64,000 nt of DNA from Patiria pectinifera. Lineage: Eukaryota; Echinodermata; Asteroidea; Valvatida; Asterinidae. The DNA is taken from the NCBI GenBank assembly GCA_029964075.1, contig CM057142.1, positions 1,875,770 through 1,939,769 of the forward strand. The letters are read 5' to 3'. Made by a program: the position numbers and the translations under genes. Below the pieces are notes generated by a model that worked only from the letters and a program-made list of their open reading frames with translations, was not told the DNA's origin and searched no databases. Shown here one piece after another: positions 1-64,000 of the stretch (its first letter is position 1; the number at the start of each line of letters is the position of its first letter).

Positions 1-111
1 TTTCTATTAATTTAATAGTTAAGAGCCCCACCGCAACCCTGCGTTTATCTGACCCAAACAACCGCCAAAACCTTTTTTTTCAGGAAATGTTTCTTGTGAT
101 TTTTACTACAG

Positions 112-243
112 ATTACTGTCTTTTTAACGAGCCTTGCCAGAACGGCGGAACGTGTAACAGCTTGCCTAATGATGGCTACGACTGCAACTGCCCAAGCGGG
201 CACGATGGATTCCATGGACCTAACTGCGAAATCCCTTTAAATT
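112..243 (+). CDS. EGF-like domain exon (copy 1) of a partial plus-strand gene
   Basis: One internal exon encoding a single complete EGF-like module. It follows a polypyrimidine tract and a TACTACAG acceptor and ends at a GTAAGT donor. The 132 bases form a symmetric phase 1-1 exon, the usual form for EGF modules that shuffle or duplicate without shifting frame. Six cysteines are present (YC, PC, TC, DC, NC, NC) with the core CQNGGTC and the closing GPNCE. The D/N-x-D/N-E/Q calcium-binding signature is not evident. EGF modules mediate extracellular protein contacts; the parent protein cannot be named because its other exons lie outside the window or were not recognised. An almost identical exon lies 2.5 kb downstream with conserved flanking intron sequence. 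Domain call is strong; gene identity unknown. Confidence 0.85.
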
Positions 244-310
244 GTAAGTACCTGTCGTTATTTTGTGAAGTGTGAACGAAAAAATAAAAGCATTGTCACT
301 GTTAATCGTT

Positions 311-1310
311 GTGCGCCCGGCAGAAGGGCATATGAGCGTTCAGACGCAAAAAACCTTTTCTCGAGAAAATCGAATTGGAAGGAACGAACGTTCTCCCACG
401 CGTCTTATAAATCGTACGCACTTGAAATTCTCACACGTATGGATTACAATTTTGGGAACAATTTATGTCAATATCAGATGAAATGTTGGAAATTAATATG
501 CCCTTGAGTCTGCCGGGAAGAATGTGGCGCGTTTGCTTTTGCACATAAGGGCGTAAAGGTCGGTTTTCACGGGGCACGCGAACGATTTGCGAAGGATGCG
601 AATGTCGAAAAAATGGCAAAGTCCAACATTCGGAGAAGTTTTTCTCCGAATGTCTCCCGACAATGGAGTCGTAAACCATTCTTGCGCAGTTTGTGCGAAG
701 TTCTCACAACGTATGTGCGAATGTCGTGTGTACCGTGACTGAACTACGGCCAGTCCACGTACACGAAGAACACGCGACTTAAATGCGAACAACGCGCAAA
801 AAGTTTGCGGAAAGGTCGAGAAATATTCGGGCGAACTTCGCTTCTAGGGCGAGACATTCTCCAAATTGTCGGGGTTACGTCTGTTTGGGATTTACGAAGA
901 GTTTGCGAACATCGCACACGTCTTGAGTAGGTCCTGCGCATATGAAGAAGCTTTTCAGACATTTTTAAAAACAAATCACGAGCAAAACACGACCCGGAAT
1001 GCTGGAAACGTTCGCAAGAAATTTCAAATATTTTTGAAGCTCCCGCCAAACTAAAAACGACGCCCACGAATAATTGACGATGCTTCCGAACCCCTGCGAT
1101 GGTTTGGCGATCCTTTGCAGCATAAAATACGAATGTTGGACTTTGCCATTTTTTCGACATTCGCATCCTTCGCAAATCGTTAGCGTACCCCGTGAAAACC
1201 GACCTTAAGCGCCCATATGCCCTTCTGCTGGAGAGATTGTGGCGCGTTGGCTTTCGCGCATAAGGGCGTCAGTGCCCATATGCCCTTTTGCTGGGAGATT
1301 GTTTGAACAG
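311..1310. mobile_element. Fold-back (MITE-like) element with about 84-bp inverted arms
   Basis: Bases 549-632 are nearly the reverse complement of 1130-1213; the shared core includes CGATTTGCGAAGGATGCGAA. Outside the arms are further related blocks: 497-553 resembles 1215-1268 (atatgccctt...gtggcgcg...cataagggcg), and 311-336 resembles the reverse complement of the right side. No transposase is visible. It lies in the intron between the duplicated EGF exons. Exact ends and target duplication were not resolved. Confidence 0.7.
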
Positions 1311-1727
1311 GACGTTGACACGTAGGGGCATTTGCGCATTTATTGGCATAAAACGAACTATCCTTGCTTCAAAGACAAACAAATAAGTGTGGTTTTTAGG
1401 CAAATTTAGGGACAAAACAAGGTTTTAGTATGCACCAGATGATTTCTTATCCTATGTTCAGATGTTTGACTGGTTTGTATGGCAATGTGTATGCAGTATG
1501 CACTCCTCACCAAGGTGGGTGGATAGTTTAATCCAATGGGGGGGGGGGTGGTAAGAAACTAATATGATCCACTACAAAAACAGAAATATATTAACCACTG
1601 TGAACTGTAATTGATACTTGTCAATTTTGGGGTTTTTTTTCGCAACAATTCATCTTCAAATTTGATTGAAATGAAAATACAATGTACAGAAGTACACAAA
1701 GAATGTTTAAATTAATTTCAGTTGTGT

Positions 1728-1998
1728 GTTATTACTGTTTATCATAATTCATGGCCCCTATGGGTTTCAAACACTTTGCATGCATTTAAGAGGAGTAGAA
1801 AGTTTAACAAATACATTCCTACAAAGTTTTCACTTCATGGCTCAGGACAGTACATCAATGGCTTTTTATTTTATATATTCGTGTCGTTTTGTTTAACCAG
1901 AGTGGCCAAAAAAGAAGAAAAAAGAACAACCCAAAACAGTTATCAAAGTCTGTTCTGCCTAGGGGCCATGAATTATGATAAACAAAATAATAACAAAT
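1728..1998. repeat. Short inverted-repeat element with flanking direct repeats
   Basis: An arm at about 1728-1765 (core ATCATAATTCATGGCCCC) recurs inverted at about 1955-1995. A 33-bp direct repeat (core CATGCATTTAAGAGGAGTAG) occurs at about 1769-1801 and 2037-2069, partly outside the inverted pair. It is probably a small non-autonomous element; its class is not assigned. Confidence 0.55.
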
Positions 1999-2628
1999 TA
2001 CAAGAAAATTTAGTTATCTATTTATGTTGTTTTGTCAAACACTTTTCATGCATTTAAGAGGAGTAGAATTGCATGAATGGACGGGGGCTCGACGTGGTAT
2101 GATGGGGTCAATCCCTGTCATCCCTTAATTCATTTTGCACATTGTTTACTATTAAAACCCATATTAAAAAAATGTCAGTAAAATAAGGCTGCATTGTGCC
2201 TGCATAAATAGTCTGGCGCCATCCCATTTCACAGTTGACAATTAATGAAATACATTCAGGGAACTGAACAAAAATGGCCAACTCGCGAATAAGGCCCGTG
2301 TTCAAACAAACGAAAAAGGGAACGTTCTTCTGGATTGATGACATTAATCATTAGAGAATGTTTAATTGCAAATTTTAAATTATTCATTGAAGCAGACTGG
2401 AATTTACTTGCTTTCAATTCTCTTCGCAAGTTTCAAAAATGAAGATTTTACCTAACTTTCAATCCAATACGGCCCACTCGTGAATAAGCCCATAGGCTAC
2501 TTTCAATTGAATTGGGCAATTTAAAATTCAATAGTTAAGAGCCCCACCGCAACCCTGCGTTTATCTGACCCAAACAACCGCCAAATCCTTTTCTTTTCTG
2601 GAATGTTCCTTGTGTTTTTTTACTACAG

Positions 2629-2754
2629 ATTACTGTGTTGCGATTAACGACCCGTGCCAGAACGGCGGAACATGTTACAGCTATCCTAATGGTGACCACT
2701 ACTGCAACTGCCCAGGTGGATACTATGGACCTAACTGTGAATTTCCATTAAATC
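2629..2754 (+). CDS. EGF-like domain exon (copy 2) of the same plus-strand gene
   Basis: Second EGF-like exon: acceptor TACTACAG, donor GTAAGC, 126 bases, phase 1-1, so it can splice in frame after the exon ending at 243. Six cysteines are conserved (YC, PC, TC, YC, NC, NC), with CQNGGTC and YGPNCE. The loop between the fifth and sixth cysteines is two residues shorter than in copy 1 (GGYYGPNC against GHDGFHGPNC). The preceding intron (shared cccaccgcaaccctgcg) and following intron (shared cctgtcgttattttgtgaag) are also duplicated, so the copy arose by tandem DNA duplication. No further exon of this gene was recognised to the right. Confidence 0.85.
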
Positions 2755-5390
2755 GTAAGCACCTGTCGTTATTTTGTGAAGTGTGGACGAAAAATAAGGG
2801 TGCAGACCAGTAAATCGGTCCGAAATTGCATGCGCCGGCCAAATCACGATTTGCATGCCCTCAAAATCTTTGGTATTTGAGCATGCTGTGGGCCATGAAC
2901 TTGAGGGTTTGTAAAAAATATGGGTGGAAACCGTGCACAGGACTTGGAGCTTGCAGTTCTGTGTAATTTTGATGTAATTTGGACCCTAAAAGCGCTCTAC
3001 TTTGCAATGGAGTGTAGGCATCGTTTTTCAAAATGGCGATGGGCTTCAGGACTATTTTCAGGGGTGATCATCTTCAGATGGAAATTTCTCCTAAAAGTCA
3101 TCAGTTGACCCCCCAAAAATTGAAAAGAAAATGAAAGATGATGAAATAATTTTTAATTTGATGTGTGTCTCGAACACCTTGGAGAGTTGTGAGTATTTTT
3201 TCCGAATTTTTGAAGTGGGAGCATTTACCATTGGGGTCTATGGAAGTTTATTTACTGGTCTGCTACCATAAGAAGGATATTGTTACTGTTGAGTCTAAAC
3301 AACGCCCTCTGTCGATGTAATCTGACGGGTCTGAACCAAACAATGACAGACGTCATTGAATACACTGCATTAATGGAGTCAGGTTCTTGGTTTCCCAAAG
3401 TCTTGGGACACACCTCTTCCCTCTTGGAACGTTTTGTAGAAAAAGAACTTAAAAGAACTTAATGTGACGCCACAGATAAAGTAAATAGTTAGTTAAAGAT
3501 GCAATTTAATATCGGTACTCTGGTCCAATTAGATAATTGATGCAGCTATTTGTTCTGCCTGGTTGCAACATCAGTACATACAAAATAACCTGGTACTTAA
3601 AACTTTATTTTCGTGATAATATTGGATTTCTTTTCTATCTCTCATCAGACTAAGGAGCCGATGTAAAGAGCATCACTATCATCTTGGCAGTTGGTGGTGA
3701 GACGGCTGATCAAGCAATTCTTAACTTAACGCGCTTGCTTCTATAGTTACAGTAGCTCATTGAATCATCGCATGAAAGTATTCGAATCAATACATTGTGA
3801 GTGATATTTCAACGCATACTAAGGAATGTGGCCCTATTCTGGAACAAAATTCTTCTTGATCAAAATACTGTCAAGACCTCGAGGTTAAATCTTCTTGCTC
3901 TCATCCCTTTTTTAAGGGGAAAAACAATATTTCCCATTGAAATTAATGTTGGCAACACTTATCACGGCTAATGACATCTCAATAAAGTATTGTGCAACAA
4001 AAGTTTCTTTAAAGGGTTCATGCAAAGAACTTGTCTTACGAACACCATTCTGTGTAACATTTTCCCCTTACGTTTTTGAAAATTATTGTACATCCCTTTT
4101 TGGTTAATTTTCCTATACAGTGCACTTCTTTAAACATTCAAGCATTTTCCATGCTATCACGACAACGAAGGGAGTTGTTGCTGTGATGTCATTTCAGAAA
4201 GACAGGTTTCAGTTTAGGGGTGTCTATTCAAATTTTGAACCCAAACATTTGCTCATTGAAACATTTGTGAGAAACACTAGTAGATTTACTGCCGTGTACT
4301 GACCGAGCAACGAATCACCAAAGAAAAGAAAATATGCAGCAGCCAAAATGTCAAACATTTTGGCAACTTGTGTTGCTGAGATAATACAGTAACATTGAGG
4401 TTTCTGCCTGAAAAGACTTCAGACTATTGGTCATGAATATTGAAATTATTAGCATAAAAAGACACTAAAATGCCCTTGAAAAATGGCAACAACAACAAAA
4501 ACGAAAAACTGGAAATAGGGTTAAATGCAACAAGATGCAGTTTCGCGGATTGCATTACAAAATTACATTGCATGGGCCCTTCCAAATATATGTAAATGTA
4601 CAAATAAAACAACCGTGACTTAAAAAAATCTCAAAATTGAATGTAAAGTGTTACCCAATACCATTATAACTGATGTATTTCCGGCCGTTAATAAATTGAG
4701 GGAGGCTTGCAATAGACTGAGTAATTGCTTTGAAATAAAATTACATAAATGCGAATATTAAGCATCTTCTCGTCTTGTTCTTTTAACACTGTACTGCGTG
4801 TGGTGTGGACTAGGGACAAAACGGTCAGGGTACAAACAAAAGATCCACGATTGACCGATAGTCCACGATTGAAATTCGTGTACAAAACCAATGAGAGCTG
4901 TTGCTAAACAGTTAAGTACAAACGAAGGAATGAGGATTAGGGACAATATGGGCTCCACGATTACCGGTGTTTTACAAAGATGTGTGTGTGTGTGGGTGTG
5001 GGGGTGTTCTCGTGTAGTAAAGTTTTCGAGTGTGAAATTGAAGTTTCAAAATGCTCTTATTTTAACCAGAATTAATTTCCTGGGCTGAAATTTGGACTAA
5101 ATATCCCTTTTCTAAAACTCTTCCATTTGCGACAGATCAACCTACCTTGGAAATTCCTAGTTTTTGAGTAAAATCCATATATCTATTTCGTGAAATTCTT
5201 GTGGAGACGCATTCATCTATAGAAATGTTCTTCTGGAGACGTATACAATCTTTTGTTCCCTATTGTGTTCATGTCTCCGTAAGGTAGTAAATTCCAGAAC
5301 AAAGAAATGTCTCCACAGGAATACAAATTTCAGAATGGGGTGTGTGTGTGTGTGTGTGTGCAATTGGGGTGGGGGCACTTGGGGGGAGGG
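2755..5390. other. Non-coding stretch, probably intron or intergenic
   Basis: No supported exon. Contents: an inverted-repeat element (2802-3263), AT-rich unique-looking sequence, and two short TG/GTG-rich tracts (about 4981-5003 and 5341-5360). Whether the EGF gene ends here or continues past an undetected exon cannot be told. Confidence 0.5.
2802..3263. mobile_element. Possible MITE with 14-bp terminal inverted repeats
   Basis: GCAGACCAGTAAAT at 2802-2815 is the exact reverse complement of ATTTACTGGTCTGC at 3250-3263. The interior has no coding capacity. No clear target-site duplication was found. It starts about 50 bp after the second EGF exon's splice donor. Confidence 0.5.
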
Positions 5391-5395
5391 GTGGA

Positions 5396-5775
5396 TGGAC
5401 ACCATCTGAACCTAGTGGGTCCTTTCCAAGAGGCGATCTTGGACACTATTGAATAATAATATAGGTGGCGCTATTCGTACTGGCATATGCCTACAGACAC
5501 ACAAACGTTTTAGCGAGAACGAATTTTGATAGGAGGACACCCCCCCACAAACAGCGATGTTTGTTCAAATATCCCTTATTCTTTCTCTTATGTCCTTTAT
5601 AAAACAGGAATCCACTGAATGGTGGTATTAGGATCGTCAATTCTATGTCGTCCAGATCTATACACAGTAGCTCCTATTCTTTGCTTCTAAAGCCAAGGGC
5701 AAATTCTATTAAAGTGTTAAAGCGCCCTCTTGTTTTTACATTTGGACATTATTTTGACCTCGTCTTTAGGCTCCT
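5396..5775. repeat. Duplicon block X, copy 1 (uninterrupted)
   Basis: Aligns along its length, with many differences, to 9446-9845: shared landmarks are GGACACTAT, ATGGCGCTATTCG-like, CTTATTCTTTCTCTTATGTCC, GATCGTCAATTCTATGTCGT and TTAAAGTGTTAAAGC. No coding evidence. Its left edge (about 5380-5405) preserves the unoccupied form of the site where a transposon sits in copy 2. Confidence 0.7.
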
Positions 5776-6620
5776 TTTTTTGCTTCATTAAAAGCAAAGT
5801 CAAGGATTTTCTTCAAAAACAAATTGAGAAAGAAAGATAAATAACTTTTCTTGAAATCTATTCATCATGAATAATAAACAGTAAACTTTGATTCAGAAGC
5901 ACTACATGAATCTACTGTAATTTGGAGAAAAAAAAGTCCAATTCAGATTAGAAAAAAAAATTACTACTGAAAACTTAGACTCGAAAATGAACACTAATTG
6001 AATCACACAAGGACCCTCTGAATTCAAACTTTCAGAGGCAAGTTCTCCAAATAAAAAAGGGAAAAATGTAATACCCCTTTATTGTGTTATTTCATTGTTT
6101 TAATGAGACAGCCGCTATTAGTATTACACTAGTTAAATTCTTCAATGACATTCAGTTGAGAATTGCACAACTTGTAGTTCATGCACGAAACTTTGTATTG
6201 CAAATGCAAGCAGCACCAACTGCACGATTGTATTGTTGTAGATCTAACATTACATGCATGTTCGTGTTTATTCTGTCTGATAACCGAGTTACTAGTTGCA
6301 GACCGTTGGACATTATGCTGGTACCCATCTTCACAATGTGGGCGCTCTTCAAAAGTTACAATAATTATGCATACTGCAAATTATATGCCCATTTTTCACG
6401 GTGCATTGTAATCGTTTTAAGCGGATTTTATTTTTGGGGGATTTAATGTTAGAACTATCTAACCATTTATTGAAATAATTGCTGGGGGAAAAAAATGTCA
6501 CAATTTGTCACAAATTATCCGCGGGGGTGGGGGTGGCAGGGCGCCCCCTGCCCCCGATACGCCACTGATTGCAATGTTGCTCTTCGATAACCCAATCAGT
6601 AAACAGTTGTTGGGATGCTG

Positions 6621-6989
6621 GGCCAAAAAAAAAAGTCTCCGGTTTCTGGTATGCGCGCGCGTCTCCGTAGCCATGCGCGTCGGCAAAATTAAAAAGTTTT
6701 TTTCCAATGAAAGATGATGTCTCAAAACCGCCAAACTCACTGGTTTGACTGGAATCCTGCTGCTGCACAATTTTAACGTGTTTTTAGATTGGGTTATGGT
6801 CGAGAATAAGCTTTATGTGGCCTCTCTGGACTCCCATATATTTGCACTAAGTTTAGTCGGGCACCATTTGCAGTCAGCCGACATTTGAAGCAAAAAAAAT
6901 CAGGTAAAAAAAAAAGCCGCGTCGCCGCACCACTTTTTGGGCAAGCTCCATACCAGAAACTGGAGACTTTTTTTGGGGGGGGGGGGGCC
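6621..6989 (+). mobile_element. MITE-like element family A, copy 1
   Basis: Begins GGCCAAAAA...AGTCTCCGGTTTCTGGTATG and ends with the imperfect inverse CATACCAGAAACTGGAGACTTTTT...GGCC. Related copies lie at 10057-10330 (same orientation, left end missing) and 42113-42478 (opposite orientation). Length about 370 bp, no coding capacity. The long A and G homopolymers at the ends vary between copies. Confidence 0.75.
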
Positions 6990-7389
6990 TTGGAAGGCTT
7001 TGAGAGTAACACTACAATCAATGCCGGTGGGTTGGACTGCAGCAAATAAGGGATCCCTGGATGCTGTAAGAGAACCCTACGCCATGAGTGCAGTAGGATA
7101 CTGTCTGTTAAGAGAATCGTTGGATGCTCTTGTAACACAACTAACCCGAATACTGTATTGACAATCCAGGCAGTACTTATGTTTTTTTCTCATGATCTCA
7201 GTTTCATAGCAGAAAGCGGATGTTTATTTTAATGTCTATGCAACCATGTGCCATGCACCTCTCTGCATGTAAGCTCGCGTGCGCACATACACGGCACCAA
7301 ACAAACCCAGACTTCATCATGCCGCACCACCGACAACGGGTGAATGACCGAAGACCCGACAGAATAAAAAGCGCCCGCTAGTTGGCCAA
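6713..7389. repeat. Duplicon block Y, copy 1
   Basis: Nearly identical to 10057-10730, with only a handful of substitutions and homopolymer differences. It contains the right three-quarters of MITE A plus about 400 bp beyond it. That extra part has a plus-strand frame ending in a TGA after LTRILY (about 6990-7161), which stays open in both copies. I do not recognise this peptide. It could be a terminal exon or chance. Confidence 0.8.
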
Positions 7390-8706
7390 AATCTAGGGGA
7401 CAAGATGCGGTTGTATTGCATAATTAATCAGGGAATATGTTCAAAAATTATAGACCATGGCTTTACATGGACTAGTTGGGGTCAGGCCTCGGGTCACACG
7501 GGTTCTCTGGGATATTTCGAAAGAAAAAATATTGATCTGCGGGTAGACACAAAGAGATCCCTAATGGATCGACAGATTTTATCTAGCTTTTCTTTTGATC
7601 GACAGCTTGTACTTTGACTCCAACATTTACTAGGCAGATTCACTCAAAGAACTGTTGTCCAAACTATACATGTGGATAGTGCATCAACATTTTGTGCAGT
7701 AGCGTATAATCGTGGGGCAAATTTTCCGGGGGCTTGGTGTCCAATTTTACAAATATTTCTGTCTATTTCCTCAACATTTTAAGCAGGGTCGCACAAAGGG
7801 AAATATGATTCCCCCATCGTCTTTCGACACTCGTCCTACAAAAATTCCTATAATCATTTTCAAGATTTAGTCTTCTAGCTGTTTATAAATGAACCTGCAA
7901 AACAAAATGGCTTAATAATGGTTTTGCATCAAAATGTAGTGGATCTTTGTCAAAACACAAGACAATAAAGGGTTTTTTTAGAAGTTTTGCATATTTGGTA
8001 ATGCATCACTTCGTCAACTTATACATTTTGCAACAAAAAGGCTCTTCAGTAACCAACATTAACGGAGACTCGCCACTTTCAAATGTGGAATATACTTTGG
8101 GGCAAAATGTTCCGCGGTTTTCTTTTCATGTTGAATTTCGGTCTTATTTTTTGGGGCCTTTTTAATGTGTTTGAAGTTTTATTGTTTTGTTTGTTTGTTT
8201 GTTCAGGGGTTTGAAATGTTTTCCTTGTTTCGTTTTGTCGGTGACGATTTTAGTTTGTGGTAAGAGTTAATTTAACGAAAATGCTTCAAAACCTCGTGTT
8301 CTGCCAAATCCCTCTCATCAGGTGATCTTGCATCAATCATAGATAGTTTTGTGAATCAGTTGATTTTGTTTTAAAAATTAACTTTTACATTTTATACGGG
8401 TGGGCCAACGTGCTCAAATTTACATAGTTCAATTTGCTCCATTATGTCACAGTCTTGTGATTTTCTGGATTTAACCTTAGTACAGAGATTCGCTGTTTAT
8501 CTGCTTTGTAGACCGTGTCACGCGGTAGGTCTACTGTTTACATTTCACTGTGCATTGAATATAACTTGCGTCAGTACATGAACAAACACACAGTGTTGAA
8601 CCTTGAACTTCTTTTCACAACACAAGCAACCTATTTCTGTAAACAGTACGAACAGCTTTTGGAGGTCCATGTATCATTACAGTGTAACACGACTGAGGGG
8701 ATGGAT
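7390..8706. other. Non-coding AT-rich spacer between duplicon copies
   Basis: No splice-bounded coding exon seen. Only short scattered open frames occur, with no domain resemblance. Base composition matches surrounding introns. Confidence 0.5.
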
Positions 8707-8716
8707 ACCATCTGAA

Positions 8717-9435
8717 TAGTCTGGTTCCCAGACCAAAAGATGCTGACTATTCCTGATAAATCTTAGGTCCGGTAGCCTCCGGTAATATACATTGTATTAC
8801 AATTTACGTCACGTGACTAAAACGGGAGGAATTCCTCCTTTTTCCGAAATTTTCCGAAGTTTGCCGAAGTTGTTTCGTCGACAATCGGATAGCGCCCGAG
8901 TATTTCCGAGTATATAATATAGGTTTAATTAACTGCTTATTGCTTATTAATTCTATTTTAAATGAGTTGATAATTGATATTCATTGCTTTCATTTAGAAA
9001 ACCTGAAATTTAAAACCGATTTTGTACATCAAATATACTCGGATCGTATGGGCGAACTTTTAGCTGCGTCATGTACAATTTTGAATTTGACGACCGTTAC
9101 CGAGATTTTCCAAAACCAGGTCTTCATTCGGCTCCGCCTGCTAACAGTCCTATTTGGGTGCCTCATTTTGAAGATTTCAGATCAACGTTAGTTAATGTTA
9201 TCTTACAGAAACATCAAACTGTATTATCATAACTGTATGATATTACGAAGCAAGTGATTTATTTAAAACTTTGATCAGAACATTAAAAGCTACAAGCGAT
9301 AAAGCGAAATTGGAAACGAAGCCGAGATTTGAAAAAGGGCCATCAATGTCGTCATGTTTATTTTTAGCCACGGAGACTGCCTGACCAAAGATTCATTAGG
9401 GATATTCAGAATCTTCTGGTCTGGGAACCAGATTA
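8717..9435. mobile_element. Non-autonomous DNA transposon with about 50-bp TIRs and 10-bp target duplication
   Basis: Terminal inverted repeats share CTGGTTCCCAGACCA / TGGTCTGGGAACCAG and continue inward for about 50 bp. ACCATCTGAA occurs immediately outside both ends (8707-8716 and 9436-9445). The paralogous block at about 5390-5405 carries a single copy, in GGACACCATCTGAACC, which is the empty site. The interior (719 bp element) has no transposase frame. Target length and ends would fit a non-autonomous class II element; the superfamily is not assigned. Confidence 0.8.
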
Positions 9436-9445
9436 ACCATCTGAA

Positions 9446-9845
9446 CATTGTGGGCGCTTTCCGAGCGGGTGAAATTGGACACTATCGGATAATATAGATG
9501 GCGCTATTCGGCATGTGTGCCGACAGACACACATATATTTTCTCGAGGACTATATTCAACGACACGTGTAATGGGGGACGCCCCTCCCAGTGACACCCGC
9601 GATGCTTGTTCAAACTTTCCCTTATTCTTTCTCTTATGTCCAAATGCCTTTTTCGAACAGCGATCCACTGAATGGTGAAATCGAGATCGTCAATTCTATG
9701 TCGTAAAAGGTATTTAAAAAAAAGTAATAATTCTGATCAACACAACAGCTCCTAATTTCTACTTAAAAGAAAGGTCAAATCCTGTTAAAGTGTTAAAGCC
9801 CCCCTTGTGTTTTTATTTAGAACTTATTTTGGCCTCGACTTTAGG
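9446..9845. repeat. Duplicon block X, copy 2
   Basis: Diverged copy of 5396-5775, separated from its own left flank (8690-8706) by the transposon insertion at 8717-9435. No coding evidence. Confidence 0.7.
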
Positions 9846-10056
9846 ATCAATACGGGACAATTCTCCACAGTATAACTACCAGGCCCTCTTGACCCAGGAT
9901 CGACAGCATTAGCAACCTTCATCACACGATACCATGGGGCAACCAGCGTCCAAGGCGATTAATCCAAAGATCTCTTGGAGGAGACTACCTTCAAAACTTC
10001 AAGAAACAGAAAAAAAATGACTTAGATAACAAAGAAATAAGTTGAGAGAAGGAACA

Positions 10057-10730
10057 GATGATGTCTCAAAACCGCCAAACTCACTGGTTTGACTGGAATC
10101 CTGCTGCTGCACAATTTAAACGTGTTTTTAGATTGGGTTATGGTCGAGATTAAGCTTTATGTGGCCTCTCTGGACTCCCATATATTTGCACTAAGTTTAG
10201 TCGGGCACCATTTGCAGTCATCAGCCGACATTTGAAGCAAAAAAAATCAGGTAAAAAAAAAAAAGCCGCGTCGCCGCACCACTTTTTGGGCAAGCTCCAT
10301 ACCAGAAACTGGAGACTTTTTGGGGGGGCCTTGGAAGGCTTTGAGAGTAACACTACAATCAATGCCGGTGGGTTGGACTGCAGCTAATAAGGGAGCCCTG
10401 GATGCTGTAAGAGAACCCTACGCCATGAGTGCAGTAGGATACTGTCTGTTAAGAGAATCGTTGGATGCTCTTGTAACACAACTAACCCGAATACTGTATT
10501 GACAATCCAGGCAGTACTTATGTTTTTTTCTCATGATCTCAGTTTCATAGCAGAAAGCGGATGTTTATTTTAATGTCTATGCAACCATGTGCCATGCACC
10601 TCTCTGCATGTAAGCTCGCGTGCGCACATACACGGCACCAAACAAACCCAGACTTCATCATGCCGCACCACCGACAACGGGTGAATGACCGAAGACCCGA
10701 CAGAATAAAAAGCGCCTGCTAGTTGGCCAA
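10057..10730. repeat. Duplicon block Y, copy 2, running into the assembly gap
   Basis: Near-identical copy of 6713-7389. It includes a left-truncated copy of MITE A (to about 10330) and the downstream 400 bp. Similarity ends at or in the run of Ns, so the true right boundary is unknown. The high identity next to a gap makes a collapsed repeat or haplotype artefact possible. Confidence 0.8.
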
Positions 10731-10731
10731 C

Positions 10732-11231
10732 NNNNNNNNNNNNNNNNNNNNNNNNNNNNNNNNNNNNNNNNNNNNNNNNNNNNNNNNNNNNNNNNNNNNN
10801 NNNNNNNNNNNNNNNNNNNNNNNNNNNNNNNNNNNNNNNNNNNNNNNNNNNNNNNNNNNNNNNNNNNNNNNNNNNNNNNNNNNNNNNNNNNNNNNNNNNN
10901 NNNNNNNNNNNNNNNNNNNNNNNNNNNNNNNNNNNNNNNNNNNNNNNNNNNNNNNNNNNNNNNNNNNNNNNNNNNNNNNNNNNNNNNNNNNNNNNNNNNN
11001 NNNNNNNNNNNNNNNNNNNNNNNNNNNNNNNNNNNNNNNNNNNNNNNNNNNNNNNNNNNNNNNNNNNNNNNNNNNNNNNNNNNNNNNNNNNNNNNNNNNN
11101 NNNNNNNNNNNNNNNNNNNNNNNNNNNNNNNNNNNNNNNNNNNNNNNNNNNNNNNNNNNNNNNNNNNNNNNNNNNNNNNNNNNNNNNNNNNNNNNNNNNN
11201 NNNNNNNNNNNNNNNNNNNNNNNNNNNNNNN
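10732..11231. other. Assembly gap (500 Ns)
   Basis: Exactly 500 undetermined bases. The round number suggests a placeholder or estimated length, not a measured one. Frames drawn across it are meaningless. Confidence 0.98.
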
Positions 11232-14200
11232 GAGTAACCTTCAGTCCTTCACACATGTATGTAGGCATAAAACCCTCAGAGGTTAACCAGGAAAGTTTGT
11301 TACAGGCACACTAAGCAATGTATACATGTAGTTAACCGACCACTGAGTGCTCTCAGACAACAGGCGCATGGATATCATTTTTAAAAGTTGCTGTTATGGA
11401 ACTGTGATGGCCCTTTTGGACGGCCAAACATACCGTACATTGTAGCCCTTGTGAATCTTTGCATTGAAATAATGAACAAATAGGGGAAAAACTTATAGTA
11501 ACTACAGAACATCTATACTTTACATGATCTTTATCAAAACAGTAGGAAGTTTTCGTTTATATTGTTGGAGCAAATACGATGTTTGGGGTGGCGGGCTAAA
11601 TTGAGGATATATTCTTTATGTTGCACACTTCAGAATGTTCGGTTCTTAGATTTTTTTAATTTGATAATTTGAAGTGTAAAACTTGTATACAAAAACTGTG
11701 CATTTTTTGTGTTTACTTTTCAGTGTTTGTATTTTGTTTTTCTTCATAAATGTTATGATTGTTCAGGCTTCTCTGTGGAGTCCTATAAAAGTTTATTGCC
11801 TTGAAGAAAGAACTGAAAGGCATTGTACATTTATAAAAGACCTAGTTTTTAATTTTATATCTTCCAAATTATCAAAATGTGAAATATGTTTTACATAAGA
11901 TTATAACTTTCAGATGACATTATCATTAATAGGTATATCTTCATGCACGATGCTGGTTATAAATCCGTGTGCTCTTGAACTTGAATTGAGACAATAAATG
12001 TAATATTCATTCTAGTTATGCTCTTGTACCACAAACTGAAAATGAACTGTAAATTTTATTGCAAATTAAATATCTACACAAGGCAATCTGGATGAACTTG
12101 ATTGGTGTTGTCGGTGCTGTGTCGTTCTTTGTTGCAATCAGGCATGGAATTGTAGTAGTGGGGTCCTGTACTTTTGGAGAACCATGAACGTAGTGTTGAT
12201 TTCAGACCCAAATTTTTTAGCAATGAATGCAGTGTAACAAATTCACTTTCAGGGTCCCAAAACCACTAATCTCTATAAAAAAAAATTGAATAGCCCATTC
12301 CCTGTAAGTAGGGAAGTCATAGTCCGCCATAATACCACTCCCATTATGGAATTGTAAAAAAAATCCATTCTATGACACTTGACTGCAATCTTGACCTTTT
12401 AATTAAAAGTAGGCCTATTTATTTTTTAACTAGTAAAAATTAATTGTAGACGTTTTTTTTATATATTAAATTCTGAATAATGTAATTACTTTAATTCTTT
12501 TTAAAATTTTGTTAAAAAAGGTACGATGGGAGTAGTTTAACTGGTTCCGTACCATATTCAACTTGAGAGATTTGGAACCAGCGCCGTGGCTTCAAATGTG
12601 TGTACATGTGCAATGGTCCATGAGCTATCCGGATTTTTGAATATGGATATCAGTGACCAAAACTAATAAAATCCTGCATACTGAAGCAGTATACAGGCAT
12701 GCAACTGGGAAGTCACAAAAAAAGAGGAAATTAAAATTTTTCCAAGACTTTGTACAGTGTTTTTCTATTTTCAATGGCACACTTGAAATCAGCTGATCCG
12801 AGGAAAAGTTGCATGCCTGAGTATAGAAACTACTTAATTCTAAAAAAAATGTAATTTTGAGCTGTATCAAATATACAATCAACACAATTTATGCCCGTGT
12901 CATTGTAGTTCAAGAATAAGGCCTGTACAATTACAAGTTGCATCACCAGTATGTGCGAGATGCGTTTGCTTTACTTGTAACTATGATGTAAGATCTTCAA
13001 CAATACACACTTAAACTTTAAGTTAAAGCAAGGCAGCCAATCCAGCCATTTGCACTGAACGACCGACCGTAGTGAACCACAGCCATCTATGCTGGTGCGT
13101 GATCCCATTGCTGTGCTGCTCGCGTTCTTAAAGACAAGACACGCTCATTATGGTAACCCTATAGACCATTATCATGTTGCGGCCATCTTGATTTTTTCCC
13201 ATTCAAATCAACGTAACCAAAGCGAGGCTGAAATGCAAAATAGTCTGGTTCCTTATTGCACATAAAACATTATCATTCAGTACTGTTATTGGATACAGGG
13301 AACATGCCTGAAATGGTGGTAGTATGATAAAGGTCTATTGGTAGGAGCCTGCACTGCATGTGTACTACCCGAGTGCGACTCACGCGAGCCTGTCTAGTGT
13401 TAGATGACATTGACAGTAAGCTTTACATTTCACTGCTGTACCCAGAGGGAACTTGTGCAAGGGGCTCATAACTCTAGAAAAACAAAAAGTACACAAGCCA
13501 AGAATCAGACATTACGCATTCATACGTATAGCTTTACTATGCAAGTTTAGTTCCATCTTTATTTCCATGTTGTGTACAAATTCCATCAGTTCCTTGCAAT
13601 GCAAAAACACACATAACAAATGACTAAAGCCTGAATGAAACATGACAACCACAAACTGAAACAAGTGAACAGCAACCGCCAACAAAAACTCAATGCATAC
13701 AACAAAAAGACTCACAAGTCAACTTCCATGTCCATTTAAGGGTTCAAACTTTCAGAAATGTTAGGAACATTCCACTGGAAATGCTGCCTGTTCCAACTGA
13801 GAACACACCCACATCAGGTTTTTGTTATTATACAACTGAGGACCCTTACAATTTCTTTCCTGAACTGTCCCATAAGGTTTGTACATGAAAACATTCTGAG
13901 GACTTGGCTCAGGTCCTCGGGTTTATTGTTATCGCAGGAAACCCATTGTTCAAGTCCTCAGATGTACTGGATACCCAGATCCTGATTGTTTCAATTCACT
14001 GGGACCATTAGCCCAATCCCGTCTTTGCAAAATGGGAGCAGCCAAGGAAATGGATACATTCCAGCAACACAGCTTATTTCTATTGGAAACAAGCCATATT
14101 CTAGATACCGATTTCCACAAGAAACAGAAACATTTCAAGATAGGAGATACAACTTTTTTTTTTAAGAAGTGCACCGGCCTTAATGTCAACTAACTCCAAG

Positions 14201-14529
14201 GACAGAATCTGTTTGACTCGAATTTGACCAACATTGCTACGGATGTTTAGCTATGGGCTACAGTATGGGCTCCATGCACGAACAAGAGAGGGCGCTTTTT
14301 GACCACTATTAGGGACCTCTACTGGTGGGGCATACCGTGTGTACATACTGGTTGGCGTGAGTATTGCACAAATCATGTACAACCATTTCTATTCTGAATG
14401 TATACACCAACTGACTTTGCGTGAGCATCAGGCGTTGACAGCAATGCGTTTGAATGTCTCTCCCAGTGGTCTCCCCCAACTCTCCCTTCCTTACCGTTGA
14501 GGGGGTACTTGTGCACGGAGCCCATACTG

Positions 14530-14640
14530 ATTCACGCTCTGACTGACTGACTGACTGACTGACTCCCAAATGTGAGCCGGGCAGTGCTATCATATAGGAT
14601 TACCACTTGAACACTCTGGGACCAGCTTTACTAAGCTTGC
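14530..14640. repeat. Dispersed repeat family B, copy 1
   Basis: A (CTGA)n run is followed by TGTGAGCCGGGCAGTGCTATCATA and, further on, CTCTGGGACCAGCTTTACTAAGCTTG. The same sequence order recurs at about 47890-48080, 48110-48290 and 52235-52455, so this is an interspersed family whose copies differ by internal indels. Confidence 0.65.
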
Positions 14641-15239
14641 TTCGTCTTGTTTTTGCTAAACACATGGTGTAATGGTCATTATGTCTTAACTCAGCCTGTT
14701 ATTACATGTAGCATCACAAGAACAATGCAAACAGGTTTTTTCAAACCTCAAAATAAAGACTGTGTTTCATTTGACTTGTCTTTTTTCATTTCAAATTGAT
14801 TATATAAGTTGGATTCACAAACACATTACACTTGTGAGCTTGGTGTCAGTCAAGTTACATTACACGTCCTCCATTATTGTAAAAACAATTACAAATAAAG
14901 AGCAATGCATGCTTCTGGGAACATTTCAATAAAATCTACATTTCAGCTAAAAAATAAGTTACTACATAATATTTATTTATAAAAAAGATGCTATGCCTAA
15001 ACATGAATAAAAAATAAGGCAGAGGTTTCACCAAAAAGCATGAAATTTCCTTGTTTTTTCCTTTTTTTTTTACAAAAAAAACTAAAAATGATGGCAGGCT
15101 CTGCATTCATGTAAAACATGAGAATATAATTGATTCTAATCATGAATAAATACAATGTTTATACATGTACACCTGGAGCTTCAAAACAGAAAATATAAAC
15201 AAAAAAAACCAAATCCCAATGAAACGTTTTTCATCTTCT

Positions 15240-15484
15240 GTTAACCAGTTCCCGTCGGATGACGTGTATACATGCAAAAGTTTTGCGGTATTCGGAACGG
15301 ATGACGGATATACACACGCAACAAGCAAGGCCGGAAATATTTGTCAGCGACCCGTTCGCAGCGAGCGAGGCTGGAATTATCAGGGTGATGATGTCCTGAA
15401 CCCGTCTGGCATCGAGGTTCGTGAGAAACACTCCCGCGCCTGGGTCCGTTCACTGACAAAATAATCCCGGCGCGAACTGGTTGA
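15240..15484. mobile_element. GC-rich small element with about 12-bp inverted ends
   Basis: A GC-rich patch in AT-rich surroundings, starting GTTAACCAGTTC and ending GAACTGGTTGAAC (near-inverse). Frames stay open on both strands, which high GC explains; no family resemblance was seen. The motif GGATGACG-TATACA occurs twice inside (about 15256 and 15299). Probably a MITE-like element. Confidence 0.5.
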
Positions 15485-16317
15485 ACAAGCCCTCCCCCCC
15501 CCAAAAAAAAATATCCCTGTGTACATTTACTTGAATTGAAAATATTAATAAATATTTTTCACAAAATATTTGGTTAAAAAAAATGTATTACACATGCAGT
15601 CAACTTCCCCCAGACTATCAATCAAGGAGATAATTTGCAAACCCACCATTCACAATATTTCATCAGAACTCTCCAAACTTTAACCTTTCTAAGGGTAAAT
15701 TCCATTCATTCATCAATTACATATGCACTTTTTATCAATTTACAATGGAGAAAATTATATACAAATAAATGCACATTATGCCAAAAAAAATACAATCACT
15801 GCAGGGCAGATTCATACGAGGCATTTTGTACCAAAAAAGGTTAACAATAAGGTGTGTACAACATCATAAACACTGCCAATTTGTGTCATTTTATGATAAG
15901 AACACAGACCTAAAAAATTCAATCGAACAGAAGTATCTACAATGTGACTTTTGGATAAAACTTTGCTATCCAATTGCCTTTTGTATGGAAATCTCTTCAG
16001 CTTTTCTAGATCAATTGCACATTTTTTAAAGCGTGAAGAAAATTCCGGGTTTAATATGGAGAATTAGTTTTTACAACTAAAATCAAATACTGTTTATTTT
16101 TTCTTCCTCACAGAACTTCACAAAGTGCATGATATCTTCTCAATAAACTGATCGATAAGTAACATAGGCTTTTTCCCAGCATGTGCGAGACATATTCAAG
16201 ACAAGGTGCATACAATGTAGGACTAACTCATGTTACTCCAATATCAAGACGTGGCAGTGATAGATACAATATAACACACTGAAGTCAGACAAGCTTCGGC
16301 AGAATTCACAAAACTTG

Positions 16318-16588
16318 GGGGTCCACTCATAAGTCTGACGCCTCATAAGTCCGACAAAATCGCATCCCCTAACCAAATAAAGGCCTATAAGTCCGACACC
16401 TCATAGGTCCGACGCCTCATAAGTCCCACACCTCATAGGTCCCACGCCTCATAGCTCCGATGCCTCATAGCTCCGACATCTCGAAGGTCTGACAATTTAA
16501 ACGCCTCGTTTTTCCGACGTCGGACTTATGAGGCGGCGGATTTATGAGGCATCGGACCTATGAGGCGTCGGTCTTATGATAGGGCCCC
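16318..16588. repeat. Palindromic tandem repeat (fold-back) element
   Basis: The left three-quarters consists of about 15-17-bp units of the form CCTCATAAGTCCGACG. The right part (from about 16510) carries the same units inverted (CGTCGGACTTATGAGG), so the element folds on itself. The edges are also inverse: GGGGTCC-TCATAAG at left and CTTATGATAGGGCCCC at right. Confidence 0.75.
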
Positions 16589-18228
16589 AAAACTTGTACT
16601 CGGTCATTTTATTCTTTAAGGACTTTTTGACCTTACAATGCATCAAAGCTGCCATGGCAGGTGTAAATATTTTAAGATACTCAGCCTACCGTTACATGCA
16701 TACTACATTATAGCAGGTTATGTAAGCTTTGCCACATCACACTACGAGGCTGCGTACAATGCATCACATAGCATATTCTTAAGTTGGTTTCATGTTTGGA
16801 TGACAACTTTACAAGCTGCTCTGAGTGTGCAACGGCAACATGATCTCTGAGCTGAATGATGTAATTTTGGCCAAGCATTTGTTTAACAAAGATCCATTTT
16901 GTGAATGTTATATATCATTCTATGCTGATTGGACTGGCAGGCATTTTCTACTCACCCTGTGAATTCAGGGATGATCGCTCTGAAAACTGTGGTTTCAAGC
17001 GCCTTGCAAGTACACGAAGCTGCTATAGGTGGTGACTTACATGTACGACTAATGTTACAGTTTGCATTTTGCTCATTCCAATGTCACAATTCTAGAACAG
17101 TGTAAGTCTGCGAACACTACTGGCTTACAATGCTGCTCATCTGATACTTAAATAGTACACAGGTTATAAAAATCAGTTACATGATTCTGAACTCGGCAAT
17201 AATGTTCTCAATAATAATAACTCCAACAACAAAAATTGGACAAAGAGGATACATTTTTTACTTCATAAATTTTATCTTGAAATTGACTTTCATTTTCTTG
17301 ACTTTGCCAAATAACAAAAATAAATCCTTTTTTTTTCACAAACATTTTTGAGGTAACGCTTTGCAGCAATTTCTGTTATCAAACTTTTTCACAAGGTCAC
17401 GGTTTTTCTACCAAGCTGGGCTGCAGATCCTTGGACTTGAAACAAGATCAAATGGTTTAAGATGTCTTTGTTTTCTTGTTGTCCTTTATAATGTACCACT
17501 TTACCAGTACTATAAAGATTACCAATGCATACTGATTAAAAGCAAGACTTTTGAAGTCAAATACAGTATTGTGTGAAAACTACCTTTTATCAATTCATCT
17601 TTATCATTTGAAACCTTCACACAAGAATAAGTGGTGATTGGTAGCAGACAGTCTTGAAACAAAACAAAAATGAATCTGAGTTTGAGGCTTTGCATGAACA
17701 AAAGTACAATTAGGCAAATGTGTTTAGATACACAATGTACATGTATCTCTTAAACAGAGAGACGATTCCGAGTAGAAAAGATGTAATAACTTGATGTTTC
17801 AATCAGTATGCTCTGGTGGTCAACAGGAGAAAGTACATAATGCAAATGGACACAGCACATGTTCCACACCATACTAAGGCAACATCGACATATCAGTACA
17901 GCAGCAGTTATGATGCCTGGTTGAGTATAGACATGTAGGATGGGCCACACTAGCAGTGATAGATGCATGTTAATGCGTAAAGTCGCTGTAAATGTGGGAT
18001 GATGGTAAATGGTCAAACTCATGAAATATCCAGCAGTTGATGGGAGAGTCTGTCTCACGTCAAGCAGCAAGCTATAAACATAAACAGTACCGGTATCATC
18101 CCTTCATGTGTTAGACTTGATGGGAGTTGATGATGAACCACAAAGGAAACTGACTAGGTGCATCTTTTGGCTTCTGACTAGCGCCCCTTGAACAAAGACA
18201 TTGACAACATGGGGAACCACCAACATAT

Positions 18229-18316
18229 GGCTGGATAGCTCAGTTGGTAGAGCACCGGGACGGCAATCCAGAGGTCGCAGGATCAAACCCCGCTTGTCAA
18301 TTTCTTTGTCCAACTT
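18229..18316 (+). repeat. tRNA-derived SINE head
   Basis: Starts GGCTGGATAGCTCAGTTGG, containing a good polymerase III A box (TAGCTCAGTTGG). A degenerate B box (GGATCAAACCC) lies about 40 bases on, followed by TGTCAATTTCTTTGTCCAAC. The acceptor stem does not pair well, so this is not a functional tRNA. No target duplication was identified. Confidence 0.65.
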
Positions 18317-18559
18317 AAAAAACTGAAAAGGTGTCTTTCTCAAAGGGATTAAGATGCCAAGTTGTTAGTCGTGTTTTGTCTGTTGGCACCACCGATATGC
18401 ACTAGTGCAGCACTATGTAATTATCATTTGTTGGGTTGAAAACGATCTACTAGGTAAGAGGAGTCAACTTATTCGCATGTTTAGTCTATGGCGTACTATG
18501 CAGCGTGAGGTTACACCACAATGCCAAACAAACAAAACCCGGCCACTGACCAACTTGGA

Positions 18560-18835
18560 GCAAGTTCACGCTAGGACCATTGGTTGACAAGTGGTTGATT
18601 TGTGATGTACATGTAACTTACGCCTGCGCACTAATAGCAACGCGCAAATGTCTCTGTCAAACAGTGGTCAAAACGTCTTTTTTGTTGCTTTATAATGTGC
18701 ACAGCTACTGGTAACCAACGATGGAACTCTGCCCCATGCTTTGGTTCCAAATAGTCGACTAGAGTAGTCAAACCACCTTTCGTTCGAGTCGAGCTAGTCA
18801 AACTATGGTTCACTTCAGTTCACACCCGAACTTGC
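18560..18835. repeat. Dispersed fold-back repeat family C, copy 1
   Basis: Shares many blocks, in inverted order, with about 22210-22570: GGTTACCA-type, AATAGTC-ACTAGAGTAGT, GGGTGTGAAC and GCGCAGGCGTAA blocks. It is non-coding and lies just downstream of the Pellino stop codon. Confidence 0.55.
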
Positions 18836-18941
18836 TGTTGAATTTAAGTCTATTGACCCGTGACCGACTTGTACACAATTACAACTTTGGTTGGCATTGT
18901 AATGAATAAATAGTTTCATTGTGGAGGGATGGTTTCTTCTG

Positions 18942-18947
18942 TTTATT
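18942..18947 (-). promoter_or_regulatory. Candidate Pellino polyadenylation signal
   Basis: AATAAA on the minus strand, about 53 bases past the Pellino stop codon, the first such hexamer downstream. Very short 3' UTRs are possible, but other AATAAA sites lie further on in this AT-rich sequence, so use of this one is unproven. Confidence 0.35.
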
Positions 18948-18999
18948 TTTTAATCACCCTGATTGTCATGTCTGGATTTGATCATCCTCCTGTAAGAGT

Positions 19000-19126
19000 T
19001 TAGTCGATAGCTTCTTGGAAGATGAGCTTGATGTAACCGGTATCCCCGCAGAGAGGCATTGCACAGAATGGACAGGCAGCTTGGAATGCATGGGTACCGT
19101 GCGGGAGGGGTACCTGCGACCAGTAT
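19000..19126 (-). CDS. peli: Pellino last coding exon (11)
   Basis: 127 bases to a TAA stop, acceptor GCCCACAG. It encodes YWSQVPLPHGTHAFQAACPFCAMPLCGDTGYIKLIFQEAID, closing the RING-like domain with Cys429 and Cys432. The C-terminal GYI-LIFQ is conserved in the family. Confidence 0.97.
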
Positions 19127-22100
19127 CTGTGGGCGGACAGAGAGAGATAAAATGGCATTAAGATTGAGATTAAGATTAAATCAGGTAAAAGTTACAACTA
19201 ACTGGATTCACATTGGACCACAACTCTGGAAGGGTTATTTAATCTGAGGAAAGTCAAGCCTGGATTTAGCATTGCACTTTGAGGTGAATAAAACTAGATA
19301 ATAAGTTGTTTTGGATTTTGGAGATTAAGACCAGAATGACATAAGATTATGACTGATATTATGATTACACATTGATTCAATGTCACTTGTTGAGATTAGT
19401 TCACGTTAACAACAATTCTCAAGTCAATGTATGACTGTCGTACAGACTCCACAGAGAACACCACTTGTATAACTGTATAACCGTTCTCCAAAACTGAATT
19501 TAAAAACTAGAAATTGTGGCTGTGAACAACCACAGAGCTGTTCCCAATATTGATTATCTGTTGGACCCATAGACATATAAGTAGAGATCTATGTCTGTTT
19601 GCAACAGAAGACAGGGCTTTCCGCATTATGATTTGTTTTTATCAACGTCCCTGACTATCACTATGCATGAACATAAAATCTGTCAAAGTTAGCCGGAAAT
19701 CGGCTAAAACGGTCACTGTGGACAGGATTTGACCTCAGCAACATGTGCGCTGCGCGCGGGCTTACTGACATACGATAATATACATGTACAACGTACAATG
19801 TACGTGTATGTACATGTCCATTGTGGACGTCTTGTGCATGTTTTAATGCAGAGGTATTGTCAACCTGAAGTTTTAAGCGTGCGCGGGGCATGTCCGAGTT
19901 TGCTTATTGCCTCAAAGCTTTGAAATGTTTTAGACCTACCCTTAAATAGACAATTAAAGTAAAAACTAATATAAAAACTGCCATGGTTGATTTTTCAGGA
20001 ATTTTCTAAGGATAAAGGGTCTTTTCATTATAACTTCCGGTCTGATGACGTCATACACCTTAAACTTCGCACACGTGTTAAGTGGGTCAAGGTCATCATA
20101 TATACCGATTATTAGGCAATTCTGACAAACTTCGCCACAGACATCTATTCAAAATACATTTTTGAAAATTTCAACCTGTCGCTAGAGGGCGCTCGAAGAT
20201 TGCATGACGTCATCGGTAGATGATTTAAAGAATACTATTAGCCAAGAGACTAACCCCGTTAAAAGCAAGTTCATATCTATTACCACTTTTAAATAATAAG
20301 CCACTTCCGGTTTTGGCCTTTTTCGACCGGAAGCAAGGGTCACGTGATTGCACGCACACTGAATGAAATAAAGGTCTCAACCTACTCTACCACTTGCCGG
20401 CAACAGAATGCTGCGGACGCGTACGGTTGATTTCTTATGCATTTTTTAATATTAAAAGTGTTACTATTCAATTGCCTATAAATAAACACCGGACGACGTC
20501 ATCATGACGTCATCATTACACAATGTTGTTTGAATTAGGGTCTTTGCTTGGACAAAGATTGGTGTAAATGAATTACTGGCAAAGAGTTGAAAATGCCCTC
20601 TGAAAATCGAGATTTAAAAAAAAAATCTGTGTACAAAGTCTATGGGAAAAATTAAATATTCAAAATTCTATAATAAATCACGTGATGACGTCAGCATGAC
20701 GAAAAGTTTCGGCATATATCCTCAGATGATTGTTAATGACTATGCCAAGTTTGAAGTTGATCGGATTTAAAATAATTGCCAAAGTGGCTTGTAGAATAAA
20801 TACGTGTACAAAACCTATGGGAAAAGTTCAATGTATGACTGTCGTACAGACTCCACAGAGAACACCACTTGTATAACTGTATAACCGTTCTCCAAAACTG
20901 AATTTAAAAAAAATGTCAACAGTTAAACTCTATAGTCTATGAAATGCCAGGAAAATAGGGGAAATTATACTTACTTGACTGTTTTTTCAGAACACACGTG
21001 ACCACAGGGAACATATGCATGGGTTGGGTTGCCTGAGTCGACATAGAAACTTGGCTCATTGCCCATGATGAGAGGTTCGTAGGAACCGGCCTGTCAGAGA
21101 AAGAAAGAAATGTGGTATAGGAAATGCTGGTGAGAAACGTTATTGAAGGGATAGAAATGTTTGCTGCCCTCTTTAGTTCAATGCATGGATATTTGTCAAT
21201 AGAGGGCAGCAAACATGCTGACTACAGAGCAAACCTAAGCCATTTCTGGTCTTGTAAATACTTGTAAATTTAGAATCACAATTGCAAAAATTCCCAATTG
21301 CAAAACTCGCCATTCATTTTTTTTTTTTATAAATACAAAATATAAACCAAAACGAGCAGAATAATATCCGCGTTTTACTAACTAAAGTGGCCAAAATCTT
21401 CAAAAATCGGACAGTTCTGCAATATTTTGGAATGTTAATGAGGGTAAATCCCTGTCAACATTAATTAACATACATGTAAGGGCCTGATGAGGTTGGTCTA
21501 ACTCTGTTTATGTACATCTACAAAGAATGTGACAGAGTGAACTGTTGGATTTTGGTGGATCAAAGAAGCTACCTTGCTAAAAATCCACCACCGTACAAGA
21601 TCCCAAGACAAATACTTCAATGTTCAATCGCCGTGTAAAGTGATAGTGGCTGGGCTGTACCCTTGTTCACTCCTGCAAAATCCATCCAAGACTTCTGTGA
21701 TTTGGAAGGATCTAGAAGCATTTAGGAACAAGTTCATTCAGGGGCTATTGGTCGACTTGTGGATAATTCGTGATGCAACTTATGATTCCACACTGACAGC
21801 AACATGCGAACGTCTTTAACGTGCTCCCTGGCTTTTTATCGAGATTCATCTAAAAAAGTACATTTGTTTTTTCAATTGCTATTTTCCTAAAAATCTTAAA
21901 AGTTATTCACTTTTGAATGAGCTATCGAATTAAAAAACTCACCAACGTTGAATTGTTGAATTATTTCTTCACAAAAATCATTTGATTGGCTGCCAGACAA
22001 TAATTCTGCTGTCGCAGGGCTGGTTCGCTTGTGCGCAAAATGAAAGCCCTTTTTCCAGAGAGCTGAAGACGCCCAAAATCAGAATAAAGTAGGTTTTGTT

Positions 22101-25100
22101 TGTTAAATCATACCATACAAATTGAGAATTGTTAGGAGGAAAAAAAAATCCATTTTTGAAGAGGACGGGATGTGATCTTCAATCAAACAATGCTCAAAAC
22201 ATCATCACAAAACTTCTTGATCCCGGCTCCCTGCTGTGCATAATGATACACACGGCTATTGGTTACCAGTGATGCAACCAGGGGTTACCAACCCCTCATT
22301 AGATCAGTCCCAAATAGTCAACAAAGAGCAAGGTCGGGTGTGAACTGATAGTTAGCCATAGTTGGACTAACTTCATTCAAACGAAGTATGGTTGCACTAC
22401 TCTAGTGGACTATTTGGAACCCGACCACAGGGCAAGGTAGAATCGTGGTTACCAACAGCTTCGCGCATCACAATGTACAATTTTGTGATAACGTTTGACC
22501 AGCGTTTGGCAACAACTAGAGGCATTCGCACATTGCTATAAAAGCGCAGGCGTAAAATTACATCACAAATTGACAACTAAATTACATCACAAATTGACAA
22601 CTAGACTAGTCCAACCATTTGTTGACTAACCAGCGTTCAACCAGAGTTAGTCCAAATTTGGTTAACTATAGTTCCTAATCAAACTTGCCCTATGATTAAA
22701 GCAAGACAAGACACCCTCTCACCTCCCTACACATGGGACACGTTCTCTCCATCTTCTGTTGTGTACTCTTACTGTCCCACTGATGATATCCGTGGACGTG
22801 ACCACATTTGAGGTAAGCATAAGGCTGCTTGGAGTTCTCATCTACAATCTGTGCCAACGGAAAAACAAACAATTCTCATTCAAATTTCGAAAGTGAGTCT
22901 TATTTCAAAATCATTTGGCATGATGCCTTTACATTTGAATTAACTGATCGTTGGAAATAAAGTGTACATATTAGCGAAATCGTGTTTTGTGATCAAAAGG
23001 TTGTGCATGTTTGTTTTTTTCCAACGTTTTCCTCGGAAAAGTGATATATCCATTGAACTGAAACTTCTACAGGTTGAGTTTTGAACATTCTTCTTTGGAT
23101 TTTGAGTGGTGTTATTATTGGAAACGAACAAAATGCATGAAAAGCAAATGATCCTATATGCCTTTATGTGTCCTTCAATATCAATGCTCTTTGTCATTTT
23201 TAACGTTGAGGGGGTGCTTGCACTACTAACCTTGGAAGTATGTCTATGTTTAGGGAGGACGAGTGTATTGAAGCCAATAGGACATTGTGGCCTGCTGTCA
23301 TTGATGCCTTGTCGTAACAGCTCAAGATGCTTCTGGGTCTGGGAGAGAAAGTCACAAAAGAGACTGTTGGTTATATCATTGTTTTAACTTTAGAAAAGTC
23401 ACTGCTTAAGTGTGGTCCACAATGCAGATGGGAAAAACGTGACCTTCGGTTGTATGATGGAATTTTGTATCGGAGAGATTGGGCACTTTTAAGAGCCCTC
23501 ATCTCAAGAACCATAGAGTGCACAGATATGCACACAGCTCATAAACGGAGTCAAGATGCTAGCTCATGCACATTGAGCTAGTATCGTGGTATTTCTTTGT
23601 CATGTAACAAGCATCATTGGCACCCTCCTTAGTACCTCTTGGAAGACTTAGGTACTACATGGAACCTGAGTGAGGACTTACTGGTGTTTTGAGTACTTCT
23701 TTGTTTTTACAAGCATCATTGGCACCCTCCTTAGTACCTCTAGGAAGACTTAGGTATTACATGGAACCTGAGCGAGGACTAACTGGTATTTTGAGTACTT
23801 CTTTGTTTTAACAAGCATCATTGGCACCCTCCTTAGTACCTCTAGGAAGACTTAGGTACTACATGGAACCTGAGCGAGGACTAACTGGTATTTTGAGTAC
23901 TTCTTTGTTTTAACAAGCATCATTGGCACCCTCCTTAGTACCTCTAGGAAGACTTAGGTACTACATGGAACCTGAGCGAGGACTTACTGGTATTTCAAGT
24001 ACTTCTTTGTTTTAACAAGCATCATTGGCACCCCCCTTAGTACCTCTTGGAAGACTTAGGTACTACATGGAACCTGAGCGAGGACTTACTGGTATTTCAA
24101 GTACTTCTTTGTTTTAACAAGCATAATTGGCACCCTCCTTAGTACCTCTTGGAAGACTTAGGTACTACATGGAACCTGAGTGAGGACTTACTGGTATTTC
24201 AAGTACTTCTTTGTTTTAACAAGCATCATTGGCACCCCCCTTAGTACCTCTAGGAAGACTCATGTATTACATGGAACCCGAGCGAGGACTTACTGGTGTT
24301 TTGAGTACTTCTTTGTTTTAACAAGCATAATTGGCACCCTCCTTAGTACCTCTAGGAAGACTTAGGTACTGCTTGGAACCTGACAGAGGACTTACTGGTG
24401 TTTTGAGTACATCTTTGTTTTAACAAGCATCATTGGCACCCTCCTTAGTACCTCTAGGAAGACTTAGGTATTACATGGAACCTGAGCGAGGACTTACTGG
24501 TGTTTTGAGTACTTCTTTGTTTTAACAAGCATCATTGGCACCCTCCTTAGTACCTCTAGGAAGACTTAGGTACTGCTTGGAACCTGACAGAGGACTTACT
24601 GGTGTTTTGAGTACATCTTTGTTTTAACAAGCATCATTGGCACTCTCCTTAGTACCTCTAGGAAGACTTAGGTACTATATGGAACCTGACAGAGGACTTA
24701 CTGGTGTTTTGAGTACTTCTTTGTTTTAACAAGCATCATTGGCACTCTCCTTAGTACCTCTAGGAAGACTTAGGTACTATATGGAACCTGACAGAGGACT
24801 TACTGGTGTCTTGAGTAGACCAGTTGCTGATCGCCATAGTAACGTGGCACCGCACAGATCAATGAGTGTGCCATCTTCAAGAATGTTGTCCTCATCATCA
24901 ATCTGTGCAGGAAAACGGAAGAAAAAGAAAGAAAAGATGATTAGTAAGAAATTGTTGCATCAGCATAGCATGTGAAAAAAAGGTTAAGTCTGTGTGAATT
25001 GAGGCAGTGCTATATCGGTCAATCACAAGTCAGATCACCAATATAATACAACTTGTATTTAACGAGTGATCAACAATGACAAAGTCATTTTTTTGGTCAT

Positions 25101-28100
25101 TTTATTTCAAGATTTGTAGTTTGTCACTGGACTTGTGACTGACTTGTGATTGACGTCTCATGACTTGATGACATCTCTGAAAGATTGTGACTTTTTTTCT
25201 TAATGTCACTACATCATGGCACTGATGCAAATTGTATTCTGTAATCTTCAACAAAAGACAGAAAAATGGCATGTGAGACAGTCACGTGCTAAAAATGTGT
25301 TTTTCTACAAAAATGTCTGTCAGTGAAATAAAAAATATAAAGGCATTGATTTCAAAAGCATCGGCTTTAACATAAATAACTAAATTGGAATGAATGAAGT
25401 CCTATGAAATTTTACTGCCTGAAACGGTACAAAAAAATATTTCAAAATACTAAGGCCAACAGGGAACAGAAACCCACAATGTAATATTTTATACATTCTG
25501 TAAAGACGTTATTAAATGGTAACAAAATGCACAAGCTAATGTATTTATGTTTTTTTCTGTTGACTTTAGCTACTCCAGCTCCTGTGTATGATGTCAACAC
25601 AAAACAGCGGCAAGACCAAACAGATCATTAAAATTCATGGCTTGTAAACTTAGATATTTTTTGTATATCAAAACTTATGCTGGTACTAGCTTTGAGCAGT
25701 GAAAGATAATGTATACACTGTATTATCACACATAAACATTTATGGTCCGTAACAATTTTTTCTTCAGTATTTGACAAGGCATGTATCAGATGTGCTGTTT
25801 GATTTATTCAACAGTGTAACGGCGGGTTTACGACATCCATTCTATGAAAAAATGCTGTGACATTACCATACTTTCCAGAATACGTTGCGCATACAATAAA
25901 TGTAACTTCAAGTACTGGTAAATTTGGAATAATATGAATACACAGTGCATCTGTAGAAAACAGAATTGTTGAGAAATTTGCCGCAGGAAATGTCTGTACA
26001 TCACTTTTTGTCCTCGTCACAATCCATCATGACTGCACATGACATGTGGTTCTAAATATACAGGTACATGTACATGCTTTCACAGAAAAACCTCAACTGA
26101 TGTCAATTTGGGCCTTCAAGCAGACAACCCCCTTAATTTGTGTTTCAAAAATAGTTGCAAGACATCTGTAATATATCCAGAATGTCCTTCCGGAAGGATT
26201 TCAAAGAAAGTTCTGCTTCAAAACACCGTTTCTGGAAACCATAAATCTACATACACGTACATGTACATATCATGTACTTGAGTGTATTTTGTACACAAGG
26301 CTTTACCCATGATGAGTCTCATGTTCTGAGAAAGCAGCATTTGTTTAGGACGGCAAGCATGATTCATGATGGGCTATGATTAATGCACGGAGCGTTCTGG
26401 TCTTTCCTGCCGCATTGAGTCATAAATCACTGACTTCAGAAGCTCTGGGTTTATTGATGTGAAGCCAGCTGGCGTGTACTGGGCAATGGGGAGAGCCGAC
26501 AATGCTCCACGGCCGACGACGTGGATGAGTTCATCAACCAATTCTTGTGGCTGAATCATTGGAAATGGACTTGGACTGGTACAGGAGTGGATATTTGTGT
26601 CACACACATCTGGCAATTCCCAAAGCAGTACCTTGCAAGCAGCTGAGGCTTTTAATGTCTGGTTTCATGAGAAGTTTACAGAGCAATTTGAGGTATAAAT
26701 GGACGTGGAAGTTGGAGGTAATGGTTGTCCATTACCATTGTCATCAATCATTTCACCACACAAAAAAGAAGTTTGGTCAAAGCCTCCCAATCCCATGACA
26801 GATGGTCCATGTTTGGCACCATCCATCACTGCCAATGATGACCTCATCTCATACTGCTAAGCTTAAAAGCTTCAAGCTTGCAAAAGTAACAACAGAAGGC
26901 AAGTCTACTAAAGCTGGTCCCAGCGTGCACAGAATTCTATTCCATCGATTAAAAATGGCTTAAAAGTTTGTAGAGTGGCGACTTAATTTATTGCCTGCAC
27001 ATGTGTAATGGAAGTACCGGTATGAAACAAGCAGAGCATAAGACTAACGCACACGTGTGGTACAGACTAATTTGGCAACACCCATAGGTTGCACCAGGCT
27101 CACGTGAATCGCGCTCAGGTAGTACGCACGCACTCCGGGCTCCGATCAACCAATAGGGTTAACAAAATGCAGGCGCACCTCGTCTTTAACAATGTGTATG
27201 GAATGCACGCGGACGGGGTTCCACCTCAAAATGGCTTCTAATCTTGTTGGCAGAATTAGTCTACAGGATCCTACATGATTGGCAAGCTTCATAATGCTGG
27301 TCCCAGGCCAGTGTAAGTGACATGTAATGGTGGGATTGGCAACCAGTCTATTTCAGTGAGACAGGTGGAGAGTCGGTCAATCAGTCAGTGAAGTACATGT
27401 ATAAAGAGGACGCTAGGCTGGCTCTCGGGGACCAGCAGGAAACAAAATGGAAATCAGGTTACCACTTAACTTGTCAGCGTAAGATATTACTTTAATTGGT
27501 ACCCTGCTAAATTCTACTCAGCAAAAACGCTAATAACGCAAAACATTTGAGCACAACGGCCCTGAGACATAATGATGTCACGCTTTGTTTACATGTGCCC
27601 TTTCCTATGGGAGCCAGCTGGGGACAAGAGCCACCAAGCTCCCATAGGAAAGCACACATGTAAACAAAGCGTGACGTCATTATCCCATTCAATATGCGGG
27701 GGATAAAATGATGCACAACAGGATGAACAAAACGACCAGGAATGTGGTAACTGGTAGCTGTGAAGTGACTATTCTCTTTCATTTGGGGGGGAGGGGGTGT
27801 TGCTTACCAGTTTTCCTTTTTGTTGTGATGATCTAGTCTCTCGTAACGAGTAGATGTTTCCACCTACAGAGACCTCCCTCCAGACACCGGGCCTAGCATC
27901 GGACTGAAACCCACCCCTAGGTCTCATGATGAGAACACCGTTTGTCGTCAGTCCATCCATGCCAAATTCTGTCTTCCACTTACAGGCTTTCTCCTGAAAA
28001 ACGCACAAAATGAAGACAAAATCATCCAATCATCCTTTTTTAATTAACAGAACTGTCCTTAACGTTTGTCTTCATTCAAACATTTACTGCCACTTCTGTA

Positions 28101-31100
28101 CCAGTACAAACAAAATATGTCTAATCTGGACACTGATTCCATTTTGTAATCTCACTCTATGTGCAGTGCAACCTTAATGGACTTGTATAGTGCTGCTTCT
28201 ATTTACGCAACATTATTTGGCTGTTTCCAGCAGTAAGACACATGTCTGTAGGAAGTTCCGGTAGCTTAAAACGTTTCCATAGTCGCAGGTGCCATTGTAG
28301 CCATGGCCAGGTAATTTAAATACTGCCTTACGTTCCGTCTGAGCAATAATTATGTTCATCAGCTGCCTCTGTGTTGTAAAATGCTTGCAAGCATATATAC
28401 CGGGTATCTTAACATGAACAGCATGTTTTACCCATTCACCCTTAATGCACTTTGCATACCGTATGAACATGTACATGTACATGTACATGTACAGTGAAAT
28501 CTTGTTAAGTCAAAACCTGTTAACTCAAAAACCCTTCTAACTCAAAAGTAAAAACGTAACCATTGTTGTTGAATAGAACATCCATTGGATAACTCAAAAC
28601 TCTGCTCAACTCAAAACTCTGCTTCCAATCCCCCTGAGGTTTGACTTATCGAGATTCCACTGTACAATTCAAAACTCCCTCCCCTCCCATACCCTTTAAG
28701 CCCCTCCCATCCACTGTGCCCCCCCCCCCACTCTCCTGTAACTGAACCCCTCCCCTCTACTCTCTGCTCTATGGCCTCACATCTCCCCTTACAATCAACT
28801 AATTATTCTGCCAAACAGGGTGCCTGACAAAACGCAATCAACAAACGCTCCTGTAATATTGGAAAGCCAGAGAAATGTGACACCTGCAAAGCACCCCCCC
28901 AGTAAACTGAAAGTCATGGATCTAATAATCCCCCCCTCCATAGCCCCCCCCCACTTCATCTGTCTTCTCCTCAACAAAGTGGACTGACTCATGCAAATGC
29001 ACACCTGCGACCGCCAGGCGTTATGTTAATTGTAAAACCCACCGTATCCACTGTGTTATTGTGGCTTCAATAGCCAAAGATAATGTATCATACACATGTG
29101 TATGAAGATGCAACTAGTGTCCTTTTTATTTTTATCAAAAAGGGGTTATTTTGCTTGACAGATCCACATGCAATGCATGATTTCATTCTCTTTGTGGCCC
29201 TACACAATCACAGACAGACGAAAACAAGAAACACTGTTGCTGTCAATCTCTTTGAGAGTCAAACAAACTGTACCGGGGTACACGTCACTTAAAATTGAGG
29301 TACATTAACCAGCGGACAAGGAGCTGATGAAGCAACCTTACAAATATAAGTGACGCCCACTGGAAATGGCAGGTCAATACAATTGTCATAGTGCATGGTT
29401 TAATTCTGTTTGATTAAGACAATTCCATTCTCAAGGAATTAAGCCGCAAAAACAAGCCTATGTGGTCAACACACTTAAGGCTTGATTAGGTGGAGTACAC
29501 GCACTTTATATTTGACTAGACTTGAGTCTCAGTCCCTTTGGAGAAAAGGGTACATTAGTTTGAATGGCTGTGTTGCACATGCATTGGAAACACTCTGTAA
29601 ATTTAACAATTGTTGACTGCTGTGATGTGGGATATGACGTTTTTTCGCCTCGGGTGCTATACATGTGCCCCGAGGGTTTTCAAAACGTCATATCCCACAT
29701 CACAGTAGTCAACAATTGTTTTGTTATACCTCTGTCTTGGATTCTTTGGATTTTGATGTAAAAATCACGAAAACAAACAGCAGTAAACACAACAATCATG
29801 ACAATCGAACGTCAACTCACATGCATGTCGCGTGCTCGAAACAGCTGATCGTCTGCTAGTTCGCTGCTCCCACTCATGTGTGAAAACATGGTGAAAATAG
29901 CATGGGTACCAACGACACACCGTACGTACCGTACGTACAAAGTCATAGCACACTCCCTGTGGGATATCACGCACATGATATCCCACATGGAGTGTGCCAC
30001 GACTTTTTATAAACTTAACACGCGATCGTTCTAGACCAATCAAAATACAGTATTCAAGACAGAAGTATAACAATCCTACTTATCCAAAGCATTCATTACA
30101 CTGATCCTTGCAGCTTATTAACTTGATTCCTACTACAGATGTAAACGCTTAGATTCCAGAAAAAATAAACTTGGAAACAACAGTGTACACAACTTCATAG
30201 TCCACTAGCCTTTAAAAACTCCTTCCATTCACTGGCCAATACATGAACTCCTAAAATTGCATGTACATGTATGTACATGTACTTGCTAAATATGGACGGA
30301 TAATACTGTACATGTAGCTTTATTTGGAGCATTTTCATCATTAATTCCATCAAACAAAGGTCAATTATTACAAAGGGAAAGAGTACAATTGCATTATGTG
30401 ACGGATGTTGTCTTTCCCTTATTCTCATGTTAAACTTGTGTCGCACAAATCCTCACAAAAATAAGGGGAGGTTTGGTTTATCACTCTGGTTTTGCCACTC
30501 TGGAGTCAGGGTGCTTGAGTCACCAGCCGAGAGGCCCGAGGCGTCAGTATCAGACTGACCTCAGTAGTGTGTTGGGTGATGACCCTACGATACGACACAC
30601 ATATATTCCCCCAATAAATACCTTTTCGGTAAAAAGATCAAACAATTCATTCAAAATGATTTTGTTCAGCAAGTTCACTTCATGCTTTTAATGGAATGTT
30701 CAGCAGGCAAGATGTAAAAACAACTTTATGGAGATTACGGACGCGCGTAGGCATGCATGCGACATGGACGCGCCGACGCGATGTCAGAACGACGCACAGG
30801 AAGGGCGTTTTGAATTAGAAATAAATAAAATGACTCTCGCTGGTAGTGCTGCGCATGCCTACGTGAGGGACTGTGATCTTCTCAACCAATAAACGGTAAG
30901 AGACACTGGATTTTTAGGAGTCGACACTGGAAAAGTGTTTAAGACTGGTCTTAAACACTTTTCCATGTCTATCCATGTCTTTATCATCCGTTACCAATAG
31001 GAATAGCTAAACTGTCTGAGGTATTTATGAATAGCCTATAAAATACCTACGTCAGGCAAAAAGGGAAAAGGGGTATTATAAAGGTAGTCGTAGCCTTCCC

Positions 31101-34100
31101 TATTAATGAGTCTAGCTAGCAGGATCTACATCTTAGGATGATTACATGTCATCCTCATCCTGAACTGATGACTGCATGAGACGATCACCAAACACAAGAC
31201 AGGGTCGCTTACCTCATTACGGTACAGAGCAGAATGGTCATTAGACTTGCCTGGATGATGACTAGGATTGAATTCATAGAGTCACATGGGAATTGTTTTA
31301 CACAGAAAACATGCCCACTCTACATGTTTACTGCTTCTAAGATAATGATTACGAGAGGATTGCTTCAGTTCTTAGCACGATGACTAACATTCATTTCAGA
31401 GTCAAAGTACACTTGCAACAGATTCTAGCAGTAGCACACAAATACTTGATGGCAAACAGAGTCGTCATAGGAATTCCAACATCACTGTGATTGTGAAGCA
31501 CTATCTGCAATTACTGTCTCCTCATCTCAGGATAGAGGTAATGCCCAACAATTCTGCGGACAGGCTGACTCTATTCACGCAACAACAGAGAGGGTGATTC
31601 TTGGTGATTTTTGAGAGGCCTTTTATAGCATTTGGCGCAGCAAAGATTAAGATAACCCGCTTTGATCTGGGAAAACTGTTGTAAAAGAGAAACTGCATGA
31701 AAAAATTCTTTAAAAAAGAAGCTAATATGTCAAGTACGGTGTAATAAATATGTCTACGTTCATTGTAGAACACAACCTCCAACCCATATATCCAAAAAAG
31801 GGATAAATGCTAACATTCAAACAACCACAATAATTAAAGTGCCTTCCTATAAACCATAAGGACATGCAAAAAATATAAACCAGCCCCTTGTCCCCGCTCG
31901 CTTCCCTTTTTCCTGGCCACCTCCTCTTTATTTTATTTTTTTAATTCATACATTTCCAATATATTTTGCACATACAGGGTACATGTACATGTACATGTAC
32001 ATGTATTGTCAAAATTATAGCTGCATACATGTGCCGGTGTAGCATGACATTAGGATTTGTGAAATAGGGACTCACTGGTGGTATTGCGCATGCTCATGCA
32101 TAGATAATTAGGAGAGGGACCGGTCACGTGAGAGGGTTTAACCAATAAAAAGGGAAAAAGAGTCAGATTTTCATACGAGTCCGATTTTCATATGACACCA
32201 GTACATGTAGAAAGGGTTATGGCTCCTTTGATCGGACACAATTTTGTATTCAGTAAAATAGTCGACAAAGTTGAAGAATCCATCCGCGATCTTGGAAAAT
32301 CCGCCATCTTGAGGGGAGAAAAAACAAAAGCGCCTACCTCCTTCAATTTTTCATACACGTAAAGGACAGAAGAGAAACTACAATGTACTTATTTTATTTT
32401 GACTGCGTAATTTTAATCGTTCTCTATAAACACAATACCGGTAGATCTACACCTGTTCAAAAAGGATTCCCGCCACCTTTAAAACTTTAATTACCGGTGT
32501 CGCTTGGTTTCAGCTTAACCAGGGAGTGCCTTAGGCATGTTAGGAGTACAGTGTCTCCTAATTCAAGCAGGAAATGAAGAGATCACATCAGATTTATCCA
32601 AGAACTGAATCTTGACGCTTCCCGACCCTAAATTGGTAGAAAATCGATGCTTCGAGTCATATTACATCTATCCATTGCTTCCCTGAAGGGCTCGTTGCAA
32701 TTTCTATCCAATATAAGAAGGTTATTCCTCTTTTCCGCGCTTCGTCTTTCCGATGAAAGGAATCTTGAAAGCCTATTCTTCCCGGCACATAATTTGAAAT
32801 CCCTCCCTTGGGGCCTACATGTTGGCCCGCTTCATGCGTTAATAGCTTTCCCTGCACGTTGATATGAATGGGCTGGACACAATGTTATGTTGTTATGAGG
32901 GTTTAATAGTCGTGACATGACAACTCAATTCAATACATTCCTTGTGAATGTTCCTTTACCGGCAGCTGTCAAATCCTACGTAACTATTTCTTGATTTGCA
33001 GGGCAATGACATGGCTACGTGTTCTTCTGATGAGTGTGTTCTGATATCAGTGTGGGAATTAAGACATTTCCTGTGACAAGAAAAATACCCAGAAAAAAAA
33101 ACTTCTCAGATGCAAGTGCGGACTGCCAAGCCCTGTATAAAAAATAATGTCAATATCATTTCCTGATACATGGATATTGCTCAAGAATTTGGCAATAACA
33201 GAACTGACCTGATTTTCCATCAATTGTTACACTTATTGTACAATGTAAAATGCATACATGTACGTGAAACACTCCCCCAAATGAACGTGGTTTTTTCCTA
33301 CTTTTGTGGAAAATTTGGGGGGAATTACTTAATATTTTGTCTGCATATATATCACACCTTAACTCAAAAGGATTGAGGCTGTACATGTATGGCAAAAATG
33401 TACAGCTAATTTTGGAGGATGCACTGTGTCAAGGTCTTGGGCCGGACCTTGTGTTGTTTATGCTCAGCCGTGCATAAACGTAGGCCTAGATTATGCTTGA
33501 AATCCTTCGCGCTGCTCCAGGGTGTCACTGGCTCTGCCTCAACATATTGACAGTGATTGCTGGAGGATTTTGCAAGATTGAGGCAGTGGTCACTCCTCCA
33601 AGGAACACATTCAAGACATAACGAAGGATTTTGCAGGACTGAGGTTGCATCCTAGCAAAAATGCCTAGGGAGTTAAGGTTAAATGTCACTGTTGGTGGAT
33701 ACTGTCATATGAAAGCATTAAAGCATTACTATTACGTGCGTGCAAATGTACGTGTACAATGTACATGAACTTGTGTATTAGTGCATGCTTTCAACATGTC
33801 TTACGGTTAGGACTCATCTACATACCGTTACATGTACATGTACATGTACATGTTCATGGACAATTCCATGAGAAAGTAGACATGGCTGAAGAGTGGAAAA
33901 TTTAATGAAATCTTCAGAAACTACAAGCATCACTACATGTACCTCAAATGTGGTATCAATGAAAGGGAACAACAAGAAATTTCATTTCAGTGGTGTGCCA
34001 GTGAGATGGGATATGGTTAAGTGTTTTTTTTTGGTAAACAAAATTATGTTTTTTGAGGGCTAAAATTGTGGATTTTGAGTAGTCATTTGAGCACTTAGTT

Positions 34101-37100
34101 TTTACACGCAAAATGCAAGTGTTATTGTGAGTGTGTGAGCCAAATGCACCCCAATTACTTTGACTTAATAGAATAGCACAAAGTTGAAAACCCCTTCTAA
34201 ATGTAACGTGAGTTACCATGGAAATGCCCTCATGATGCAGAGAAACACAACCGCCAATGTGAAAGCAGGCTAGTTTTAGTGCAAATTGGAGATAATCACA
34301 GATTCCCCCCAATTTTGATAATTAGGCCTACAGTAATTGTTTTCCCCCACAGTGCCATGTTCATGTGTTCAAGGGGATGTTCAAATGATAAGAAAAATTT
34401 CATGAAAGAAGTAAATCGTGGTACCAAAATCTACATGACATTCAAACAAAAAATTCTCCTTTTTTTAAATGAAAGGACAGAAGAAAAAAAGCCATTTTCG
34501 GCCAACAAATTAACTCTTTCAATGAAAACAAAATCTTTTAATAGATGTACAGATTTGTGCTCCATAAGAATCAACTCATTTGCATTTGCTGAATAACTTT
34601 GTTACGACACACTTCCAAACATGTATTAACTTTCAATACAAGTACGTGTAGACATGGTTGATGTACAAATTTAGCTACCATACATGATGTATGTATGCAA
34701 AATAGCAGAGGAGAGTGACATCTTAATCCGGCTAGATATTATCAGGATTAAAGGGGATCAGCATGGTATGGCAGCCCATGGCATATACCCTGATCTTATA
34801 AAGGAACCAGGATTCCCATGCAAGATAAATCCTCTGGTAGGCCTATTGCTGAGAGTCAAGTATGACCTTTAATGCACCAGCTGCATGTGTGATCTCTACT
34901 TGCGTGACAGTCCAGCACATTTTGGCAGACAAGATTTCTCAAATCAAGAAGAGCAAGGCTGGTTTCAGCAGCAAGGGACTGGCTCAAATGGAGAGGCAGT
35001 TTGTTGGCTTGTTATAGTGTATACTTTTACATTGAATAATGAAAAAAAATTAAAATGTATTCTTTTTTTGGGCATCTGTAACCCTTTGCGAAAAAAAAGC
35101 CTTGATTTTACTTGCTTTTGCATTAAAGTCGACTGGTTCCCGGTCCCAACATTTTGATAGGGCATCAGGAACCAGTCTGGCATGCATGAAACTGAATTGT
35201 CAGGCCGCATTTAAATCAAGTTTTCTGCACTGCTAGGAATATATCAATAAAAAAACACATATTTTTATCAGGGTAAAACTCAAAACTAGCTTGTGCGTAA
35301 ATGTATCTTAAAAAAAACATTGTTTCTTTGATAGTCTTGTTTGTAACTTTTTTTTTATGTTTTGGATTTTTGACATACACAGCAGTACAGCACAACTCTC
35401 AACCTACCGGTACGAAACACCACTAGAAAAACATACATGTGCAATAATGCATGTGTGCTCATCTACATGTACATGTACATGTACATGTACACATGTACGT
35501 TGGTACCGGTACTCGGCAATGTCCACTTCTGGTTGTTAACGCTGAGGTACGGTACATTTGCACATGTACATGTCATGCTACCAGGAAGTATCAGAAAGGG
35601 CCTTCCTTTGTGATTTGATGGCCACATTTTATAAAGAACATAATTTATGCAGTATGTACGGTACATGTACATGTACATGTACATGTATGCAAGTCTGCTA
35701 GCACATTCACAAGTTTAGTTTATCCTCGGCGTTTTTGCCGGTTAAACCTCAAAATCCATCACTGTAGAGTAAACAAATTCACAAAAAGAAAATTAGAATG
35801 AGTGGCTCTGCCTACTGAGACAGTCTATTCCAATTTTCCTGTTGCCATGGTACCTTCATCCGACCTCTTCTACGATTGTTTAGATCTGAGGTTTCACCAT
35901 TGTTGAGTACCGCATCTACATGTAATAGTAATTTTAAAGATGTTTTTTTTAAAAGTCTGCAGCAAACATTAACATGTACTTGCAGTGAGCAAAGGCTCAT
36001 GTACAAATGTACATTATACCAATACCGGTACATGCTACATGTAGCTCTGTGGTACCAGTACATGTATACAATAAGGAGAAAGGTTTAATACATTGTACAT
36101 TTGAAGTGTGTATGAGTGTTTACATACATTGTACAATATGTATAAGTACGTGTACGTGTACAATAATCACTAAAGGTCTTACATACCGGTACATGTATAC
36201 ATGTACATGTACTGCACATGTGAATCTATACAGAAAGGTTTTCCTTCTCCCAAAGCGAATCCTATGTTCAAATTTCCAGGATACAAGGCCACGTGCAAAT
36301 AATGCAAACTCCATCTGGGAAAAAAGGCAAAAGACAATGTACTATATGCCTAATAGGTTTAATTGAAAAGTTAGCCAAAATAGTTTACATTTTTAATAAA
36401 ATAATGCATGCATCTATAATATTCCGAACCTTATGTTTTTCTTATGCACGAAATTAGAGACCCGATCCGAATATCTTTGGTGGGTATTCTAGAAGTCTGT
36501 TTCTAGAGGCGACAGTAACAAGACCTTCGTAAACGCAGACCCTGCTGAAAATATGATCTTATTTGGTAAAGTCTGAAGCAACACGCTGATATCCAATGGT
36601 GTTTGTGTACATTAGGAATACACATGCGCGGGAACGTGTGGACAACATACATGGACGTACCGGTACATGTTTGTATCATGTTTGGACAGTTGAATGATAT
36701 ACATGTCCAAACACCCCTGTAATGCAATATACATGAAGCCCTGAAGGTAGAGAATCTGAGAGATGTCGCCAAGAATCTCAAAAATAAATTGGATGTGGAC
36801 CAACAAGATAAGGAAACTCTCAGGGCCATTTTGTTTTGAGGACACGAGTTATCGTATGCGTTGGTGCTTGGAATGTGCGAAGGCTACCAGGGTGCGTGAC
36901 GTTTAATCCCTTCACCGTCTACGGGAAATACGGTTGGACAGGGAATCGAGATATCGCATCAAGGGCAGGGGAACAACACAAACAAGCAACGTCTGATTTT
37001 TGTCAGGAATCGTGAAACTTCCAGCTTCTGAAAGACTTTTGATCCTCCAACCCTAAAAAAAAATCTAACTAGTATTTCTGCTGAGCAATTTGACTTGATG

Positions 37101-40100
37101 CCTAAATGGGGAATGGGGTCTTAAAAGCCAGATAAAAGTTACCGGTACTAACATACATGTTACATGTTTTTGTAACTTCAAAGAATTAGAGTAGAATAAA
37201 TGACGGGCAACCATTAGAAAATTGGATGTCCGAATTGAACTTGAAAACAACGTTTTTAATTCACTGAATTTTGATGTTTTACATATTTGCAAAACTAAAT
37301 GAGGTACGCAAAATAGCCTTAAGGGTGCCCAAAAGTTGAAAAGATACCTCTAAATTGCTAAAAACGGAAATAGAATTACAGTAGTTATTTAACTTAAATG
37401 TTTCTAATTTGCAGAAAGTGTTTCATATTCTACAAATTGCCCAAATACAGGTACCGGTACAGGTAGACTTTTGGTATTTAATTTTAGGACCCGTTGGTGC
37501 TGTAATCAAATTCTAATCGTGGTATTAAGCCTTAATAGTTTTGTCGATTTGTCTGAAAAGTTTTTGCAAAGAGTTCTGACTTTGCTGTGTATCGTTTCGC
37601 ACCGTAAATTATTTCCATGCATCCCAATAAATTGCTGCTGACATCAATTTTAAGAACACTAATGGGTGATGAAAAATGGCCAATACCGGGTAGTATCAAA
37701 GGCTTTTTGCGGGCTGCCTCGTGCCTCCTATTTTATGCTTTCAAGTTGAGCCATTAGCATGATAGAGAGGCCATCCTACACTGGGACTCACCCCAAGGAA
37801 GATATTGTTAGAGGAATTGAATCCAGCCGCATAGATCCTTGCCGCGTGCGGCGGGTCCCGATCACAGATGATACGACAAGCAAACCTGGATATCGTACTC
37901 TCCGCTACCGTACACTCTTCCTGCGACTTGGCGCCCGGTACCGTGTCCATGACGACGAAATCGATGACGGGCTCGGTGGAACGACCAATCTGAAATGGTC
38001 GAAAGCGGAAAGAGGGTGCACTGTTACAAGACAGACCAAGTTTTACACTTGACAAAAGTAGGGTTGGTGATTTCCTATCTTTGCAGTTTGAGAAGGTCTG
38101 TTAATATTGTGTTTCTTCCTTTAAATTTCTAGCCATTTTAAGTTGTTTTTTTTACAGGGTTCTTGAAGGGCTTAAAAGCTGTTCTAAAAGGGTTGCCATT
38201 CCTAAAAGGGTCCCTTGATCTACAATTTCCTGCTTTGCTTTTAAATTTCCGGTATTTCCTGTCCTTGTCAATTAAATGTGCAAGAAATGTTACTGGTTTC
38301 AATGAAGTTAAATACTACATGTACTACCGGTATAAACAAACTTTTTAAACTTATTTGTTCAACGATGATCCAGATATGTACATTTTACTGTATGCACATT
38401 GTAGGCCTACCAGGTATCTTATTATTCTTCAGTATTTCACTCATTCATATGTAATATTAAGTTTACTCTACATAAAAACATAGTTAACTTTGACCATTTT
38501 TGGCAAGCATTTTTAAAGTTAACTACATGTACACATGCAGAAATATTGTGGAGTGAATTCCCCAAACCCCTCCCCCCCCCCATTTTAAAAAAAATGCACA
38601 ACGAAATAAAACTCTGATTTCAGCTTAAGGAAAAGCATGTTATGACTGTACTATTGTTATACAAAATGTACCACTGGAAACCATTAAAATGCTGCATGTA
38701 ATGAGCTGTATTAACAGATGGCAACCATAATGCGATAATGGCCAATCACTTGGATATTAAAAAGACACATTGCAGTCAAGCTGAACACAGCCTGGGGTTG
38801 CTTCAAAGTACACATAACCCTGGAGTTAGTGGCTTATTAATGATGTGAGTCATATGATGTTGAAGTCATGGAACAGTATTAGTCAAGAATCTGATGAATA
38901 TTCAACAACTGGATTATCACATGATAGCCTCTAATACATGTATCTTATCAGATGCAGATTCATGAATATTCATGAGCCATAGTCAAATGTTCTAGCAGTA
39001 GGAGATGGACCACGGCCGCCACTCACCTGGAACATACCAGCTGAGGGACACTCCAAATGCAAAACAAACTTTTGAATATTCAATCATCAGACAATCACAT
39101 AATCTAGCAGACAAGGATGGACCATTGGCATCACTCACCTGGAACATGTCAGTGTTGTTGTCTGATGAATATTCAACAACCACTGTCTGATGTCTTGATA
39201 ATGTGTAGGCTATGGTGTGCTTGCCTTTCTTGGGGCTCTGACAGGAGAACAAAATAATGCAGGTACACCATAATGAGTGTAGTAAGAGTGAGTCAGTAGA
39301 CCTTACGCATTGCAGGTATCTTAAGAGACTGTTCCTTGTTGACTCTAGTAACAATGAATGCACCAAAGTATTACTCATGCCTGTGCAAGCTATACAAAAC
39401 TGTAACTCCACCTTATTGGAGCCTACAGTTTAAATGAACTTACATTTTTAGAAAAAAAAGAGAATCACCTCAGTGCACATGAAGGAACATATTCAGATGG
39501 CCATGTACATGTAAGGCTCTGGTGTGTGGACCGACCGCATGTGCCAGTACCGTATCTACATGTAAAGACCTTTTCACACTACAGCCTCTCAACCCAGGTT
39601 GAACTCAACCCTGGGCGAACCAAGTGCCGCCCCGTGTTGATGGATTATTTTTCAACTCCACGTTCAACCCCACATTGTTTCTTGCAAATGGACCTTATTT
39701 CACTCCGTACTACCGTTTTGAACCCTGGCGAAAGTTTCAACCAGGTTGAAAATCTCAACCCTGGTCTGGAGCAGGGTTGAGTTCAACCCTGGCCGAAATC
39801 AATCTCGGGGTTGACGCAGGGTTGACGCGGGGTTGAACATTTTCAAGTGTGAAACGCCGCATGTTTTCAACCCTGCATCAACCCCAAGATTTTAAGGGAA
39901 AGCATAATCCTCTTCCTCCCCAAAGCCTGTGATCCCCTGCCCTTGTGCCCCCCCCTTCAGACTTTGGGAGTGAAAATAACTGCCCCTCTCCAGAAAATGA
40001 GGCCTCCTACATAAATGTATTACATGTATGGCTCCCCCTACAAATTGGTTACGTTATTTGCATGTGTGTACTGGTTCAGGCTCGTATGGCACAGAGCAGC

Positions 40101-42166
40101 ACGACCAATTTGTATCTGATTGAGCTCAAACCCATAGCAGCTTCACAGGGGGGGGGGGAGGACTTGTGCATAGACTCAATTTTGTCCACTTACCTGCCCC
40201 CCTTTCTGTGGACTGACTTCATACTGTTTGTCTGGCTTGACGCCATTTGCCGTCTCCCTCTTAAACAGACCGAAGCGACTCCTCCGTCTGCCGCGATTGC
40301 CTGAAGGCAAACAGCCATTGTACCTGCACAGTGAAATACAGAAATGCACCAATTGAAATTTTGTATCAAAGATAAACAAGACAATGTGAGGTTATGTACA
40401 TGTATAGATCTGCATATTGTATTTTGCAGATGAATGTGATTAAATACAGTGTTTGTACAGAAAACAGAATTTTGAATTACATGTTCATGTACATGTAAAG
40501 TCACGTAAACTTTAACAAAGGTTGTGTTCTCCATCAACACTTTTGCATTATCTGTTTTATCAGTATTGGATGAAAAATATTGCTGGCTTACTCCCAGCCT
40601 GTTCAAGGACCCCAAAAATATTTAGATTTGTTTGTGTTTACTCATTGTTTGTGTTTCATCATTTTGAAAGCAAGTTGTTTTTTTGTAAAAGGGATATATA
40701 TAGCAGAATGCCAACCCACACACCCGAAGTACATACATGTAGTACATGTATGTACCCCATGTCTCCACAACTCGACCACCAAGCTTGATAAATACTTACA
40801 AACAATGGCATTCTTTAGTGGTTTTCAGGCAAAGATGACATCTTAACACTACATATTCACATCACTTGTATACAGTATGTACATGTACATGTACATGTAC
40901 AATCACTTGAACAGCTTCTGTACATTCCAAACGTACACGTACCAGTACTCTCAATCTCATCTTTAATATTCATTTATTCAGTTTACAAAAAAATTACATT
41001 ACTGTTGATAAGGAGAAACACACTTTCTCCCTTTATCCAAAGTAGTAGCTACCGGTACATGTTCAAATGTAGGACCCAGTGCCGCTGATAAGATTAAGTC
41101 ATTGAAATCCACATAATTGATTGTGTTAAGATCAGTTTACATGGTGCGTACACATGGAACTAAACCCACGATAATTGAATTGTTCGGAACTGGTTCAGAC
41201 TTTATACCGGTAATGCACGCAGCTCAAAAATTTTCATTTTTGATAGAATTACCCCAGATCTTTTCTTGCAGAACTTTATAATTTCATGTATTGTAGGCCT
41301 ACAGCTCCTGTTAAGAAAAACAGAACTTTCTTTACACTACATTACAGACAGGTTAAAAAAAGGCTATTAAATAATCTGTGTAACTGCTGACAAAAATTAA
41401 ACTAAAAACACTGTTCACGTAAGATTAAAAACTCATTCACTACATACATGTATATGTATTTTGTAAAATTTGCCAGGAAAATCTTATATTCTCGGTGAGC
41501 AAAATCCTCAACGAAGGGGTGGAAATGTACAAGGGGAAAAAAGACATAAAACTTGATATTATCAATATCATCATGCTTCATGGCCCACAGTTTACTTAAA
41601 AACTGCATGCACTGATCTGTAGTTTCATAAATGAACTTTTGAATCACTCCCTATTTAAATTGCTTCCATCTGAGTACACACACTGAAGACAGTCAAAGTG
41701 AATATGACAAGACAAAAACATGTCTGTTGCCATGCCTAGCACATTTGGAGATAATTGACAAGAATTTATTGTACTGTGAGTGTGAGCCTGTGCCTGTGAG
41801 GTCAATGCACTACTTGAGGCCTGAAGCCCATCTGGTTTTTATTTGTACGTACATGTACTGGTAGCTACAGGGTGTCTATTTTCTTATTACTTGATGTAAT
41901 ATCCATCTGGAGATTATCATTGTGGAGGTAATTATCCTACAGATGATAAAAGGATTCATTAAACCTAACTCTCCAGGTATTTTTGATTAAAATTTCCAAA
42001 ATCCTCAGAAAAATTTACTGCTCTGCATACAGTAAAACCAATGGTGAAATTAAATGCTTACTTTTAAGTCAAGAGGCATTACATGACAGTAAGACAGAAA
42101 AAAAATGTGTTTAGGCCAAAAAAAAGTTCGGTTTCAAAAAATGGGCTTTGCTAAAAGTGGTGCGGC

Positions 42167-42202
<36 letters not shown>

Positions 42203-45200
42203 TTTTTTTTTTGCTTCAAATGACTGCAATAGTACAAACTAAACTGCAAACACATACATGTATATATGTGAGTCCCAAAGAAGCATAAGCTTATTCTCGA
42301 ACCCCAAACCCAAACAAAAAAAAAAATTAAAATTGTGCAGCAGCAGGATTCAAACCAGTGAGTTTGGTTGTTGTGGTTTTCACACATCATTGAAAAAAAA
42401 ACTTTTTTTTTTTTTTGCCGCGGCATGGCTACAGCGGGCGGCGCATACAGAAAAACCGGAGACTATTTCTTTTTGGCCTTATGGTAATGCCCTAAAAATT
42501 GTCCAGGTTGGTACACAAATGTAGACTGTAGGAAAATAATCAGAACCTGATAATTATATTTTGTAACTTTTTATGTCTGTCCGTCAGTCTTTTATATTTA
42601 TTTTTTAGTATATTTTGGCCGGGCACTACCACTTTCTAATTCCCGCAAACAAATTCCTCCAAAATTCACTTGGGTATTTCTGAGGGATCCAGGAACGTTA
42701 GGGTTAATTCGTCCATTCATTCCCTGAATTCCTTCATGCTTGAGAACAATCTAGCATGGCAAAACAAAATGTATACCGTACTACACCAAACAAAATAGAC
42801 AAAATATGAATCATCTGAACTATTTTGCTTCCTGTCTGAGGACAAGGTTTTCTGATTCCCTTGGAATCAAGAAAACACGCCCTTGTCCAGTGGAAGGTCC
42901 TTGATAAAATTAATATCCCACTGACAGAAAACAATTTCACCTGCACGACATGTGCTGAAAGGCATCTGAGGCCCCAGTACCTGGACTGAGTGAAGGGTAA
43001 ATGTCACCTTGATATTTCACACTGTGTAAGAATGTGTGGATCACAAACCCCCTACTATGTCTTGCTGTACTCAGCTTGGCTGACAGTGATGTCTCAAGTA
43101 CAAGGGCTAAATTTCTTCCGTGAACCTTTACACATACGTGTAAAAGCATGAATCTGTATTTATGAAAGATTGTTTTCTTGTGCGTGTACACGTACATGGA
43201 CATATATGTAATGGGTAGGTTCGTGTACAAATACTGTACATGTACTGGTACATGTATCAATTCATTGAAGTTTATGAGATTTTGAGTAGTTTGTAGCAAT
43301 TAAAATAAATATACAGTATTAACTTTTAAGCTAAAAAATAGTACTACCGGTTCCATTCTGTGATGCACTTGGAATACAATTTCCAGAAATTTACTCCCCC
43401 CCCTTACATCATATTTTGGAGTTGCAGAACTCAATTTGTAACAATCATGTCTGCACATACCGGTACATTGTACACATGTAGCCCAAAATATTGGCACAAT
43501 GTTGCTATAGAATAGACCTTATGCGTTAGAGGCAATGGCTTTGTATTGCACGGATAGGTACCGGTATGAGTAAACCATTTGTGCATTTATTGTTACTCAA
43601 TTAAAATAAGAAAGAAACCATCTGAGATACCCGCAATGAATAAGGTCTATTGAACCCTTCCAATGCTTCCAATGACAACCAGGTGTAAATCACATATGTG
43701 TACATGAGGCTGCAGTGCTATGGTGACTGTTGTCACTCAGACAACAATTTCTTTTGTCATCGCCAGGTGAACACTCTTTGCAAGGTTATGAACCGATGGT
43801 ATGGCCTTTCTTCACCGTGATTTAATTACTCAGCTTGATTGAGTTTGTATGAAACCTTTACCGGTACCTGTACACAGCGATGCAGCCACATTTACTACAA
43901 TGTTTAGAATCTCTTGTCCAGATATTATAAAATACATGTACATGTGGAACTGGATATTCATGTACCGGTACCAATGTTATATTTCAAATAGAAATGTGTG
44001 AACGTGAAATGTGTGAACGATCAATCTGGAGAATTGTCCAAGTATGAAATATCTGTATGTAATTTTGTACAGAAAATGAAGAATTCCTGCACTTAAGCTA
44101 AGAGCAAAACAAGTTCCAAATTTTCAATTTGCATAATGTACACACTCAATGTACCTAATATAATCGTCTAGTATCGTGTCCTGTTCATTACTGCACTAGG
44201 TACGGTACACATGTATGTATTGGAACATGTATACATTTTGTAATTAGTTTTTAAATGTGTGTGAAAGCCCCAGTTGCCTTGCAAAATGACCAACATGGGG
44301 CCTACAGTTCATCCTTTCTACGTTAATACACAATTCTAAAGGGTTTAAACAACAGTACCGTACAAAAATCTGCAAACACATCTGTTCTGATGTGTACAGT
44401 ACATGTACCGGTACATGTACGTGCTCATTTATCTTCAATGCCCAACTCTACAAATGAACCATGAACTTATTGCATGAACTAGGCCTCCAACGAGACCAGT
44501 CAAGCATCGATTCGATCGCCGCAAAGCCGCAAGACAACCACAGAAGGATACCCCTGCTCACGGAAAAAACCCAGGGTTTTCCTTGTGCAACATTCGCAGC
44601 AACGCAGAGCATCAAACGTGATGACATTGCTAGTGGCGATTGTCAGTGGCTCATCAGAGAGAATGAAATGAGAGGACTTGGCGATGATGCGGTGGTGGAG
44701 GAGACACTCCGGTGAGCTGAAGGGGCTTGAGACGCCAAAGATGATGATGAAGTATCATTGATCACCAGACACATCCCAAACCAAACGCAGGATCCTGGCG
44801 AGGGATTACCGCGCTGAGCCGCAACGACAAATTGCTATGCACTCTAGTCTCAGCATCGGCTTGCTACATGTATGATGCCGCCACTCAAGATAATCATATT
44901 ATTACTCACGGGATAAAGTACATACATGTACAGTGTCTTTCTAAGGGACTTTCCTTTTTGTTTCATGTACAAAATGTACATAATTGTACTAACAATACCG
45001 GTACATGCTTTGATAAAACATTCATGAGTTTATTATCATTTTCCAGGTTGTCAGTAATTTTTTTTTTAATGCTTCATGTACCGGTTCGTGGTATCAAAGA
45101 TGCTTGCAAATTTAATGTCTTAAATGTAAATCCCTGTAAAATTGTATGTGCGTGTAGGCCAATACAGGGTGAGTAAAAAAGAAACGAAACCCAAATGTCG

Positions 45201-48200
45201 GGACCATTGTGTTAGTGAAGTTCTGCATGTAGCACTTTCAAAATCTAGGATATGAAAACCCAATTCATAAGCTTTCCTTTAGTACAAGAATCATTCAAAT
45301 CACTGAATTCACACACAATTCACACACATCCTTATGTGATTTGTTTTCATTTTGCTGAAAGAACACTGAACTTTTTGTGATCCGTGAACAGAACCTTAAA
45401 ACGGCGGTTATGTTTAAAACTCCGTAACTTGAAAAGTACATGAATGATTTGAATGATTCTTGTATAAGCTTATGAATTGGGCTTTCATATCCTAGATTTT
45501 GAAAGTGCTCCATGCGAACTTCACTAAAACAATGGTCCCGACATATGAATTTCGTTTTTTTTACTCACCCTGTATATTCAGTGAAAATCCAGATGTAACC
45601 AAAACTTCTTGGAATCATTCATACAATACAATGTAGATGATGGACAATTGTGCCATATGTAAGAATGTAAATAATTTATACAGCAGTAACTGGTGTTTAA
45701 TTGCAATTTGGCGAATTGAACACTTTGAATAATTTTTTAATCAAAATGTCTACTCCTAATCACCAAATAGAATGATTACATAATGAGCATGATTGTATCA
45801 CTACAGGTGCTCGCTCGTCTTATTATTATTCCATCATCGCAGGGTCCCAGCCTGTGTTCTGGATGCTAATTACATCGATGGGATTGATTCTAGCAGGACG
45901 GCTGGCTAACCGGACCTCACACCTTCACCAAATAGCCTCGGCTGTCATGGCATGCAATATTCAGCAGGCTAGTTGCCTTGTCTGTCATCTGTCGCTCTGG
46001 AGGCATCCTCTGCTAGGGCACTTATATTGTAAAGAACGTCATGTTGGCCTGTACCAATGTACATTGTATAACATGTACACCTGCAATGCACATCATGTAA
46101 TACTCAACATTTCCAGGAAACACACATTGTATTGTATCACATTATATTGTAAATTCCTCCATGATTGTGCTGGTATGTACTGCATGACCCTCAACTACAT
46201 ATTCAGTACGGTATGTCTCTCTAGTCCATGAAAATGTCATTTTAATGCCTTCTTATCTACATCCTTAAACTGCATTTTATGGCATAATTTGACTTGATGT
46301 AATTGAACATTTTATTTCAAATTACAGCCGCCCCCCCCTTTTATATTCTGATAAAAGATAAGATAAGTTTTAAAGACTATCAAATAATGAATCTGTCAAC
46401 ACAGATCTGATACACTGGACTATTAACAACCCTCCTGCAAACATACATTCTGTGCCAGGTACTTTCAGTCAAATCAATCAAGTGACTGTTTTCAACGGTT
46501 AAGAATTCCCAGCCTATGGTATACATGTAAAGCAGGATTGACTGGCTGTGAATGTTTATGTAACTTGACACAGCTTTGCTTTGACTGTGGGTGATTGATA
46601 AGCCAGTTGCGCCCACAACTTGCATGCTTTGTCAGTTCATGGTCTGTCCACTGAGTTTCACAAGTCACAGTGCTTAATGTACTTGTATGACCTGACTGCT
46701 GGTGACTAGCCTGTGTTATAGCAGGGGAAGTGGATGGAAATTTGACTGTTTGTGACTGTTTAAAAAGCAGTAGGATTAATCAGTCCATTATATTAAACCT
46801 CACAGTCATACCCCCCCTCCCAAATCCTTGAAATGGTAGAGTTATACTATCAATCCAGGCACACTATCACATCAATATCACAGGGCCCCCTCTAATGGCA
46901 AAAGCATTTGTGCTACTGTAGCTATTGTTCGGATAATGCATCACACAGGGCAGTTGCTTTGTACAATTTAGCATTCACAACGGTTCCTCATTGAAAATGG
47001 CCCAAGCGTGAGTGTACAGTGATCATGTACTGTGAAGTGCAAAACCTATTTTGTATCCATAATGTTACATACTTCACCCTGACGCAAAATTCCATCTGAT
47101 AAATCCGAAATGTTTTTTCAAAATCAGTTTTTAGTGTGCATCATCACCTTAGTTCTTCTGTAGATACCGTAGTACCGGTATAATACGTTTTGTACAAAAT
47201 ACATGTACATCTGGTTGGGGAAGGGAGGCTCACAAAGTGTGTGTGACCTGTCACTGTGGAGTATGAAACCAATAGATGGATCCATAAGGCCTTCGCTATG
47301 CACATGTACCGTATGTACAGTCAACAACATGAGCGCCTCTCCAATGCTGCACTGTACGTTCCAGCTACGCATGTCGTGCCCGCGTACATGCATGTCGTGC
47401 CCACGTGCATGCATGTCAAGCCTGTGTGCATGCATGTCGAGCCCGCGTGCATGCAAGTCGTGCCTGCGTGCATGCACGTCAGACTTTTGTGGACGTACAT
47501 GTACATGTATATCGGACATCAATCACAACTGTGAGACCGGTAGGTCAAAATACCATTGGGCAGGGATTACAATGGATCGGTCTGTTGGGATTAAGACCAG
47601 GGCTGCAAACGTTCAATGCATGGTGCATTGATCATTCTGACCTGATATGAGGTCAATGCAAAGCCACTTTGGCCATTGTGAGTTTACTGTTGCACTTTAT
47701 GAATTATGGTTTTATTGGGCAGCAGGATTTGTGGTCAGTAGGTACATACCGATAGACTTATACCAGCAGATTTCAGATTTTGTGTCTGTAGATTTTGCGT
47801 ACTGAAAATTTCAGTTCTGTCAGTTATTGGTGTCTACCGTAGTTGCGTAATGAGCACTAAATTTCCCAATAACTTTTTGCTGGTCCGGGAGGGCCATCTG
47901 ACTAACTGACTGACTCACTGCGACTTGTAAGCTGGGCAGTGTTATCATACATGTATACATGTAGGATAACTCAGTTAATGCTGCAAGAATGGGTTAAATC
48001 CGGGCGAATGAGTAGACTTTCATGTAATGTATTAAGACTTCCAGTGAATATCCATTCTAAATCAATTGAATAGAATTTTGTGCACTCTTGGACCAGCTTT
48101 ACTGCCTGCCTGACTGACTGACTGTCGCTTGTGAGTCAGGCAGTGTTACATGTATCATATAAAATTACCCACTAACGGTAATGAAAGGGCTAACTCCGGC

Positions 48201-51200
48201 CACTTGTAGACAACACGTAGGAAAAGACTTCCAGTGAAAAGCAATTCTGAATTCTGTGCACTAGGGGACCAGCTTCACTAGACTTGTCTAGTCTTCTTAT
48301 AATACTTAGAAATGAACAAAGCAAGTCACATTGTCTGAAGCACATGGGTGCAGCTTGAGACTGGAAAGCATGATAAGCCTTACCCTAGAATGACCAGTTC
48401 ACCGTATTTGACCGTTGAGCATCCCAGTGAGGACTTCTTGGCATCTGTGTCAATTTCTTGGAAGTTGGCTGGGATCTCCAGCCTCTGCACCAGGGATTTG
48501 GGGTTGGGGGAGACCTCCAAGGTGTCTTCGGGTTCTGCGTTCCTGGAAAAAGAACAATTACAAATTGGTAATAATAAAAAATCATAATAAAGATGCAAGG
48601 TTTCCGGTAGCATCATGAAGACAAATTTCTTTTGCGGCCGTTTGTGGTTCTGAACATACCGTAACCACACATGTATACATGTACGGTACATGTACATGTA
48701 CCGTACATGTACAATGTACATGTATAAAAAAAATATGAAGATTACCCGTACGTGCACGATTGCAACACCATTTCTATGCGAATGTATGCAGGCAGATGTA
48801 TGCAGGCACGATGAATGGTGATTGAATCAAATGAGGATTCTGGAGGATTGAGGATGAATGGTGATTGAAGCACATGAGGATTTTGGAGGATTGAGGATGA
48901 ATGGTGATTGAAGCACAAGAGGATTTTGGAGGATTTTGGATGAATGCATTTTGAGGCAGGACTGTCTGATGATTTTGAAGGATTTGGCGTTGGTTATACT
49001 TCATTTAAACACGAGTGCAAAATTTTGGGATGAGGAGGATTTTGGAGGATTGACGATGAATGCATTTTGAGGCAGGACTGTCTGACAATTTTGAAAAATT
49101 TAGACGGAGTTGCAAAATTTTGGAGGATTTTGGAGGATTGAGGATGGTTTTTAGCAAAAAGGGCCTAGGGGGTTAGGAAGCTTTTGTTCACATGCATCCG
49201 AGGCCCTATCTTCCAACAGTTTGGCCCTGCTGTAAAGAGGTTAAATTTGATACTTTTTGGTATAACAAAATATTCCAACACAAAAATACACCTGCCTTGT
49301 GAATCATTAAAAAAAATTTTTTTTTAAAATCAAGCTTTCTATGCAAAACACTGGACTTAATGAATATATTTATAAACATGTTATAAATTTAAGACATTGA
49401 AATATTTCAGGCTGCAGTAGTTTGTTTCAGTTATGGCTATTAACAATTACCGCTACATACTTGATGTATTTTATGAAGTTAAAAAGTTAATACGTGTACA
49501 GTGATGCGGTAAATTTACTTACAAAAATATCATCACTGTTTATTTTTGTTTTTATCCCTTTCTTTGGCGGGGCGGTGTGGCTGCATGGAAGAGTCTATGG
49601 ATAATCAGCTTGTACATTTTGTACATCTACCACATGGGGACATGTACCACACGGATACATACGGAAAAACACGGATTTCCCCTTGAAATCGGAAACAGTA
49701 CTGCAATGAATATCCTGCTTTAGTTGTAATGTAGTTGCTCTGGGTCATTTGTGGGATGAATTGTGATTTCTTGTGGCTTAAGGAAAAAACAGAACACACC
49801 AACCAGTGACCAGAAAGGGAAGTACACACGGTACTGATACTAATGAAAATAAACACACATGCATTTTTCAAAGTAACAGCCATGATGTCACCAAAACGCT
49901 TGTGAATAAGGAACTTATGGGACATTTACATTATTTACGCAGGGAAATACATGTAGATGTAAACTTTAGCCTACATATTAGCGACAAGTTTGACTATGTA
50001 CAGCATGCTGCATTCAAAATGTTTCATTGTCCTTAGTGCATTTTTTGTTTGTGACAAGTTCACTTTTTTCACCTCATGGAATAGAACATTCAATCTGTCA
50101 CCTCATGAAATTATTCTTACCATTGCACTCATAAACATTCATTATTTGTATTCGAACCAGCCCACCGATCCTGTAGCTCGGTGGTCGAGTGGTAAGACAT
50201 CTGCACTAGAAAGCAGGAGGTCGTGGGTTAGAGTCCCACCCGAGTGATTTTTTCCAACTTTCACTCGGGAGGTAACGCACTGGGTATACAGTGTTTAAAC
50301 GTCGGTGAAGGGCAAAACCTAATTTGATTCATTATTTGTATGCTTTTAACCTGTAAGTTTCTGCATCTCCTTTGATTTTGTTTAGGCTCTCCTGCTTTGT
50401 TACCTGTAGGCTGTAGACATATACAAGTATGCGTGACTACCAGCTAAACTGATACCTGTAGACGTATACATGTACGGTATGCGTGACTACCAGCTAAACT
50501 GATACTGGTAGCTGGTACACGTATACTTTGTAATTTAAATTAATCAACCAATCAGACAAGTTGCAATGTGTATTGTGCCTCAATTACACAAAGACATTTA
50601 TAAATGTATGAATTCTTTTTTCTTCACGTGAATGAAAACAATTACTCATGGTAATAATTTGATCTATGCTTTGTGAGATAGTTTCCTCTCAGGTTTCATT
50701 TCAAAGCTGTTTGCAGGTGCAGAGCTGTAATTCATAGTTTCCACATTTTCTTTTGCCCGGAGGCGAGGTTTCTAGGGGGAGATCGATCCTTTCAAACTCC
50801 AATGCTAAACACACAATGGTTTCTGTTTACATTCCCTATTCAATAGCAGGGGACGACCCACGCCTTGCTGTTTTAGAAATGTTTTTCTCAAGGTCATCAA
50901 GTTCATAATCTGACAAAGGACAGTATTGAATTGCTGGATTACTCGGTGAAATTCAGCAGAAAATTGGTCTCGTACGCCACACATTTACAGTCGAGTCTCG
51001 TTAATACAAACTCGTTGGGACCTTGCCAAATTGTTTGTTATATCAGAATTTTGTATTAAGAGGAACATCAGTCCCATTCATTGTGCACATAAATGCACAG
51101 TCAGGACTAAGGCTTTATGTTTCTTATAACCAGAATTTTGTATTAACAGAGTTTGTACTAACGAGATTCGACTGTATAACCTTTATACATGTACATGTAC

Positions 51201-54200
51201 AAGTTATTCACTAGATTGTGTATGTAATATATTATTTCCATGAACACCATGCATTGAATTTGCAGGATACCAGCTCAACAAATGTCTAGAGCTCTGTTAG
51301 TCCGTTTATTTAGTCAATTAAATGGTTAGTAAAAACGTTGACATTGTATATTGCTCCTACATATTTTGACTGATTTACAAAATGTACACCACCAGCTCCA
51401 ACATGTCACATGACCAAACTGGGGTCAAACGTCATCAGGGGGTCACTGGGGTCAAAAATCTGATATGATCTCAAAACTCTACTCCTTCCAGAAATTACAT
51501 GGCACAATCACGTGACTCATGCATGAACACAAATTTGTTGGCCCGCAGCTTCCAAGATACGATCAAGCTTATTCTTTACTCTGCGTTAGGAGGTTCTTAG
51601 GAAAAGGTTATCTATAATACATGTATGGCCCACGTAATGATTTTGTGCATTTTTCATTACAACCGAACATTTGTTTTCAGGCCTACACTGGAAACAGATT
51701 TATTAAAACAGAAACATTACTTTATGGTCATGAGTTATGAGAACAAACATACAATGTACACTGTTTGGTACATTAAAGGTAATGCCAACATGAAGGGAAA
51801 GGTTTCAAGACAGAAAGCATTGCAAAAGCTTTCAGAAAGGGAAGCAAATTCACAAACAGTAACAACCCTCAAGCCCCCAATCCAGCAGTGGTTTTGTGTT
51901 ATCATCCTTCCTATGGGCACTGATTGTGATCAGAGGAGAGTGGAGCCAGCTTACAATGCCAAGCCTTCATGTGGTCTGTGTGGCTACGGGTCTGTGACCT
52001 CACACTAAGGTCATCCTAAGGAATGCAGTATCAGGCCTACCCTGCTGAGAAGTCAAGAATATCAGAAATAATTAGGAGTGCCAAGTGGATCGTAGTGAAA
52101 GGACTACAGTACACAATAGAACAACACAGCCTTGGCTTCCATATATAACCTGCACATGAATTATTAATGTACATCTTTTGTTCCAACCCATTGGGCTGAC
52201 CTAGTGTCCAACCTTCAGTCATGTACCTACAATGCATCTTGACTGAGTGACTGACTGATGGTCTGTCTCCCCGTAAGCCAGGCAGTGCAATTGTATAGGA
52301 TTACCCCATAATGGCTACAATGAATGGGCTAAATCTAGCCCAATGTGTAGACCAGATGGATAAGACTTCCACAGATGGTCATTGACATTCTAAATCAATC
52401 AAATAGAATGTGTGTACACTCTGGGACCAGCTTTACTAAGCTTAACTTGTCTTGTACCGGTGTCATATGAAAATCAGACTCGTATGAAAATCTGACTCTT
52501 TTTCCCTTTTATTGGTTAAACCCTCTCACGTGACCGGTCCCTCTCCTAAATATCTATGCATGAGCATGCGCAATACCGCCAATGAGTCCGAATTTCATAA
52601 AACCTAAATTCATACTACACCGGTACACATGTCTTGTACATGTACAGTTCATGCACATGTGTACATGTACTGGTATTGAGTTGTATTCTGGATACTCTCT
52701 GAGTGCTACAGAAACAGTTGACTAATCTTTGCAGGCACAGCAGGAAATGGAGAGTGGTACATGTAGGTCTGTTTGTTTCGGGTTGGCTGTGTTTACTTTA
52801 TTAGGGCCATAGTGTCCAGCACCTGACAAATCAATTAGTCAGTTGATGAGGTTCCCTGCATAGCCAGCAGTCCATGTGTACTGTACATGTACATTGTACC
52901 GGTACATGTACATTAGAATACATGTAATGTAATAATAATGGACTCCGCAAAGATGAATACCCCTACACTGCAAGATACAAAAAGAATAAATTAAGCCTTT
53001 AAATTCTGTCACATTACACGTATATGTACAGTACATGTACTGTACACAAAATAATTATTACACATAGTCATAATTCTGTAATACACAAAATACACACACT
53101 TACATATGTACAGAACAAGGTTGCCATATCACTCAGCTACCTGGTATGTAAACAAGAATTTTCAAACCTTGCCTTTTTATTATTCCTAGCCCAACTACAA
53201 GTGGTTTATTCATTGACCTTCCATTTGGTGGACGCAGATCAATTGCACACTTGAGCTAAGTAATACCCAGCCTGGTACATCAGTGCGTGCGCCGAATACT
53301 GGATGCTGATCAGCACTTAGTGTGGGGGGGTGGGGGAGAGATGGATTGGGAGGGGGGGGGCGAGAGAGTGTGAAGTGACAAGAACCATCAACCTCCTTTG
53401 TCCACTTGACCAAGGTCCAGAATCCAGAATAAAAGCACAGAAATATTCACAAGTCCATTATTTGCACAATGCGCCGAGAATACCGAGTTGCAGGTTTTAT
53501 CTGAATCTTAACAAAGCCACACATGTAAAAACAGACACTTTGGAAGGACTGATACGTGAATGGACCGTGAACGGACATTGATTTGAGTGCGTGTTACAAC
53601 ACGTTGGTGGTTATTGACATGTTCTACTGTTCTTTATTTACTCAGGTCCAGAATATTGAACAGAGTTTTCATTCTTCCTTTCGGTTCCTTTCAATTTAGA
53701 AATTTTTACGTTAACTGTACATTTATACAGCCATCTAAAAATAAATGCAACCACAGACCATGGAGGAAGGAATCCTCCATGCATAGACATGTGGTAATAT
53801 GTAGGCCCTACATTTCAAGTGCATCCTGTATTAAATTTCACATGTATACATCAGTAAATGGGTTGCATTGTAGTATTGTACTCAGACTAACCATGGAGCT
53901 ATTGAATTACATGCTTACATACATACCAGTACATATAGAAATCAGGCAATATTAAACCATTGATTAAAACATTTCTTACATCATTGAAAAAAATCATTTT
54001 GGTACAAAAATGATACATGTACAATGTAGGTGTACATGCACAGTACACATATCACATTCTGCACCAGTTGTTGATGCAAATCTTTGAAAGTGAAATAAAA
54101 ATTTCAACTGTGTTCTAAACCTAACAAAATATGTACTTCCTATCTAATGCAAACCTGCAGCATGACAACCACAGCGAAACATCTGCAAGATCCAAACCAA

Positions 54201-57200
54201 AGATGTTAGACATCCTAAACATCCCTGAAGTGTATGATGAACAAATGCTGATGGAAAAATGACGAATCCCAACCTTCTCCGCTTGTAAACTACATGTACT
54301 TCTATGGACTACATACATGTACATCATGTACAACAAAAACTGTATACAGAAAAATACACATAGTACTGGTCTCTTCTTTTTTTGTTCAAGCTCTGAACAG
54401 CTGCAAAGATTCAGATCCATGGCAACTTTAAATGACCCCTATTTTTCCCCTTTGTTGGTCTACCAGTAACTTTTTCCCTGCAGCAATACGGTGTGAGAAG
54501 GTACATGTATGTATGAGAATCAATTCACACGTGTCAGGAAACTGGACACAACAGACTAAAACGGCTTTTCTTTGTCAGATAGGAAACCATCAGAGCACAA
54601 AGCAAGTGTAAATGTTTAGTACAGCTGAACAGAGCAACAATAAACAACCATAAAAACTTGGCTTTTCAGATGGCTGCTGCATTACTCCATGGTTGAAGAA
54701 TTCCAAACAAAGACCAAGGAAGACATGGAGCAATGCTTAAACTGTACATGTATCTTTTTTTTCCTTCAACATACATGTACCGGTCCTTGTAGATGAATTC
54801 AAGTCTCATGTCTTCTTTGTTTAAATAATGCATTCCATCCAATATAGCACATGGTACAAGTAAACGTAAACACCTATTAAGCGTTAAAGTGTGCATTTTA
54901 AGACAAGAAATATTTCACTTTTCAGAAAGGGGCAATCTGTCCACAAACACAAAGCCAGTTTGTCCATAAACATGAAATTTCCAAAAAAGATCACTTTTTC
55001 ATTTGGGTTTATGAAAAGTTCCATTTCTTCTCTAACAACAGAGAACTGCTGTAATTGTAAAGTATATCATGCAGCTGAAAAAGGCTGAACATTTTCTTCT
55101 TTTACACAGTTTTTATTGAGGACTATGAATGATTCAAAAAAGGAAGGGGAAAAAAAGGAATTTCATATTTCATTAACTGCTTCTAAATGACTTTTTTTTC
55201 AATGTACAAGTCTACAACTCTTTTAACATTGATTAAATACACAAATTACATTGTGAATGTTTATGCATTTTAATTGCTTCTAAAAAATAAAAATTCTAAT
55301 GTTAAATTCTAGAGAGACTTCCATCGTAAGTTTTCTCTGCTTAAACTTAAGTTAAAGTTAAAGTTTACAAAAATCACTGGCCCAAAAAATACATGCCTGG
55401 ATACTGCGTACAAAAATGCACTTTTTACTACATGTACATTATAAATTCTTCCTTTAATTGTGCGATTGATGCACACCGTTCAAAGCTCAATCACTAATTC
55501 AAGTCAGGACCTGTTTGCTCTTATCTGAAGGAGAAATAATGAAATGATTTGTGATGTATTACTAATTGATTGATTATTCTCACTCGTTATCTCTGACAAC
55601 GCAAACAGGTAAATAGCGTCCTGCTGGCACTTCACACCGTGGCACTGGCATGCGGCAGGCATTAACAACACATGTAATTCAGGTAAAAAGGAAACTGAAA
55701 AAAATCTAAATGTCCTCTTTAGATGTACATGTAGATTATTTGGGTTTCATTATTCTTATGACGGTACATTGCATATTTTAATGGGCATTCCTTTGTCTAC
55801 GATGAGAACTGACAATTTACTTCATCTCATAACTTTTAGCTATTTCACATGCAAAAAAACCCCCAATCATATGTGAGCAATGCCTGAAGAATAACTCAGT
55901 AACTGTTAAACCATGAACTAAGCTAAAATTATTACCCTCTAGGAGTTAGTGAGACGGAATGATTCATTATTTTTTATTTGCCCCCAAGAGACACAGGCAT
56001 TGTAACATGAAGCAACAAGCAAACCACAGGCCATACATTCCCTCCACTACACTCAGACAAAGGACTCCTGATATCGCCAGGGTTCAAGGCCTAAGGTTAT
56101 AGGATGCCAGGGTTTTGCTGGCCGGGCAATGCCAATCATGACTAGAGTCACGTTTATTAATAAGAACCCATTCTGAGCACGCTCATTAGCGTTGCGCACG
56201 GATCGGCGTTCCACCAGTGGCTGCGTTAATTAAAGTCTGGCGACGCTGACAGAACATGAAACCCTTTGTGATTACATTTATTATTTTCACATCCATTGTG
56301 CGTGTGTGATTGAATTCAGCTTCTATGATTAGTCATTCTTTGAAGTGACACCTTATACACATTCATAGCCAAACCTGACGTTTCTTGAGGCTCAATTTCA
56401 ACTAATGACTTTTGATCGTCAGTGGACAAAAATATTTCATGATTAATCAATCGGGATCTACATGAAGAATGTTTCAGCAACATAACGGTACCATGAATTT
56501 CAGTGACGTGTCCAGTAAAAATGAAGCCAAGTTTATAAATTATGTATAGGCAGCTGTGCACAATTTACATCTTGTTTTGGAGTTCAAGATTTTGCATTTT
56601 ATAACTGAAACAAAAGTTTTTAAAAACCGATTTTTGTCCATACGGTGTAAATCCATACACAGTATTGCAAGTCCCAATACGTCTGAATACGTTTAGTTTT
56701 GGTATCACACCTCACAATCACAAGACACAAGACTATGCTTGTCATTCAGAAAAGCAATTGCATGACATTAAAGTGATCTTTAAATAAACCCCAACTCTCC
56801 AGGCATTTTTGCTAGGATGCAACCTCAATCCTGCAAAATCCTCCAACTGCCTCCATGTAAAAATAACATACAGCTTCAATCCTGCAAAATCATCCGTTAT
56901 TTTTTTGAATGTGGTCCTTGGAGGGGTGACCACTGCCTCAATCCTTCAAAATCCTCAAGAAATCCCTGTCAATTTGTTGAGGCAGAGCCAGTGACATCCT
57001 CAAGTATATACCGTAACCGGTATTCCATTTATGCCCCAATTACATTTAGGCCCCAATTGGAAAGAATGTTGCAACCTGACGCCACTTCAGAGGTTGTGTA
57101 AAAAGTCTATGGAGAGTCATGAAATTTTTGTAAGCATTTCCTAACAAAATTGGAAATATTTCTCAGTCCCAGATTCATGTGTTATAATTTTTGCAATGAC

Positions 57201-58314
57201 TGACCTTCACTGAGATGATAATTTTTATATGTATAAAAAAGCAGCATCAGGTTGCAACATTCTTTCCCAAAAATTTATGCAGGGCTGAACATAAACATCT
57301 CAAGGTCCGGCTTAAGGCGAAATAATTTTTAAAAAACCATGTTTAGCGTCCCCGCCTGCTTCCTTTTTGGCAGCCGCCCCCTTTTTAATTTTTTTTTTAT
57401 AAACAAGAAAAAAATTATAAATTTTCAACAGTGACACATCACTTTGGCCTCTTTATCTGTTGCATCTACAGATCTAGCCCATTTACAGCTGTAATGTCAT
57501 TTCCTGAGTCCAATGGTGGCCATTTAAAAAAACAAAACTGGCGGCCATCTTGAAAAAGTAGACTTTGTCAACATATTCCTTACACTTACAGTTCTCACAT
57601 GGAAGATTACTCTCTGAGGTACAAGGTAAGCAAAAGAAAATTTGCAAAAATTGTTCCTGTTATGTTTCAATTTGTATCCAGTTAATTTATTAAATAACCA
57701 ACCCGGGGTATAAATCCTTACCTTTATAGGACCCTGGTCCTATATAAGGTTAAAAGACTCACCAAAACAGCGGACTACTCAAAAGTGACATTCTGATATT
57801 TCTGGACACATTTGAACAGTAGTTGGCAATGACACCTTTTTGAATATCAGCCGGTTTAATTTTGTAGAAAGAAGGCAGGGCTTTGATTTATGAGGGGTTA
57901 AAGTCGACGATGACAACCCGAAAATATATTTGAAAAGCAAGATGGTGAACTGCATAATAAGGTAGGAAAGTCACATTTTCTTTGAAAGTGCTTTCAAAAT
58001 TACAACTAACATGAGCTTATCTGAAGAAAAAAAAAAGACTGCTTTAGCCTGCAAAAGTCACCCTCGTAGTAGTACTGCTGGACGGTCATCTGCAAAAGTC
58101 AGATTTGAATAAAACTTGTAAAAGTAAAGATAAAGATTACCCAACCCGGCACTGGCAGTGTGATCCTCTGATGAAATAAAAGTGCACATACAAGCAATAC
58201 AGAAATGCAGAAAGCAATTGGCAGTTTATAGTTGCACATTCTGTCTGATGCAATTTTTTTTAACAAGCATGTCAAGGAAGACCAAAAAGGAGGAAGTACT
58301 TACAACAAAGGCAT
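19000..58314 (-). CDS. peli: Pellino E3 ubiquitin ligase (whole gene, 11 coding exons)
   Basis: Pellino proteins bind phosphorylated IRAK-type kinases through an N-terminal FHA domain and attach ubiquitin, often K63-linked, through a C-terminal RING-like CHC2CHC2 domain, in Toll/IL-1 receptor signalling in the cytosol. Joining 58314-58304, 48542-48384, 40323-40194, 39237-39139, 37989-37792, 27993-27808, 24902-24804, 23338-23231, 22848-22723, 21090-20975 and 19126-19000 gives 1359 bases, 452 residues plus TAA, every junction in phase. Landmarks: KYGELVILGYNG (about 49-60), GRSTE (135-139), STISRFACRI (164-173), DGLTTNGVL (212-220), LIDLCGATLLWR, CGHVH (345-349), CPMC (367-370), CGHVC (401-405), CPFC (429-432), ending GYIKLIFQEAID. 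All zinc ligands are present. Length slightly exceeds the usual 418-424 because of an acidic N-terminal extension. It is transcribed away from the TANGO1-like gene. Confidence 0.95.
19424..19506. repeat. 83-bp direct repeat, copy 1
   Basis: Identical to 20828-20910 (starts TCAATGTATGACTGTCG, ends CTGAATTTAAAAA). Perfect identity implies recent duplication or a recent insertion between copies. Confidence 0.9.
20828..20910. repeat. 83-bp direct repeat, copy 2
   Basis: Identical to 19424-19506. It lies 65 bases downstream of exon 10's donor in the direction of transcription. Confidence 0.9.
20975..21090 (-). CDS. peli: Pellino coding exon 10
   Basis: 116 bases, acceptor CTGACAG, donor GTAAGT, phases 0 and 2. 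It encodes the SFYVDSGNPTHAYVPCGHVCSEKT block, with the zinc ligands Cys401, His403 and Cys405. Confidence 0.97.
21091..22722 (-). other. Pellino intron 9
   Basis: Contains dispersed fold-back repeat family C (about 22210-22690), including a 26-bp direct duplication (AAATTACATCACAAATTGACAACTA-like) near 22555-22605. No exon seen. Confidence 0.6.
22210..22570. repeat. Dispersed fold-back repeat family C, copy 2
   Basis: Inverted relative to about 18560-18835, sharing the GGGTGTGAAC, ACTACTCTAGTGGACTATTTGGAACC and GCGCAGGCGTAA blocks. Internal inverse segments suggest nested insertions. Confidence 0.55.
22723..22848 (-). CDS. peli: Pellino coding exon 9 (first RING-like half)
   Basis: 126 bases, phase 0-0, acceptor GGCACAG, donor GTGAGA. 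It encodes PYAYLKCGHVHGYHQW (Cys345, His347, His349, His352) and RTCPMCRE (Cys367, Cys370), the first half of the CHC2CHC2 zinc-binding domain that recruits the ubiquitin-conjugating enzyme. Confidence 0.97.
23231..23338 (-). CDS. peli: Pellino coding exon 8
   Basis: 108 bases, phase 0-0, acceptor CTCCCAG, donor GTTAGT (less usual T at +3). It encodes TQKHLELLRQGINDSRPQCPIGFNTLVLP, matching the conserved KHLE-LRQ-IN---PQCP-GFNTL segment just before the RING-like domain. Confidence 0.95.
23608..24816. repeat. 102-bp minisatellite, 12 units, overlapping Pellino exon 7 donor
   Basis: Units start at 23608, 23710, 23812, 23914, 24016, 24118, 24220, 24322, 24424, 24526, 24628 and 24730, exactly 102 bp apart; the last is partial and merges into exon 7. 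Units differ by few bases. Each carries, on the minus strand, a copy of exon 7's end (ACTCAAAACACCA or a variant) followed by GTAAGTCCTC, or GTTAGTCC in two units. The array fills most of intron 7. Confidence 0.97.
24804..24902 (-). CDS. peli: Pellino coding exon 7
   Basis: 99 bases, phase 0-0, acceptor TGCACAG, donor GTAAGT. It encodes IDDEDNILEDGTLIDLCGATLLWRSA, then TGLLKTP, the linker between FHA and RING-like regions. Its last 12 or so bases and the donor are the end unit of the adjoining 102-bp tandem array, so the array invades the exon boundary. Confidence 0.95.
24903..27807 (-). other. Pellino intron 6
   Basis: Contains a 46-bp-arm hairpin (27569-27683) close to exon 6 and, at 26380-26847, a minus-strand frame interrupted by one stop (see findings). 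Otherwise AT-rich, with no supported exon. Confidence 0.6.
27569..27683. repeat. Hairpin with 46-bp arms
   Basis: 27569-27614 and 27638-27683 are inverse copies with few mismatches (shared ACAAAGCGTGACGTCATTAT) and a 23-base loop. It lies about 125 bp past the exon 6 donor. Likely a small fold-back element. Confidence 0.75.
27808..27993 (-). CDS. peli: Pellino coding exon 6
   Basis: 186 bases, phase 0-0, acceptor TTTTTCAG, donor GTAAGC. It encodes EKACKWKTEFGMDGLTTNGVL, the RPGVWREVSVGGNIYSLRETRS block and QQKGKL, collinear with the second half of the Pellino FHA region and its appended wing. Confidence 0.97.
29605..29720. repeat. Hairpin with about 52-bp arms
   Basis: Left arm AACAATTGTTGACTGCTGTG... 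and right arm ...CAGTAGTCAACAATTGTT pair, both holding GATGTGGGATATGACGTTTT or its inverse. With 29939-30006 it may form one 400-bp fold-back element. Confidence 0.75.
29939..30006. repeat. Hairpin with 31-bp arms
   Basis: 29939-29969 and 29976-30006 are near-perfect inverse copies (AAAGTC...GGGATATCA / TGATATCCC...GACTTT). The GGGATAT core resembles that of the neighbouring hairpin. Confidence 0.7.
30929..30964. repeat. Perfect 17-bp-arm hairpin
   Basis: GGAAAAGTGTTTAAGAC, two bases, then its exact reverse complement. No following T-run suggests a terminator; probably part of a repeat. Confidence 0.8.
31870..32340. repeat. Dispersed repeat family E, copy 1
   Basis: A CCCGCTCGCTTCC...GGCCACCTCC-type start, an AT-rich middle and a GAATCCATCCGCGATCTTGGAAAATCCGCCATCTTG-type end. 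Related sequences occur at about 57340-57560 and 62040-62330 in the same orientation. In this copy, MITE D (32033-32200) is inserted inside. Confidence 0.6.
32033..32200 (+). mobile_element. MITE D, copy 1 (about 168 bp)
   Basis: Matches the reverse complement of 52457-52623 at high identity: shared GAGAGGGACCGGTCACGTGAGAGGG and TTTTCATACGAGTC-type blocks. Both copies start or end at CCGGTGT. Non-coding. Confidence 0.75.
37792..37989 (-). CDS. peli: Pellino coding exon 5 (FHA core)
   Basis: 198 bases, phase 0-0, acceptor CATTTCAG, donor GTGAGT. It encodes IGRSTEPVIDFVVMDTVPG, STISRFACRIICDRDPP and IYAAGFNSSNNIFLG, the core FHA strands that contact phosphothreonine in IRAK-type partners (GRSTE and SRFACRI regions). 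The strongest single exon for identifying the family. Confidence 0.97.
38892..39150. repeat. Degenerate tandem copies overlapping the exon 4 splice donor
   Basis: ATGGACCA...CACTCACCTGGAACAT occurs at 39006-39041 and again at 39116-39148, the second being the real exon 4 end and donor. TGAATATTCA motifs recur at about 38896, 38964, 39071 and 39166. The period is about 105-110 bases. This suggests an old local duplication including the exon boundary. Confidence 0.6.
39139..39237 (-). CDS. peli: Pellino coding exon 4
   Basis: 99 bases, phase 0-0, acceptor CTGTCAG, donor GTGAGT. It encodes the conserved strand HTIAYTLSRHQTVVVEY and DNNTDMFQ of the FHA domain. Degenerate copies of its 3' end and donor lie just downstream (38963-39050). 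Confidence 0.95.
39238..40193 (-). other. Pellino intron 3
   Basis: Contains a hairpin-forming element (39570-39853) built from CAACCCTGG-type units, and a G-run next to exon 3 (about 40148-40158). No exon seen. Confidence 0.6.
39570..39853. mobile_element. Hairpin-forming element of CAACCCTGG units
   Basis: Starts CTTTTCACACT and ends AGTGTGAAA (inverse), with many CAACCCTGG / CCAGGTTGA units in both orientations between. The structure suits a fold-back or hAT-like MITE; the superfamily is not proven. Confidence 0.55.
40194..40323 (-). CDS. peli: Pellino coding exon 3
   Basis: 130 bases, acceptor TGTGCAG, donor GTAAGT. It encodes YNGCLPSGNRGRRRSRF, matching the conserved YNG-LP-G-RGRR-SRF block at the start of the FHA region, then LFKRETANGVKP (Pellino family ANGVK). 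Ends in phase 0. Confidence 0.95.
42113..42478 (-). mobile_element. MITE A, copy 3
   Basis: Bounded by GGCCAAAAA and TTTTTGGCC, and antisense to the copies at 6.6 and 10.1 kb. It shares TGCAGCAGCAGGATTCAAACCAGTGAGTTTGG in inverse form. A poly-T tract of about 40 bases (42169-42213) replaces the short A-run of the other copies. Confidence 0.75.
44461..44820 (+). other. GC-richer patch with an 84-codon open frame, function unknown
   Basis: Inside Pellino intron 2, on the opposite strand. The composition differs from the AT-rich surroundings, and a frame from ATG 44461 to TGA 44715 is open. No domain or homolog is recognised, and no splice-supported continuation was found. It may be a conserved non-coding element, an unrecognised single-exon gene, or old transposon sequence. 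Confidence 0.25.
45165..45572. mobile_element. Tc1/mariner-like non-autonomous element with long TIRs
   Basis: Begins CAGGGTGAGTAAAAAA and ends TTTTTTACTCACCCTG, flanked on each side by TA (45163-45164 and 45573-45574). The inverted arms extend about 135-140 bp, with shared CTAGGATATGAAA and AATTCATAAGCTT blocks. TA target duplication and this kind of end are typical of Tc1/mariner-type elements. No transposase remains. Confidence 0.85.
47371..47480. repeat. 21-bp minisatellite, about 5 units
   Basis: Units of the form ATGTCGTGCCCGCGTGCATGC start at 47371, 47392, 47413, 47434 and 47455. A period of 21 keeps several frames open on both strands, producing Cys- or His-rich heptad-like shadows without coding evidence. 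Confidence 0.9.
47890..48290. repeat. Dispersed repeat family B, copies 2 and 3 in tandem
   Basis: Two successive members: CTGACT runs at about 47900 and 48115, each followed by GGCAGTGTTA and ending near GGACCAGCTTTACT or GGACCAGCTTCACT. Confidence 0.6.
48384..48542 (-). CDS. peli: Pellino coding exon 2 (N-terminal extension and KYGELVILG)
   Basis: 159 bases; acceptor TTTTTCCAG, donor GTAAGG, phases 2 and 2. It encodes an acidic, Pro-rich stretch (NAEPEDTLEVSPNPK...) without obvious family counterpart, then STVKYGELVILG, the conserved Pellino N-terminal motif. The donor must follow CTAGG so that the exon 3 base G restores Gly before YNG. Confidence 0.93.
48676..48725. repeat. ACATGT/ACCGTACATGT self-complementary microsatellite
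   Basis: Run of overlapping TACATG, GTACAT and CCGTAC units that reads nearly the same on both strands. Other clear runs lie at 28465-28493, 31980-32003, 33829-33853, 35463-35492, 35661-35688, 40878-40900 and 62211-62231. Confidence 0.9.
50152..50326 (+). mobile_element. tRNA-derived SINE with 15-bp target-site duplication
   Basis: The 175-bp insert is flanked by ATTCATTATTTGTAT at 50137-50151 and 50327-50341. Its head has an A-box-like TGTAGCTCGGTGGTCGAG and a B-box-like GGGTTAGAGTCCC, as in a decayed tRNA. The non-tRNA body (CACTCGGGAGGTAACGCACTGG...) follows. Perfect target duplication indicates a relatively recent insertion. No internal ORF. Confidence 0.88.
52235..52455. repeat. Dispersed repeat family B, copy 4
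   Basis: Contains GACTGACTGATGG, GTAAGCCAGGCAGTGCAATTGTATAGGATTACC and CTCTGGGACCAGCTTTACTAAGCTT, collinear with the other copies. MITE D follows directly. Confidence 0.6.
52457..52623 (-). mobile_element. MITE D, copy 2
   Basis: Reverse-complement copy of 32033-32200, bounded by ACCGGTGTCATATG and ACTACACCGG. Confidence 0.75.
58304..58314 (-). CDS. peli: Pellino coding exon 1 (start codon, 11 coding bases)
   Basis: ATGCCTTTGTT followed by the donor GTAAGTACTTCC. The two overhanging bases plus G of exon 2 complete Leu4, giving MPLLNAEPED. The ATG has A at -3 (AACATG), and an in-frame TAG lies 36 bases upstream, so this is the first possible start in frame. Phase match with exon 2, a strong donor and position next to the divergent promoter support it; cDNA would settle it. 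An alternative unseen first exon is possible. Confidence 0.7.
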
Positions 58315-58362
58315 GTTAAAGTTGTTAGCAACTATTCCAATGTAATCTTGCAAAGTTGCACT

Positions 58363-58407
58363 CTACGCAGTTATGTTCTTTCTTTCAACCGCAACAACAG
58401 TTATCAT
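58363..58407 (-). promoter_or_regulatory. Candidate upstream ORF in the Pellino 5' leader
   Basis: A 14-codon minus-strand ORF (ATG at 58407, TAG at 58363) lies 48 bases before the proposed Pellino ATG. A second, 5-codon ORF (ATGGAGC..., 58418-58435) lies just upstream. If the leader includes them they could lower translation of the main frame. The transcription start is unknown, so this is inference. Confidence 0.35.
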
Positions 58408-58926
58408 TTTGTTTACATCAATTAGAAAGCTCCATTGTACTTTCCAAGCAAGTTTGGTTCACACGGTGACCACATCAAAGTGAACGCTCCACTACACAGA
58501 GAGCGCGCAAAAACACAACCAAGTTCGTTGACGTTGTTCCCACGGCGGACGGCCACACACGGTAATCCAAATCGTTCTCGACCGAGCTCGTTCAGCTTCG
58601 TTTACGGTTTAAATGGCAGAGGACACTATCTCTAAAAGAAGCTAAAATCCCACTCCCACATTTGGCTTGACCGCCATTCACTGTCTGTCGCGAGTCTTTA
58701 CTACACTGATCTGTGTAAATTTCTTATCTCGCCAAATTTCTCGAAACTACGCAACTGTGTTTTCGCCGAAATTCATTCATTCATCGATGAGAATAGTCTG
58801 GCACCGGTAAAGAAAAAAAAAGCATTGTACACGTACACGCGTGATCAGTATCGTGATCAAACACATGTGCGTTGAGGCAGTGACTAGATCAGACTTGACC
58901 TATTTATTTTTCAGGATCTCGCAGGC

Positions 58927-58936
58927 TCTCGCGAGA
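58927..58936. promoter_or_regulatory. TCTCGCGAGA promoter palindrome
   Basis: Exact match to the CGCG element known from TATA-less, often bidirectional animal promoters and bound by BANP (and reported for ZBTB33). It lies 31 bases upstream of the TANGO1-like ATG. Extended similarity (CTCGCAGGCTCTCGCGAGATCTCG) hints at a second half-site. Confidence 0.65.
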
Positions 58937-58966
58937 TCTCGAAAGTGTAATGCCGACGTGTTCAAA

Positions 58967-59081
58967 ATGGCGACCGCCATGGAGTCTTTCATCGTCTTGT
59001 TTTTAGTATTTTGTAGCGCGACTTTAGTGCATTTAGAAATGAGTCAACGGTATAAATTGTGTGTAGACGACAAGTGCAGCA
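58967..59081 (+). CDS. mia3: TANGO1-like exon 1 (signal peptide, start of SH3)
   Basis: ATG in a strong context (AAAATGG), 38 codons plus one base, donor GTAAGT. It encodes MATAMESFIVLFLVFCSATL and then the Cys32-x4-Cys37 pair of the MIA family (KLCVDDKCS). An out-of-frame ATG at 58950 would give a 18-codon overlapping upstream ORF (58950-59006) if it is in the leader. Confidence 0.85.
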
Positions 59082-62000
59082 GTAAGTTCTTCTTTTCCCG
59101 TAAATGTAAACAACTCTTAACATTAAAATGTGTGTCACTGGTAAGGGAAAGATTCAGCAGCATGAGCAGTGCAGTGGCCATCACTGCACTGTGTCACCCT
59201 GTGCAGTGTGCACAAACCTAGCCCGACTGCGTCTGGCCGTACAGTACTATCGCAAGCTCTGTAGTACGGCCAGACGCTGAATGCTTCCAAAAAGACTGAA
59301 TTTTTTGGGCCGCTGATGTAGCGATTTTGCTACATCTTTTGATCGAGATTATCTTTTCATCCAGGACAAAAATTTCCACAGTTAAGGTTCTTAGTCGTAG
59401 AGCAACTCATACCATTTCGAAAAAACGTTCTTTGGTCTCAATATTTTCATCCATCTGGCCAAAAGACGACTTTCAGTCATCATCTTCCACAAATATCGTC
59501 CCGAAAATGCTCCCCCGTGCGATTTTAAAATGGCGGCCGTGCTGTAACTCATGAATATGCATAAACAGTCTGTGACGTATGACCTCATGTTTTTGGACGT
59601 GCGTGCGGCGGGGCCGTACGTACATATGTACATGTACATTCCTACTTGTAGACAACAGCCCAGTACGTGCATGCACACCGCCGCGCGGACGTACGTGTGC
59701 ATGCACGTACTGGGCTGTTGTCTACAAGTAATGTACATGTACGTACATGTTCAAACGGCGCTGCCGCACGCACGTCCAAAAACATGAGGTCATACGTCAC
59801 AGACTGTTTATGCATATTCATGAGTTATAGTGCGGCCGCCATTTTGAAATCACATGGGGGAGCATTTTCGGGACGATATTTGTGGAAGATGATGACTGAA
59901 AGTTGTCTTTTGGCCAGATGGATGAAAATATTGATACCAAAGAACGTTTTTTCGAAAAGGTATGAGTTGCTCTACGACTAAGAACCTTAACTGTGGAAAT
60001 TTTTGTCCTGGATGAAAAGATAATCTCGATCAAAAGATGTAGCAAAATCGCTACATCAGCGGCCCAAAAAATTCAGTCTTTTTGGAAGCATTCAGCGTCT
60101 GGCCGTACTACAGAGCTTGCGATAGTACTGTACGGCCAGACGCAGTCGGGCTAAAACAAACCCTATGGGTCTGGTCTGAAAATCTGAAAAGTGTTTTCTT
60201 GGTAAAAATTCATAGTAATTTTACTTAAGGGAAAAATTACCATGATTACGGTAATCCTTATATTTAGGACGCCTCTATTTTTTACGAGTTCTGTAGGAGC
60301 CTAGTTCTGCAGTCTAGTACGGGGTAGAAATTACGATTTTCCTGACCTCCTTAGCCCCATAAATGTGGCCAATTTACTGGACTACCTCCGTAAATACAGA
60401 CCACACTTCCACCATGTACAAAAACATGTAGAACTTTGTCAAATTCTGATTTTCACATTTAGGCCTAGGCTTAGTTTGTAGGCCCCTAGGGCCTACTACT
60501 AGTTTATTTTTGCTTTAGAACTTAGCATAGCCATAGGCCTACTCGGTTTCAGGTCAACTTGGTCCGTGACCAACTCGGTCCGAGTCAACTCGGTCCATGA
60601 CCAACTCGGTCCGTAACCATCTCGGTCCATAACCAACTCGGCTTTTTTTTCACTTGATAATTGCTATGAAAGCTACGTTGATGTTTTAATGATCAGGAAA
60701 ACTTGAATTCCATACCTCTAGACTTCTAGTCATCCTGTAGTTGTCAGTGGAAATTTTGACTTGGAGAGAGTTTGTCTGGAAATGACTGCAGAACTTTTCT
60801 AAAGGTCATGGCTCGTGCACCTTTACAGTTTTGATTTTCCCCACTTACTAGCTATGTAAGTGCTTTAATAATGACTATGAAGGGAAAAAACAGTCTTGTG
60901 TATGGCTCTTAATGCGGCAGAACTCCAGTATTTGAGACACATTTCTGGGGCTACCATGTGTACAGACAATGACAGAGAGTCACTTGCAGACAGAGAGTCA
61001 CTGCAAGTGACAGGTAGCAAGTGATGGAGGTAGCAAGTGACAGAGATTTACTTGCTACTACATGTATGTGTACAGACAGAGCGTCACTTAGACAGATGCA
61101 AGTGACAGAGGAAGCAAATGACAGAGAGTCACTTGTTACCCTGTGTACAGACAATGACAGAGTCAATGTGCAGGTTATGTTGCACTGAATTGGACAATTC
61201 ACACTACACAAAATCTCTTTTTAGTGCACTTTGCTTCAGTACAACTTTTACTGTTGCAGTCTGTCTTCCAAAGTCATGAAAGTGTAGACGCTAGATGGGA
61301 AAAAAAGGGTTTTATTATCTACAGCAAACGAGGAAAACATATGGGGTTTGTTGGAAAGGATTTTCTGGCAAAATTATACCTCAGTCTCAAAATCATTTTA
61401 TTGACTAAAATTTCAAGTTTTGCAAGACTGGCCATCATTAAGTGGTTGATTAGGTTTGCGACACTTAAACATCAATACATAGTTTTTGAGATTCCTGGAA
61501 CAGCTCTAACTACAGACTTTGAAGGTCAATGTAGGCTATAGGGCGACAAGATTCCAGGTAATGATTCTGTCTAAAGAAAAGGGAAAAACTTGCGAAAATA
61601 ATGGGAAGCCCTATTTTTCTTTGACTGTTTTTGTTTTTTTCTCACTCACAGCTCCAATATCAAAAGTCCGAGCAGTGCAAGATGTTGACCACCAGAACCC
61701 AAAATTCATCTCTTTTAAGAAAGACAGCATCATCACCATATATGGTAAAGAGGACACTAAAGAATCAAGAGGACTTTGGTATGGAACGGTAAGTGTTTCC
61801 GTATTTGGAAGGAAGAGCCAACCCTTACCAGTCCTAAATGCAATAGAGTACCAAAGTGTGACATCATTTTGAAACAGGAAGTGAGGTGCAAACGAATGGA
61901 GTGCGCGCACGTGTTGGTTCACGGGCTGAATCACGCGCTAATGTCATTTACACACATAATTGTGCGCATGATGTATTCACCTTGGTACTCTATAAGACCC

Positions 62001-64000
62001 AAAGGTAGGCAGTTTCCATTGGACTGTTGGGCCAAGTGAAAAAAAACCACTTTCTCATGCCCGCCCGCTTTCTTTATTCACGGCCGCCTCTTTTCTTTTT
62101 TAAATCAATCATTTGCAATGTATTGTAGTATTTTTATGTTCTTCCAGCAAATTTGCAGCTATGTATGGAAGTTTAGAATCTGTTTTTAAGGCATGATGGC
62201 TCATTTAGACATACATGTACATGTACATGTAAAAGTAACAGCAAAAGAGTCAAGAAACTGGAAGAATCCACCTTGGAAAATCTGCCATCTTGAAAAAAGA
62301 AAAAAAAAAAAGAAGGGCCTCCTCCCATTTTTAAAAAGTCTGGACGAGAAACAATTGTTTTAACTTGGCCTAATAATCTGGGTATTTTTTTGTTCATTTG
62401 TTACGGCTGATGTAATGTGTTGTATTCAGCAGACTGCACACATTGCTGTTGTATTCTGTTCATTTCAACAAGGTGCCAGACTAGTTGCTGAACGGCATTT
62501 CCATGGAATTGTGAACCTCAATTAAAATATTTATAGAAATCAAATTGCCACAAATGTAAATCATTTTCAAGCTTATTATCTGTATTTTATTGAAATATTG
62601 TATTATCTGACAATGTTCAACGGTACAGCTGTTAGGTTTAACTGAAAAAAATTACTAAGTACACCGAAAAATCAATATGTAGTCTGAGTACATTCCGCCA
62701 CCATTGTGTTTCGAGGAAATTTCTACTACAGCAAAAAAAGTTGGATGAATAATTACTTTTTCAAATCATTGTAGTAACAAACTGATACGTTTAATCCAAA
62801 TTAAAATCCACTTTTTGATTCTAACCTTTATTATGCACACTGTTGAATTGTCCAAAATGTAAGCCCGACACCGAACAATTCCAAGAAATGGTTATAGCCA
62901 AATGATCATCATGTTGGATGCAACAGATTAGAACTAATAGATCAACAAAATCCAGGCCCACTCATTGATTTTGTTTTATTAAGAGCGGCAAGGGTTAATC
63001 AGTGTAATTCAGATTATTGACATGCAGTAATGCTTGTTACTGTCTGAAAATGATTAAAACGGTTGATATGATAAAATCGACCTATTGCAGTAGAATCGCG
63101 GTAGAATCACGTTAGAAGCGCGTCAACGCAGCTTGTGAAATATGGTCCAATTATTGTATATTTATTCTGGGTTGTAAAAATGTTCTTCTTTTTTATAAAC
63201 AGTCATCCAGTGAGCCTGCAAAGCGAGGTTTTCTCAACCAAGATGTTGTGATGGAGGAGGAGGTTTTTAACAACAATCCCACAATCAAAGTGGGAATCCA
63301 CATCGAGGTAATGTATTGAAAAGAAGAATATTCATCTTAAAAACGCTTTGTATGATCACTGTGATAGTGGTGCTTAAATATGTGTATCATTGTGTATCTC
63401 ATAAATCATTCGATACCAGCCCAGCCCCTTGTTCATTGTTGATAGATTGTAATTCACCATATTTTTCAATTAAGTTGAGAATTGGTCAATATCATAATAT
63501 GGATTTAGTAAACCTAAGAACTTTATCAATCAAAATTTCAAATCAGCCCAGAGTAGCCAGTCTGAAGTTGTTTCTTCAACATTGAGTAGAGAAAACTGAT
63601 ATGTGTTCCATAACTGATATCTCTGTAAAATCTGATTTCTTGCTATTAATGAATATTGTTTCTTAAATTTAATTTAACGTTTCATACTGAGACCATCAAA
63701 AAGAAAAAATGCCAACATTTAAAATTTCTTAATGTGTCTGATACATGTAAAGGAGATCAGTATAAACTACAAGAATGACTTCCCTTGTTCTACTTTTCAT
63801 GGTTTACATATTTTTTCCCTGCAGGAATCGAGGAATGATCCTTCCCAACCCGCAAGCCACGCGTCTGCCAACAATCCCGACCCCAAACAAGACAATCTAG
63901 GTATGTCTCAGACATTGCTACCCGATGGGACTGAAAACACACATACAGATCCTTTCATAGAAAGTGCAGTCCCTGTCAACGATAATGTAGCTGAAACAGT
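58967..64000 (+). CDS. mia3: MIA/TANGO1-like gene, 5' part (exons 1-4, continues beyond window)
   Basis: Exons 58967-59081, 61652-61788, 63203-63307 and 63825 onward join in phase into 177 complete codons plus two bases. The product starts with a hydrophobic signal peptide (FIVLFLVFCSATLV), then an MIA-type SH3 domain: KLCVDDKCSTPISKVRAVQDV (about 30-50), KFISFKKDSIITIYGK, GLWYG, RGFLNQDVVMEEEVF, then a polar acidic tail. TANGO1/MIA3 is an ER-exit-site membrane protein whose luminal SH3 domain captures collagen-related cargo for COPII export. Invertebrates generally have one such gene, so TANGO1 is preferred over small secreted MIA/OTOR; the open, low-complexity exon 4 suits TANGO1's long luminal region. 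The membrane and coiled-coil part would lie beyond the window. Confidence 0.75.
59219..60153. mobile_element. 935-bp near-perfect palindromic fold-back element
   Basis: The left half (59219-59686) and right half (59687-60153) are reverse complements with few mismatches, centred near 59686 in CCGCCGCGCGG. Ends are TAGCCCGACTGCG and CGCAGTCGGGCTA. Inside each end is a smaller hairpin: GCGTCTGGCCGTAC (59229-59242) and its inverse (59264-59277). The flanks share ACAAACC, offset by two bases at the right, a possible target duplication. No coding function: the mirrored open frames are by-products of the symmetry. Confidence 0.93.
60551..60641. repeat. Short tandem repeat of CAACTCGGTCC units
   Basis: About six units of 15-17 bases (ACCAACTCGGTCCGTGA-like) with slight drift. 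Its style recalls the CATAAGTCCGACG repeat at 16.4 kb. Confidence 0.8.
60959..61165. repeat. Imperfect tandem repeat of ACAGAGAGTCACTTG units
   Basis: Repeated GACAGAGAGTCACTTG and GTAGCAAGTGACAG blocks in both orientations, bounded by near-identical GTGTACAGACAATGACAGAG at 60958 and 61144. Confidence 0.75.
61652..61788 (+). CDS. mia3: TANGO1-like exon 2 (SH3 core)
   Basis: 137 bases, acceptor CACTCACAG, donor GTAAGT, phases 1 and 0. It encodes TPISKVRAVQDV, aligning with the HPISMAVALQDY segment of MIA, then KFISFKKDSIITIYGK and GLWYGT. Confidence 0.9.
61789..63202 (+). other. TANGO1-like intron 2
   Basis: Contains repeat E (about 62040-62330) and an ACATGT run (62211-62231). No exon seen. 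Confidence 0.6.
63203..63307 (+). CDS. mia3: TANGO1-like exon 3 (end of SH3)
   Basis: 105 bases, phase 0-0, acceptor ATAAACAG, donor GTAATG (weak at +5). It encodes SSSEPAKRGFLNQDVVMEEEVFNNNPTIKVGIHIE, corresponding to the GYFP...V-E--VF closing strands of the MIA SH3 fold, with GFLN replacing the usual GYFP. Confidence 0.85.
63825..64000 (+). CDS. mia3: TANGO1-like exon 4, truncated by window end
   Basis: Acceptor TTTCCCTGCAG; open for 58 codons to the window edge. Polar sequence rich in Asn, Asp, Pro and Thr (ESRNDPSQPASH..., GTENTHTDPF), as expected for the disordered luminal region that follows the SH3 domain. A GTATGT inside (63900) could be an alternative donor, but the frame stays open beyond it. 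Confidence 0.7.

Follow-up and report, generated by a model that had tools for sequence, protein, structure and literature searches.

A tandem array built from the end of a Pellino exon multiplies its splice donor in a sea star: a candidate echinoderm mirage

Introduction

How is one splice donor chosen when the intron behind it holds eleven near-identical copies, and what becomes of a transcript in which a copy is chosen instead? The question is raised by a Pellino gene of the sea star Patiria pectinifera, in which a 102-bp tandem array runs from the end of a coding exon deep into the following intron. The locus amounts to a natural experiment: the true donor, nine copies identical to it from −3 to +8 and two weakened copies stand at 102-bp steps, which leaves mainly position as the explanation of the choice, and any splicing error in this gene of immune signalling would be legible as a single defined product. 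Here we analysed the 64,000-nucleotide stretch of DNA that contains the gene (the window) and compared the array with tandem repeats known to cross exon–intron boundaries elsewhere. We consider it likely that the array arose by duplication of such a boundary, is close to neutral and leaves the true donor in use, with any leakage being degraded.

Results

The host exon lies in an intact Pellino gene

Our gene model has ten coding exons, which run along the minus strand between 48418 and 19000 and join into one frame of 407 residues; a further 5′ exon is possible. The initial annotation had recognized the gene as Pellino, and Pfam agrees, with matches to Pellino_FHA at residues 2–255 (3.8e-129) and to Pellino_RING at residues 261–407 (1.3e-69). 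A search of the whole genome for Pellino_FHA gave five exon matches, all of them within one gene, so Pellino looks single-copy in this genome. The exon that carries the array, previously numbered 7, is coding exon 6 of the ten modelled, and an extra 5′ exon could still make it the seventh. It encodes residues 217–249. The alignment to PDB chain 9if9_B (Pellino1, 251 residues) ends at residue 249, the same place as the end of exon 6, and that to Pellino2 (3egb) runs across the junction of exons 6 and 7 up to residue 273. Since the reading frame is open through all ten modelled exons and Pfam and PDB matches cross the array junction, the host exon is intact. The features are as follows, all on the minus strand and taken from the gene model, with the further evidence in brackets.

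19000..48418, minus strand: Pellino gene, modelled coding exons (Pfam; start of exon 1 provisional)
48418-48384, minus strand: exon 1 (start provisional)
40323-40194, minus strand: exon 2
39237-39139, minus strand: exon 3
37989-37792, minus strand: exon 4
27993-27808, minus strand: exon 5
24902-24804, minus strand: exon 6, 99 nt, phase 0/0, final part of the FHA region (Pfam, PDB)
23339..24803, minus strand: intron 6, 1465 nt, ending in TCTCCCAG
23338-23231, minus strand: exon 7, 108 nt, TQKHLELLRQG...
22848-22723, minus strand: exon 8
21090-20975, minus strand: exon 9
19126-19000, minus strand: exon 10

Other repeats were seen along the gene. Intron 9 holds a direct repeat (20910-20780 and 19506-19378; 134 alignment columns, 84% identical), and a degenerate tandem duplication (distance 176, 67%) lies at 48279-47898 of the window, about 105 nt past the donor of exon 1.

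The array repeats the end of exon 6 and its donor twelve times

TRF placed the array at 23589-24817, with a period of 102 bp, 12.0 copies, 94% match, 0% indels and a score of 2090, the top score among the 32 TRF rows for the window; the earlier range of 23608-24816 was about right. The array begins in the final 14 nt of coding exon 6 and occupies 83% of intron 6.

23589..24817, minus strand: 102-bp tandem array of 12 units, running from the end of exon 6 over 83% of intron 6 (TRF, unit alignment, genome search)
24796..24803, minus strand: true 5′ splice site, GTAAGTCC (sequence and gene model)
23674..24701, minus strand: eleven decoy donors (sequence)
24701, 24599, 24497, 24395, 24293, 24191, 24089, 23987, 23885 (GTTAGT), 23783 (GTTAGT) and 23681, minus strand: first G of each decoy (sequence)

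Each unit combines about 14 exonic nt with 88 nt of intron. In unit 0 the exonic part is the real end of exon 6 (its last 14 nt), which bears out the proposal that the array was made from the exon's own end. Against unit 1, 13 of the last 14 bases before the donor are shared (TACTCAAGACACCA versus TACTCAAAACACCA); upstream of these 14 exonic nt, the likeness of exon 6 to the unit consensus fades. Mean pairwise identity is 92.5% among all units and 93.4% among the inner ten. The closest units are 2 and 4, differing at 1 site, and 9 and 10, differing at 2, while units 0 and 1 show no difference across 84 intronic nt and four across 18 exonic positions.

The twelve minus-strand donors, in forward-strand coordinates at +24803, 24701, 24599 and so on down to 23681, are separated by exactly 102 nt in 11 of 11 spacings. 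GT is present at the donor site of every unit (12/12), as GTAAGT in ten and GTTAGT in two. Ten donors read GTAAGTCC; the other two read GTTAGTCC and lie at +23885 and +23783, confirming the two variants noted before. The initial annotation's near-identical donor copies were indeed present in all units, but the bases upstream of them vary: among the 11 decoys the donor is preceded by ACTCAAAACACCA in six, ACTTGAAATACCA in three and ACTCAAAATACCA in two.

Position, rather than the splice site itself, probably selects the true donor

Nine of the 11 decoys match the true donor base for base between −3 and +8. These ten sites also share a predicted U1 pairing of −5.6 kcal/mol, which weakens to −1.7 in the two GTTAGT copies. 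Local RNA structure was considered as the selector and rejected: in the predicted folding the true donor (mean unpaired 0.50) falls within the range of the decoys (0.11–0.64), and four of them are slightly more accessible. With identical sequence, equal U1 pairing and undistinguished accessibility, the splice site itself cannot carry the choice, and selection of the true donor probably rests on position. The chosen site would be the donor nearest to the authentic acceptor of exon 6 and the first to be transcribed. It closes an exon of 99 nt, whereas decoys would make exons of 201 nt or more, a difference that could act through exon definition.

Two further roles for the units were rejected. 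As recursive-splice (ratchet) sites they read ACACCA/GTAAGT or AATACCA/GTWAGT, with no AGGT, an A-rich lead and no pyrimidine tract. As tandem or mutually exclusive exon duplications they hold only about 14 of the 99 exonic nt and no strong acceptor: a good acceptor was not found among the 124 AGs in the array, where the best pyrimidine share was 0.69, versus 0.75–0.94 at Pellino's nine acceptors.

The decoys could nevertheless compete, because none of Pellino's nine donors is predicted to pair more weakly with U1 than that of exon 6 (−5.6 versus −7.5 to −13.2 kcal/mol) and four decoys are slightly more accessible. Nor is the non-use of decoys a rule, since in human IFI6 (6-16, G1P3) a minisatellite is reported to supply donors that are used: a title cited in PMC2572611 names it as providing multiple splice donors, and PMC4526556 describes use of the extra donors, giving different isoforms. 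The Pellino minisatellite similarly multiplies a donor. Several of its donors might then have a low rate of use, as functionless noise in splicing, an idea that gains from the nine decoys equal to the true donor. The two genes differ in outcome, however: two downstream units are described as used donors in IFI6, and its extra donors give different isoforms, whereas each extra Pellino unit adds a stop and would truncate the protein. We regard such low-level use as improbable, though the best placed of the alternatives to a silent array.

Every decoy would lead to one premature stop

Reading past the true donor gives ...LLKTP-VSPLSGSI-TAG, that is, 8 codons and then a stop, in keeping with the earlier expectation of a stop within ten codons.

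24777..24779, minus strand: TAG stop on readthrough, 8 codons past the true donor (translation)

In the gene model, all 11 decoys meet this same stop, 75–1095 nt before the new junction. The ladder of twelve near-identical donors proposed by the initial annotation therefore exists, but its eleven decoys would give one product and no ladder of isoforms, because every decoy or retention event meets the one shared stop. The period, although a multiple of three as had been pointed out, is without coding consequence: the readthrough stop comes before the first decoy. The prediction that readthrough would leave the FHA region without the RING fits the end of exon 6 at residue 249, where the 9if9_B alignment stops; the Pfam FHA match extends slightly past this point, to residue 255.

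Nonsense-mediated decay (NMD) follows a distance rule of 50–55 nt that is known from mammals; echinoderms may differ. A sequence scan found neither AATAAA nor ATTAAA in intron 6, and among eight poly(A)-type signals scanned there, AATACA at 24268 alone was present. Decoy-spliced or intron-retaining Pellino mRNA is thus probably NMD-sensitive, and because the stop lies 75–1095 nt before the junction and the intron is without AATAAA or ATTAAA, degradation is more probable than the persistence of an FHA-only protein.

These observations weigh on the idea of a regulated poison or switch, in which the cell would deliberately employ decoys or retention to produce an FHA-only Pellino, able to bind its targets but not to ubiquitinate them. 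The readthrough product (residue 249 plus VSPLSGSI) does stop near the FHA boundary, the true donor is weak and faces copies identical to itself, and IRAK binding and inhibition of signalling are reported for an insect poxvirus Pellino with an FHA region and a truncated RING (PMC10383966). By analogy, an FHA-only Pellino could act as such an inhibitor if some RNA escaped decay. The shared stop nonetheless predicts decay under the mammalian rule, the intron offers neither of the two main signals scanned for, and one decoy would suffice where eleven are found. Amphioxus arrays of this kind are, moreover, reported not to disturb splicing (PMC3087553, PMC3902484). We give a purposeful switch little credence.

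The array is derived from its own locus

A 307-nt query from the array was compared with the 613.5-Mb genome, and 6 of 6 matches fell inside this array; the search skips simple repeats and very common words, so that absence elsewhere is strongly indicated, short of proof. Confinement to one locus indicates that the array is locus-derived and makes a transposon or dispersed satellite less likely. We propose that a short stretch astride the boundary of exon 6 and intron 6 (about 14 nt plus 88 nt) was duplicated in tandem and that the minisatellite then grew by unequal exchange inside intron 6. Repeated exchange fits the block structure, in which some pairs of units are nearly alike (a single difference for 2 and 4, two for 9 and 10) and units 0 and 1 share the same intronic part. 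The pattern of units 0 and 1 in particular would fit exchange within the intron, the coding end being held by its own constraint. The array itself is most likely close to neutral, although the absence of indels across 1.2 kb could also reflect selection or recent expansion, and leakage to any decoy would yield one premature-stop mRNA, mostly degraded.

Insertion of a transposable element or dispersed satellite at the end of exon 6 is largely contradicted already and very unlikely: arrays with this unit size are common within some elements, but here the query matches only this locus, the unit holds exon 6's own last 14 nt, and 0 of 21 inverted-repeat pairs listed for 22000-25500 have arms at both array ends (one pair, at 23016-23033 and 24909-24926 with 83% identity, surrounds the array at a distance). 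Equally slight is the chance of an artefact that falsely expanded or collapsed the array; tandem arrays are prone to misassembly, and one amphioxus case looks misassembled in a draft genome (PMC3087553), but the units carry private variants, beyond its ends lies exon and intron sequence that is single-copy, and the host contig spans 54.9 Mb. The copy number of 12 is as given by one assembly.

The array resembles the mirages of amphioxus

Boundary duplication has a described counterpart in the mirages of amphioxus, tandem repeats across exon–intron boundaries, many of them with AG/GT signals (PMC3087553). Data on Adh3 and RT-PCR of globins are reported to suggest that regular splicing is undisturbed there (PMC3087553); the Adh and TnC mirages are likewise said not to disturb splicing, as is suggested for PGBD5, with units of 60 and 108 bp (PMC3902484). 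Mirage length is described as varying in Adh3 and BflGb6 (PMC3087553, PMC3902484). As in the reported cases (Adh3, TnC, the globins BflGb6 and BflGb9, and PGBD5), the Pellino unit spans an exon–intron boundary and leaves the host exon intact, many units keep the splice signal (GT in 12/12, GTAAGT in 10/12), and 102 bp falls within the unit lengths given (10–72, 60, 108 and 150–160 bp). Like mirages, the array is also locus-specific, within the reach of the genome search. It differs in its host, an echinoderm and not a cephalochordate, and in its 12 copies, compared with 6 and 3 in the BflGb6 haplotypes and up to 7 in a PGBD5 repeat in one browser version, as reported. Intron gain by internal duplication across proto-splice sites (the Rogers model) is treated alongside mirages (PMC3087553) and similarly involves tandem duplication with splice signals; the Pellino repeat, in contrast, sits inside an existing intron, and no new intron was seen.

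On these sequence features we classify the Pellino array as a mirage, a new case in an echinoderm; the donor duplication itself has its precedent in the amphioxus mirages. No echinoderm mirage was found among the papers listed by the literature searches, which covered titles and abstract openings, with few echinoderm-specific searches and subscription journals mostly outside. Within that literature, mirages described in lancelets would now be carried into an echinoderm and no longer be tied to one lineage.

A second, degenerate duplication lies at exon 3

When the context of each Pellino donor (9 of 9) was compared with the opening 2 kb of the intron that follows it, exons 6 and 3 scored above all 200 shuffles and the other seven did not. 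The exon 3 features are these.

39073..39152, minus strand: end of exon 3, donor (G at 39138) and start of the intron, first copy of a degenerate boundary duplication (self-comparison)
38963..39040, minus strand: second copy, 72.5% over an 80-column alignment, donor ATGTTCCAG plus GTGAGTG (G at 39026), 112 nt downstream (self-comparison)
38866..38941, minus strand: further degenerate copy, located in intron 3 and matching the interior of exon 3 (1 of 1000 plain shuffles scores as high)

Searched with a 181-nt query, the duplication was found at a single place in the genome. Judged by its sequence, exon 3 carries a second, degenerate mirage. If its donor copy were used, the gene model predicts a frame shift and a stop in exon 4. 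Preferential conservation of this donor copy was rejected (16 of 18 core positions versus 44 of 59 others; Fisher p 0.33).

Repeats beside donors recur at other exons

We compared with themselves 73 exon loci, consisting of all matches found for globin (10), phosphagen kinase (12) and ADH_N (26) and the best 25 of 75 for myosin. The ends of matches are not always exon ends, and some matches lie in long open frames. Duplications touched the exon match or its 40-nt margin at 8 of 73 loci, all of them myosin (best 25 of 75 matches), and at 2 of 9 Pellino exons, exon 1 being left out; none of the 48 non-myosin loci had a local duplication inside the margin. Within 40 nt outside the match end, repeats covered the donor side at 7 of 73 loci and the acceptor side at 0 of 73; the corresponding counts were 8 and 3 at 40–150 nt, 11 and 6 at 500–1000 nt and 7 and 4 at 1000–1500 nt (myosin again as the best 25 of 75). 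Pellino exons gave 2/9 and 0/9 within 40 nt. The seven donor-side loci represent at most five independent cases, since L080 and L082, and L083 and L084, look like paralogous pairs, and some asymmetry is expected because acceptor flanks are constrained by the branch point and pyrimidine tract.

Among the loci inspected, only L068 clearly repeats exon sequence. The end of this myosin-head exon (L068:1674-2007) recurs as degenerate copies in the intron: in 380 nt around the exon end AAATCCAGGGT occurs eight times (one exonic) and the donor context GGCAAAGTGAGT twice. The donor is possibly a GC site, or else sits 6 nt farther along. This exon apparently carries another mirage. Six other myosin loci (L072, L074, L080, L082, L083 and L084) were not counted as mirages, as their exon content is weak or absent. 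L072, L074, L080 and L082 have CACAAGTC-type or TCACGATGCTG-type repeats starting at or soon after the exon donor, and L083:1678-2226 and L084:1669-2219 are 132-bp arrays (about 3.9 copies) whose repeats begin a few bases past it in two look-alike genes. The L086 repeat pair (distance 330) lies partly inside the exon.

These sequences suggest that mirages recur in this genome, though perhaps not as a general feature. A donor-anchored process is a hypothesis that we hold with doubt: tandem amplification beside 5′ splice sites may be recurrent in the sea star lineage as in amphioxus, shared by distant deuterostomes, with exon 6 as a young product and exon 3 as an old one.

At the ADH exons, a 10-bp repeat (L049) was rejected as an Adh3-type mirage, lying about 20 nt before the acceptor. 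L040:1878-3165 is an array of about 17 copies of a 75-bp unit; the end of the locus truncates it, and it does not cross the ADH_N match, which is 213 nt away. Three phosphagen-kinase matches (L017-L019, C21:20549324-20552194) fall within a single open frame of 1119 aa, which we take to resemble a three-domain creatine kinase.

Other features of the window and genome

A genome search with PF02084 recovered the core exon of bindin, a protein not known outside echinoderms, as a single match (1.0e-33; KIDLPVDINDPYDLGLLLRHLRHHSNLLARIGDPD). Within 1.5 kb of it, the published Patiria miniata bindin primers QPA-F and GML-R (PMC3605852) match at 23 of 23 and 18 of 19 positions and face each other, as expected for Patiria miniata or a near relation; the Pisaster LAR primer has no match with up to 3 mismatches. 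COX1 had no match in the assembly, and neither did the GFP family PF01353, the latter a weak negative because the controls were blank as well. The window itself includes a run of N (10732-11231, 500 bases) and two Rfam tRNA matches on the plus strand, at 50175-50247 (47.7 bits) and at 18229-18299 (29 bits, exactly at the cut-off). At 16383-16579, two 16-bp arrays in opposite orientation lie near enough to form a long hairpin.
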